Below are positions 1-64,000 of a stretch of DNA of 64,000 bases, one piece after another. The translations under genes were made by a program, and so were the position numbers. The notes below the pieces were generated by a model. The model searched no databases. It saw only the letters and a list, made by a program, of their open reading frames with translations, and was not told the DNA's origin. How positions within the stretch are numbered: the stretch's first letter is position 1; each line of letters starts with the position of its first letter. Origin of the DNA: Aradus depressus (lineage: Eukaryota > Arthropoda > Insecta > Hemiptera > Aradidae); assembly GCA_963662175.1 (NCBI GenBank), contig OY759214.1, forward strand, positions 13,454,001-13,518,000, read 5' to 3'.

Positions 1-1
1 G

Positions 2-484
2 CTGTCCGTTGTTGTTTGACACTCTGCAACCCCAGAAAGGATGTTTGCTGTTTAAGTCGCCAAGGAGAATTGTGGGATGTCCTGTAAAAATATTTTGTAA
101 ATCCGTATGTATTAGTCTACAACTGGGACGCTGATATGCAGAAAATATGAATACGCTGGGGTGATTTTTTAAAAACACTTCAATGCCGATGGCTTCAAGG
201 TTTGTGAGAGTGGGGGACAATATTTCATTATGTTTTGTGCTTTTTTTTATGCATATAGCTACTCCCCCAGATGCCACTCGAGCTTGTCGGTCAGTTCTGT
301 ACGTTGTATAGCCTGTTAGTGAGAATTTGTCAGTCGGTGCTAGGTGAGTCTCAGTGATGCATACTATGTCAATATTATGTCGAGTTACGAAGTCCAAGAG
401 TGTATTTCTTTTCTGTTTGAGTCCATTTGCATTCCAATTTAGCAGGGTGAATTCGTGGATGTTTGTGTATCTAGGGTTGGTCAT
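2..484 (-). CDS. LINE ORF2, endonuclease domain, partial (runs off window)
   Basis: Read by hand from the ATG at 484-482, this frame stays open for 161 codons to the window edge. It shows the apurinic/apyrimidinic-like endonuclease signature of Jockey-clade ORF2: NWNANGL near the N-terminus (about residues 16-22), the catalytic-Glu motif CITETHL (about residues 42-48), YRTDR, a GGVAI strand, and ILLGDLNSKHPFWGC near residue 145, which carries the GDLN active-site motif. In this family the domain nicks target DNA to prime reverse transcription. The ATG overlaps the ORF1 stop by 14 bp in a different frame, suggesting reinitiation or coupled translation. Reverse transcriptase should follow outside the window. 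Confidence 0.85.
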   Translation of the reverse strand, partial: MTNPRYTNIHEFTLLNWNANGLKQKRNTLLDFVTRHNIDIVCITETHLAPTDKFSLTGYTTYRTDRQARVASGGVAICIKKSTKHNEILSPTLTNLEAIGIEVFLKNHPSVFIFSAYQRPSCRLIHTDLQNIFTGHPTILLGDLNSKHPFWGCRVSNNNGQ

Positions 485-1814
485 AGGAATTGTTGAGGAA
501 TTTTGTGAAAAATTGTGTGATAAAGTTCTTGATGTGTGAGATAAAAGGTGCAATAATTTTAGGGATGATTTCAGATAGAATGGAGGTGAGCGAAGAGAGG
601 GGGTCCTGTTGTGAGGCTGCGCTGGGTGGCGGGGCTCGGCGAGGTAGGGGCTGGGATGGAAGGTCGCCTCTGGAGCTGGTAAGAACCTCGGCATAAGAGA
701 CAGGGGGCTGTCCCTGGTAGTTTTTCACGGGTTTATTGTGAAACTGCGTTGTACGTTTAGAGTCTTGGATTTTTGCCAAATAGCGACATTGGCTATAGTT
801 GGCGGTATGGTTCTCACTGCAGTTGGCACATTTTGCAGCAGCCGATACAGCCTCAGGGCAATTGACTGTCTTATGTCCTCCTGCGCATTTCAAACATTTA
901 GGGTCGAGGTGGCAAAAATTTTTAGTATGCCCATAGAGCTGACAATTGTGACATTGGGGGATCCTTTGAGACTTTCTCCTCGGTTCTACTGAAACAATGC
1001 TATAGTGGAGGTTGGTTAATTTAAAAATATTTTTTCCTGATGGGGTGTTATCTAATTCGACTGCACAAAGTGGGGTTGGATTTTTCTCTCTGGTAAGCAG
1101 CCTAGTCACTTTGAGAACGGGAAAGTTAGGTGTGAGTTCTGTCAGGATTTCTTCGACAGTGAGTGAGTAGGGGACGCCTCTAATAACTACGGAGAGCTTT
1201 TTTTCGTCTGGGTTTAAAAAAGTGAAATATTTTACGTTTGTCGTGTCATAGAATTTTGTTAATTTTCTGTAGTCGTCTATGTTAGTAAGTTGGATTTTAA
1301 CTTTCTGTCGGCATTGTTGAGTGGTGAATGTTGAAGTAGCGACTTCCTGTATATCTTTAATTATCTGCTGGTAGTTTTCCGCGTCGCAGAGGAAAATTGG
1401 AGGTATTTTGATTTTGGGTGCAGGATTTAAGTTTAGTTGGTTATTGTCGGCAGGGAGAGTGTCCAAGGGTGCGTAACGGTTTTGAGTGGTTATGGGGTTG
1501 GTGGTTAGTCTGTATCTGTTGTGGAGAGCGGCTGTGGCTGTAGTAGGTGTTGTGTTGCGTATAGTGGCTGTGCCATGTGTGTGGATGTCGGTCTCCATCG
1601 AGGCCAGGCTCGGCACTCTTCCTGATTTGGGTACTACTATTGTAAAGGGCTCACCTTCGGTCTCCTCTCCACAAAGGGATGCACATTCGTCCGCCCAAGA
1701 TTGTTTCAGGATAGCTGGAATTGAGTTTAATGATTGTGGGCTTCCTCTGTCCTTCTCCATCGTGGTTTTCATTCTTGTTCGTAAGGACGGCTTTAGTTTT
1801 ACATTTTGAGTCAT
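471..1814 (-). CDS. LINE ORF1, Gag-like zinc-knuckle protein (Jockey type)
   Basis: An open frame of 447 codons. The C-terminal half has a PRE_C2HC-like region followed by three cysteine/histidine knuckles in series: C-x2-C-x4-H-x4-C (starting CHNCQLYGH), C-x2-C-x3-H-x4-C (CLKCAGGH) and C-x2-C-x3-H-x6-C (CANCSENH). This arrangement is typical of ORF1 proteins of Jockey-clade elements, which bind element RNA and form ribonucleoprotein particles. The N-terminal 150 residues are low in recognisable motifs. The tail is rich in proline and serine. No frameshift or internal stop is seen, so the frame appears intact. Confidence 0.88.
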   Translation of the reverse strand: MTQNVKLKPSLRTRMKTTMEKDRGSPQSLNSIPAILKQSWADECASLCGEETEGEPFTIVVPKSGRVPSLASMETDIHTHGTATIRNTTPTTATAALHNRYRLTTNPITTQNRYAPLDTLPADNNQLNLNPAPKIKIPPIFLCDAENYQQIIKDIQEVATSTFTTQQCRQKVKIQLTNIDDYRKLTKFYDTTNVKYFTFLNPDEKKLSVVIRGVPYSLTVEEILTELTPNFPVLKVTRLLTREKNPTPLCAVELDNTPSGKNIFKLTNLHYSIVSVEPRRKSQRIPQCHNCQLYGHTKNFCHLDPKCLKCAGGHKTVNCPEAVSAAAKCANCSENHTANYSQCRYLAKIQDSKRTTQFHNKPVKNYQGQPPVSYAEVLTSSRGDLPSQPLPRRAPPPSAASQQDPLSSLTSILSEIIPKIIAPFISHIKNFITQFFTKFLNNSYDQP

Positions 1815-2000
1815 GAAAAAACTGTTAAAAAGTATTTAAAATTACTTTAAAATGAATATTTTTAAGAGCATGAATTTTGGTTATGTTTTTGTTTGAAGCC
1901 CGAACAGCTGATCTCGAAAATAGTTTTTAAGTTCAACGTTTTTAGCATATCTGCCTCTATATATAATATTGATAAAGCATCGAGCCTTATGTTATCGAAT
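1815..2000. other. Flank between LINE ORF1 and the LTR element
   Basis: AT-rich sequence that may include the LINE 5' UTR. The last five bases (1996-2000, CGAAT) are the left copy of the target-site duplication of the adjoining LTR retrotransposon. Confidence 0.5.
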
Positions 2001-2160
2001 TGTTTTGAATCAATGAAAGACCGATTCTTGTTAGTTCACAGAAATAGAAATAAACACAACCAATATTATTTTCAACTCAACTGTTAATATATTTTCTAAT
2101 ATTTTACTTGTCACCTGTAACCTTTTTCCAATGCCATCTACATAACATACATACATCACA
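2001..2160 (-). repeat. 3' LTR of the Ty3/Gypsy element
   Basis: 160 bp, matching 6544-6703 except for one base. Immediately next to it, at 2161-2171, the minus strand reads GAAGGGGAAGA, a purine run that fits the polypurine tract used to prime plus-strand synthesis. Confidence 0.93.
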
Positions 2161-2171
2161 TCTTCCCCTTC
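2161..2171 (-). other. Polypurine tract of the LTR element
   Basis: On the minus strand an 11-base purine run (GAAGGGGAAGA) directly precedes the LTR start TGTGATG. Confidence 0.75.
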
Positions 2172-2238
2172 AGTTAATAATGCACCTGAAACAAACGAGT
2201 TCCCTAATAACAAAAGAACACTTAAAACACTATGACTT

Positions 2239-2944
2239 TCACAAATCCAACTTCTGCGGTGGCTGCACTCTTCTTCCACTCCTAGTTCTTATATCCCTGG
2301 GGTTGCTTTCTTCCTGCCCATCTTGTCCAGTTACGTCATTTTCGCCGCCCTTACTAACAACTTTAGATTGTTTTAACTGACTACTGTTTCGTCGGAAAAC
2401 TGCACCATTTTCAGTCTTAATTAAGAAGGATCTTGGTGTTTCATATTTTCCGATCACTTTAGCCGGCTCCCACGTTTTATTAAACACCACCACATTGTCT
2501 CCTTCCGTAAATACATCTCCTTCTTTCGCACTCTTGTCATAGTGATACTTTGACATATTTTGCCTCCTCCGTTTCTCTTCTGAGAAGGATTTTGGCAAGA
2601 AAGTAGGATAAAGATTCATTTTTGACACCGGTAATAACGACCTTAATTTTCTACTCATCAGTATTTCCGCTGGACTAGCTGACATCCCTGCCACTGGTGT
2701 ATTGTGATGTTCCAGCAAGGCCAGTTCAAATGGCGTGCCAGACTCATAACTTTTAGCCATAAGTTTCTTAGCAATTCCTACTGCCTTTTCGGCAAACCGT
2801 TTGACTTCGGGTATCTAGGGCTAGATGTTTTTACTTCTATCTCCCATGCAGAAGCAAACTTCATACATTCTACCGAAGAGAAAGGCATATTATCTGATAT
2901 TAATACCTTAGGTATTCCGTGAGTACAAAATATTGCTCTTAAGG
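2239..2944 (-). pseudogene. Integrase, catalytic 3' part and C-terminal domain (broken)
   Basis: The piece beside the SINE (about 2778-2930) carries the LISDN stretch that supplies the second catalytic Asp of the integrase DDE triad, then SPRYPKSNG from the region normally holding the catalytic Glu. That frame stops at about 2778. The downstream segment, 2239-2760, is in another frame and gives a C-terminal domain (SPAEILMSRKLRS, YDKSA, TRSGRRVQPP) typical of Gypsy integrases. A one-base change in 2785-2797 explains the shift. The part before the SINE is at 3308-4052. The protein cannot be made from this copy. Confidence 0.88.
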
Positions 2945-3293
2945 TTTGGTTTGGTTTGGTTTTATGACTCATGCCCGGGCTTTAACTACGAGGTCATATC
3001 GCCTACTACCAGAGCGCTCTTTCGTCACTCTGGTGGACATGAGCCCGACTCTACTGTGGGAGTCCTAAATTTTGCCTACCCTAAATTTTTATTCATCTAG
3101 GGTAGGGGTCTTTAACGAGTACCTGACATCGTACAGGCTCGGGACCATCGCTTAACGTCCCATCCGAAGGACGGCGTGCTTAAGTTTATTTTACCTCCCA
3201 GATAAAATAAACTAAGGGCCTCGGTCGGGCTACGAACCCACGACCTTGAGCTCAGAAGTCAAGCACGCTTACCACTGAGCTACCGGCGCCCTC
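2945..3293 (-). mobile_element. tRNA-derived SINE (family A), complete, inside the integrase gene
   Basis: A complete SINE on the minus strand with perfect 14-bp target duplications TATTGCTCTTAAGG at 2931-2944 and 3294-3307. Its 5' end has an RNA polymerase III A box (reverse complement of CCACTGAGCTA at 3272-3282) and a B-box-like region around 3227-3239. The body holds the CCTTCGGATGGGACGTTAAG block found in all family members here. The 3' tail is a short (AACC)n array. Duplications of this length fit LINE-driven target-primed insertion. It splits the integrase reading frame exactly. Confidence 0.95.
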
Positions 3294-3307
3294 TATTGCT
3301 CTTAAGG

Positions 3308-4052
3308 CCCTAACTACTTCACTGGCCGTTTTCCCTTTCAGCTTTGCTACATCTATCCATGTAGATAAATAATCAACCACTACTAAGTAGGAATTTCCAC
3401 CAAACTCAAATATATCGGTACCTACCTTTTCGTACGGTAAATCTGGTATGACATGCGGCAGAAGCGGTTCCTTCACTTTTTTATAAGCGAATTTTTCACA
3501 TATGCGGCAGCGAATAATGTGATTTTCAATGTCAGTGCACATATTGGGCCAATAAAATATTTGTCTCGCCCTGGCTTTAGTTTTAGAAATGCCGAAATGC
3601 CCTTGGTGAAGTTTAATAAGCATTTCTTGTCTTAATCCTGTTGGCACGATCAACTTCTCATTTAGAAAGACTAGTCCATTGGACACATGTATATCATTTT
3701 TCATTTTATAATACCACTTAGCCGCATCCGACACCTGTTTCGACACTGGCCATCCTTCGTAGAAATACTTCACCACTTCTTTCAGAACCTTGTCTTGCAT
3801 AGTTTGTTCTCTAAATTGCTTCTTCCTTACCTCACTTATCTGTAAATACAAATCATTAGGCGTAAAATCCAGCAAGTCCGTGCTCGTTATCGAGTGGACG
3901 TTTTCGAGTAGCACCTGTTCGCTCAGAGGGGACGATTCTTTGTTGTCTGTATTAAAATTTCTGGACAAAGTGTCAGAAATATACATTTCTTTCCCTGCTA
4001 CGTGACATAGCCTTAATTTATATTTGACTAATTTTAACGCCATGCGTTGCAA
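3308..4052 (-). pseudogene. Integrase, zinc-binding and catalytic 5' part (interrupted by SINE)
   Basis: This frame begins just after a stop codon at 4053-4055. Its first part is the tether between RNase H and integrase (VAGKEMYISDTLSR, the usual end of RNase H). It continues into the HHCC zinc-binding domain (HQGHFGISKTKARARQIFYW, then CRICEKF) and the catalytic core beginning GTDIF, whose Asp is the first of the DDE triad. The frame runs into the SINE boundary at 3307. Integrase would join element cDNA to host DNA. Confidence 0.9.
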
Positions 4053-4418
4053 TCAATTCGACCCAATCTTCGCAATATTTTTCTTTAGTAGTGATACTAG
4101 AGGTAAGTGATCAGTCTTGACATTTATTTCTCTACCGTATATAAAAATGTGAAATTTTTCCGTGGCAAACACCAAGGCTAACAGTTCTTTTTCGATCTGC
4201 CCATAACGGGTTTCAGCGTCTGTCAATGCCCTGGACGCATAACTGACGGGCTGATTGTTTTGCATTAGACAGCATCCTATAGCGGATTGAGACGCGTCGC
4301 ATTCTATTGTTATTTCCTGACTGTTATCAAAATTTCTTAGTACTGGCGCTCTCGCAATTATATTTTTAATTTTTTTCGAAAACCAGAGTGTGCTCTCTGC
4401 TCCACCCCCAACAAACAT
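4053..4418 (-). pseudogene. RNase H domain of the Ty3/Gypsy polyprotein
   Basis: The segment contains IECDASQSAIG with the first RNase H Asp, SRALTDAETRYGQIEKELLA with the catalytic Glu, and KTDHLPL with the second Asp, in the order of the Gypsy RNase H. It would degrade the RNA strand of RNA-DNA hybrids. It is shifted in frame relative to the preceding reverse transcriptase, the change lying in a run of seven T at 4370-4376 on the plus strand. It ends at an in-frame TGA (4053-4055), after which the same frame continues into integrase. Confidence 0.9.
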
Positions 4419-6519
4419 CCTTTTTTAGTAACTCTCTAAATGGTGCAGTTAACTCAGCAAAATCTTTTATGAACGATCGCAGGTAGTTTAAAACACCTAA
4501 TATTTGCTGTAATTCTTTAACATTCTTTGGATCATTTAATTCTTTAATTGCCTCGACTCTTTGGGGGTCCACCCGCAGACCCTCCTTATTAAATATGATA
4601 CCCAAAAACCGTACTTCATTTTTCTTATATTGTACTTTACCACTATTAAATTTAACGTTAAGTTTCCTGGCTCTCTCCAGTACCTTATTAACAATGTCAT
4701 CGTGTTCTCTCTCTGAATGCGCTGATATTAACAAATCATCCATGTATACTACCACCCCAGGAATGTCACCAAAATTATTCGAGTTAACCCTGTGAAACTC
4801 CTCGGGTGCACTGGAGACACCAAAAGGAAGCCTCAGGAACTTATACACACCAAAAGGGGTGGCGAACCCACAGGCGTTGGACGATTCTTCATCGAGTTTA
4901 ATATTATAAAATCCATCTCTCAGATCCAACACATTGAAAATCGACTTACCACTTAACTGAGCTGTAACTTCAGACACGGACGGCAATAGCGCTGGGACTC
5001 TAACTATTGCTTCGTTAAGTTCTCGAGGGTCGATACATAACCTCAACGAGCCGTCCTTTTTCTCTACTATCACGAGATTACTGATCCAAGAAGCCTCCCC
5101 CTTCGCCTTGGTGATAATACCCTGCTTCTCGAGCTCATTGAGTTTGTCTAGAAGTCTACTCTTCACTGAAAGAGGGACCCGTCGGGGTGGCTTTATTACT
5201 GGAACAACCTCCTTTCTAATTTTAAGATGACATACGTAGTCTTTTAGTAGGCCCTGACCTGTAAACAAATCACCATATTTCTTTATTAGGTCATTTTTCG
5301 TCTCAGCTTCACAGAGCGCATCGATTCGTCTTATTAATCCTAACGACCTACAAGCATCGAGGCCTAAGATAGGTTTAAATTTCCTGCTATTCGAGTCACA
5401 AATTACAAACCTGAAGTGCTGAGGATCATGAGTATGGTTAATCTTACATTGTAGTGTAATTTCTCCAATTGGGACGATTTGCCTGCCGCCAAAAACTTCC
5501 AAAATCACATCAGTCTTGTGGATTCTATTAATTTTTAGAAGTTGCAAGAGATTTGAAGGTAGAACATTGACGTCAGACCCGCAATCCAGTTTAAATTTGA
5601 CTCTGTAACATGAATTAATGATTAAATCTTTACTCCATTCTTTACACTTATCCAAATTACTACCAACAGCATCGATATGTAGGACATCATCATCGTTATC
5701 ACTATAGTGGTCTGTACTTATAGTTTTAATTTCCTTAACGGTACATCCCACAGCGAAATGATTCCTCTTGCCACATTTTGCACACACCTTGCCATAAGCT
5801 GGGCAACTCCTCACTTTATGCCTTCTGTTGCACTTTTTGCACAAATAAATAGTAGTATCATTTTCGTTAATATTATGAGAATCCCTTCCACCTGGATTTT
5901 TATAAGGAAAACGACCTTTGTTATTTTTATAGTTACTAAATTCGGCCTTACCTTGTTTAATTTCATCTATTTGAATCTGACCTTGCATATTCTTTACTTG
6001 TTGCCTACTTATTTCAGCTGCTTTAATAAAATCTATCACTTTGTTTAAGTCGATGTCCGATTGTCGTAATATTCTTTCTTGTAGGTCCTCTGCTTGTAAG
6101 TGAAGTACAAGTTGATCACGAATTAGGTTTTCTTCTTGATCACCGAATTCACAGTTTGACGCTAATGTCTTCAGTTGGGTGACATAATTTTCTAACGATT
6201 GCCCCTCAAGCCTGGTGCACTTAAAAAATTTGTGCCTTTCATAAATGATATTTTTCCTTACCTTGCAATAAGCCTCAAATTTTCGAACAATGTCGTCAAA
6301 ATTATTTTTGTCCTCTGTAGTGGAAAATTTGAACGTATTATAAATCTCCTCGCCTTCATCACCGATTAAATTTTAAAAAATAGCCGCTTTTACCTTGGAG
6401 CTTTTGGAAGTTTTTTCCGTGGCTATTAAATAATTTGTCAATTTATTGTACCATTTTGACCAATTTTGCTCCAAATTTCCGGAAAAACTCAATTCTCGAG
6501 GTGGTTTAAAATCACCCAT
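4366..6519 (-). pseudogene. gag-protease-reverse transcriptase frame, with a premature stop in gag
   Basis: One reading frame from an ATG at 6519-6517 to a stop at 4366, interrupted by a TAA at 6375-6373 after 48 codons. Gag has the NWSKWYNKL-type start seen in Mag-like elements, then a zinc-knuckle region (CKKCNRRHK, CAKCGKRNHFAVGC). A protease-like segment follows (KLDCGSDVNVLP); the usual Asp-Ser/Thr-Gly triplet reads Asp-Cys-Gly here, which may impair cleavage. Reverse transcriptase is well preserved: EKKDGSLRLCIDPRELN, VLDLRDGFYNI, LPFGVSSAPEEF and the catalytic VVYMDDLLI. The frame is lost at the T run 4370-4376. The part below 6039 is open on its own. Confidence 0.9.
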
Positions 6520-6523
6520 CTTA

Positions 6524-6543
6524 ATACCCCACACCTGACACCA
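6524..6543 (-). other. Primer-binding site of the LTR element
   Basis: Directly after the 5' LTR, the minus strand reads TGGTGTCAGGTGTGGGGTAT. It starts with TGG, the complement of a tRNA CCA end. The priming tRNA was not assigned. Confidence 0.7.
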
Positions 6544-6703
6544 TGTTTTGAATCAATGAAAGACCGATTCTTATTAGTTCACAGAAATAGAAATAAACAC
6601 AACCAATATTATTTTCAACTCAACTGTTAATATATTTTCTAATATTTTACTTGTCACCTGTAACCTTTTTCCAATGCCATCTACATAACATACATACATC
6701 ACA
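6544..6703 (-). repeat. 5' LTR of the Ty3/Gypsy element
   Basis: 160-bp copy of the LTR at 2001-2160. The right target duplication CGAAT follows at 6704-6708. Confidence 0.93.
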
Positions 6704-6816
6704 CGAATATTAATAATCTATTATTTTTTTGCAAGTTATCTTTCTATGCATTTATTAATAACACAATTACTTCTACTCTTGATGATATTTATAGATGTAA
6801 TAAAAATATATACATA

Positions 6817-7628
6817 CAGTTGACTCGCGATAGTCCGACACTACGGGACCGCGGGGTTGTCGGATTACCAAAAATGTCGGATTACCAAAGGTTGGCTCTA
6901 TTTAATTGAATTTGCAGAGTATAAGTTTGGAAAATTGATTTAAAAAAATCTGTGATGGTCTTCTGTTTCTTTTTACGCATACAATGAGTCATAGCCTTTT
7001 CTTGAATGTCTTTTAAAATGAACACATTGTTCACGTCAAGCTCACGTTCCTCGCACCAGCGTATTAAAGTGTTAGCAGCCGACATAGCTTCATCACAAGT
7101 GACTGTATATTTCGTCTCCACGGCCTCCTCGATTATGTCGTCTTGTGTATCAGATGTTACTTCTTGCACTATCTCTTCATCCGTTAAGTCAGCGCCCAGG
7201 TTGTCGTCTAAGACCCATCTTCTTAATTCTTCCGATGATTCTTGTGGAATATTTATATCATCGCAGTGTCAGTGTATCCTCCACAACATTGTTTGTGACT
7301 TGATATGTTTCGTCATGCGGTCATGCCTCTTAATAATTTCCCATTTTTCAGGAAGAGTTAATGTTTTATGCTTACGTTTATTGCTTCCACTTGTACTTGC
7401 CATCACACTTAATGATAAAAAACGTAGGGTTGACTGTAATAATATCTCAAATAGAGCAACTGCACACTCATGTTATTGCTACTGAACACAGCGAGGAACT
7501 AACGGCGATACGTAAGATACGACGATCCTGTGAATCACAATACAAACTAGACCGATGACTCATATGGCGCGGCGTCAGACTACCGAGCGTGTCGGACTGT
7601 AAAGTGTCGGACTATCGCGAGTCAACTG
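6817..7628 (-). mobile_element. Tigger/pogo DNA transposon, internally deleted
   Basis: Terminal inverted repeats of about 25 bp start CAGTTGACTCGCGATAGTCC at 6817 and end with its complement at 7628. The element is flanked by TA (6815-6816 and 7629-7630), the target site of the Tc1/mariner/pogo superfamily. Subterminal GTCGGATTACC-type repeats lie inside the left end and related copies inside the right end. It is 812 bp, far shorter than an autonomous element of about 2-3 kb, and retains both ends of a transposase gene. Confidence 0.93.
6882..7403 (-). pseudogene. pogo/Tigger transposase remnant: N-terminal HTH and C-terminal tail with PIP box
   Basis: From the ATG at 7403-7401 the minus strand reads a basic start (SNKRKHKTLTLPEKWEIIKR) resembling the N-terminal helix-turn-helix of pogo/CENP-B-like transposases. 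The frame breaks near 7270-7300. From about 7262 a second frame runs to 6882, with the acidic LTDEEIV and LIRWCEER segments found at the transposase C-terminus. It ends in KKKQKTITDFFKSIF, where Q-x-x-I-x-x-F-F (6942-6965) is a perfect PCNA-interacting (PIP) box as known for Drosophila pogo. The CENP-B DNA-binding part and the DDE catalytic domain are absent, so this copy cannot transpose itself. Confidence 0.85.
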
Positions 7629-7665
7629 TATGTAGACCCATATTTTTATCTAGAACTCAAATAAT

Positions 7666-7740
7666 AGAATAGCCGAGCGGGTTAAGGCGGAGGTTTAAGT
7701 TGTGTACGCGCTAACGGTCGTAGGTTCGAATCTCCTCAAA
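7666..7740 (+). repeat. tRNA(Ser/Leu)-like sequence, probably a SINE head or tRNA pseudogene
   Basis: AGCCGAGCGGGTTAAGGCG matches an RNA polymerase III A box of the class II tRNA type, and GGTTCGAATCTCC is a good B box. The two flanks do not pair as an acceptor stem and no plausible anticodon arm is evident, so it is not a working tRNA. It may be the head of the repeat that follows at 7850-8370. Confidence 0.55.
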
Positions 7741-8520
7741 AATTTATTTCAAATTCATAGTTGAATTCAATTTAAAAAAAAATAAATTAATAATAAAAAA
7801 AGTGAAATTTATTCATATATATAATATAAATAATTAAAACTCCTTTTTTTTTTACAACCTATAGGTCCTGATTTACTTCGAGTAAGTCCCTATTAGTTCC
7901 ATAAATTAGGCTGTTCTCGTAAGGAACGAAGTTGAATGTGCGTTACCTTTCTAACTAGGATCTTATAGGGTTATCACATTCAGACCTTATTAGGACTGAG
8001 TTCAGAACTCGGTTGTCCTAATTAAAACTTTATGAAAAACGAACCTAAATTTCTAGTCGGGTCATTGCTCTAGTCAATTTAAACGCGCGGGTTTTCAAAC
8101 AGCCTTGCCTTTCATGTGCTAGCAAATATTTTTTCGATGATGTTTATGGTGCCCCCCGAGACGTGATGCCCTAAGCAATTGCTTAATTTGCTTATGGGCT
8201 AATCCGGAACTGCTACTGGAGCACAAATCAAAGACACATAGGGGATCCAGACTTCTTTACGGACTTGCCTTCTGATGTAGAAAGAGGAGAATTGTACCAC
8301 AGATAGATAACTAAGGTCGGTTCTAAACACCGCTATGACACTGACACACTTCTTTCATCCTCGTCCTCTGACGCAATTCAGACAGGATACTCTATATAGG
8401 CAAGTTCGTAGATTGATTCATTTTACCAGTACGATCCATTGAGAAAAGACATTTTCAAACTGTGAGCTGGTTACAACATACAATTCTTCAGTTATCTTAT
8501 CCGTCCTTCGGTTGATGGAT
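7741..8520. repeat. Interspersed repeat body, unclassified
   Basis: No gene seen. The section at about 8270-8365 matches 10670-10775 (shared blocks include ACTAAGGTCGG and ATGACACTGACACACTT), so it belongs to a dispersed repeat. It may be the body of a SINE whose head is at 7666. Confidence 0.45.
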
Positions 8521-9115
8521 GATAAAAAATAAATCTGAAATTATTTTATTTTAATATTGTAAAAATTTGTATTTTAAACTTATACTATTTGTCAATAAAA
8601 TATTTCAAGTTCAAAAAAAAAAACTAGGAAATTAAGTAGTTTTTTCATTTTGAGTTCTGAATTACAACTGAGTTTTAATTACCAAAACAAAATGTAGAAA
8701 GATAGACTTGTGAGTGTTTCTTCTATGTTTATTATTTCGGAGTTTTCAAGTAAACAATGCAGTGGGGTTGGGGAGATCGACCTTGAAATACCGGTAAAAT
8801 GTTGTGTTCAATCCGCCCCGCGCCCGGACCCCCAGTACATATTTCGTATTTTTCTGTTTCTGTTTCATCTGCTCATCCAATTTTGATTCTGAAAAAAGAT
8901 TTGAACTCTTTGAACCGTCTACTTTCGTCGCCGTACCTGTAATTTTCAAAAAAAGAAAAAGATAACATGTAAAAAAAAAATAAACATTTTTCAAAAAAAA
9001 AACCGAGTGTCATATCAAACTACATTAATTTGGAGTACAAAAGAAAAAAAATTGTTTTAAAAGTTAAGCCGTTTAGCGAAAATACCTTTAATACTTTTCA
9101 TTAAATTTAGAGCGC
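8521..9115. other. AT-rich intergenic sequence
   Basis: Many A and T runs. The 82-codon frame at 8746-8994 has no recognisable domain and is treated as chance. Nothing else is seen. Confidence 0.5.
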
Positions 9116-9117
9116 AA

Positions 9118-9357
9118 CGTAGTGGCCGTGCTGAGAACTAAAACCGGCACATTTAACCATAAGCGATAGAGTTTGTGCGATGTCAGGTACTCGTTAAAGA
9201 TTTATCTCTATCCTAGATAACAAAACCTGAGTAGGCAAAATTTAGGCCCACAGTAGAGACGGGCTTAAGTCCACCAAAGCGACGAAAGAACTACATTTCT
9301 CTGGTAGTAGGCGATATGAGCTCGTAGTTAAAGCCCGGGTATGAACCATAATAACTA
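9118..9357 (+). mobile_element. SINE family A, degraded and 5' truncated
   Basis: It matches the SINE body and 3' part with substitutions: AAGCGATAG, GATGTCAGGTACTCGTTAAAG, GTAGGCAAAATTTAGG, GGTAGTAGGCGATATGA and AAAGCCCGGG in order. The tRNA head is missing. Confidence 0.85.
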
Positions 9358-9479
9358 AGTGGATGGTGATCGGATTCGGATCATACTCTGCACTTTTCTT
9401 CTAGAAAGGTGTAACAGATAAGGATACTTAACGTCCACCGTCTATGGACCCTCATTTTACTTTCCCAGTTATATAATAA

Positions 9480-9925
9480 TTATTAAAAAATCGTAATCGG
9501 TAAGAAACCGGCGTTCCCTTCATTATAAATACAATGTACATATGTATGTACAATAAAAATACATAAAAGATTCGTGAGTTACGGAATTATTATGTGCTCG
9601 TAAATACACGTGGCTCATATAATTAATAATCTAATAATTGAATGTTAATTTTAGTTAAACAAATTTGATATAACTAACAATTATTGTTAGTTATACAGTA
9701 GACTCTCCCTTATCCGGCGCTCGCAAAATAATATAAAATTTGTTTAACTAAAATTAACATTCAATTATTAGATTATTAATTATATGAGCCACGTGTATTT
9801 ACGAGCACATAATAATTCTGTAACTCACGAATCTTTTATGTATTTTTATTGTACATACATATGTAGGCCTACATTGTATTTATAATGAAGAGAACGCCGA
9901 TTTCTTACCGATTACGATTTTTTTA
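9480..9925. repeat. Long imperfect inverted repeat overlapping the end of a Tigger element
   Basis: The arm at about 9480-9675 is the reverse complement of about 9732-9925 with few mismatches (for example TAAATACACGTGGCTCATAT at left and its complement at right). The loop of about 60 bp contains the left end of the Tigger element at 9696. One arm is therefore outside and one inside that element. Confidence 0.85.
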
Positions 9926-10250
9926 ACAAATAATATTTTTAACAAATAATATTTTTAGAATTTTAGATTTTGTTTTAAATATGTACCTATGTAATTAAAC
10001 GCAGATTTCAAAATATCTTGTTAACGCTTGGATAAATAAATCAATGTTCAGTATGTACATATTTGTCAATTTAATAAATGTTATCAACAAAAAACATACG
10101 TGTTTTATTCCTTAGCTCACCTAAAAACACTTTTTTTATGCTTTAATTGATATATTTTTTCTCATTAATTGATTATTTCCGTTATCCGGCGTTTTCTGTT
10201 ATCCGGCGTCACATCGGTCCCAGCAACGCCGGATAAGGGAGAGTCTACTG
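9696..10250. mobile_element. Tigger/pogo-like non-autonomous element
   Basis: The ends are inverted copies, CAGTAGACTCTCCCTTATCC at 9696 and its complement ending at 10250, flanked by TA at 9694-9695 and 10251-10252. Additional TTATCCGGCG subterminal copies occur near the right end. At 555 bp with no transposase reading frame, it is a deletion derivative moved by a transposase made elsewhere. Confidence 0.88.
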
Positions 10251-10252
10251 TA

Positions 10253-10665
10253 TCTATCCAGAAGCCCATAAGAATGCCTCCTATTGATGTTCTGATAAAT
10301 CGGCCGAAGAGAAAAAGGGTATTAGGGGGAGGCTTAACACAAAAACTCTAATAACTGCCGTTGTAGTCAATGTATCGATATAACATTTCATATATAAATT
10401 GAAAACCTCATTAGGACGATACCTATTGATTTTCAGCCCAATCTACCAAAGGAAAATGGAGAATCAGAGATGAAGCTTAATTTTAAAATCACAATAACTT
10501 TTGATGTAATGAATGTATCAATACGGAATTTACTACGAGCATTCAGAAGTCCTTGAGTAAAGCACCTATTTTCAGCCAAATCGGTAAATTAATTTCAGAG
10601 GGAGAGCGATAACTTAGTTGATTAATTCTCGCTGGGGAAGTATATTTCCGCTGATTCACCGACTA
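10253..10665 (+). repeat. Copy of the CTTCCCCAGC-ended family (family B), 5' truncated
   Basis: It begins at AAGCCCATAAGAATGCC and ends at GCTGGGGAAGTATATTTCCG with GATTCACCGAC. It contains the family modules ATCGGCCGAAGAG, ATAACTGCCGTTGTA and TTTCAGCCAAATCGG. The adjoining 10670-10775 shares a block with 8270-8365. No coding capacity is recognised. Confidence 0.7.
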
Positions 10666-10912
10666 GTCTTATGATCTATGTGAAGGGGAGTTGTGCCATG
10701 TAACCTACAGATAGGCCACTAAGGTCGGCCCCATGGACCGCCATGACACTGACACACTTGTCCTCTCACGTAACTATCTCCATCACTTCAATATTCATTC
10801 AATCGCACCCACTCATAATTAAGTCAATATGAAGAAACAAAATTTGTGACTTTCAAATTCAAAACTGATTAAGGTAGGGCAAAAAAACAAAAAAAAGATA
10901 AAACTTAGTCCG

Positions 10913-11296
10913 GTAATGATTATTTCTGTGAACTCCATTAACTTAAAAGATTAAACTCAGACGCTAAACTGAATAATCCCGTTTTGCGATCCAATCCTTT
11001 TTTTAGACGATCAGAGGGCAATTCTAATAACTCTATCGATGCAAAATTTCATATAAGGTATAGAAAATCCTTGAATAATACCTCTATTGATGTTGACACA
11101 AATTGTAATGATTATTTCTGTGAACTCCATTAACTTAAAAGATTAAACTCAGACGCTAAACTGAATAATCCCGTTTTGCGATCCAATCCTTTTTTTAGAC
11201 GATCAGAGGGCAATTCTAATAACTCTATCGATGCAAAATTTCATATAAGGTATAGAAAATCCTTGAATAATATCTCTATTGATGTTGACACAAATT
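10913..11296. repeat. 192-bp tandem duplication
   Basis: 10913-11104 and 11105-11296 are almost identical; one visible difference is AATACCTC against AATATCTC. The unit contains family B-like pieces. It is followed at about 11316-11358 by a family B end (GCTGGGGAAG, GATTCACCGATG). Confidence 0.9.
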
Positions 11297-11780
11297 GAAC
11301 AAAGAGGAAAAGTCCGAGCTGGGGAAGCACAAAGCTGATGATTCACCGATGACACGTGTCATTCTTCTTGGACGACATTTCGGGATGGTTGCACGTTCCT
11401 TCCTCAGTAACCTTCATAAGAGTCCTGTCCCAATCGTTCAGGAATATTCCTGAAAAAGAAACACACCTCTAAAAATCACATAAAAGCAGGTGTACCAACT
11501 ACACTACCTAATTTTTTGCATTTTTACCTAAAGTTACTTAAAAGCAACATTATTTCTATCATATTTTTTTTTGCAGAAGCAAAACTTATTTTTCAATTTT
11601 ATTTTGAATTAGGTATATTAGGTCTTTTCCAGATTTAAAATATTTGTTTATATACCTTGGGGCTCTGGGTACGGATATAAAATTCCACATGTAATAGTAA
11701 AATTTGGGACGAGATATCTCATAGAAATAATATACGTTAATTTGAACTGTTTTATTTGCGAACAAAACAGATTTTAAATA

Positions 11781-11892
11781 CAACTGCGTCATCATCAGTG
11801 GAACATCACACCTGAACAGTATGCAGTCTAAGAGCCAGTAAGTTCTTTATACTCAATTCTGTAGGGATGTGCCACTGATGATGACGCAGTTG
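11781..11892. repeat. Short inverted-repeat element (112 bp)
   Basis: A perfect 21-bp inverted repeat: the arm at 11781-11801 (CAACTGCGTCATCATCAGTG plus one base) is repeated in reverse complement at 11872-11892. A MITE or foldback remnant is possible; no target duplication was seen. Confidence 0.75.
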
Positions 11893-11930
11893 CTTCATTT
11901 AATTCTATAACTCATATAATGAAATGGGCT

Positions 11931-11996
11931 CATGTCCACCAGTGTGACGAGAGAGCGCTCTGATAGTAAAAGCCCGGGCATGAGTTATAATAACTA
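11931..11996 (+). mobile_element. SINE family A, 3' fragment
   Basis: It contains GGGCTCATGTCCACCAG, GAGAGCGCTCTG and AAAGCCCGGGCATGAG in SINE order. The rest is missing. Confidence 0.85.
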
Positions 11997-13560
11997 TGAT
12001 ATAAGAATGTCCATGATTGATGTATCATTGCCATTGATTGAATGTGGGTCTATATACAGTAATTATCTCGGACCAAGGCAAGGGTAGGAGACAGATACGA
12101 AGACTACCCTGAACTTAACCCAGTTTGTGTCGCGGCACGTCGAGCCACTTTCAACAATTCGGTCACCGTCTCACGGCCGCCCTCTCCCCACTCACAACTA
12201 GACATATGTACTATTTTCAACCCCATATTTATTAAACAATAGGGAATATAAGCAGTTCTATTGTTAGTTGACTGTAATGACTTATTTTATTTCGGTTCTA
12301 GAATAAATTGTTTTCAGTTTACCAATTCAATTAAGTTGCTCTGACGTGGATCTAAACTGGAATATAAATCTGAAGAAAAAAAAAGACAGTTTATTTGTAA
12401 ACAGATATTTACAACTATATAAGGAATATATACAACAAACAAACGTGCTAAGGGAGAAAAAATGTCAAGAGTATAGAAGTGTCACAGTGGTGACACTCCC
12501 TAGGCACTGAGTTGCACTCACTTACGGCTAATCATTGTCACTGCCTGATCTGAGAAGGCCTCTAGGCCATTGGCGCTTAAGACATCGTTCGGGAAATGAG
12601 AAAGGAGAAGGTACTAGAGGAGGTACCAGATTATTAATGTGGATTGTGGTAAAAATTTTAAGTGTTAATCTTAAATAAATGATAAATAAATAAAAATATA
12701 AGTAAAATTAATAATTGATTTAATAATAATGAAATCATAATTAAAACAAAAATAATAAATAATAAAATAAAATTTTTAATTTTTAAATTTTTTTAATTTC
12801 TACAGTAATTTCCGAAAAGGCCCTAAATAAATATCAATAGTTCAAGACGTGCAATTTTGAAAAAAGTGCACGTAATTTTTTAAAAAATTTCAATTAACAA
12901 ACTTTTCATTTGGATTTCTAAAAAGATGCCAACTTGTTTTCTAAATTTCGAAAAAATATAAATGTAATCCAAAGTTTATCAAATTAGCTTACAGGGCCAA
13001 CAGGGAAAATGAATAGAATAGAATTTACGAGAACAAATTGTTTGGGTTTATTTTTTTAAATCATCTACATTATAAAATTAAAAAACTCAACATTGAAACA
13101 AAAATCAAAAGAAAAATCTTAAAAACTAAATGCTTAAAACTAATTCAAACTTTTTTTTCTTTTATAATTTTGGCCATTCTTTAAATTTAAATTATATATT
13201 TCTGGGTATATATCCTGTATATATAAACAAACAACACTACCTTCTTTGCGGATCAATTTCACCGTCAATTCACTTCTATTTAGTTCATGACAACTTAAGC
13301 CTAAACACTACTCTCCACACACTCAGACCGTCGCCATTTAACCCAGGCCCCGACTCGTCTCTACACACACTAAAAAACAGCTGATGGCCGTGTTTTGTTT
13401 TTTTACTCATTTGTTTTAAAAGAAATTTGCTTTTTATAGAAAAATAAATATAATTATTTTTTTAATATTAATAATTTAATCATTTTAATGTGTTTATTTT
13501 TTTTTATACATAATAGGATACTAAAGAAAAATAATTTTTTGTATCTGGATTTAGCTAATT
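11997..13560. other. Gene-free AT-rich stretch
   Basis: About 1.5 kb without a credible coding frame or a recognised repeat. The section at 12380-12620 is less AT-rich and might be the end of an unknown mobile element. 12640-13200 is very AT-rich. The 84-codon frame at 13130 is low-complexity and is not called. Confidence 0.45.
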
Positions 13561-13639
13561 CGGTAACAAATGGAATATCGAGATCAGTGTGAATAGCTTT
13601 TTTTGATATTTAAAAAGAAGCATTGGCTATTGTACGAAG

Positions 13640-13890
13640 GTTTTTGCATTGCAAGGATTAATTAATCAATTACATTTTCGCTCTTCCTCCAAAAACTAAT
13701 TTATTGTTGTATCTAAAAATCAATAGTTGACTTACATAGGGACTTCTGAATCATACTAAATTTTGTGTCGATACATTCATTACATAGTCAGTTATTAAGG
13801 TATTTGAATCCGGTCAAAACTCAACATTAAATTTTTGAACGATTACATAACTTCCCTTGTACTTGGATTAGTTGGGGAAGTAAAACATAC
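13640..13890 (-). repeat. Family B copy, inverted
   Basis: Minus-strand copy with its CTTCCCCAAC end at 13871-13880. It includes the GTCGATACATTCATTACAT and CAGTTATTA modules. The distal end is cut off near 13640. A further fragment with the same modules lies at about 13985-14130. Confidence 0.7.
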
Positions 13891-13896
13891 GTAGTA

Positions 13897-13968
13897 GGTA
13901 GGTTAGGTATTATGGCTCATGCCCGGGCTTTAATTATGAGGTCATATCGCCTACTACCAGAGCGTAGT
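13897..13968 (-). mobile_element. SINE family A, 3' fragment with TTAGG-like tail
   Basis: Reverse complement of the SINE 3' end: GCCCGGGCTTTAATTATGAG, then TCATATCGCCTACTACCAGA. The tail GTAGGTTAGGTA lies at its outer edge. Confidence 0.85.
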
Positions 13969-14212
13969 ATGTAGAGGTACAGTGCAGTCAATTATCTAAA
14001 TCCCCTTCCATTTAGCTGATTTGGTTAAAAAATAATATATTGGGTTTTGTATTCAATTATAAAATTTCATGTCGATACATTCTATTGCAACTGCAGTTAT
14101 TAGGGTTTTTGAGCTCCATATTTAGGACACAAGTATAAAAGATGTAAACGAATACTCTCTTGTCAAATATACCCATAAAATGAAAATATGACTATAACAT
14201 CGACTTTCATAT

Positions 14213-14857
14213 ACAGGGTGGCCCAGATAAGCGGGCCACAAGTGAAATAACTCCTAACGGTTAGAGATATCAAAATTGTGCATAGGGCTAAAGTTGTAGC
14301 ACTCGCCGAGAGCTATAGTATGGCGTCCTTGAAAAGACAAGAAAGACCCTTTTAATGGCTCAAATAGCCCTTCGAAGGGCGGGGTTACCTTTTGACCCTT
14401 AAGTTTCATTACATTTTATTAAAGTACTAAAGAAACAAGGAATAACTGTGCAAACAGATTTTTGATACTTCAAGTAGTTCTCGGAACAAAAACGTTTAAA
14501 GTTGCACGTTTATCTTATTCTGAAGTTAGTTGGAATTTAATAACTTCAGAATAAGAAAAATGTGCAACTTTAAACGTTTTTTTTCCGAGAACTACTTGAC
14601 ATATCAAAAATCTGTTTGCACAGTTATTCCTTGTTTTTTTAGTACTTTAATAAAATGTAATGAAACTTAAGGGTCAAAAGGTAACCCCGCCCTTCGAAGG
14701 GCTATTTGAGCCATTAAAAGGGTCATTTTTGTCTTTTCGAGGTCGCCATACTATAGCTATCGGCGAGTGCTACACCTTTAATCCTATGCACAATTTTGAT
14801 ATCTCTAACCATTTAGGAGTTATTTCACTTGTGGCCCGCTTATCTGGGCCACCCTGT
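14213..14857. mobile_element. Foldback/MITE element with arms of about 310 bp
   Basis: The sequence from ACAGGGTGGCCCAGATAAGC at 14213 is repeated in reverse complement up to 14857, with a small centre near 14527-14545. The arms agree closely along their full length, with small indels and substitutions. ACAGGGTG-type ends are common on insect hairpin elements. No certain target duplication was seen. The frame at 14660-14875 is a chance product of one arm. Transcription through it would give a long double-stranded RNA. Confidence 0.92.
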
Positions 14858-14968
14858 TTACGGAGTGATCCGTAAAAATGTAGTTGGTATAAAAAGTTTT
14901 GTTATGCTCGCATCAGATATTTTTTTTTTTTTTTTGTTGCATTGCAAAAAAATATGAAAATTTTTAAC

Positions 14969-15221
14969 ATATTATTCACGGCTTTAGTCTCTCGCGAAAC
15001 ACTCTATCCATACTGCAACTCATTAACTCAAAAAAAATTATAAAAACTTTCCAGAAAACTCTTCTCAACTAGATAACATACATTTTTTGTGGCTGGATTT
15101 AATAATAGCAGACTGGGATTCCATAGGCTACGAAGAACATCCGCAGATGTATTTGATTTTGGCAGATGTACAAGATGGAATATATATAAACAATGACAAT
15201 ATAATATGTTCAGAAAATAAG
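14969..15221 (+). other. Unassigned open frame with a splice-donor-like end
   Basis: A frame of about 84 codons without an ATG, reading IADWDSIGYEEHPQMYLILA in its second half, runs to GTAAGT at about 15219. It could be an exon or chance. A second frame across the same bases is also partly open, which argues for chance. No family was recognised and no matching acceptor is certain. Confidence 0.15.
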
Positions 15222-15282
15222 TAAGTATTCAAGAGACCATGAAACGTGAAAATCCGTTCAAAACTCGATCTCGGGTAGGTAT

Positions 15283-15392
15283 GAAAACTACTATAACTGT
15301 AGGTATAAAAAACTACTATAACTGTAGGTATAAAAAACTACTATAACTGTAGGTATAAAAACTACTATAACTGTAGGTATAAAAAAGTAAAA
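15283..15392. repeat. Tandem repeat of about 25 bp
   Basis: Four to five copies of a unit reading ACTACTATAACTGTAGGTAT plus an A run. The A-run length varies. Confidence 0.9.
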
Positions 15393-15659
15393 AGATATAT
15401 TTTCACTCAATTCGCCATCACTTTCTGTTGAAACGAACTGTTGAAGACGACAGATGGAATATTGTGCCAGGTCATTCGGCCAAACACACGCCAGTCTGAG
15501 GCCACTCAACACAGTTCAACAGACCCCCTTATCAGACAAGTCGAAAGATAAATTTATACACAAAATTAGAACTCTTGTTTTTGCCTCTCTTGTTTTCATT
15601 GGCTAAATTTACAATTAGGTCAGTCTAAAATGTATAACATTATCACGGGTCAGGTTTTT

Positions 15660-15952
15660 TTTTTTCTGGGGGCGGGGGGGGGGGGGGGGAGGTTTCTTTT
15701 GTTTTGTTTTTTTTGTAAATCAATGAGGCAGTTCAGAGCTGATCATTTTTGTGAAGGTAATTTTTTTTTAAGACAATAAACCTTTAAAAACAAAAGAAAT
15801 TGGAAACCTTTGAAAAACAATGTACCTACTTTCTCGTAAAAGAAAAATATAACAAATGACTGTAGACATGAAGAGTTACAGTAAGTGTCCAACTTACAAG
15901 TTTCGAACTACTTGCGCCCCCCCCCCCCCCCCCCCCCTCCCCCCCAAGTAGA
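15660..15952. repeat. Poly-G tract (15666-15690) and poly-C tract (15917-15947)
   Basis: A G-rich run near 15666-15690 and a C-rich run near 15917-15947 lie 230 bp apart in complementary orientation. The lengths may be unreliable because such runs are hard to sequence. No gene is seen between them. Confidence 0.85.
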
Positions 15953-16085
15953 TCAAAATTTGTAATTGATATTGATAAAAACACTTTTTTTTTTTTTTTT
16001 TCAATACCTTTAAATCATTACAAAATAAGACAAATGTCTCCCACAAATGAGCAGTCAGCTAGGACTGTACAATCACTGTTAATAA

Positions 16086-16343
16086 TTGAGTGGTTGACGC
16101 GAAAAAGGTTCTAAACGCCAAAATTACACTTCCTTCCTCTGCCATGTTGAGAACTACTGGTGGCTGTTAGAACCTTCTTCCATGAGGCTCAACGCTGACG
16201 TGGGCTCAATACTACCAACTGCTGCTGTAACGGCAAAAAAAACTTCCCTACACAGTCCCTAGAGACCTATAGAACCTTATTCCACAGAAATCTCATTTTC
16301 GACTAAAGTGGCGCTTAGAACCTTTTTCGCGTCAACCACTCAA
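16086..16343. mobile_element. MITE-like element, 258 bp
   Basis: Terminal inverted repeats of about 30 bp begin TTGAGTGGTTGACGCGAAAA at 16086 and end with the complement at 16343. A related internal copy, TTAGAACCTTCTTCC, lies at about 16166. The flanks are AT-rich (TAA and TTAA), so the target duplication is ambiguous and the superfamily is not assigned. Confidence 0.85.
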
Positions 16344-16856
16344 TTAAACATATTCATTCTCTCTTTGACAAATATCAATAAGAAGAAAAAGCAAATATAT
16401 AAACACTTAGATAAAATCAGAAATAATAATGAGAATAATAATACGAGTGGACACGACAGTAACTTGATAAATTAATCAAGTACATATTAAGATAGAAGAA
16501 TCTCTAAGAATATAGAAAACTAATGAAGAGAAGAAATACAAAAAAAATAAATAAAATAATTAATAAAAAGTTGCTGTTGAATCACTGGCTATGTACTTAT
16601 TAGGTTTGGAATTTAGATATAAAATTTCATGTCGATACATTATAAATAATAATGATAAAAAATAAAATAGCAGATCTTCTCGACCCTTTTAAATACCTTT
16701 TTCTCTAATAATTTCCAGAAAATTGTTGTCTCCAGGTATGAGTGTCACTCTTCTTTCTTCCCCCAGATTCAGTTCTTCTGTCACTTTTCTCCTGAAAAAT
16801 AAAAAAATGTGTATTTCCTGATGCATTAAAAAGTTGATAAATTGAAGTAACAAATG
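16344..16856. other. AT-rich sequence, no gene
   Basis: Contains a short family B module (TTTCATGTCGATACATTATA near 16624). Nothing else was recognised. A family B end fragment follows at 16858-16895. Confidence 0.4.
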
Positions 16857-16897
16857 TGGTCGGTGAATCATCGACAATGTACTTCTAATATAGTATA

Positions 16898-17260
16898 AGA
16901 AAACAAACAGATATAATATATAATAAAACAAACAAATATAATATATAATAAAACAAACAAATATAATATATAATAAAACAAACAAATATAACATATAATA
17001 AAACAAACAAATATAATATATAATAAAACAAACAAATATGATATATAATAAAACAAACAAATATAACATATAATAAAACAAACAAATATAACATATAATA
17101 AAACAAACAAATATAATATATAATAAAACAAACAAATATAATATATAATAAAACAAACAAATATAATATATAATAAAACAAACAAATATAATATATAATA
17201 AAACAAATATAATATTGTATACAATAAAATAAACAAATATAATATATAATAAAACAAAAA
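16898..17260. repeat. 25-bp minisatellite, about 14 copies
   Basis: The unit is CAAACAAATATAATATATAA plus TAAAA. Because 25 is not divisible by three and the unit has no minus-strand stop in any frame, all three minus frames stay open and give the same repeating YICLFYYILYLF-type peptide. These frames are not genes. Confidence 0.95.
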
Positions 17261-17390
17261 GTACGAATAGCAAACCTCAATACTCCCTTTTTCCTCCAAA
17301 TACACTTCTTGTCACTTTCTCCTTTAAAAAAAAAAAACATTTATAGTTTCTGGTGCACTAAAAAGTTGATTATCTGAAGTAACAAATGTA

Positions 17391-17745
17391 GTCGGGGAAT
17401 CACCCGCAATGTACTCAGCACGTATTAATCAATTACGTTGTCGCTCTTCCTTTTGGCTGATCGGGGTGAAAAACAATAGGTTTAGTCCTTATGGAGTTCT
17501 GGACACTCATATAAAATGGGGTATCGATACATTCATTCTATCGGTCATCATCGTGTTCAGACAAACGCATAGGCATTATATTTTTAGTCGGGATATGGAT
17601 ATATCGATACAAGTAAAGTATCGATACTTTGTGGTATCGATTGAACCCTATGTCGGGAAACATTAAATTCCAGTGAAAACGGAACATGGAATATCTGACC
17701 GGTTACATAACTTCTACATTTTGTATAGCTGGGGAAGTAATAAGT
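17391..17745 (-). repeat. Family B copy, inverted
   Basis: The outer end GGGGAATCACCCGCAATGTA is at 17394, and the opposite end has GCTGGGGAAG at about 17728. Modules GTATCGATACATTCATTCTA and GTTACATAACTTC are present. The 85-codon frame across it is not considered coding. Confidence 0.7.
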
Positions 17746-19105
17746 ATATTTCCAAAACGCAATTTGTTTAATTAATTTATTGAAAAGGGTAAAAACATTG
17801 GACGTAAATAGAAACCTTGTGTTTAGCTTACTTTTGTATCTATATCTGCGTGATAATTTTGAATAATGAAAGCAAACGTAGTATAATAGTACACACTAAA
17901 AACATAAATAGAGAAAGCTTTAAGTGCTAAAAATTCACTTTTTAATTTGGTTGTATAAAGTGAGCATAAAATAACCTTCCCAATTACCTTGTACTATCAA
18001 ATAATAAGTACATGCAGGTTTATTATATTTGCTCATTATAGGACCGACCATAAATGATCTAGGGTGGGGTTCAAACTTTCTGGGAGAATGTACGTAATGA
18101 GAGTGAGAGAAGGGATCAAAAGTTTTCGATAATTGTGTTACGTAATATATGGACGGCTCCTTCACACAATTTTAACTAATTTTTAAGGTACAATATCGAT
18201 GTACATATGTTCGTCAGTAAAAAACTGATGAAATTATAAGCCTAAATATATACAGAAGCGGACTTGGAGCCCAAATGAAGTCTTAGTAATATTAAGTTCG
18301 ATAGCAACATTCACTTTAAGACTTTGACGCTAAAAGATTGTTTAAACAAAAATTGAACTTTAGGAAGAAGTTTTTTTTTAAAAAAAGCGGGTGCCATTAC
18401 GCAAACTTACCCTGGTGGCTGCTCCCTGAACAATCTAAAACAACTAGCGACACCTGCCGTGTACTCCATGAGTTAGTACTCAACTCAAATAGAAAATTAA
18501 TTACTCTTTACCAATCGAAGAAATTGATTGAACAAATGATAATAATCATTGAATATAAATTCAATATTAAATATAAATGCATAAATATTTAAAACAATTG
18601 TATAGCTATCTTTTCAATTTGCTATTAACAGATATAGCTTCATCATCACATATTATTTTGTTTCTGAATTTGAATAAACCATTATATTATTTTAATTAAG
18701 GTATATCATTAATCGTTTTTCCAATATTCTACTGTGCTAGCACATACATATTTATTTTGTAAATAGAAACGGACTGACATAATGTTACAATAAATTATAA
18801 TAATACTAATAAGTTTATTGCTTTCAAGTTTACATAATGTACAGTATGGATTTAATCGGTCAAATCATAAGAATACTGGATTTTATTCTTCAACTAATTT
18901 TATTCTGAAGACAATTCTCCCACCTAATTATAAATGACCTGAGTCCCGACTTGAACAAGTCGTTGAGCCAAATTCCGTCAGGGGCGAACTTTTGGCAAAC
19001 ATTTATGCTTCTCATTCAGTTATAAAATGTTCACAGGTATAAAAAAAAAACATACATTCATAATAATGTTTACTTCACCAGTTATACGAAGAATAAAGGA
19101 AAATA
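17746..19105. other. Gene-free stretch
   Basis: About 1.35 kb of AT-rich sequence. Short frames at 17935 and 18338 show no domain. No repeat was recognised by eye. Confidence 0.4.
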
Positions 19106-19109
19106 TATA

Positions 19110-19285
19110 ATCAGGCTATATATATCGATATAAACTGACATTATTGCAGAGATATTGTGAAATAATTCAAATGGACTTGAAAAAATAAAATAAACTATAT
19201 TTATAGTTAGTGAAATTAGACAATATCTTAAATAAACAAGTTTTATTTTATTTTTTCAAGTCTATATCGATATAGTTTTCAGTGG
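19110..19285. repeat. Imperfect hairpin, about 175 bp
   Basis: GACTTGAAAAAATAAAATAA at about 19172 pairs with TTATTTTATTTTTTCAAGTC at about 19243. The outer TATATCGATATA copies also pair. Confidence 0.8.
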
Positions 19286-19309
19286 GATAAAATATGAGTT
19301 GTGAACACG

Positions 19310-20238
19310 TAGGGTTGGGCGATAGTCGATAGTTACTATCGATATATCGATAGATCACGCCTATCGGTACCCAATATCGATAGGCCACGCCTATCGGTAA
19401 CCAATAACGATAGTTTTGACTATTGATATTTTTTTAATTTTTACTCACAAGTTTTGAAGTTGATGACGTAGTCACGCACTTGTGCAAACAAATTAAATTC
19501 ACGGTATTAGGCTTTGGCTCTTCTAAGTATTTAAAATCCTAACTTCCTCTTTAATTGGGAATCTTATTCTACAATTCTTAGAAATTTTTTTGGGGTTGGC
19601 CGGCGAGAGCGCAAAGCTGATTTTTATTATGAGGGTGACTATACGACGAGAGCGCAAATTGGCAAATTAATTAATTCTTTATCACAGAACTTCAAACAAA
19701 GCCGTTGGCCGGCGAGAGCACAAAGCTGATTTTAATTATCCAAATTTTGTAATATTTCTATTTATGTTTGTTCTAGGAATTTATGTACCTAGATGAATGA
19801 TTATCGCTGTTAGACAGCTTACAACAATGAAAATTGAGATGGCTGAGTAATCAGTAGGCCTTTGCAGTGGCGGCCTTTGTGGCGGGCGAGACGGGCAACT
19901 TCAAAATAAATTAAAAACTTAATTAAAACCTTTGCGCTCTCGCGGTATAAAAATGGGATTAATTTTTATTATCTACACACACTTTTTGAAAATTCAAATA
20001 AATTCGTTTTTCATTTATCTTTATAATTATCCCTTATCTTATAATTTATAATCCTGCAAGTTTGCAATAGGTAGGTAGGTAATTGAATTTAATTATAATA
20101 CATTTCTTGAAATTCTTTATTAAATAGATCCCGACAAAAATGAATTGCTATCGGAAAACTATCGATAGTATTCGATAGTTTTTAACCGATATTATCGGAC
20201 TATCGATAGTGCCAACTATCGACTATCGCCCAACCCTA
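19310..20238. mobile_element. hAT-like non-autonomous DNA transposon, 929 bp
   Basis: The ends are inverted copies, TAGGGTTGGGCGATAGTCGA at 19310 and its complement ending at 20238. They are flanked by the 8-bp duplication TGAACACG (19302-19309 and 20239-20246), as expected for the hAT superfamily. Both subterminal regions are dense in TATCGATA-type motifs. The middle holds two related blocks containing GGCCGGCGAGAGC (near 19600 and 19706). No transposase frame is present. Confidence 0.92.
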
Positions 20239-20640
20239 TGAACACGACAGCAGAGAATAGCGATTTGATAAGTTATGTTGAACGATGATATTTTTCACCC
20301 ACAACTCAATCAAGTGGTTGTGAAAATTAATTCCAAATATCAATGAGGTTAATATTATTTCTGATATTGGTATTACTATCATCTATATAAATAAACCTGT
20401 AAGAAATGGAAGTTTTTGTAAATTATTTGAAATTTATTCGTTTCAGATTAAACAAATATGCAAGTGTATGGTATTTATGGTATTGTATTGTTTCTTCCAA
20501 CATCTTAACATATTTAAACCAAACTTTATATTTTGGCTCTGTCTATTTAGAAATAGGTTTTAGGATATATATGATTTCAAAATAAAGGAGGGAGGGGAAT
20601 TACTTGAAAATAGAAACAGTTTTCTTAGATTAGTTGATAC
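20239..20640. other. Intergenic sequence, no gene
   Basis: AT-rich with no recognised element, apart from the right copy of the hAT target duplication at its start. Confidence 0.4.
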
Positions 20641-20647
20641 TTAGTGA

Positions 20648-21358
20648 GGTATCAGTTCAACAATATATTTTTTATTCACTCCACAACTAGTTTCTGCATT
20701 TATATGCCATCATGTGGTGTACCTAAATATAAATAAATCAAACATGAAATTGAGGAAGAACCACTAGAATTGTTTTTGCAGTTCAAGTCAACATTTCACA
20801 ATAAATAAGTAAAAATAAATTATAAACATTTAGGGGTGTTCGAAACTCGGCCGAGGCTTTTAGTTTATTTTATCTGGAAGGTAAAAAAAACTTAAGCACG
20901 CCGCCCTTCGGATGGGACGTTAAGCGAACATCCCGAGCCTGTATGATGTCACGTAATCACTACTTATAGACCCTTACTCTAAGTGAATAAAAATTTAGAA
21001 TAAGCAAAATTTATTAGAACTCCCATATTACAGTCGGGCTCATGTCCACCAGAGGGAAGAAAGAGCGCTCTGATAGTATACGATATGATCTTATAGGTAA
21101 AGCCCGGGCATGAGTCATAATAACTAACTCTATGTTAAGGTTTTTATAATTTTTACATATTCTCGTTGTTCTTTTAAATAATAATAAACATTTTATTACT
21201 TTTTATTATAATTAGATGAATTATAACATACATTTTAGTGATACTTTTTAAAATGTATTTTAACTTTATTGGTTTATGTATGTTTAGATTCACAACGATG
21301 GTTGTTGGTTGCCGAAACTAGTTATTATAAATAAAATATATTGTTGGACTGATACCTC
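20648..21358. repeat. Inverted repeat enclosing a SINE
   Basis: GAGGTATCAG followed by TTCAACAATATATTTTT at about 20648 is the near reverse complement of about 21330-21358. CGAAACTAGTT near the right arm is mirrored by AACTAGTTTCTG near the left. This may be an older element later invaded by the SINE at 20845-21123. Confidence 0.65.
20845..21123 (+). mobile_element. SINE family A, nearly complete, tRNA head missing
   Basis: It starts at TCGGCCGAGGCTTTTAGTTT and contains CCTTCGGATGGGACGTTAAG, GATGTCACGTAATCAC, GGGCTCATGTCCACCAGAG and AAAGCCCGGGCATGAG. The region before CGAGGC is lost. Confidence 0.93.
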
Positions 21359-21440
21359 TTTTTAATTATTTAACAACTAAATTCACTAGATTTTTCTCCC
21401 AAAATAATTTTGAAAAAATCTAAATGAAAAATAAACTTAC

Positions 21441-21686
21441 TTTTCCTGGCGCTAAGGTCCTGTAGAACCTGGGCCTCCGCAACGATCTTCAGCCATTCTT
21501 CTCTATCTTCGACCTGCCGTCTCCATCTTCTCACACCCATCCTTCTGAGGTCGTTCTCCTGCCAACATGAGTGGGGTCTACTTCTTCTCCTTCCTTCCGG
21601 GTGTCCCTCCGGCAATTTGTCTGACTCCATTCTTTGAAAATGTCCCAGCCATCGCTGCCGTCTCTGCTTCACGAAGACCATCAGGC
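21441..21686 (-). pseudogene. LINE reverse-transcriptase C-terminal tail in an exon-like block
   Basis: The minus strand encodes RQRWLGHFQRMESDKLP, then RRRSRP and RRMGVRRWRRQVEDREEW. This is the familiar C-terminal tail of LINE reverse transcriptases (W-L-G-H-x-x-R-M, then R-R-M-G-V-R-x-W). It is bounded by a strong acceptor (T-rich TTTTTCAG, ending at 21687) and a consensus donor GTAAGT at 21440-21435. The block is exactly 246 nt (82 codons), so it could be included without a frame change. It may be a captured or domesticated exon, or a decayed LINE fragment flanked by chance sites. No host gene is visible around it. Confidence 0.6.
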
Positions 21687-21719
21687 CTGAAAAATAAAAC
21701 AATTTCATATTAAACATTT

Positions 21720-22230
21720 TTTTATTTTTTACTAAAGCTAGAATTAACTAAAATAAATAAAATAATCATGGAGGCAAGGTGAGAAGGAAAGAGATGGTAT
21801 TTTCGCTCACCTGATCACCCTAACCTTATTCTCTCTCACTGTCTACTATTTTTCTCCTTTATATTTACTGAAAGTATTTAATATTAACATATTTTCAAAC
21901 TATCGACATCTTCCTGTCAACGCGAGGGGTTACACAGCTAGTAATATAGACTCATAGTTGATTACTTAAGTCTACCTATACTTAATTTTGTATTGAAGGT
22001 TAATAATTATTAATTAAAAGTACAATAAGGGTGAGAGGCCTTGGGAGTGGCCTCAGTCCAGGAGTCACTCCGGGGTTGATTGCTTCTGTTCATTGAGCAG
22101 ATCATTAGAGGCAATGGAGGATTCAAAAACATTTAACAAGGACACAATTTTCAGCTTCAATACAAGTTCAAAGCCTCAAATCTAATATTTTTCTCATCGG
22201 CTCTCTTAAAAAACAACCGCAATTTTTCCA
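21720..22230. other. Intergenic sequence, no gene
   Basis: A less AT-rich block at 22028-22120 (GGCCTTGGGAGTGGCCTCAG) may belong to an unknown repeat. No coding frame is supported. Confidence 0.35.
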
Positions 22231-22231
22231 G

Positions 22232-22760
22232 CTATATGAAATATTCGATACGAAGTTTTCAACGGATTTTCATGTTTCTTGAGCTCCTGATTCCATTTTT
22301 AAAAAAGTTCTATCTGTCAGTGTATGTGTCTGTGAACACGATAACTCCGGATAAAATTAATGTTTTAACCTGAAATTTTATATGTTTATCGAGAATGCTC
22401 TAAGGACAACATCTATATATTTTCAGCCAAATCGGGCAAAGGAAATAAAGAGAGGGTTTAAGGCGGAGTCTTAACACAAAAACTCTAATAACTGCCGCTG
22501 TAATCAATGTTTTCATATGTAGATTTACAACCACATAAGGACAACACATAGCCTTTTTCCGTGGAATCGGCCGAAAGGAAGAGCAGGATCAGAGGCGAGC
22601 TCAAATTATGAAACGAATAACTGCCGATGTAATAAATATATCGACGTGATATTTTATATTTAAATTCAAAACCCCATAAGAATGGCACCTATCAATTTTC
22701 TACGAAATTGGTCGAAGGGAAGAGAGGGCAGAGAAGGAAGACGATTCAATTTTTTTCTTT
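22232..22760 (+). repeat. Family B copy
   Basis: Contains in order ATATTCGATACGAAGTTTTC, GCTCCTGATTCC, AGCCAAATCGGGC, AACTCTAATAACTGCCG and internal duplicate modules. It is interrupted near 22760 and resumes at about 23020-23215 after a second SINE, ending GATTCACTGACG. Confidence 0.7.
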
Positions 22761-22794
22761 TATATCGCCCACCTTTACGGATATTTTTTCCTTT

Positions 22795-23008
22795 CGGCTG
22801 TTAGATGTCGGAGGAGTGTAGCCCATTATTATTTTGGCACCACAGGGGCTGCATTACCGGGGTTATTTACAAACATCCATGGCCCCCCGGAAGAGAAGTT
22901 TTATCTAAGAATAAAACTCTCCCCCGGACGGGATTCGAACCCGCACCCGTGGTGAGTCCATGTAACCAAAGCTCTACGCTCTAGCCCACACAGCCACCAC
23001 AGCCCCAA
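22795..23008 (-). mobile_element. Second tRNA-derived SINE (family C)
   Basis: On the minus strand a GGGCTAGAGCG A-box-like stretch is followed by GGTTCGAATCCCG, a perfect B box (22929-22942). The body differs from SINE family A. It interrupts a family B copy. Target duplications were not established. Confidence 0.8.
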
Positions 23009-23232
23009 GAGTGTCGGAGACGACTCAATTAGCCTAATAACTACCGATGTAATGAATGTATCGATACACAATTTAGTATGAGGATTCAGAAGACATTATA
23101 TATGTCAAGTATTGAGTATTACCTACCCCAATCGGTAGATTAACTTTGGAGTGAGAGCGAAAACGTAATTGATTAATTTGTGCTGGACAATGTAACAGGT
23201 GATTCACTGACGATTTATAAAAAAATATTATA

Positions 23233-23576
23233 GGTTAGGTTAGGTTTTATGACTCATGCCCGGGCTTTAACTACGAGGTCATATCGCCTACTACCAGAGC
23301 GCTCTTTTGTCACTCTGGTGGACATGAGCCCGACTCTACTATGGGAGTCCTAAATTTTGCCTACCCTAAATTTTTATTCACCTAGGGCAGGGGTCTTTAA
23401 CGAGTACCTGACATCGTACAGGCTCGGGACCATCGCTTAACGTCCCATCCGAAGTACGGCGTGCTTAAGTTTATTTTACCTCCCAGATAAAATAAACTAA
23501 GGGCCTCGGTTGGGTTTCAAACTCACGCTCTTGAACTCAGAAGACAAGCACGCATACCACTGAGCTACTGGCGCCC
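23233..23576 (-). mobile_element. SINE family A, complete
   Basis: Complete minus-strand copy from the tail (GGTTAGGTTAGG on the plus strand) to the tRNA head (complement of TAGCTCAGTGG near 23560). It is very close in sequence to the SINE at 2945-3293. A possible duplication AATATTATA lies at 23224 and 23596, but the right copy is about 20 bp away from the head. Confidence 0.93.
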
Positions 23577-23779
23577 CCAATAATTAACGCCTTCTAATAT
23601 TATATATTTTTATTTATTCAAATTTAGTTTCGTAATAAGAGTTCATAGTAGTGTGGACTCACCAACAATTTTTTTACATGTAAAACCGGTCCCTGTTAAA
23701 TTCTTTCAAGATGTGTCATAGTTGGTATATAATCTAAGGGGTTAGTTCCTCCAGTAAATATATATATATGGAATATATA

Positions 23780-23935
23780 TATATACATGGAATTTAGTAT
23801 GAAGATTCAAAGTCCCGGAGTAAGAGACCTTTTGATTTACAACCAAAATGGTAAATTGGTTTCAGAGCGAGAGAGAAAACTTAAATGACTTTCTGGTGAA
23901 GTACATTGTCGAAGATTCACCCACGACTTATTTTA
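23780..23935 (+). repeat. Family B fragment, 3' end
   Basis: Contains AATTTAGTATGAAGATTCA and the end GAAGTACATTGTCGAAGATT. It is preceded by an ATATATAT microsatellite (23757-23785). The frame at 23917-24114 has no domain. Confidence 0.6.
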
Positions 23936-24218
23936 ACGTAAACCCGATGAATGAAGTGGACAGTTGTGAGGCCCCATAGAGGAGCAATGACCCCCCCTCC
24001 CTCGCCTTCAGTCATCAAAGGAGCGTCACCGTCAGTCATCTCTCGGGGTTTCATAGACCTCTGAAAATAACTTGGGAGGGTGTCCTCCCACGTAGGGGCC
24101 ATGCCCAATATCATACATCGTGCCTAGAGAAAATTTAAACAATTTTTTTTTTTTTTTTTTCGGTGTTACCTACTCGGTTTAAACATTAAATCGTTAATTA
24201 AAAAAAAAAAAAAAAAAA

Positions 24219-24785
24219 AGTGAATCACAGACAATTTACTTCTCCAGTACAAATTATTCAATTAAGTTTTCGCTCTCCCACAAAAATCAATCGAAAGCTT
24301 AACCTAAAAATCAATAGTGACTTACCGTCTCCTTATTTTCTGTTCCATTGGGAAAAAAAGGAACTTTTTATTGTTCAAATTTTTCTCTCATTGCAAAAAT
24401 ATATTTTAAAAAATTGGTCGCTGAATCACCGGCAATGTACTTCCCCAGCATGTCTTCGCCCTCCCTCCAAAATGTATCGACTGTTCGGCCTAAAAATCGA
24501 GGCTTTTGAACCCTCATACTAAATTTTTTGTCGTTCATTTCATTACATCGGCAGTTATTAGGGTTTTTGTGTTAAACCCCTGAATATCAATAGTTGTCGT
24601 CTTTAAGGGGGTTTTGGCTACATATATAAAATTGTGTTTCGATACATTCACTCTATCAGCAGTTATCGAGTTCACAGACATATAGACGATTCTATTTTTG
24701 TTTTTTTTGAACAGGACAAACAAGAAATTTCGGTGATAACTCAACATCAAATTTCTGATCGATTACATGACTGTATCTTCATCAT
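24219..24785 (-). repeat. Two abutting family B copies, inverted
   Basis: One copy begins GTGAATCACAGACAATTTAC at about 24221 and another begins GCTGAATCACCGGCAATGTA at about 24420, both on the minus strand. A T run (24146-24163) and an A run (24200-24218) lie just to the left. The frames across them are not genes. Confidence 0.65.
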
Positions 24786-24877
24786 GCATTAAATAAAAAA
24801 TATGTTTGGAATAAAAGTATCTTTCATATTGATTCTATTATTAACTTATTCATGTAGGATCAACAGTAACTGTTAAG

Positions 24878-24907
24878 AGCACCGGTAGCTCAGTGGTTTG
24901 CGTTATT
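24878..24907 (+). mobile_element. SINE family A, 5' fragment (A box only)
   Basis: AGCACCGGTAGCTCAGTGGT matches the SINE head and then stops abruptly. Confidence 0.6.
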
Positions 24908-25149
24908 TATTTATACCTACTAGCATAGCTTGTAATATGCTGAACTAGTAAAATAAAATAATAATAAAAATATAACTTTAAATTAAAATTTAAATAATAT
25001 TTTCATGCTAATTACTGTATCTTCATCATTCACGAGTTTCAGACGTGGGCATAAGTGGTTACCAGATGGCAAACTCCCGTGTTTACATAAGTGCCTTTCA
25101 TGACGACAAAATGTAGTTTACGTAGGAGAGGGTTGTTGACGGTCGGGTT

Positions 25150-25500
25150 ACCGCTTTCTGTCCAAAACTTGGGAGTCCTTATACTACATAAATATCGATA
25201 CATTAATTTCATCGGTTTTATAGAGTTTTTTTTTTGTTGTATTCCCTTCTGATTCCCCATTCCCTTCGGCCAATTCCGCTGAAAATTCATTGTTGTCGTC
25301 CATATGGGATTCTGAATGCACATATAAAATTTCGTGTCTATAATATATATTTTGATCATTGTATTGGGAGTTTATAGTGTTCACACACACACACACACAC
25401 AAACAAACAGGACATTTTTGAATCAGGAGGTTGGAAAAAATGAAATTTATGTGTGGAAAAATCGACAACGTAATATACTTTGCACAGTTGTGAAAGTAAA
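25150..25500 (-). repeat. Decayed family B copy, with an (AC)n microsatellite
   Basis: Modules ATCGATACATTAATTTCATC, GGCCAATTCCGCTG and TAAAATTTCGTGTCTA are recognisable in inverted order. (AC)n lies at 25381-25400. The four overlapping frames here are not genes. Confidence 0.5.
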
Positions 25501-25698
25501 ATTAGTTATAATCGTAATGACGTTAACTTTTATATAAAAAGCGCCACAATTGAGCCAACCATTTATCAAGATCAGTAAGTAACTGTCTCCTTGTTTCAAT
25601 TAAAATGATGTTTGCAATAGTTTTACTCACAGGAGGACACAACTGTAGATTTTCACAAAAACTAATTATAGGTATATTTTTGAAAAACTCATTTTTAT

Positions 25699-26545
25699 TT
25701 CCCCAGCTATACAAAGTATGGGGGAAATAATGTTATCGGTCAGAAATTAGATGTTGCGTTTTCCTCGCAATTTCTTGTTTTATCTCATTTCAAAAATGAA
25801 AAAGCAATGTTTACGTGTGTCTCTGAAGACGATAACTCCCGATTGATATGTGTATCGAGAACATCGTAATGATTTAATGATTTCCAGCCAAATCGGCGAA
25901 TGGAAACGGGGAGACTAAGGAAGAAGCTTAACACACAAACTCTAATAACTGGCCTTGTAATGAAAATATCGACACGAAATTTCATATGTAGATTCACAAC
26001 CACATAAGGACAACACATAGTATTTTTCCGCGGAATGGGTCGAAGGGAAGTGTGGGATCAGAGGGAGGACTCGTCTTTAAAACCCCAATAATTGCTGTTG
26101 TAATGAAAGTATCGACACAAAATTTCATATGTAGATTCACAACCACATAAGGACAACACATAGTATTTTTCCGCGGAATCGGTCGAAGGGAAGTGTGGGA
26201 TCAGAGGGAGGACTCGACTTCAAAACACCAATAATTACTGTTGTAATGAAAATATCGACACAAAATTTCATATGTAGATTCACAACCACATAAGGACAAC
26301 ACATAGTATTTTTCCGCGGAATTGGTCGAAGGGAAGTGCGAGATCAGAGGAAGGACTCGTCTTCAAAACACCAATAATTGATGTAATGAATGTATCGATA
26401 AACAATTTACTATGAAGATTCAGAAGCCCCTATGTAAGTCAACTTTCAATTTTTAGCACAAACGGTCGATGGGTTTTGGAAGAGTTAGCAAAACTTTAAT
26501 TGGTTGATTCGTGCTGCGGAATATGGCCGATGAGAGACTAACGAC
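25699..26545 (+). repeat. Family B copy with an internal tandem triplication
   Basis: It starts TTTCCCCAGCTATACAAAGT and ends with GCTGCGGAATATGGCCGATG. Within it a 143-bp unit is repeated about three times (starts near 25978, 26121 and 26264), each with ACACATAGTATTTTTCCGCG and GGTCGAAGGGAAGTG. The copy is longer than others because of this expansion. Confidence 0.8.
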
Positions 26546-26800
26546 TTTTTTTTAAATCTTATATTTTTATTTATTCAAATATAGTTTTGTAATTTATTTA
26601 AATGGGAATGACTGAGTGAGAGTGTGAGGAAACATTTGTGAGAGGTTGACAATGGAAGATGGAAGAGATCCCTGATACACAGATAAGGGAGGCGTCTCTG
26701 ATAAAGATGAGAGTGCAGTCAGATGAGGTCGATGACATCTTTCCTCCACTCTTCATACCTCCCACTTCTAAATGTTTACTACAGTTTATCTGTAAAGTTT

Positions 26801-27354
26801 ACTTCCCCAGAGCTACATCAAGTATAGACGAAGTTATGTAATCGGTCAGAAATTCGATGTTGCTTTTTCAACGAAATTTCATGTTTTGTATGTCACGGGC
26901 TCCTGATTCCAAAAATGAAGAAAAAAACATTTCGATAACCCCAGAAATACAATTTCGACACGAAATTGTATATGTGTTACCAGAATCCTCCATTGAATTT
27001 CAGCCAAATCGGCCAAAGAGGAGAGAGTGGGATTAGGGGAAGGCTTGATACAAAAACTCTAATAACTGCCGTTGTATTCAATGTATTGACGGGAAATTAT
27101 ATATATATATATATATATATATTTTAAATCAAAACCCCATTAGGATGACACCTATTAATTTTTCGCGAAATCGGTCGAAGGGAAGGGGGATCAATGTAAT
27201 GAATGTATCGATACACAATTTAGTATGAGGATTCAGAAGCCACCATTTTAAGAAAAATATTGAGTTTTATCCCAAACGGTGAATTGACTTTGAATGGAGA
27301 GCGAAAACGTAGTTTATTAATTCGTGCTGGGAAAGTACACAGCCGGTAATTCGC
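26801..27354 (+). repeat. Family B copy, most complete
   Basis: About 554 bp from ACTTCCCCAGAGCTACATCA to GTACACAGCCGGTAATTCGC. The ends are partly complementary (ACTTCCCCAG against CTGGGAAAGT). It carries an (AT)n run near 27103-27122. No coding frame is recognised, so this is either a non-autonomous DNA element or the non-coding part of a larger element. Confidence 0.7.
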
Positions 27355-27386
27355 AACTTAGAAAACGTCAGAATATCTACATAAGG

Positions 27387-27963
27387 CTACGGTTACTGTG
27401 CATGCGAATTCGGACGAAAATGTGTTCGGACGAGTACGTCCGAAATCCTCGTCAGAACAAGGAGGTTACACTGTGCGCGTTTTCTGATATTCTGATAGTC
27501 AGTACGTTTCTGCCGCCCAGCAAAGATGGACGAACTTGATGAATTTTATTTTCTTGAAAGTCCGTTAATGAAGTTATTGTTGTTAATTGGTGGAAAACTG
27601 GAATTTTTTAGTAGAGACGACAAAGGAGAGTTTAAAATGTTATTTCGAGAATTGTGAGACCAACCGGAAAAGTTTTTCGAGTATTTCAGGATGAGACCAG
27701 CAACATTTAAATACATACTGAAGGAGATAGAAGAAAGCATAAAAAAGTTCACCAATTTTCGTGAATGTATTTCGGCAAAACGGCACGATAACACCCAAAA
27801 CAGACACAGATCGCACGAAACTTGTTTGGACACTCAACTGGTTCTGACGACGTCTTGCATGTTCTGACGTGTTCGTCGCTGCCAGTGTAAACACTCTCAT
27901 TGAAAAACAGGCGTTTGTTTGTTCGGACGAATTCGTCAGAACTCGCATCCATAGTAACCGTAG
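27387..27963 (+). mobile_element. PIF/Harbinger-like DNA transposon relic, 577 bp
   Basis: Imperfect terminal inverted repeats of about 30 bp start CTACGGTTACTGTGCATGCG at 27387 and end in the near-complement at 27963. Several TTCGGACGA-type subterminal copies occur at both ends. The interior holds part of a Harbinger-like transposase. The expected 3-bp target duplication could not be assigned. Confidence 0.75.
27525..27795 (+). pseudogene. Harbinger-like transposase, N-terminal fragment
   Basis: From an ATG at about 27527 the frame reads about 43 codons to a TGA near 27656, then continues in frame with EKFFEYFRMRPATFKYILKE and FTNFRECISAKR. The F-R-M-x-P-x-T-F and N-x-R-x-x-I-S stretches resemble the segment before the DDE domain of HARBI1-type transposases. 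The DDE domain is absent. The opposite-strand frames here are shadows. Confidence 0.65.
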
Positions 27964-27984
27964 GGTTATTGTTTTTTTACAGCT

Positions 27985-28330
27985 GAGGGCGCCGGTAGCT
28001 CAGTGGTATGCGTGCTTGACTTCTGAGCTCAAGAACGTAGGTTCGTAACCCAACCGAGGCCCTTAGTTTATTTTATCTGGGAGGTAAAATAAACTTAAGC
28101 ACGCCGTCCTTCGGATGGGACGTTAAGCGATGGTCCCGAGCCTGTACGATGTCAGGTACTCGTTAAAGACCCCTACCCTAGGTGAATAAAAATTTAGGGT
28201 AGGCAAAATTTAGGACTCCCATAGTAGAGTCGGGCTCATGTTCACCAGAGTGACGAAAGAGCGCTCTGGTAGTAGGCGATACGACCTCGTAGTTAAAGCC
28301 CGGGCATGAGTCATAAAACCTAACCTAACC
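27985..28330 (+). mobile_element. SINE family A, complete, reference copy
   Basis: Flanked by the 12-bp duplication TTTTTTACAGCT (27973-27984 and 28331-28342). A box TAGCTCAGTGG at 27996-28006 and B box GGTTCGTAACC at 28040-28050. The body runs CCTTCGGATGGGACGTTAAG, GATGTCAGGTACTCG, GGGTAGGCAAAATTTAGGAC and AAAGCCCGGGCATGAGTCAT. The 3' tail is AACCTAACCTAACC. The body resembles the conserved central domains of widely shared animal SINE groups (possibly the Nin-DC type), which is inference. Confidence 0.96.
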
Positions 28331-28566
28331 TTTTTTACAGCTAAACCTTCCAGCTGTTGTCTGAAATTGTAGCATTTAAGTTTAAAAATACAAAGCTAAA
28401 CATAATAATAAGAAACGTTTAATGTTATGTTATCGAACTGGCAGGTGCCTGGAATCGACAGTGAATGATAATTAATGAAAATCAGTCAATTTTGTGTCTT
28501 AAATAAGAATAAAATTCATAAATAGATCAATTCTCTAATTATGATTCTATTTTCCTATTTTGATGT

Positions 28567-28742
28567 TATTGTGACTCATTCTCAGGCCTTAAAGAGGTCA
28601 TGTCACCTACATGAGCCCGACTCTACTATGTGAATTCTAAATTTTTCACTACCCTAAATTTTTATAGGGCAGGCGTCTTTAAGGACATTGTTTCAAACCC
28701 TCGATTTTGAGCTCAGTAAGGAAGCAGGCTACCACGCACTCA
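28567..28742 (-). mobile_element. SINE family A, internally deleted and degraded
   Basis: Reverse complement of the SINE with gaps. GTGACTCATTCTCAGGCCTT, GAGCCCGACTCTACTATG and the head region TTGAGCTCAG remain; much of the middle is missing. Confidence 0.8.
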
Positions 28743-29285
28743 GTTGATTTGTATCTACTTTAAAAAATCAATTATTAACCTTATCGATGCGGTATAAGAT
28801 ATTTGCACACTCGCACACATCCTTGTTATGCCACTAAGACAAACTGTTCAATTTTAGTTCACTGACCCTCCTTCACAGATATACATTTTTGTATTATTTC
28901 AAAACAAATTGTAATTTTACATTAAGTTATCTTAAAACATTGACGACATGGGAAATGTTCTGAGGTTGTTGCCCTTGTAGCTAAAATTAGTTCGGAAGAG
29001 TTGTCAAATCTGAAAAACATACAACTGATGGAAACACGAGGACATCGACCAGATAATAGGAACAACAGTATCAGGTAAAAATGTCGAGTTAACGTCCGGT
29101 TATCGGGAAAATGATAAGGAGCTCCGTTCTTCTTAAGCCTTTAAATAAAAATAATGATAAATAATTATATCTACATTAATTCAAGTTCTTCATTTTGAAT
29201 ATTATGTGTAGTATAAATTTAGGGACCAGGTCTGGACAGCATTGATGAGACACACAGGTTTGATTTAATTCAGAGTTAGATAAAA
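28743..29285. other. Intergenic sequence, no gene
   Basis: Nothing recognised on either strand. Confidence 0.4.
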
Positions 29286-29287
29286 AA

Positions 29288-29391
29288 AAAGAACTTGTTT
29301 AACTATTATATTGTCTAATTCCATAAAAATATACACTATATGTATATATTTTTATGGAATTAGGCAACATAAAAGTTAAACATGTTTTTTG
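29288..29391. repeat. Hairpin of about 50-bp arms
   Basis: TCTAATTCCATAAAAATATA at about 29314 pairs with TATATTTTTATGGAATTAGG at about 29345, and the pairing extends on both sides. Confidence 0.85.
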
Positions 29392-29559
29392 TTATTATTT
29401 ATTTTACTAGCAGTTATACCCGGCGTTGCCCGGGGAACTTTGATTTTTGTCCCAATATCTTCTATAACGCTATTCAGTTCCTCGACAGTACATTCATGAT
29501 GTTATAATTTTCAATTATTCATACGGAATAAGGCTTATAGTCATTCAGCTGTTGTAACG

Positions 29560-31005
29560 CTAGTAAGTTTTTAGGACTCCTGGGCACCACAGCTAGTATG
29601 CGCCTTTCAACGGCGGAAGCCACACCTAGTGAATACTTAGCATCGCTGGACGTCATAGTCAGTGCGTACTTAAGAACGTTTGTGACCACAGCTAGTATGT
29701 GGCTTGCAACGCTGAGCACCACAGCTAGTACGTAGTTGGGAACGCTGGGCATCACAGCTATTAAGTGCCTTGCAACAGCGGACCCCACAGCTAGTACGTA
29801 GTTAAATACGCTGGGCATTACAGTTAGTAAGTGCTTTGCAACAGCGAACTTCACAGCTAGTACATAGTTAGGAACGCTGGGCACTACAGCTAGTAAATGC
29901 CTTGCAACAACGGACCCCACAGCTAGTACGATATTAGGAACCCTGGGCATCACAGCTAGTATGCTTTTGCAACGACGGACCCCACAGCTAGTACGTTTTT
30001 AGGAACGCTGGGCCCTACAGGTAGTAGGTGCCTTGCAACTGCGGACCCCACAGATAGTATGTAGTTAGAACCACAGGGCATCACAGCTAGTATGAGTTTT
30101 GCAACGGTGGACCCCACAGCTAGTACCTACGTAGTTAAATACGCTGGGCCACACTGCTAGCGCCTTGCAACAGCGGACCCCACAGCTAGTATGTAGTTAA
30201 ATACGCTGGGCACTACAGCTAGTAAATGCCTTGCAACAACGAACCCCACAGCTAGTACGTAGTTAGGAACGCTGGTCACCACAGCTAGTATGTGCCTCGC
30301 AACAGCGGACCCCACAGCTAGTACGAAGTTAGGAACGCTGGGCATCACAGCTATTAAGTGCCTTGCAACAGCGGACCCCACTGCTAGTACGTAGTTAAAT
30401 ACGCTGGCCATTACAGTTAGTAAGTGCTTTGCAACAGCGAACTTCACAGCTAGTACATAGTTAGGAACGCTGGGCACTACAGCTAGTAAATGCCTTGCAA
30501 CAACGGACCCCACAGCTGGTACGATATTAGGAACCCTGGGCATCACAGCTAGTATGCTTTTGCAACGACGGACCCCACAGTTAGTACGTTTTTAGGAACG
30601 CTGGGCTCTACAGGTAGTAGGTGCCTTGCAACTGCGGACCCCACAGATAGTATGTAGTTAGAACCACAGGGCATCACAGCTAGTATGAGTTTTGCAACGG
30701 TGGACCCCACAGCTAGTACCTACGTAGTTAAATACGCTGGGCCACACTGCTAGCGCCTTGCAACAGCAGACCCCACAGCTAGTACGTAATTAGGAACGCT
30801 GGGCATCACAGCTAGTAAATGTCTTGTAGGTGCCTTGCAACAGCGAACCCCACAGCCAGTACATAGTTAGGAACGCTGGGGCTGAGCACTACAGCTAGTA
30901 AGTGCCTTGCAAAAGCGGACCCCATAGCTAGTACGATATTAGGAACGCTGGACATCACAGCTAGTAAATGTCTTGCAACAGTGAACCCCACAGCGAATAC
31001 ATAGT
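29560..31005. repeat. 66-bp minisatellite in element D, left copy
   Basis: The unit reads CTTGCAACAGCGGACCCCAC, AGCTAGTACGTAGTTAGGAA, then CGCTGGGCATCACAGCTAGT. CACAGCTAGTA occurs twice per unit, suggesting an older 33-bp unit. Since 66 is divisible by three, the minus strand gives long open frames of a 22-residue repeat (for example AVGSAVARHLLAVVPSVPNY), up to 210 codons in the right copy. Coding function is not supported. Confidence 0.9.
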
Positions 31006-31079
31006 TACTACTACTACTACATGTGAAATTCATGACAATCCGATTCATGACAATACGATCAACCGTTAATGAGCTAGCT

Positions 31080-33470
31080 CTATATTTATACTTAGTCCCC
31101 CCCCCCCCTCAACCCCGCCACCCGTTCGAAACTTCGGGACGCCACACACCTTATTTTTCTATTTGGCCTTCAGGAATAATATATGCGAAATTTCGTGACA
31201 ATACGACCAACCGTTAATGAGCTAACTCTATATGTATATTTAGCCCCCCCCCCCACAACCCTCCTTCCTGTTCAAAATTTTGGGCCGTCACACACCTAAT
31301 ATTTCCATTTGACCTTTAGGAATATTACATGTGAAATTTCATGACGATTCGCCCATTAGTTAATGAGTTAGCTCTATATTTATACTTAGGCCCCCCCACT
31401 ACCCCCCCTCACGTAAAAACATTTGAGCCGTCACACCGCCTGTTTTTTTATTTGGTCTTCAGGAATACTACATGTGAAACTTCGTGACAATCCGACCAAC
31501 TGTTAAAGAGTTAGCTCTATATTTATACTTAGGCCCCCCCACAACCCCCCTCCCGTTCGAAACTTTGGGACGCCACACACCTTTTTTTGCTATTTGGCTT
31601 TTAAAAATACTACATGTGAAATTTCATGACGATTCGCCCATTAGTTAATGAGTTAGCACTATATTTATACTTAGGCCCCCCCACATCCCCCCCTCCCGTT
31701 CAAAACATTGGGACGCCACACACCTTATTTTTCTATTTGGCCTTCAGGAATACTCCATGTGAACTTTCGTAACAATCCGACCAACCGTTAAAGAATTAGC
31801 TCTATATTTATACTTAGGCCCCCCTTACAACCCCCCCTCCCGTTCAAAACTTTGGGACGCCACACACCTTTTTTTCCTATTTGGCTTTTAAAAATACTAC
31901 GTGAAATTTCATGACGATTCGCCCATTAGTTAATGAGTTAGCTCTATATTTATACTTAGGCCCCCCACAACCCCCCTCCCGTTCAAAACTTTGGGACGCC
32001 ACACACCTTATTTTTCTATTTGGCCTTCAGGAATACTCCATGTGAACTTTCGTAACAATCCGACCAACCGTTAAAGAATTAGCTCTATATTTATACTTAG
32101 GCCCCCCTTACAACCCCCCCTCCCGTTCAAAACTTTGGGACGCCACACACCTTATTTTTCTATTTGGCCTTCAGGAATACTCCATGTGAACTTTCGTAAC
32201 AATCCGACCAACCGTTAAAGAGTTAGCTCTATATTTATACTTAGGCCCCCCCACAACCCCCCCTCCCGTTCAAAACTTTGGGACGCCACACACCTTTTTT
32301 TCCTATTTGGCTTTTAAAAATACTACGTGAAATTTCATGACGATTCGCCCATTAGTTAATGAGTTAGCTCTATATTTATACTTTTTTTTTTCGGGTGCTC
32401 CGGTAAATCACCCGGCCCGCTTATCGTCGGGGAAGGAGGAAGTACATATATATATATATAGTATAGTTTTATTTACTGTTGCTGTGGGTGTCCGGGGGCG
32501 ACAGCCTTTGGTCCCTTACGGGACAGACTGGCGCTCCCGGGCCCCCTTAAGATGCGGCTGCCTGGTGGCGCCGAGAGAGCTCGAGATCGGTGGAGTGGGG
32601 CTGCTTCTACATCGCGGTCGCCGGGGGTAGGACTCGGGCCCGGCCCGTCAATCGCCCCCGGCGCCGGGTCAAAGGGCCTTTTTCTGTTCCCGCCAGGAGG
32701 CGATAAACCGGCCGAACGCCGGATAGTTCGACTCCGTTATCAACTCCGGCAGGGTCAATCCCAGGTACGATCCTGTCGCGCGGATCAACTCCACCCTAGA
32801 CCTGTCGTACAGGGGACAATCGAAATATATTTATATATATTTATACTTAGGCCCCCCTTACAACCCCCCCTCCCGATCAAAACTTTGGGACGCCACACAC
32901 CTTATTTTTCTATATGGCCTTCAGGAATACTCCATGAAATTTCGTGACGATTCGCCCATTAGTTAATGAGTTAGCTCTATATTTATACTTAGGCCCCCCC
33001 ACAACCCCCCCTCCCGTTGAAAACTTTGGGACGCCACACACCTTTTTTTCTTGTTTGGCTTTTACAAAGACTACCTGTAAAATTTCATGACAATTCGCCC
33101 ATTAGTTAATGAGTTAGCACTATTTTTATACTTAGGCCCCCCCACAACCCCCCCTCCCGATCAAAATTTTGGGACGCCACACACCTTTTTTTCCTATTTG
33201 GCTTTTAAAAATACTACATGTGAAATTTCATGACGATTCGCCCATTAGTTAATGAGTTAGCACTATTTATATACTTAGGCCCCCCACAACCCCCCCTCCC
33301 GTTCAAAACTTTGGGACGCCACACACCTTTTTTTCTTGTTTGGCTTTTAAAAAGACTACGTGTGAAATTTCATGACAATTTGACCATTAGTTAATGAGTT
33401 AGCACTATTTATATACTTAGGCCCCCCTTACAACCCTCCCTACCGTTCAAAATTCTGGGACGCCACATAG
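31080..33470. repeat. C-rich minisatellite of about 145 bp in element D, left copy
   Basis: About 13-14 units, each with TATTTATACTTAGGCCCCCC, CCCCCTCCCGTTCAAAACTT, GGGACGCCACACACC and CATTAGTTAATGAGTTAGC. Units alternate between two types (ATTTGGCTTTTAAAAA and ATTTGGCCTTCAGGAA), suggesting dimer-wise expansion. Confidence 0.9.
32384..32835 (-). mobile_element. 5'-truncated GC-rich LINE insertion in element D
   Basis: A 452-bp block with poly(A) on the minus strand (T run at 32384-32391) is flanked by the 13-bp duplication TATATTTATACTT (32371-32383 and 32836-32848). From 32818 to a TGA at 32669 the minus strand encodes a 49-residue C-terminus (CPLYDRSRVELIRATGSYLG at its start) like the end of ORF2 in R1- or Jockey-type elements. 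The rest is 3' UTR. Base composition is strongly GC-rich, unlike its surroundings. The right copy of element D lacks it, so it came after that copy separated. Confidence 0.85.
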
Positions 33471-33525
33471 CCTATTATTCAATCGGGCTCAAAAGAATGC
33501 CCCGTTTCAGCTTTATTAATATAGA

Positions 33526-33691
33526 TTATATCACAATGTACACAAGTTTTAATTTGTGTTCATATCTATACATACATCTTTTTTTTTTGGCATTTTTCTT
33601 CCATAGTGGATCGGTGTCACCATATTTAAAGTCAGTCTGAACGTTGTGCTGACGTTGGCATAATCCGAAACCAGCACACTCTATGGCTCTG
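33526..33691. other. Spacer between element D and the satellite
   Basis: About 165 bp of sequence seen once here, perhaps with a strongly diverged satellite edge near its end (ATAATCCG). Confidence 0.5.
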
Positions 33692-35389
33692 TCAGTTAAC
33701 AAATATTAAATTTATAAACCGTTAAAAAGCAAGAAATTTGAAGAATGGAGTCTACCGAGCTCAGGATCGCCACTTAGAAATCTAGCTGAGGCACTTAGGT
33801 CAGATGTTTTAATCGGGAAGTTAAAAATAACTTTGAGCACTTCGTCCTTCGGATGGGACATTAAGCGATGATCCAGGGCTTTTTCGAATGTGAGGTACTC
33901 GATAATGAGACGTATGTTATGTAAATAAACCTGGGTAGGTGAAATTTCACTTAGGTTGAAAATAGCCTTGAGCACGTCGTCCTTCGGATGGGACTTTCCG
34001 GATAAATCTGAATCTGTCGTATCAGTTTTAACAATTATTAAGCCTATAAACCGTTAAATAGCGCAAATTTTTTGAAAAACATTTTTATTTTGATTTTTGT
34101 GTAGGATTCAGATAATCCGGTCGTTCTCTATCAGTTTTAACAAATATTAAATCTATAAACCGTTAAAAAGCGAGAAATTTGAAGAATGGAGTCTACCGAG
34201 CTCAGGATCGCCACTTAGAAATCTAGTTGAGGCACTTAGGTCAGATGTTTTAATCGGGAAGTTAAAAAACACTTTGAGCACGTCGTCCTTCGGATGGGAC
34301 TTTAAGCGATGATCCAGGGCTTTTTCGAATGTGAGGTACTCGATAATGAGACGTATGTTATGTAAATAAACCTGGGTAGGTGAAATATCACTTAGGTTGA
34401 AAATAGCCTTGAGCACGTCGTCCTTCGGATGGGACTTTCCGGATAAATCTGAATCTCTCGTATCAGTTTTAACAATTATTAAGCCAATAAACCGTTAAAT
34501 AGCGCACATTTTTTGAAAAACATTTTTATTTTGATTTTTGTGTAGGATTCAGATAATCCGGTCGTTCTCTATCAGTTTTAACAAATATTAAATCTATAAA
34601 CCGTTAAAAAGCGAGAAATTTGAAGAATGGAGTCTACCGAGCTCAGGATCGCCACTTAGAAATCTAGTTGAGGCACTTAGGTCAGATGTTTTAATCGGGA
34701 AGCTAAAAATAACTTTGAGCACGTCGTCCTTCGGATGGGACATTAAGCAATGATCCAGGGCTTTTTCGAATGTGAGGTACTCGATAATGAGACGTATGTT
34801 ATGTAAATAAACCTGGGTAGGTCAATTTCTACTTAGGTTGAAAGCCTTGAGCACGTCGTCCTTCGGATGGGACTTTCCGGATAAATCTGAATCTGTCGTA
34901 TCAGTTTTAACAATTATTAAGCCTATAAACCGTTAAATAGCGCAAATGTTTTGAAAAACATTTTTATTTTGATTTTTGTGTAGGATTCAGATAATCCGGT
35001 CGTTCTCTATCAGTTTTAACAAATATTAAATCTATAAACCGTTAAAAAGCGAGAAATTTGAAGAATGGAGTCTACCGAGCTCAGGATCGCCACTTAGAAA
35101 TCTAGCTGAGGCACTTAGGTCAGATGTTTCAATCGGGAAGTTAAAAAACACTTTGAGCACGTCGTCCTTCGGATGGGACATTAAGCGATGATCCAGGGCT
35201 TTTTCGAATGTGAGGTACTCGATAATGAGACGTATGTTATGTAAATAAACCTGGGTAGGTGAAATATCACTTAGGTTGAAAATAGCCTTGAGCACGTCGT
35301 CCTTCGGATGGGACTTTCCGGATAAATCTGAATCTGTCGTATCAGTTTTAACAATTATTAAGCCTATAAACCGTTAAATAGCGCAAATG

Positions 35390-38300
35390 TTTTGAAAAAC
35401 ATTTTTATTTTGATTTTTGTGTAGGATTCAGATAATCCGGTCGTTCTCTATCAGTTTTAACAAATATTAAATCTATAAACCGTTAAAAAGCGAGAAATTT
35501 GAAGAATGGAGTCTACCGAGCTCAGGATCGCCACTTAGAAATCTAGCTGAGGCACTTAGGTCAGATGTTTCAATCGGGAAGTTAAAAAACACTTTGAGCA
35601 CGTCGTCCTTCGGATGGGACATTAAGCGATGATCCAGGGCTTTTTCGAATGTGAGGTACTCGATAATGAGACGTATGTTATGTAAATAAACCTGGGTAGG
35701 TGAAATATCACTTAGGTTGAAAATAGCCTTGAGCACGTCGTCCTTCGGATGGGACTTTCCGGATAAATCTGAATCTCTCGTATCAGTTTTAACAATTATT
35801 AAGCCAATAAACCGTTAAATAGCGCACATTTTTTGAAAAACATTTTTATTTTGATTTTTGTGTAGGATTCAGATAATCCGGTCGTTCTCTATCAGTTTTA
35901 ACAAATATTAAATCTATAAACCGTTAAAAAGCGAGAAATTTGAAGAATGGAGTCTACCGAGCTCAGGATCGCCACTTAGAAATCTAGTTGAGGCACTTAG
36001 GTCAGATGTTTTAATCGGGAAGCTAAAAATAACTTTGAGCACGTCGTCCTTCGGATGGGACATTAAGCAATGATCCAGGGCTTTTTCGAATGTGAGGTAC
36101 TCGATAATGAGACGTATGTTATGTAAATAAACCTGGGTAGGTCAATTTCTACTTAGGTTGAAAGCCTTGAGCACGTCGTCCTTCGGATGGGACTTTCCGG
36201 ATAAATCTGAATCTGTCGTATCAGTTTTAACAATTATTGAGCCTATAAACCGTTAAATAGCGCAAATTTTTTGAAAAACATTTTTATTTTGATTTTTGTG
36301 TAGGATTCAGATAATCCGGTCGTTCTCTATCAGTTTTAACAAATATTAAATCTATAAACCGTTAAAAAGCGAGAAATTTGAAGAATGGAGTCTACCGAGC
36401 TCAGGATCGCCACTTAGAAATCTAGTTGAGGCACTTAGGTCAGATGTTTCAATCGGGAAGTTAAAAAACACTTTGATCACGTCGTCCTTCGGATGGGACT
36501 TTAAGCGATGGTCCAGGGCTTTTTCGAATGTGAGGTACTCGATAATGAGACGTATGTTATGTAAATAAACCTGTGTAGGTGAAATATCACTTAGGTTGAA
36601 AATAGCCTTGAGCACGTCGTCCTTCGGATGGGACTTTCCGGATAAATCTGCATCTCTCGTATCAGTTTTAACAATTATTAAGCCTATAAACCGTTAAATA
36701 GCGCACATTTTTTGAAAAACATTTTTATTTTGATTTTTGTGTAGGATTCAGATAATCCGGTCGTTCTCTATCAGTTTTAACAAATATTAAATCTATAAAC
36801 CGTTAAAAAGCGAGAAATTTGAAGAATGGAGTCTACCGAGCTCAGGATCGCCACTTAGAAATCTTGTTGAGGCACTTAGGTCAGATGTTTTAATCGGGAA
36901 GCTAAAAATAACTTTGAGCACGTCGTCCTTCGGATGGGACATTAAGCAATGATCCAGGGCTTTTTCGAATGTGAGGTACTCGATAATGAGACGTATGTTA
37001 TGTAAATAAACCTGGGTAGGTCAATTTCTACTTAGGTTGAAAGCCTTGAGCACGTCGTCCTTCGGATGGGACTTTCCGGATAAATCTGAATCTGTCGTAT
37101 CAGTTTTAACAATTATTGAGCCTATAAACCGTTAAATAGCGCAAATTTTTTGAAAAACATTTTTATTTTGATTTTTGTGTAGGATTCAGATAATCCGGTC
37201 GTTCTCTATCAGTTTTAACAAATATTAAATCTATAAACCGTTAAAAAGCGAGAAATTTGAAGAATGGAGTCTACCGAGCTCAGGATCGCCACTTAGAAAT
37301 CTAGTTGAGGCACTTAGGTCAGATGTTTCAATCGGGAAGTTAAAAAACACTTTGATCACGTCGTCCTTCGGATGGGACTTTAAGCGATGATCCAGGGCTT
37401 TTTCGAATGTGAGGTACTCGATAATGAGACGTATGTTATGTAAATAAACCTGTGTAGGTGAAATATCACTTAGGTTGAAAATAGCCTTGAGCACGTCGTC
37501 CTTCGGATGGGACTTTCCGGATAAATCTGCATCTCTCGTATCAGTTTTAACAATTATTAAGCCTATAAACCGTTAAATAGCGCACATTTTTTGAAAAACA
37601 TTTTTATTTTGATTTTTGTGTAGGATTCAGATAATCCGGTCGTTCTCTATCAGTTTTAACAAATATTAAATCTATAAACCGTTAAAAAGCGAGAAATTTG
37701 AAGAATGGAGTCTACCGAGCTCAGGATCGCCACTTAGAAATCTAGCTGAGGCACTTAGGTCAGATGTTTCAATCGGGAAGTTAAAAAACACTTTGAGCAC
37801 GTCGTCCTTCGGATGGGACTTTAAGCGATGATCCAGGGCTTTTTCGAATGTGAGGTACTCGATAATGAGACGTATGTTATGTAAATAAACCTGGTTAGGT
37901 GAAATTTCACTTAGGTTGAAAATAGCCTTGAGCACGTCGTCCGTCGGATGGGACTTTTCGGATATATCTGATTCTGTCGTATCAGTTTTAACAATTATTA
38001 AGCCTATAAACCGTTAAATATCGTGAATTTTTTGAAAAACATTTTTATTTTGATTTTTGTGTAGCATTCAGATAATCCGGTCGTTCTCTATCAGTTTTAA
38101 CAAATATTAAATCTATAAACCGTTAAAAAGCGAGAAATTTCAAGAATGGAGTCTACCGAGCTCAGGATCGCCACTTAGAAATCCAGTTGAGGCACTTAGG
38201 TCAGATGTTTTAATCGGGAAGTTAAAAAACACTTTGAGCACGTCGTCCTTCGGATGGGACTTTAAGCGATGATCCAGGGCTTTTTCGAATGTGAGGTACT

Positions 38301-41300
38301 CGATAATGAGACGTATGTTATGTAAATAAACCTGGGTAGGTGAAATATCACTTAGGTTGAAAATAGCCTTGAGCACGTCGTCCTTCGGATGGGACTTTCC
38401 GGATAAATCTGCATCTCTCGTATCAGTTTTAACAATTATTAAGCCTATAAACCGTTAAATAGCGCACATTTTTTGAAAAACATTTTTATTTTGATTTTTG
38501 TGTAGGATTCAGATAATCCGGTCGTTCTCTATCAGTTTTAACAAATATTAAATCTATAAACCGTTAAAAAGCGAGAAATTTCAAGAATGGAGTCTACCGA
38601 GCTCAGGATCGCCACTTAGAAATCCAGTTGAGGCACTTAGGTCAGATGTTTTAATCGGGAAGTTAAAAAACACTTTGAGCACGTCGTCCTTCGGATGGGA
38701 CTTTAAGCGATGATCCAGGGCTTTTTCGAATGTGAGGTACTCGATAATGAGACGTATGTTATGTAAATAAACCTGGGTAGGTGAAATATCACTTAGGTTG
38801 AAAATAGCCTTGAGCACGTCGTCCTTCGGATGGGACTTTCCGGATAAATCTGCATCTCTCGTATCAGTTTTAACAATTATTAAGCCTATAAACCGTTAAA
38901 TAGCGTGAATTTTTTGAAAAACATTTTTATTTTGATTTTTGTGTAGGATTCAGATAATCCGGTCGTTCTCTATCAGTTTTAACAAATATTAAATCTATAA
39001 ACCGTTAAAAAGCGAGAAATTTGAAGAATGGAGTCTACCGAGCTCAGGATCGCCACTTAGAAATCTAGCTGAGGCACTTAGGTCAGATGTTTCAATCGGG
39101 AAGTTAAAAAACACTTTGAGCACGTCGTCCTTCGGATGGGACTTTAAGCGATGATCCAGGGCTTTTTCGAATGTGAGGTACTCGATAATGAGACGTATGT
39201 TATGTAAATAAACCTGGTTAGGTGAAATTTCACTTAGGTTGAAAATAGCCTTGAGCACGTCGTCCGTCGGATGGGACTTTTCGGATATATCTGATTCTGT
39301 CGTATCAGTTTTTACAATTATTAAGCCTATAAACCGTTAAATAGCGTGAATTTTTTGAAAAACATTTTTATTTTGATTTTTGTGTAGGATTCAGATAATC
39401 CGGTCGTTCTCTATCAGTTCTAACAAATATTAAATCTATAAACCGTTAAAAAGCGAGAAATTTCAAGAATGGAGTCTACCGAGTTCAGGATCGCCACTTA
39501 GAAATCTAGTTGAGGCACTTAGGTCAGATGTTTTAATCGGGAAGCTAAAAATAACTTTGAGCACGTCGTCCTTCGGATGGGACATTAAGCAATGATCCAG
39601 GGCTTTTTCGAATGTGAGGTACTCGATAATGAGACGTATGTTATGTAAATAAACCTGGGTAGGTCAATTTCTACTTAGGTTGAAAGCCTTGAGCACGTCG
39701 TCCTTCGGATGGGACTTTCCGGATAAATCTGAATCTGTCGTATCAGTTTTAACAATTATTGAGCCTATAAACCGTTAAATAGCGCAAATTTTTTGAAAAA
39801 CATTTTTATTTTGATTTTTGTGTAGGATTCAGATAATCCGGTCGTTCTCTATCAGTTTTAACAAATATTAAATCTATAAACCGTTAAAAAGCGAGAAATT
39901 TGAAGAATGGAGTCTACCGAGCTCAGGATCGCCACTTAGAAATCTAGCTGAGGCACTTAGGTCAGATGTTTCAATCGGGAAGTTAAAAAACACTTTGAGC
40001 ACGTCGTCCTTCGGATGGGACATTAAGCGATGATCCAGGGCTTTTTCGAATGTGAGGTACTCGATAATGAGACGTATGTTATGTAAATAAACCTGGGTAG
40101 GTGAAATATCACTTAGGTTGAAAATAGCCTTGAGCACGTCGTCCTTCGGATGGGACTTTCCGGATAAATCTGAATCTCTCGTATCAGTTTTAACAATTAT
40201 TAAGCCAATAAACCGTTAAATAGCGCACATTTTTTGAAAAACATTTTTATTTTGATTTTTGTGTAGGATTCAGATAATCCGGTCGTTCTCTATCAGTTTT
40301 AACAAATATTAAATCTATAAACCGTTAAAAAGCGAGAAATTTGAAGAATGGAGTCTACCGAGCTCAGGATCGCCACTTAGAAATCTAGTTGAGGCACTTA
40401 GGTCAGATGTTTTAATCGGGAAGCTAAAAATAACTTTGAGCACGTCGTCCTTCGGATGGGACATTAAGCAATGATCCAGGGCTTTTTCGAATGTGAGGTA
40501 CTCGATAATGAGACGTATGTTATGTAAATAAACCTGGGTAGGTCAATTTCTACTTAGGTTGAAAGCCTTGAGCACGTCGTCCTTCGGATGGGACTTTCCG
40601 GATAAATCTGAATCTGTCGTATCAGTTTTAACAATTATTGAGCCTATAAACCGTTAAATAGCGCAAATTTTTTGAAAAACATTTTTATTTTGATTTTTGT
40701 GTAGGATTCAGATAATCCGGTCGTTCTCTATCAGTTTTAACAAATATTAAATCTATAAACCGTTAAAAAGCGAGAAATTTGAAGAATGGAGTCTACCGAG
40801 CTCAGGATCGCCACTTAGAAATCTAGTTGAGGCACTTAGGTCAGATGTTTCAATCGGGAAGTTAAAAAACACTTTGATCACGTCGTCCTTCGGATGGGAC
40901 TTTAAGCGATGGTCCAGGGCTTTTTCGAATGTGAGGTACTCGATAATGAGACGTATGTTATGTAAATAAACCTGTGTAGGTGAAATATCACTTAGGTTGA
41001 AAATAGCCTTGAGCACGTCGTCCTTCGGATGGGACTTTCCGGATAAATCTGCATCTCTCGTATCAGTTTTAACAATTATTAAGCCTATAAACCGTTAAAT
41101 AGCGCACATTTTTTGAAAAACATTTTTATTTTGATTTTTGTGTAGGATTCAGATAATCCGGTCGTTCTCTATCAGTTTTAACAAATATTAAATCTATAAA
41201 CCGTTAAAAAGCGAGAAATTTGAAGAATGGAGTCTACCGAGCTCAGGATCGCCACTTAGAAATCTTGTTGAGGCACTTAGGTCAGATGTTTTAATCGGGA

Positions 41301-44158
41301 AGCTAAAAATAACTTTGAGCACGTCGTCCTTCGGATGGGACATTAAGCAATGATCCAGGGCTTTTTCGAATGTGAGGTACTCGATAATGAGACGTATGTT
41401 ATGTAAATAAACCTGGGTAGGTCAATTTCTACTTAGGTTGAAAGCCTTGAGCACGTCGTCCTTCGGATGGGACTTTCCGGATAAATCTGAATCTGTCGTA
41501 TCAGTTTTAACAATTATTGAGCCTATAAACCGTTAAATAGCGCAAATTTTTTGAAAAACATTTTTATTTTGATTTTTGTGTAGGATTCAGATAATCCGGT
41601 CGTTCTCTATCAGTTTTAACAAATATTAAATCTATAAACCGTTAAAAAGCGAGAAATTTGAAGAATGGAGTCTACCGAGCTCAGGATCGCCACTTAGAAA
41701 TCTAGTTGAGGCACTTAGGTCAGATGTTTCAATCGGGAAGTTAAAAAACACTTTGATCACGTCGTCCTTCGGATGGGACTTTAAGCGATGATCCAGGGCT
41801 TTTTCGAATGTGAGGTACTCGATAATGAGACGTATGTTATGTAAATAAACCTGTGTAGGTGAAATATCACTTAGGTTGAAAATAGCCTTGAGCACGTCGT
41901 CCTTCGGATGGGACTTTCCGGATAAATCTGCATCTCTCGTATCAGTTTTAACAATTATTAAGCCTATAAACCGTTAAATAGCGCACATTTTTTGAAAAAC
42001 ATTTTTATTTTGATTTTTGTGTAGGATTCAGATAATCCGGTCGTTCTCTATCAGTTTTAACAAATATTAAATCTATAAACCGTTAAAAAGCGAGAAATTT
42101 GAAGAATGGAGTCTACCGAGCTCAGGATCGCCACTTAGAAATCTAGCTGAGGCACTTAGGTCAGATGTTTCAATCGGGAAGTTAAAAAACACTTTGAGCA
42201 CGTCGTCCTTCGGATGGGACTTTAAGCGATGATCCAGGGCTTTTTCGAATGTGAGGTACTCGATAATGAGACGTATGTTATGTAAATAAACCTGGTTAGG
42301 TGAAATTTCACTTAGGTTGAAAATAGCCTTGAGCACGTCGTCCGTCGGATGGGACTTTTCGGATATATCTGATTCTGTCGTATCAGTTTTAACAATTATT
42401 AAGCCTATAAACCGTTAAATATCGTGAATTTTTTGAAAAACATTTTTATTTTGATTTTTGTGTAGCATTCAGATAATCCGGTCGTTCTCTATCAGTTTTA
42501 ACAAATATTAAATCTATAAACCGTTAAAAAGCGAGAAATTTCAAGAATGGAGTCTACCGAGCTCAGGATCGCCACTTAGAAATCCAGTTGAGGCACTTAG
42601 GTCAGATGTTTTAATCGGGAAGTTAAAAAACACTTTGAGCACGTCGTCCTTCGGATGGGACTTTAAGCGATGATCCAGGGCTTTTTCGAATGTGAGGTAC
42701 TCGATAATGAGACGTATGTTATGTAAATAAACCTGGGTAGGTGAAATATCACTTAGGTTGAAAATAGCCTTGAGCACGTCGTCCTTCGGATGGGACTTTC
42801 CGGATAAATCTGCATCTCTCGTATCAGTTTTAACAATTATTAAGCCTATAAACCGTTAAATAGCGCACATTTTTTGAAAAACATTTTTATTTTGATTTTT
42901 GTGTAGGATTCAGATAATCCGGTCGTTCTCTATCAGTTTTAACAAATATTAAATCTATAAACCGTTAAAAAGCGAGAAATTTCAAGAATGGAGTCTACCG
43001 AGCTCAGGATCGCCACTTAGAAATCCAGTTGAGGCACTTAGGTCAGATGTTTTAATCGGGAAGTTAAAAAACACTTTGAGCACGTCGTCCTTCGGATGGG
43101 ACTTTAAGCGATGATCCAGGGCTTTTTCGAATGTGAGGTACTCGATAATGAGACGTATGTTATGTAAATAAACCTGGGTAGGTGAAATATCACTTAGGTT
43201 GAAAATAGCCTTGAGCACGTCGTCCTTCGGATGGGACTTTCCGGATAAATCTGCATCTCTCGTATCAGTTTTAACAATTATTAAGCCTATAAACCGTTAA
43301 ATAGCGTGAATTTTTTGAAAAACATTTTTATTTTGATTTTTGTGTAGGATTCAGATAATCCGGTCGTTCTCTATCAGTTTTAACAAATATTAAATCTATA
43401 AACCGTTAAAAAGCGAGAAATTTGAAGAATGGAGTCTACCGAGCTCAGGATCGCCACTTAGAAATCTAGCTGAGGCACTTAGGTCAGATGTTTCAATCGG
43501 GAAGTTAAAAAACACTTTGAGCACGTCGTCCTTCGGATGGGACTTTAAGCGATGATCCAGGGCTTTTTCGAATGTGAGGTACTCGATAATGAGACGTATG
43601 TTATGTAAATAAACCTGGTTAGGTGAAATTTCACTTAGGTTGAAAATAGCCTTGAGCACGTCGTCCGTCGGATGGGACTTTTCGGATATATCTGATTCTG
43701 TCGTATCAGTTTTTACAATTATTAAGCCTATAAACCGTTAAATAGCGTGAATTTTTTGAAAAACATTTTTATTTTGATTTTTGTGTAGGATTCAGATAAT
43801 CCGGTCGTTCTCTATCAGTTCTAACAAATATTAAATCTATAAACCGTTAAAAAGCGAGAAATTTCAAGAATGGAGTCTACCGAGTTCAGGATCGCCACTT
43901 AGAAATCTAGTTGAGGCACTTAGGTCAGATGTTTTAATCGGGAAGCTAAAAATAACTTTGAGCACGTCGTCCTTCGGATGGGACATTAAGCAATGATCCA
44001 GGGCTTTTTCGAATGTGAGGTACTCGATAATGAGACGTATGTTATGTAAATAAACCTGGGTAGGTCAATTTCTACTTAGGTTGAAAGCCTTGAGCACGTC
44101 GTCCTTCGGATGGGACTTTCCGGATAAATCTGAATCTGTCGTATCAGTTTTAACAATT
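35390..44158. repeat. Higher-order repeat: ten-monomer block of 4,401 bp, two copies
   Basis: About 35,390-39,760 recurs at about 39,790-44,160. Rare variants recur exactly 4,401 bp apart: GCGATGGTCC at 36,506/40,907, AATCTTGTTG at 36,861/41,262 and GTGTAGCATTC at 38,060/42,461. A third shorter copy of about 1.3 kb lies at 45.2-46.46 kb, nine monomers from the second. Confidence 0.93.
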
Positions 44159-47100
44159 ATTAAGCCTATAAACCGTTAAATAGCGCAAATTTTTTGAAAA
44201 ATATTTTTATTTTGATTTTTGTGTAGGATTCAGATAATCCGGTCGTTCTCTATCAGTTTTAACAAATATTTAATCTATAAACCGTTAAAAAGCGAGAAAT
44301 TTGAAGAATGGAGTCGACCGAGCTCAGGATCGCCACTTAGAAATCTAGCTGAGGCACTTAGGTCAGATGTTTCAATCGGGAAGTGAAAAATAACTATGAG
44401 CACGTCGTCCTTCGGATGGGACTTTAAGCGATGTTCCAGGACTTTTTCGAATGTGAGGTACTCGATAATGAGACGTATGTTATGTAAATAAACCTGGGTA
44501 GGTGAAATTTCACTTAGGTTGAAAATAGCCTTGAGCACGTCGTCCTTCGGATGGGACTTTCCGGATAAATCTGAATCTGTCGTATCAGTTTTAACAATTA
44601 TTAAGCCTATAAACCGTTAAATAGCGCAAATTTTTTAAAAAACATTTTTATTTTGATTTTTGTGTAGGATTCAGATAATCCGGTCGTTCTCTATCAGCTT
44701 TAACAAATATTAAATCTATAAACCATTAAAAAGCGAGAAATTTCAAGAATGGAGTCTACCGAGCTCAGGATCGCCACTTAGAAATCTAGTTGAGGCACTT
44801 AGGTCAGATGTTTCAATCGGGAAGTTAAAAAACACTTTGAGCACGTCGTCCTTCGGATGGGACTTTAAGCGATGATCCAGGGCTTTTTCGAATGTGAGGT
44901 ACTCGATAATGAGACGTATGTTATGTAAATAAACCTGGGTAGGTGAAATATCACTTAGGTTGAAAATAGCCTTGAGCACGTCGTCCTTCGGATGGGACTT
45001 TCCGGATAAATCTGAATCTGTCGTATCAGTTTTAACAATTATTAAGCGTATAAACCGTTAAATAGCGCAAATTTTTTAAAAAACATTTTTATTTTGATTT
45101 TTGTGTAGGATTCAGATAATCCGGTCGTTCTCTATCAGCTTTAACAAATATTAAATCTATAAACCGTTAAAAAGCGAGAAATTTGAAGAATGGAGTCTAC
45201 CGAGCTCAGGATCGCCACTTAGAAATCTAGTTGAGGCACTTAGGTCAGATGTTTTAATCGGGAAGCTAAAAATAACTTTGAGCACGTCGTCCTTCGGATG
45301 GGACATTAAGCAATGATCCAGGGCTTTTTCGAATGTGAGGTACTCGATAATGAGACGTATGTTATGTAAATAAACCTGGGTAGGTCAATTTCTACTTAGG
45401 TTGAAAGCCTTGAGCACGTCGTCCTTCGGATGGGACTTTCCGGATAAATCTGAATCTGTCGTATCAGTTTTAACAATTATTGAGCCTATAAACCGTTAAA
45501 TAGCGCAAATTTTTTGAAAAACATTTTTATTTTGATTTTTGTGTAGGATTCAGATAATCCGGTCGTTCTCTATCAGTTTTAACAAATATTAAATCTATAA
45601 ACCGTTAAAAAGCGAGAAATTTGAAGAATGGAGTCTACCGAGCTCAGGATCGCCACTTAGAAATCTAGTTGAGGCACTTAGGTCAGATGTTTCAATCGGG
45701 AAGTTAAAAAACACTTTGATCACGTCGTCCTTCGGATGGGACTTTAAGCGATGATCCAGGGCTTTTTCGAATGTGAGGTACTCGATAATGAGACGTATGT
45801 TATGTAAATAAACCTGTGTAGGTGAAATATCACTTAGGTTGAAAATAGCCTTGAGCACGTCGTCCTTCGGATGGGACTTTCCGGATAAATCTGCATCTCT
45901 CGTATCAGTTTTAACAATTATTAAGCCTATAAACCGTTAAATAGCGCACATTTTTTGAAAAACATTTTTATTTTGATTTTTGTGTAGGATTCAGATAATC
46001 CGGTCGTTCTCTATCAGTTTTAACAAATATTAAATCTATAAACCGTTAAAAAGCGAGAAATTTGAAGAATGGAGTCTACCGAGCTCAGGATCGCCACTTA
46101 GAAATCTAGCTGAGGCACTTAGGTCAGATGTTTCAATCGGGAAGTTAAAAAACACTTTGAGCACGTCGTCCTTCGGATGGGACTTTAAGCGATGATCCAG
46201 GGCTTTTTCGAATGTGAGGTACTCGATAATGAGACGTATGTTATGTAAATAAACCTGGTTAGGTGAAATTTCACTTAGGTTGAAAATAGCCTTGAGCACG
46301 TCGTCCGTCGGATGGGACTTTTCGGATATATCTGATTCTGTCGTATCAGTTTTAACAATTATTAAGCCTATAAACCGTTAAATATCGTGAATTTTTTGAA
46401 AAACATTTTTATTTTGATTTTTGTGTAGCATTCAGATAATCCGGTCGTTCTCTATCAGTTTTAACAAATATTTAATCTATAAACCGTTAAAAAGCGAGAA
46501 ATTTGAAGAATGGAGTCGACCGAGCTCAGGATCGCCACTTAGAAATCTAGCTGAGGCACTTAGGTCAGATGTTTTAATCGGGAAGTGAAAAATAACTATG
46601 AGCACGTCGTCCTTCGGATGGGACTTTAAGCGATGTTCCAGGACTTTTTCGAATGTGAGGTACTCGATAATGAGACGTATGTTATGTAAATAAACCTGGG
46701 TAGGTGAAATTTCACTTAGGTTGAAAATAGCCTTGAGCACGTCGTCCTTCGGATGGGACTTTCCGGATAAATCTGAATCTGTCGTATCAGTTTTAACAAT
46801 TATTAAGCCTATAAACCGTTAAATAGCGCAAATTTTTTAAAAAACATTTTTATTTTGATTTTTGTGTAGGATTCAGATAATCCGGTCGTTCTCTATCAGC
46901 TTTAACAAATATTAAATCTATAAACCGTTAAAAAGCGAGAAATTTCAAGAATGGAGTCTACCGAGCTCAGGATCGCCACTTAGAAATCTAGTTGAGGCAC
47001 TTAGGTCAGATGTTTCAATCGGGAAGTGAAAAATAACTATGAGCACGTCGTCCTTCGGATGGGACTTTAAGCGATGTTCCAGGACTTTTTCGAATGTGAG

Positions 47101-50100
47101 GTACTCGATAATGAGACGTATGTTATGTAAATAAACCTGGGTAGGTGAAATTTCACTTAGGTTGAAAATAGCCTTGAGCACGTCGTCCTTCGGATGGGAC
47201 TTTCCGGATAAATCTGAATCTGTCGTATCAGTTTTAACAATTATTAAGCCTATAAACCGTTAAATAGCGCAAATTTTTTGAAAAACATTTTTATTTTTAT
47301 TTTTGTGTAGGATTCAGATAATCCGGTCGTTCTCTATCAGTTTTAACAAATATTAAATCTATAAACCGTTAAAAAGCGAGAAATTTCAAGAATGGAGTCT
47401 ACCGAGCTCAGGATCGCCACTTAGAAATCTAGTTGAGGCACTTAGGTCAGATGTTTCAATCGGGAAGTTAAAAAACACTTTGAGCACGTCGTCCTTCGGA
47501 TGGGACTTTAAGCGATGATCCAGGGCTTTTTCGAATGTGAGGTACTCGATAATGAGACGTATGTTATGTAAATAAACCTGGGTAGGTGAAATATCACTTA
47601 GGTTGAAAATAGCCTTGAGCACGTCGTCCTTCGGATGGGACTTTCCGGATAAATCTGAATCTCTCGTATCAGTTTTAACAATTATTAAGCCTATAAACCG
47701 TTAAATAGCGCAAATGTTTTGAAAAACATTTTTATTTTGATTTTTGTGTAGGATTCAGATAATCCGGTCGTTCTCTATCAGTTTTAACAAATATTAAATC
47801 TATAAACCGTTAAAAAGCGAGAAATTTCAAGAATGGAGTCTACCGAGCTCAGGATCGCCACTTAGAAATTTAGTTGAGGCACTTAGGTCAGATGTTTTAA
47901 TCGGGAAGCTAAAAATTACTTTGAGCACGTCGTCCTTCGGATGGGACTTTAAGCGATGTTCCAGGACTTTTTCGAATGTGAGGTACTCGATAATGAGACG
48001 TATGTTATGTAAATAAACCTGGTTAGGTGAAATTTCACTTAGGTTGAAAATAGCCTTGAGCACGTCGTCCGTCGGATGGGACTTTTCGGATATATCTGAT
48101 TCTGTCGTATCAGTTTTAACAATTATTAAGCCTATAAACCGTTAAATAGCGTGAATTTTTTGAAAAACATTTTTATTTTGATTTTTGTGTAGGATTCAGA
48201 TAATCCGGTCGTTCTCTATCAGTTTTAACAAATATTAAATCTATAAACCGTTAAAAAGCGAGAAATTTCAAGAATGGAGTCTACCGAGCTCAGGATCGCC
48301 ACTTAGAAATCTAGTTGAGGCACTTAGGTCAGATGTTTTAATCGGGAAGTGAGAAATAACTATGAGCACGTCGTCCTTCGGATGGGACTTTAAGCGATGT
48401 TCCAGGACTTTTTCGAATGTGAGGTACTCGATAATGAGACGTATGTTATGTAAATAAACCTGGTTAGGTGAAATTTCACTTAGGTTGAAAATAGCCTTGA
48501 GCACGTCGTCCGTCGGATGGGACTTTTCGGATATATCTGATTCTGTCGTATCAGTTTTAACAATTATTAAGCCTATAAACCGTTAAATAGCGTGAATTTT
48601 TTGAAAAACATTTTTATTTTGATTTTTGTGTAGGATTCAGATAATCCGGTCGTTCTCTATCAGTTTTAACAAATATTAAATCTATAAACCGTTAAAAAGC
48701 GAGAAATTTCAAGAATGGAGTCTACCGAGCTCAGGATCGCCACTTAGAAATCTAGTTGAGGCACTTAGGTCAGATGTTTTAATCGGGAAGTGAAAAATAA
48801 CTATGAGCACGTCGTCCTTCGGATGGGACTTTAAGCGATGTTCCAGGACTTTTTCGAATGTGAGGTACTCGATAATGAGACGTATGTTATGTAAATAAAC
48901 CTGGTTAGGTGAAATTTCACTTAGGTTGAAAATAGCCTTGAGCACGTCGTCCGTCGGATGGGACTTTTCGGATATATCTGATTCTGTCGTATCAGTTTTA
49001 ACAATTATTAAGCCTATAAACCGTTAAATAGCGTGAATTTTTTGAAAAACATTTTTATTTTGATTTTTGTGTAGGATTCAGATAATCCGGTCGTTCTCTA
49101 TCAGTTTTAACAAATATTAAATCTATAAACCGTTAAAAAGCGAGAAATTTCAAGAATGGAGTCTACCGAGCTCAGGATCGCCACTTAGAAATCTAGTTGA
49201 GGCACTTAGGTCAGATGTTTTAATCGGGAAGTGAAAAATAACTTTGAGCACGTCGTCCTTCGGATGGGACTTTAAGCGATGTTCCAGGACTTTTTCGAAT
49301 GTGAGGTACTCGATAATGAGACGTATGTTATGTAAATAAACCTGGGTAGGTGAAATTTCACTTAGGTTGAAAATAGCCTTGAGCACGTCGTCCTTCGGAT
49401 GGGACTTTCCGGATAAATCTGAATCTGTCGTATCAGTTTTAACAATTATTAAGCCTATAAACCGTTAAATAGCGCAAATGTTTTGAAAAACATTTTTATT
49501 TTGATTTTTGTGTAGGATTCAGATAATCCGGTCGTTCTCTATCAGTTTTAACAAATATTAAATCTATAAACCGTTAAAAAGCGAGAAATTTCAAGAATGG
49601 AGTCTACCGAGCTCAGGATCGCCACTTAGAAATCTAGTTGAGGCACTTAGGTCAGATGTTTCAATCGGGAAGTTAAAAAACACTTTGAGCACGTCGTCCT
49701 TCGGATGGGACTTTAAGCGATGATCCAGGGCTTTTTCGAATGTGAGGTCCTCGATAATGAGACGTATGTTATGTAAATAAACCTGGGTAGGTGAAATATC
49801 ACTTAGGTTGAAAATAGCCTTGAGCACGTCGTCCTTCGGATGGGACTTTCCGGATAAATCTGCATCTCTCGTATCAGTTTTAACAATTATTAAGCCTATA
49901 AACCGTTAAATAGCGCAAATTTTTTGAAAAACATTTTTATTTTGATTTTTGTGTAGGATTCAGATAATCCGGTCGTTCTCTATCAGTTTTAACAAATATT
50001 AAATCTATAAACCGTTAAAAAGCGAGAAATTTCAAGAATGGAGTCTACCGAGCTCAGGATCGCCACTTAGAAATCTAGTTGAGGCACTTAGGTCAGATGT

Positions 50101-50268
50101 TTCAATCGGGAAGTTAAAAAACACTTTGAGCACGTCGTCCTTCGGATGGGACTTTAAGCGATGATCCAGGGCTTTTTCGAATGTGAGGTCCTCGATAATG
50201 AGACGTATGTTATGTAAATAAACCTGGGTAGGTGAAATATCACTTAGGTTGAAAATAGCCTTGAGCAC

Positions 50269-52651
50269 GTCGTCCTTCGGATGGGACTTTCCGGATAAAT
50301 CTGCATCTCTCGTATCAGTTTTAACAATTATTAAGCCTATAAACCGTTAAATAGCGCACATTTTTTGAAAAACATTTTTATTTTGATTTTTGTGTAGGAT
50401 TCAGATAATCCGGTCGTTCTCTATCAGTTTTAACAAATATTAAATCTATAAACCGTTAAAAAGCGAGAAATTTGAAGAATGGAGTCTACCGAGCTCAGGA
50501 TCGCCACTTAGAAATCTAGCTGAGGCACTTAGGTCAGATGTTTCAATCGGGAAGTTAAAAAACACTTTGAGCACGTCGTCCTTCGGATGGGACTTTAAGC
50601 GATGATCCAGGGCTTTTTCGAATGTGAGGTACTCGATAATGAGACGTATGTTATGTAAATAAACCTGGGTAGGTGAAATTTCACTTAGGTTGAAAATAGC
50701 CTTGAGCACGTCGTCCGTCGGATGGGACTTTTCGGATATATCTGATTCTGTCGTATCAGTTTTTACAATTATTAAGCCTATAAACCGTTAAATAGCGTGA
50801 ATTTTTCGAAAAACATTTTTATTTTGATTTTTGTGTAGGATTCAGATAATCCGGTCGTTCTCTATCAGTTCTAACAAATATTAAATCTATAAACCGTTAA
50901 AAAGCGAGAAATTTCAAGAATGGAGTCTACCGAGCTCAGGATCGCCACAGAAATCTAGCTGAGGCACTTAGGTCAGATGTTTCAATGGGGAAGTTATAAA
51001 ACACTTTGAGCACGTCGTCCTTCGGATGGGACTTTAAGCGACGATCCAGGGCTTTTTCGAATGTGAGGTACTCGATAATGAGACGTATGTTATGTAAATA
51101 AACCTGGGTAGGTGAAATATCACTTAGGTTGAAAATAGCCTTGAGCACGTCGTCCTTCGGATGGGACTTTCCTGATAAATCTGAATCTCTCGTATCAGTT
51201 TTAACAATTATTAAGCCTATAAACCGTTAAATAGCGCAAATTTTTTGAAAAACATTTTGATTTTGATTTTTGTGTAGGATTCAGATAATCCGGTCGTTCT
51301 CTATCAGTTTTAACAAATATTAAATCTATAAACCGTTAAAAAGCGAGAAATTTCAAGAATGGAGTCTACCGAGCTCAGGATCGCCACTTAGAAATCTAGT
51401 TGAGGCACTTAGGTCAGATGTTTCAATCGGGAAGTTAAAAAACACTTTGAGCACGTCGTCCTTCGGATGGGACTTTAAGCGATGATCCAGGGCTTTTTCG
51501 AATGTGAGGTCCTCGATAATGAGACGTATGTTATGTAAATAAACCTGGGTAGGTGAAATATCACTTAGGTTGAAAATAGCCTTGAGCACGTCGTCCTTCG
51601 GATGGGACTTTCCGGATAAATCTGCATCTCTCGTATCAGTTTTAACAATTATTAAGCCTATAAACCGTTAAATAGCGCACATTTTTTGAAAAACATTTTT
51701 ATTTTGATTTTTGTGTAGGATTCAGATAATCCGGTCGTTCTCTATCAGTTTTAACAAATATTAAATCTATAAACCGTTAAAAAGCGAGAAATTTGAAGAA
51801 TGGAGTCTACCGAGCTCAGGATCGCCACTTAGAAATCTAGCTGAGGCACTTAGGTCAGATGTTTCAATCGGGAAGTTAAAAAACACTTTGAGCACGTCGT
51901 CCTTCGGATGGGACTTTAAGCGATGATCCAGGGCTTTTTCGAATGTGAGGTACTCGATAATGAGACGTATGTTATGTAAATAAACCTGGGTAGGTGAAAT
52001 TTCACTTAGGTTGAAAATAGCCTTGAGCACGTCGTCCGTCGGATGGGACTTTTCGGATATATCTGATTCTGTCGTATCAGTTTTTACAATTATTAAGCCT
52101 ATAAACCGTTAAATAGCGTGAATTTTTCGAAAAACATTTTTATTTTGATTTTTGTGTAGGATTCAGATAATCCGGTCGTTCTCTATCAGTTCTAACAAAT
52201 ATTAAATCTATAAACCGTTAAAAAGCGAGAAATTTCAAGAATGGAGTCTACCGAGCTCAGGATCGCCACTTAGAAATCTAGCTGAGGCACTTAGGTCAGA
52301 TGTTTCAATGGGGAAGTTATAAAACACTTTGAGCACGTCGTCCTTCGGATGGGACTTTAAGCGATGATCCAGGGCTTTTTCGAATGTGAGGTACTCGATA
52401 ATGAGACGTATGTTATGTAAATAAACCTGGGTAGGTGAAATATCACTTAGGTTGAAAATAGCCTTGAGCACGTCGTCCTTCGGATGGGACTTTCCTGATA
52501 AATCTGAATCTCTCGTATCAGTTTTAACAATTATTAAGCCTATAAACCGTTAAATAGCGCAAATTTTTTGAAAAACATTTTGATTTTGATTTTTGTGTAG
52601 GATTCAGATAATCCGGTCGTTCTCTATCAGTTTTAACAAATATTAAATCTA
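50269..52651. repeat. Trimer duplication at the right end of the satellite
   Basis: Three monomers ending at 50,268, 50,709 and 51,148 (minus frame starts) recur 1,321-1,323 bp later. Both carry TTCCTGATAAATCTG and AACATTTTGATTTTG variants. The first copy has a 2-bp deletion in GCCACTTAGAAA that the second lacks. Confidence 0.9.
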
Positions 52652-55600
52652 TAGCAGTTGCCCGGGGAACTTTGATTTTTCTCCCAATATCTTCTATAAC
52701 GCTATTCAGTTCCTCGACAGTACATTCATGATGTTATAATTTTCAATTATTCATACGGAATAAGGCTTATAGTCCTTCAGCTGTTCTAACGCTAGTAAGT
52801 TTTTAGGACCCCTGGGCACCACAGCTAGTATGAGCCTTTCAACGGCGGAAGCCACACCTAGTGAATACTTAGCATCGCTGGACGTCATAGTCAGTGCGTA
52901 CTTAAGAACGTTTGTGACCACAGCTAGTATGTGGCTTGCAACGCTGAGCACCACAGCTAGTACGTAGTTGGGAATGCTGGGCATCATAGCTAGTATGTGC
53001 CTTGCGACGGCGGACCCAACAGCTAGTACGTAGTTAGGAACGCTGGTCACCACAGCTAGTATGTGCCTCGCAACAGCGGACCCCACAGCTAGTACGAAGT
53101 TAAGAACGCTGGGCATCACAGCTATTAAGTGCCTTGCAAAAGCGGACCCCACAGCTAGTATGTAGTTAAATACGCTGGGCATTACAGTTAGTAAGTGCTT
53201 TGCAACAGCGAACTTCACAGCTAGTACATAGTTAGGAACGCTGGGCACTACAGCTAGTAAATGCCTTGCAACAACGGACCCCACAGCTAGTACGAAGTTA
53301 GGAACGCTGGGCACTACGGCTAGTAAATGCCTTGCAACAACGGACCCCACAGCTAGTACGATATTAGGAACCCTGGGCATCACAGCTAGTATGCTTTTGC
53401 AACGACGGACCCCACAGCTAGTACGTTTTTAGGAACGCTGGGCCCTACAGGTAGTAGGTGCCTTGCAACTGCAAACCCCACAGATAGTATGTAGTTAGAA
53501 CCACAGGGCATCACAGCTAGTATGAGTTTTGCAACGGCGGACCCCACAGCTAGTACCTACGAGTGAAATACGCTGGGCCACACTGCTAGCGCCTTGCAAC
53601 AGCAGACCCCACAGCTAGTACGTAATTAGAAACGCTGGGCATTACAGCTAGTAAATGTCTTATAGGTGCCTTGCAACAGCGAACCCCACAGCCAGTACAT
53701 AGTTAGGAACGCTGGGGCTGAGCACTACAGCTAGTAAGTACCTTGCAACAGCGGACCCCACAGCTAGTACGATATTAGGAACGCTGGACATCACAGCTAG
53801 TAAATGTCTTGCAACAGTGAACCCCACAGCGAATACATAGTTACTACTACTACATGTGAAATTCATGACAATCCGATTCATGACAATACGATCAACCGTT
53901 AATGAGCTAGCTCTATATTTATACTTAGTCCCCCCCCCCTCAACCCCGCCACCCGTTCAAAACTTCGGGACGCCACACTCCTTATTTTTCTATTTGGCCT
54001 TCAGGAATAATATATGCGAAATTTCGTGACAATACGACCAACCGTTAATGAGCTAACTCTATATGTATATTTAGCCCCCCCCACAACCCTCCTTCCTGTT
54101 CAAAATTTTGGGCCGTCACACACCTAATATTTCTATTTGACCTTTAGGAATACTACATGTGAAATTTCATGACAATTCGACCATTAGTTAATGAGTTAGC
54201 ACTATTTATATACGTAGGCCCCCCTTACAAACCCCCCTCCCGATCAAAACTTTGGAACGCCACACACCTTATTTTTCTATTTGGCCTTCAGGAATACTCC
54301 ATGTGAAATTTCATGACGATTCGCCCATTAGTTAATGAGTTAGCTCTATATTTATACTTAGGCCCCCCCACTACCCCCCCTCCCGTAAAAAATTTGAGCC
54401 GTCACACCGCCTATTTTTTTATTTGGTCTTCAGGAATACTACATGTGAAACTTCGTGACAATGCGACCAACTGTTAAAGAGTTAGCTCTATATTTATACT
54501 TAGGCCCCCCCACAACCCCCCCTCCCGTTCAAAACTTTGGTACGCCACACACCTTTTTTTCCTATTTGGCTTTTAAAAATACTACATGTGAAATTTCATG
54601 ACGATTCGCCCATTAGTTAATGAGTTAGCTCTATATTTATACTTAGGCCCCCCCACAACCCCCCCTCCCGTTCAAAACTTTGGGACGCCACACACCTTAT
54701 TCCTATTTGGCTTTTAAAAATACTACATGTGAAATTTCATGACGATTCGCCCATTAGTTAATGAGTTAGCTCAATATTTATACTTAGGCCCCCCAACTAC
54801 CCCCCCCCTCCCGTAAAAAAGTTTGAGCCGTCACACCGCCTATTTTTTTATTTGGTCTTCAGGAATACTGCATGTGAAACTTCGTGACAATGCGACCAAC
54901 TGTTAAAGAGTTAGTTCTATATTTATACTTAGGCCCCCCCACAACCCCCCCTCCCGTTCAAAACTTTGGGACGGCACACACCTTTTTTCCTGTTTGGCTT
55001 TTAAAAAGACTACGTGTGAAATTTCATGACAATTTGACCATTAGTTAATGAGTTAGCTCTATATTTATACTTAGGCCCCCCCACTACCCCCCCTCCCGTA
55101 AAAAAGTTTGAGCCGTGACACCGCCTATTTTTTTATTTGGTCTTCAGGAATACTGCATGTGAAACTTCGTGACAATGCGACCAACTGTTAAAGAGTTAGC
55201 TCTATATTTATACTTAGGCCCCCTCACAACCCCCCCTCCCGTTCAAAACTTTGGGACGCCACACACCTTTTTTTCCTATTTGGCTTTTAAAAATACTACA
55301 TGTGAAATTTCATGACGATTCGCCCATTAGTTAATGAGTTAGCTCTATATTTATACTTAGGCCCCCCCACAACCCCCCCTCCCGTTCAAAACTTTGGGAC
55401 GCCACACACCTTTTTTCCTGTTTGGCTTTTAAAAAGACTACGTGTGAAATTTCATGACAATTTGACCATTAGTTAATGAGTTAGCACTATTTTTATACTT
55501 AGGCCACCCTTACAACCCCCCCTCCCGATCAAAATTTTGGGACGCCACATAGCCTATTATTCAATCGGGCTCAAAAGAATGCTACAAGGGCAGTTTCATA

Positions 55601-55685
55601 AAAATCCGTCCAGCGGTTTGGGCGTGATGCTGGAACAAACATACATACAAACAAACAAACCCCGTTTCAGCTTTATTAATATAGA
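52652..55685 (+). mobile_element. Element D, right copy
   Basis: It begins AGCAGTTGCCCGGGGAACTT directly against the satellite; 12 bases of the left hairpin arm are missing compared with 29408. The order is the same as the left copy: 66-bp repeats (52,800-53,840), a trinucleotide run (53,842-53,853) and roughly 145-bp C-rich repeats (53,900-55,550). It has a fuller 3' end, including CCGTCCAGCGGTTTGGGCGT, ACATACATACAAACAAAC and GTTTCAGCTTTATTAATATA. It has no LINE insertion. Confidence 0.8.
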
Positions 55686-55919
55686 AGATTAGTTTTTCAG
55701 AAATGTATTCGGACATTAATTTAGGGTTACCAGGTAGCTATTTTTTAGAAAGTATGTTCTCTATTTTACCGTTGATCTTTCTCAATGTTTCTTTGTTGAC
55801 AAAATTATTTTCACAAAGGAATTTTCACTGAACAGCGTATAACAATACAAACAGAACACAAATTATTTTGGATTCAATTGATTCAAAAATAGCAACAATA
55901 CTTTATATAAGATCGTTTT

Positions 55920-56177
55920 AGTTATTATGACTCATGCCCGGGGTTTAACTACGAGGTCATATCGCCTACTACCAGAGCCCTCATTAATTACTTTGGTGGA
56001 CAAGACCCTACTATGGGAGACCTAAATTTTTTTAGTAGGGGTTTTTAACGAGAATCTGATATCTCACAGGCTCGGTACCATCGCTTAACATTTCATCCGA
56101 AGGACGGAGTGCTTAATATTATTATACCTCCCACATAAAATAAACTAAGGGCCTCGTGCGGGTTTCGAAGTTCTGAG
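55920..56177 (-). mobile_element. SINE family A, head truncated
   Basis: Minus-strand copy starting TATGACTCATGCCCGGGGTT and ending GGGCCTCGTGCGGGTTTCGA. It contains CATCCGAAGGACGGAGTGCT. The tRNA head beyond the B box is lost. Confidence 0.92.
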
Positions 56178-56284
56178 CAAACTAGTGCGATTTTTGTAAA
56201 TTATGTCTGTTTTGAAAATCACATGGTTTTCTTGGGATGACGAAGCATGAACACTATATATTGTATGTATGTATTTACTATATT

Positions 56285-56396
56285 CTTTTTTTTTTTTTTT
56301 TTTTTTTTTTTTTATCAATTTATATATATATTTATATATATAAAATCTGCATTAAAACACAAATATATATATATTTGTGTTTTAATGCAGATTTTA
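56285..56396. repeat. Poly-T run and 50-bp palindrome
   Basis: A run of T at about 56286-56313 is followed by a near-perfect palindrome (AAATCTGCATTAAAACACAA at about 56342 and its complement ending near 56394) around an (AT)n centre. It is cruciform-prone. Confidence 0.88.
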
Positions 56397-56827
56397 CAAG
56401 AACAGAACATACATTAATATTAATTGTGAGATCCAGAGATGTCATTACTACATAGTCAAAGGGTTGCCAAGATGAACTTTTAAACAAAAATAAATAGAGT
56501 AATTTAACTTATTTTGACTTGTCCCGAACCGGACAAATGTATTAAAAAATTAATGAATATTAAAAATAAAGTAATAGGCTAATTTTTATAAAGGAGATAT
56601 TTTTATGTAAATTGTAGTTCGCCACATGACCGCAAGGTACTGTTGCAGGCTGAACATATCCTTGCATTTCACAGTATTAAATATTGAAATTCTTTTTACA
56701 ATAAATATATTAAGAAGTTCAATATTATCTATATACTCTAATGATGTATATTTTTCTATTCATTACAGAGATTTTAAAAAATATTGGTAGCAATACGTAG
56801 ACATTGATATTTTTTAACCTAATTAAG

Positions 56828-56923
56828 ATGGCGGTGAGTCTTTTAGGTTGGAATCCTTAACTTGGTGCACGTTGTAGTGTTTGTGAAAGTTAGTTGTTTG
56901 TAAATCTACATTTAGATTTAGAA
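56828..56923 (+). promoter_or_regulatory. RpL10Ab leader with possible short uORF or 5'-UTR intron donor
   Basis: AAGATGGCGGTGAGT at 56825-56839 contains an ATG, giving a ten-codon uORF, and a consensus splice donor (GTGAGT at 56834). An AG-ending acceptor candidate lies just before the start codon (ACATTTAG, about 56914). Either reading is possible. Confidence 0.4.
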
Positions 56924-57577
56924 ATGACATCTAAAGTGTCTCGAGACACTCTTTATGAGTGTGTTAACGCCGTTTTGACGGGTTCTCAAGAGAAGAAGAG
57001 GAATTTCGTGGAAACAGTAGAAATTCAAATCGGATTGAAGAATTATGACCCCCAAAAGGACAAGCGTTTCTCAGGTACTGTTAAATTGAAGCATATTCCC
57101 CGGCCCAAAATGCAAGTGTGCATCCTTGGAGATCAACAGCATTGTGATGAAGCCAAAGCGAACAATGTGCCTTACATGGATGTGGAAGCACTAAAAAAAT
57201 TAAACAAGAACAAGAAGCTTGTTAAAAAGCTCGCTAAGAAGTACGATGCATTTCTTGCCAGCGAAGCCCTTATTAAACAAATTCCCAGGCTGTTGGGTCC
57301 GGGTCTTAACAAAGCCGGTAAATTTCCTGGGTTGTTGTCGCATCAAGAATCTATGATGCAGAAAATAGACGAAGTTAAGGCAACCATCAAGTTCCAGATG
57401 AAGAAAGTACTGTGTTTGTCTGTAGCGGTTGGACATGTTGGAATGACCTGTGATGAACTTGTCCAAAATGTTCATCTTGCGGTCAATTTTTTGGTGTCAC
57501 TTCTGAAAAAGCACTGGCAGAACGTGAGATCTTTACATGTGAAATCAACTATGGGACCACCACAGAGATTGTATTAA
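56924..57577 (+). CDS. RpL10Ab: Ribosomal protein L10Ab (uL1), single exon
   Basis: A 217-residue protein from [18 protein letters not shown] to [10 protein letters not shown], the usual length and ends for eukaryotic uL1. Features are [20 protein letters not shown], the [20 protein letters not shown] core and [20 protein letters not shown], the uL1 signature. It is a large-subunit protein at the L1 stalk that helps release deacylated tRNA. The frame opens at 56894, but the ATG at 56924 gives the family start. No introns interrupt it, whereas many animal copies are spliced, so this could be a retrocopy or a gene with a 5'-UTR intron. Residue 176 is Cys (MTCDELV), a position that varies between animals. 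The frame is intact; I judge it likely functional. Confidence 0.95.
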
Positions 57578-57605
57578 ATTTTTATATATTTTTTGTTTTT
57601 TTAAA

Positions 57606-57655
57606 TTAAAAGCACATCTATTACAAGTTTTGTTAATAAAATGTGCTTTTGACTT
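57606..57655 (+). terminator. RpL10Ab polyadenylation signal in a hairpin
   Basis: AATAAA at 57635-57640 lies about 58 bases after the stop codon. AAAAGCACAT (about 57608) and ATGTGCTTTT (about 57641) can pair, placing the signal beside the stem. A T/G-rich stretch follows. Confidence 0.75.
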
Positions 57656-57669
57656 ATTAAAAATTGTGT

Positions 57670-58365
57670 TTTTTATATGCGATTTCCTTCTTTTACCTTC
57701 AAGTTAAGATTTTACTCTTCTTTCCTATATGCTCATTTCAATTATTTAAAAACAAAATTGATTGCATATTCGTAACATTTAGTTGTTCGAGACTGGAATG
57801 TGTCCATATGTTAATCTATTTTATATTGCTTTTTGGGGAATGAGGATGAAACGCCTTCTTAAAAAATGTTTGAACAATTTAAAATTTTATTAGATTTAAC
57901 AATTGTTTTCAAATGGATAAAAGTTGGAATAAAAATAATCTGGTGTCCCATGTGGGTTGTAGAGGTTAGGATCGTTTGGAGGTCAATTATATATTTTCTG
58001 ATGTTTATATTGTAATTATAGTCCAATAATTTTGAAAAATATTTTTTTAATAGTAATTATTAAGTTTTGGGTGATTACTAAAATGTTCTGAAGGAATTAG
58101 TTGACAAAAATACATTTCAGTTTTTCGTATCATGTACCTCCGATTATATTTATCTTGATTATAATATTAATAACTTAGTCATTTTGAAATTATTCTGATC
58201 CCTTATTTTTATTTATTTTTTGATCAATTCAATTGTTCAATCATCTTTTTTTTAGTTCAATTATTTTGTAACTTCCAACAATATTGAATACATAAAAGTA
58301 TCTGGATTCATGTAATATTCAGAAATACATGAAATTAAATAACAAAAACAGAAAAGTTTTTTTTT
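57670..58365. other. Intergenic sequence, no gene
   Basis: AT-rich, with nothing recognised. Confidence 0.4.
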
Positions 58366-58366
58366 T

Positions 58367-58938
58367 ACTTACACTGCTATGTAAGGAAGTATTGTAATCG
58401 TGCATACATTTCAGACGGAGTTAGATATATTTTGAGGTCCCGAAACACAATTTATATTGTAAAATGTACACAAGATATTTGTAGAGGGTGACCCTGTTTA
58501 TTTTAATTTCAAAATAGAATTATGGACTGGCAAATCAACCACCATATTGGCAGCCTTTTTAAACATACATCTCGCGTTCGAAGTAAAAAAAGTCAAAACT
58601 TAGGATATTTGAACGTAATTTGTAATTATGCAAGTGTAGTACGAGAAACAGTTACATAATTACAAATTACGTTCAAATATTCTAAGTTTTGACTTAAATT
58701 TTTACTTCGAACGCAAGATATATGTATGTTTAAAAAGGCTGCCAATATGGTGGTTGATTCTTCAGTCCATAATTCTATTTTGTAATTAAAATAAACAGGG
58801 TCACCCTCTGCAAATATCTTGTGTACATTCTGTTTTCTATAATATAAATTGTGTTTCGGGACCTCAAAATATATCTCTGAAATCCGTCAGAAATATATGC
58901 ACGATTGCAATACTTACATAGCTGTGTAAGAAAGTAAC
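58367..58938. mobile_element. Long foldback element, about 570 bp
   Basis: The arms at about 58367-58640 and 58650-58938 are nearly complementary. Examples are TTTTGAGGTCCCGAAACACA with its complement, and AGGGTGACCCTGTTTATTTT at about 58485 with AAAATAAACAGGGTCACCCT at about 58787. GCAGCCTTTTTAAACATACA pairs near the centre. It is a second, unrelated hairpin family with no coding sequence. Confidence 0.92.
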
Positions 58939-59063
58939 AAGTAACGTCAGTATTTTTTTTTTATTGTTATTGTGTTTAATAGATTCAAAATCTCCCATGG
59001 TATTCTGGTTCAAGTCAGCCATGTTTTTTCACTATCCTGGAAAACTTAATTCATCAGTTTTTA

Positions 59064-59172
59064 ATTATTGTGACTCATGCCTAAGCTTTAACTACGAGGT
59101 CATATCGCCTACTACGATGGACATGAAGCCCGACTCTACAGTCCCAAGTCCTAAATTTTGCCTACTTCAACT
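59064..59172 (-). mobile_element. SINE family A, 3' fragment
   Basis: Minus-strand fragment with TGACTCATGCCTAAGCTTTA, ACGAGGTCATATCGCCTACT and CCCGACTCTACAGT. The rest is missing. Confidence 0.88.
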
Positions 59173-59935
59173 TATACTTGGCAATGAGGTTTACTCTTGT
59201 TGCTAAGACTTCAGGTGAGTATCGCAACTGTAAAATGTGTCGCATTCTATAGGTCATCGTTTTTCTCTGAGTTACAAAAAATATTTGTATTGAATGTTTC
59301 TATTTTTTGCAAGGAATTAGAATTTACCCTCTACAATTATTTGAAATATGAGGCATATGGGATCTCTAATTCTTAATATATAACTGGGATCACACAGTTT
59401 TCTTGACGAATTCTGAATGTAGAATTCATCAAGAATATGTAATCCCATTTGATATAAGGAAGTAGAGTTCGAGATCCTATATACCTCATATTTGAAAAAG
59501 ATATTGATACATTTTAGATTCCTTGGTAGAAATAGAGGATACAGACATAACAAATATGTTAATATGTACTAGTATATTTTCAAAGATAAACCGCTGATTT
59601 TAAAAGAATGCAACACATTGTAAATTATGAAATTGATCAGACTTATATAAATGAAATAAATAGTATACCCAAAAGTTGTGATGGGTTGAACATCATTGTT
59701 CAAGACCGAGTTACGGTAAAAAAATAAATCATTTACACATTAATAATTATTATTTTTTTATCTGGAAGGTAGAAATCTTCAAAAACACGTATTTTTAGAG
59801 TTTCCTTGATTTACTCTAAAACGGTTAGTCATATAGATTGAATTTTGGATGATGTTCTGCAACAATGAGTTTACACAGTTTTTCCTTATAATGTTCACTA
59901 AGTTCAACGAAAAATCTTTTTTTTTTTTTTTAAAA
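59173..59935. other. Intergenic sequence with a small inverted repeat
   Basis: An imperfect inverted repeat around 59340-59500 includes GAATTCTGAATGTAGAATTC (59409-59428) at its centre, flanked by TGAGGCATATGGGATCTCTA and a near-complement. No gene is seen. Confidence 0.5.
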
Positions 59936-59937
59936 TA

Positions 59938-60298
59938 TACCTTATATTTCAATTACAACATACTGAAAAGTAGAAGAATTGATCGCAAGGAGGTGGATTT
60001 GTACCCATGTTATTCAAAACCTGAAGACCCATATAGCAGCCCCTCGCTATGGCTGCTTGGCTATCTGAGCATACATATACAAATTCCATTATTGGTAGAA
60101 GTTGGATGGGAACATGATTAATATACATTAAAAAAATAAATTTCGACATAATTCATAAATGTCGCAGAGACAAGATCATAAACTCAACACCTTATATTAT
60201 ATCTGATTTTTTTCTTTTTTATTGTTATTCATATTCTCACCCAACGCCCGGAAATATTATTTTCTACTTTTCAGTGTGCTATAATTGAAATATAAGGT
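59938..60298. repeat. Inverted-repeat element, about 360 bp
   Basis: ACCTTATATTTCAATTACAA at about 59939 and its near-complement ending at about 60298 form ends of about 37 bp. The minus-strand interior reads SDSQAAI, which resembles an RNase H motif, but no further support was found. Confidence 0.7.
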
Positions 60299-60299
60299 T

Positions 60300-61770
60300 T
60301 ATTTTTGAAAAACTTGTTATTTTATATTTTCTTACTTTTTAGTTATCTATAAAAAAAAAAGTATCATAGTTTTGTTAGCAGCTCTTGATTAATAATATCT
60401 ATATTTTGTTTTATTTAGAGTAAGCAATTTTTGAGACGCAATAACTATTTAGTCGTTGGTCCTACATCAAATTTGACAATAACTGTTAGAATATTCATAT
60501 TCTTGAATATTCTTTGTAATAGACGAGTTTATAGAATCAACCTTGTTCTGTGAACTGCTCGACTTATCTGGCTGAAATTTTGATATAATGCATTGTCACC
60601 GGAATGAGACAAATGTAACAAGTTTCAGCCTTCTATATGTGTTAGAAGTGATTGAATAAAGGATCGACAGAGTTTACGTCACAAAACCGAATTAATACGA
60701 GGTATATAAAAATGAAATAACGCACATTCGGCATTATATTAAATAATGAGCCAATTTAATTTCGTCAAATATGATAGGGGCTCATATCTAGAAAACAACA
60801 TAAACATCAAGTCATCAAACGATCGTCCAATTCTGAGTAAGTCAAAAATAAGTTTGTTTTATTTATTTATTACAAGTTCCACAATATGTCCGCGTTCCTC
60901 AACTTGAAAGTCAAGAATGTTAACAGAACAGAACGTAGAAGAAACGTTTCTTGGGGCAACACTTTGGTATGAGACGTATGAGTGTTTTCACAGTGCTACT
61001 CAGTTTTTTGGTGAGCGTTGGAATTGTGTTCAGATAATTGCAGCAATTTGAATGCACTCTTAGTTATATATATATCTTTAAAAAAATACGACAGAAGGTT
61101 CAATATTTCCAAACTCATAATTCCAAGCACAACTCCCTACCAATGATATAATATCGTTCGGGAAGAATGACACACTTTAAAAAACTTACTACAAGTACTT
61201 CATTGCTCTAGTAGGGTATGATTCGGTATTTCTGAAACTAGTGACGCATATAACCCAAATTTTGCAGGTCTTCATTCTTCAGGAACAGCGGTTTGGTCTA
61301 AGAGAAAGTGATATAACGAGTAATAATATAGACAAAGACGTCGATTAGAATGTCTTCACCGATAGAAAATGGGTTTAAATGAACAAGATAAATAATATTT
61401 TAAGAACATATATTATATACAAGAAAATAGTAAAAAATTCGTCAACAAATTACATAAATAACTTATTTGAAAACAAACAATAAATCAAAAAAAATCTTTA
61501 GTTTGACGCTGAACCATCTTAAATTAGAAGTTAAGTTGTCGATGGTGTCTATTCAATCAGTACTGTAACAGAAAAATTAAAAACGAATAAATAAACTTAT
61601 ATTATTAATTTATATTGGTTTTATTATATATTTATTTCTAGTGTCAATTATATATAGTGACCGGGCACAAACCGCTCATACAGGACATTGCGCGAAAAGA
61701 GGTTAGCGATGTAGGAAGACACACTTACCACAACCTACTCATTATAAAATTGGTGTGGAAACAGCGTGCA
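60300..61770. other. Gene-free stretch
   Basis: About 1.5 kb, AT-rich. A 28-codon frame at about 60894 (MSAFLNLKVK) is too short to call. Nothing else is recognised. Confidence 0.4.
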
Positions 61771-61774
61771 ACAC

Positions 61775-62062
61775 TGAAGCTCGTAACCCGACCGAGGGCC
61801 TTAATTTATTTTATCTGGGAGGTAAAATAAACTTAAGCACGCCGTCCTTCGGATAGGACGTTAAGCGATGGTCCCGAGCTTGTACGATGTCAAGTACTCA
61901 TTAAAGACCCCTGCCCTAGATGAATAAAAATTTAGGGTAGGCAAAATTTAGGACTCCCACAGTAGAGTCGGGCTCATGCCCACACATCACACCAGAGTGA
62001 CGAAAGAGCGCTCTGGTAATAGGCGATATGACCTCGTAGTTAAAGCCCGGGCATGATTCATA
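61775..62062 (+). mobile_element. SINE family A, near complete
   Basis: It starts in the B-box area (AAGCTCGTAACCCGACCGAG) and carries the full body to AAAGCCCGGGCATGATTCAT. An insertion of about nine bases (CACACATCA) lies in the GCTCATGCCCAC block. Confidence 0.94.
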
Positions 62063-62096
62063 TAAACTCTGAAGCTAGTTAAGCAATCGGTCACTC

Positions 62097-62396
62097 TGTG
62101 AGGTCATATCGCCTACTACCAGAGCGCTCTTTCTTCGCTCTGGTGGACTTGAGTCCGACTAGACTGCGGGAGTCTTAAATCTTGCCTACCCAGGGTTATT
62201 CAATTAAGCTAGGCAGCCTTTACGAGTTTCTGACATTGTACAGGATCGAGACCATCGCTTAATGTACCATCCGACTGATGGCGTGCTCGAGGTTTTTCCA
62301 CCAAGATAAAAAAATCTAAGGGTCTCTGCCGGGTTTCGAACATGCGATCTTGAGTTCAGTAAGCTAGCACACTACCACTGAGCTACCAGTGCCTTC
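62097..62396 (-). mobile_element. SINE family A, inverted relative to the previous copy
   Basis: Minus-strand copy from GTGAGGTCATATCGCCTACT to the head (complement of TAGCTCAGTGG near 62378). It is more diverged than the copy at 61775. The two face each other across about 35 bp and could form a long hairpin RNA. Confidence 0.92.
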
Positions 62397-62593
62397 AATA
62401 ATGCCTTTGAAGTACAAATAAAATGTATTATTTTTTAGCTAAATATCTCAGGCATCATTCATCTATAGAACTCTTTCCTAGATCAGATTTTTTATATAAA
62501 TATATAGGATTGCATAGATAAGAAATGCATTGATATACTAATAAATGCTTTCATTTATGCATTATTCTGCTAGAATACGCTTCAAGGTGTAAC

Positions 62594-62776
62594 CTAATCA
62601 GACTTCTCTATAATACATTTAACATAATAATGTATGATATGATACCTCTGAGGAGGGTCAGCCCTGTCATATGATACATCCACCTCCATCTCGTCATCCT
62701 CCTCATCCTGGGTCTCACTCTCCTCATCATCGTTCGTGTCATCATCCTCCTCTTCTTCTTCTTCCTCATCTTCTCT
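62594..62776 (-). CDS. ANAPC15: ANAPC15-like gene, last visible exon (acidic tail)
   Basis: Minus-strand exon after an acceptor (a run of T then CCGCCCCAG, ending at 62777). It reads REDEEEEEEEDDDTNDDEES, then TQDEEDDEMEVDVSYDRADP, and reaches a TAG at 62596-62594. ANAPC15, a small APC/C subunit that promotes turnover of the mitotic checkpoint complex, has a conserved core followed by just such an acidic tail. A possible donor (AGAG followed by GTATCA, about 62645) could end the exon earlier. The frame joins the preceding exon in phase 0. The minus frame starting at 62799 is a shadow of this exon. Confidence 0.6.
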   Translation of the reverse strand, partial: REDEEEEEEEDDDTNDDEESETQDEEDDEMEVDVSYDRADPPQRYHIIHYYVKCIIEKSD

Positions 62777-62902
62777 CTGGGGCGGAAAAAAAAAAACAAG
62801 TATACAATTATATTATTACAATTTACTATGCAACATATAATATATTATAGGTTTATATAATCCTAAAAAGCATATGTACATAATTTCAAGGTTTATACGT
62901 AC

Positions 62903-62962
62903 CTCAGTCGCTGTTTTCCCAATTGGTATAAGATCGGAATCCTTCTGAGCAATTTTAGTTAA
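62903..62962 (-). CDS. ANAPC15: ANAPC15-like gene, internal exon (conserved core)
   Basis: A 60-nt exon with a T-run acceptor (TTTTAG before 62962) and a consensus donor GTACGT (62902-62897). It encodes LTKIAQKDSDLIPIGKTATE. This resembles the conserved ANAPC15 core, where human has SIAEKDNNLVPIGKPASE (recalled, not searched). The upstream exon with the N-terminal half was not found up to 64000 and may lie beyond the window. Two exons in the expected order with clean splice sites make this more than chance, but the match is short. Confidence 0.65.
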
Positions 62963-62969
62963 CTAAAAA

Positions 62970-64000
62970 AAAAAAACAAAGATTAAGGCAAGAAAGAGGA
63001 ATAACTATAAATGAAAAAATGAGCTATTCCCTAAACCTAGCAAATAAAAAATAATAATAAATTCTTGGGTTGTGTAAGATTCTGAATTTATACATCTATT
63101 AAATTCGATAAATATGTACTGTAAAAAGAAGATTTAGATTGACATGAAAAAGGTGTTAGTTAATATAAGAACAAATAAATTATAGATACTGATGTGTGCT
63201 TCCCGAAACCTCTGTAATTGTTAGGTTTAAAAAAATTAAATAAAATAATTGGGAGAAGTGCTACTGTGATAGATGAATATATATACCATAAAAAAAAAAA
63301 GCAAACATAATTGTTTTCATTCGACCACCCGAAGTACACAAATGCATAGTAGGCTATTTCTGTAAAAAAACGTTGAATAATCAAGTTTTGTTTAAATGGG
63401 TTACTTATAATATTAGTAGATACCTCTTGTAGTAGATACATGTATCTACTGTAGTAGTACGTGTACCTTCTGTATGTAATACATACATATTTCACTTTAA
63501 TGTTAATAGATATGTTTATTGAATTTAATTAAAAATTGAATATAAAACCTAACTATCTTTTAGCACGGAGTTTATTTTTTCAGTACTTAAAAATATAGAG
63601 AGGAACAAAAGTTCTAAAGTTGAAAAATGAAAGATTGTTCTACGTCGAACAGTAATTTATGGTCCTTAGTGCCTAGTCATGGAAACGTATACCAAAAAAT
63701 AATTGAGTTCTTCACATTATTCAATAGTTTAAAGCACACAATTTGTTTGCGGCTCTGTAGGCAGGACAATTATATAAGAAGTTCCATACCATTTTCGAAA
63801 AAGGTAGGAATTTGGACGCTGATCCAGTTCATTCAATGTTTATTTAGGTTCTGCTCTGCAAAAATAAGTTCTTCAGATCGTTAAGGATTTTAATAGATCA
63901 TTTATTGTAGCAATAACACTGTATATACATCTAAATCAAGGCTGTGAAAGAGTTCAATTGGAACAGTTATGTCAAAAAGTGATTATTTGAATAAAAACGA
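62970..64000. other. Putative intron and flank, no exon found
   Basis: AT-rich. If the ANAPC15-like gene is real, this is its upstream intron. The frames at 63160 and 63627 show no domain or splice context and are not called. Confidence 0.4.

Follow-up and report, generated by a model that had tools for sequence, protein, structure and literature searches.

A satellite of the hemipteran Aradus depressus contains a fragment of a tRNA-derived SINE and is embedded in a composite with a repeated element

Satellites derived from SINEs are established in squamate reptiles, where they are known as sSats (Vassetzky et al. 2023, PMC10702118); they show a subtelomeric preference in these animals. Clear cases of a SINE giving rise to a satellite are few, and the authors of that paper leave open whether they occur outside squamates. 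The Pol III satellites of amphibians (OAX/satellite I of Xenopus, and those of newt, frog and salamander) are tRNA-like and SINE-like (PMC10702118, PMC9659126), cases that the former paper judges inconclusive. The (GTCY)n microsatellite associated with HzSINE1 in the moth Helicoverpa zea occupies a table row in PMC9659126. Helitron-associated satellites are established in oysters (PMC11136912), and the central repeats of Drosophila DINE elements are entered in the review table of PMC9659126. Among the papers listed by searches of one library, none has a title or displayed abstract that describes a SINE-derived satellite in an insect.

We analysed a stretch of 64,000 nt from Aradus depressus (Hemiptera, Aradidae), hereafter the window (G000:C1:13454001-13518000), and searched the 698-Mb genome of 74 contigs to which it belongs. 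An earlier note on this DNA had claimed a 19-kb tandem array of a 441-bp unit, and the array is indeed there: TRF places it at 33696-52653 with a period of 441 and 43 copies, and comparison with the monomer consensus sets its edges at 33687-52653 (Table 1). Mean likeness among the 43 window monomers is 96.7%, and their identity is almost flat with distance in the array, with a small peak at ten monomers.

Table 1. Coordinates of the satellite, the flanking element and the SINE copies in the window.
Feature	Position	Strand	Remarks
441-bp satellite array, 43 monomers	33687..52653	+	left edge at monomer phase 431, right edge at phase 21
SINE-derived core, first monomer	33752..33947	+	consensus 57-252 aligned with SINE 32-223 of 343
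Duplicated SINE block (GAGCACGTCGTCCTTCGGATGGGAC), first copy, monomer 1	33820..33862	+	38/43 identical to second copy (consensus)
Duplicated SINE block, second copy, monomer 1	33955..33997	+	
ATAAACCGTTAAA duplication, first copy, monomer 1, non-SINE	33696..33745	+	42/52 identical in consensus
ATAAACCGTTAAA duplication, second copy, monomer 1, non-SINE	34028..34079	+	
Repeated element, copy 1	29407..33525	+	5' end CTAGCAGTTATACCCGGCG, 66-bp array 29685-31007, 143-bp array 31044-33467, 3' end TTATTAATATAGA
Spacer, element 3' end to array	33526..33686	+	95-100% identical at other loci
Repeated element, copy 2	52654..55685	+	66-bp array 52917-53843, 143-bp array 53877-55562, 3' end TTATTAATATAGA
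SINE family A, full copy	27988..28331	+	
SINE family A, full copy	2948..3290	-	
SINE family A, full copy	23232..23575	-	
SINE, older lineage	62096..62392	-	on the satellite's side of the tree

The array does not stand alone: it forms part of a composite with a repeated element bearing minisatellites of 66 bp and 143 bp, a layout which the earlier note overlooked. The two window copies of this element are not identical, their best local match being 88% over 2.3 kb, including repeats that are out of register. The 143-bp array of copy 1 is broken by an unrelated 452-bp piece (32384-32835), which is GC-rich and holds a 161-aa frame without a Pfam match, and copy 2 has a 10-nt deletion in its 5' end. 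A different family with a 143-bp tandem period is also repeated in the window (25955-26422, with related pieces near 10343 and 22609).

The junctions of the array recur throughout the genome. On its left the array adjoins the spacer that comes after an element's 3' end, and on its right the 5' end of another element copy. We compared 20 further array loci, representing 20 of the 21 non-window sites among the matches listed, a sample that favours the window's own subfamily. A standard left or right junction is present in all 20, and both are present in 16. When the window is counted together with these loci, the left edge is at phase 431/432 in 35 of 38 cases and the right edge at phase 21 in 24 of 41; in the remaining 17 the right edge is not the standard junction. 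With up to three mismatches allowed, the genome contains 9,714 monomer matches, 1,293 left junctions and 1,001 right junctions, and every reversed control returned 0; by simple arithmetic, 9,714 monomers of 441 bp amount to ~4.3 Mb, or 0.6% of the genome. Among the matches listed, junctions on contig C1 span 0.77 to 107.5 Mb of its 108.2 Mb, and 97 exact left and 77 exact right junctions on this contig yield a copy-number series. A same-strand right junction could be paired with 55 of the 97 left junctions, leaving 42 unpaired, and the pairs enclose 1 to 36.8 monomers with a median of 5. The enclosed distance is within 0.05 of a whole monomer number in 35 of the 55 pairs, two of which enclose one monomer.

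Not every locus has the simple layout of the window. Partial segments of the spacer or of an element end interrupt the arrays of L031, L034, L035 and L039, so that left junctions outnumber complete composites. At least two arrays, parted by both minisatellites, are found in six of the 20 loci (L022, L025, L026, L027, L031 and L033), one of the arrays in L025 belonging to a second subfamily described below, and L041 has two element copies joined head-to-tail.

The 5' end of the element reads CTAGCAG. Outside composites it follows an A in eight of eight distinct flanks (not counting one odd copy that has another 5' end before it), and the 3' end is followed by T in four of five distinct flanks, the exception being the right flank of the window composite (AGATTAG); the 5' and 3' flanks come mostly from different copies. 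No target duplication was found. Helitrons and Helentrons insert between A and T without target duplication. The element ends, CTAGCAG and TTATTAATATAGA, differ from the canonical Helitron ends (5' TC, 3' CTRR), and no Rep or helicase domain was found in the ten window frames scanned.

We infer that the array spread as a mobile composite, and the neighbouring repeated element may have helped to scatter it. In its fullest form, to which we would assign somewhat less than an even chance, a mobile composite would bring the satellite along as its passenger to roughly a thousand sites and would tandemise as (element - array)k, so coupling the conversion of a SINE into a satellite with element-driven dispersal. 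Were this true, the arrays that share these junctions, from 1 to 43 monomers long, would be a natural series of satellite growth. The satellite itself is most likely a passenger, with no host function indicated. Alternatively, segmental duplication, recombination between element copies or reinsertion of circular DNA might have scattered the composites with no transposition of the element. This is quite possible, if short of probable: the missing target duplication, the (element-array)k tandems with at least two arrays in six of the 20 loci and the partial segments inside the arrays of four loci all agree with it. Against it stand the boundaries of the window composite, the only composite with both outer ends in view: they coincide with the element ends that delimit copies outside composites. 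A further point against it is the occurrence of junctions, among the matches listed, at many places of C1 and C2.

Within the monomer, the core is a fragment of a tRNA-derived SINE (positions 32-223 of 343), a conclusion that is well supported. The consensus aligns collinearly with the SINE, on one strand only and far above shuffled sequences. Under strict scoring, which aligns monomer 93-252, five window SINE copies score 108, 103, 106, 74 and 86; the maxima over 300 dinucleotide shuffles per SINE copy are 28, 27, 27, 35 and 32 in the same order, and the reverse strand gives 18 each. Under laxer scoring the copies score 78, 72, 78, 52 and 60, with shuffle maxima of 20.5, 17.5, 17, 20 and 18.5. 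This was the comparison of consensus and SINE with shuffled sequences that the earlier note had proposed, and all five copies lie far over the shuffle maxima. The laxer alignment covers monomer 57-252, that is 196 bp rather than the approximately 230 bp that had been claimed, and every motif that had been named as shared falls inside it in the order given.

The laxer alignment, beginning at monomer 57, extends beyond the SINE body into the tRNA-derived head. In the window copy at 62096-62392, which was found by profile without use of the head motif, 15 of 18 positions of the head segment TACCGAGCTCAGGATCGC are those of the monomer; L043 and L044 match at 17 of 18, L043-L045 having been chosen by a pattern that holds 14 letters of this monomer segment (17 places, control 0). 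The monomer lacks the A-box end of the SINE head as well as the SINE 3' tail. Its best B box has four mismatches, compared with two in a SINE A copy, and the A box, exact in SINE A, has at least two mismatches in the monomer; with the B box gone, no Pol III function is expected. Both array edges (phases 431 and 21) fall in non-SINE sequence, no longer end unit reaching a SINE terminus is present, and the window spacer has no SINE match. A source for the non-SINE half of the monomer was sought in both element copies, the spacer, two SINE copies and the other 143-bp family, and no match rose above shuffled sequence. A ribosomal spacer was considered as a source of the satellite and discarded, there being no Rfam match in the window, L022, L024, L029 or L032.

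Internal duplication of the monomer is evident. The second copy of the TTCGGATGGGAC block and the duplication around ATAAACCGTTAAA, both described in the earlier note, are borne out by the consensus, with 38/43 and 42/52 identical positions respectively. A second 441-related subfamily, found as a block at L025 8633-9699 and L041 7024-8090, has three consecutive units in which, as read by eye, a SINE module of ~135 bp occurs 1, 2 and 0 times between the same bordering segments. Because these sister-subfamily units carry the module in varying number, stepwise internal duplication of a SINE-bearing unit is supported. The cores of the second subfamily are 86-87% identical to the modern monomer core, and where the two subfamilies differ, the SINE agrees with one of them at 8 sites and with the other at 6, which gives no polarity. 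A 618-bp part of the second subfamily is 99-100% identical at 39 scored places besides the query's own, out of 2,653 first-look candidates, and this rules out a decayed relic. The fixed block shared by L025 and L041 is a second amplified composite.

Twelve distinct SINE pieces are present in the window at E <= 1e-3, where 14 copies or pieces had been listed, two of those rows being opposite-strand matches of the same copies. Family A, to which the three full copies belong, has scored non-query matches that are 97-98% identical (40 scored of 2,020 candidates) and is for this reason regarded as young; its tail pattern has 51,594 matches genome-wide at up to three mismatches, with 0 in the reversed control. 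A strand bias of the tail-pattern matches was apparent among the matches listed only and was dropped. Several young copies have a short AACCTAACC tail (in the window at ~28317-28330 on the plus strand and at the ends of 2948-3290 and 23232-23575; elsewhere in L047, L051, L059 and L062), which is the insect telomere motif. The window copy at 2948 ends in AACCAAACC, and some other copies in AATAACTAACT.

The direct parent of the satellite was probably an older SINE lineage, related to family A and distinct from it, and comparison of the core sequences lends this fair support. The alignment comprised the cores of 31 SINE copies and four satellite rows. Six short SINE fragments (L050, L054, L055, L058, L059 and L064) were left out, as was L063, a satellite monomer, and L042, a truncated SINE, was not entered; L046-L065 had been chosen among the matches listed, 100 of 31,085. 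In the tree a split with support of 96/90 joins the satellite rows with L032_6114, L053, L056, WIN_62096 and L065. Grouping of the satellite with 13 young A copies is rejected by the AU test (p 0.012), the older group and the young A set having been named after the alignment or first tree was seen. With six long-branched rows removed (end branches 0.22-0.34), the corresponding values are 96/91 and p 0.003. Both trees are unrooted and the satellite branch is long. A deletion that leaves rows three bases shorter than nearly all others is common to all four satellite rows and L032_6114, L053, L056 and WIN_62096. None of the remaining 26 SINE rows that can be scored has it, L065 being truncated there.

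That the monomer comes directly from the young family A of the window is, by comparison, unlikely. In raw score against the monomer core, family A does come first, with 72-82 where the best older copy reaches 68.5, yet both splits, both AU tests and the shared deletion separate the satellite from it; identities of the SINE cores to the modern monomer run from 0.58 to 0.71 and single out no lineage, family A and the older copies each reaching 0.71. It is less likely still that satellite and SINE body share a third ancestor, or that the satellite supplied the SINE with its body. In favour of such an origin, the satellite falls outside all SINE copies when the second tree is midpoint-rooted, and no source was found for half of the monomer, but the homology covers a tRNA-derived part of the SINE, and the satellite has neither the rest of the head nor the tail. 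Chance or low-complexity similarity has a negligible claim: nothing was found in its favour, and the five copies score 74-108, on the forward strand only, where their shuffles reach no more than 27-35.

Of the route from SINE to satellite drawn in the earlier note, then, the tRNA-derived SINE origin and the stepwise internal duplication are supported, and family A as the direct parent is disfavoured on the evidence of the trees, the AU test and the deletion. The window contains one copy of the older lineage (62096-62392).

We consider it likely overall that a fragment of an older SINE lineage was duplicated internally and copied within element-spacer-array-element composites, the arrays being resized in place. 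The SINE fragment is part of a unit that has undergone internal duplication. Under this model, the fragment would come from the older lineage, the satellite would have been captured between two copies of the element, and element, spacer, array and element would have been copied through the genome as one composite, with the arrays then growing and shrinking in place by unequal exchange or rolling-circle amplification.

Other features of the window can be noted in brief. Frames at 471-1835 and 3252-6372 on the minus strand, with PRE_C2HC, integrase zinc-binding, RNase H and reverse transcriptase domains, are an LTR-type retrotransposon in several frames. An uninterrupted frame for ribosomal protein L10a (56894-57577, plus strand) is 98% identical to a Riptortus pedestris record over 96% of its length and, being without introns, may be a retrocopy. 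There are two large, nearly perfect inverted repeats, at 9537-9865 (135-nt arms, 99%) and 14256-14813 (273-nt arms, 95%).

This insect case joins both known themes, SINE-derived and Helitron-linked satellites, and differs in its array ends and layout. One insect genome here combines a plausible source lineage, a varied number of SINE modules, and single-monomer as well as long arrays, with the junctions the same throughout. It would be possible to track how the satellite grows from one locus to the next while its ends stay unchanged, and the neighbouring element provides a means of dispersal that can be tested.

As in the squamate sSats described in PMC10702118, the tandem unit is part of a tRNA-related SINE, dispersed SINEs are present in the same genome and the loci are long and homogeneous; unlike them, the SINE is that of an insect and about half of the 441-bp unit is non-SINE. 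Most of the reptile arrays, as that paper presents them, finish with an extended unit that reaches the SINE terminus, whereas here the ends are fixed non-SINE phases, bordered by the spacer and the element. The amphibian Pol III satellites are comparable in being tandem repeats with a tRNA-like segment (PMC10702118, PMC9659126), but in contrast to those cases as assessed in PMC10702118, SINE relatives are abundant in the same genome, as the 51,594 tail-pattern matches attest. The HzSINE1 case likewise ties an insect tandem repeat to a SINE-type element, although its repeat is listed as a 4-bp microsatellite (PMC9659126) and ours is a satellite of several hundred base pairs from a SINE body. 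With the oyster Helitron satellites (PMC11136912) and Drosophila DINE (PMC9659126), the present arrays share a scattered distribution and varying length beside the ends of a mobile element. The oyster and DINE repeats, as given in these sources, are the element's own central repeats, whereas the 441-bp array is SINE-derived and lies between two copies of an element that has separate 66-bp and 143-bp repeats of its own.
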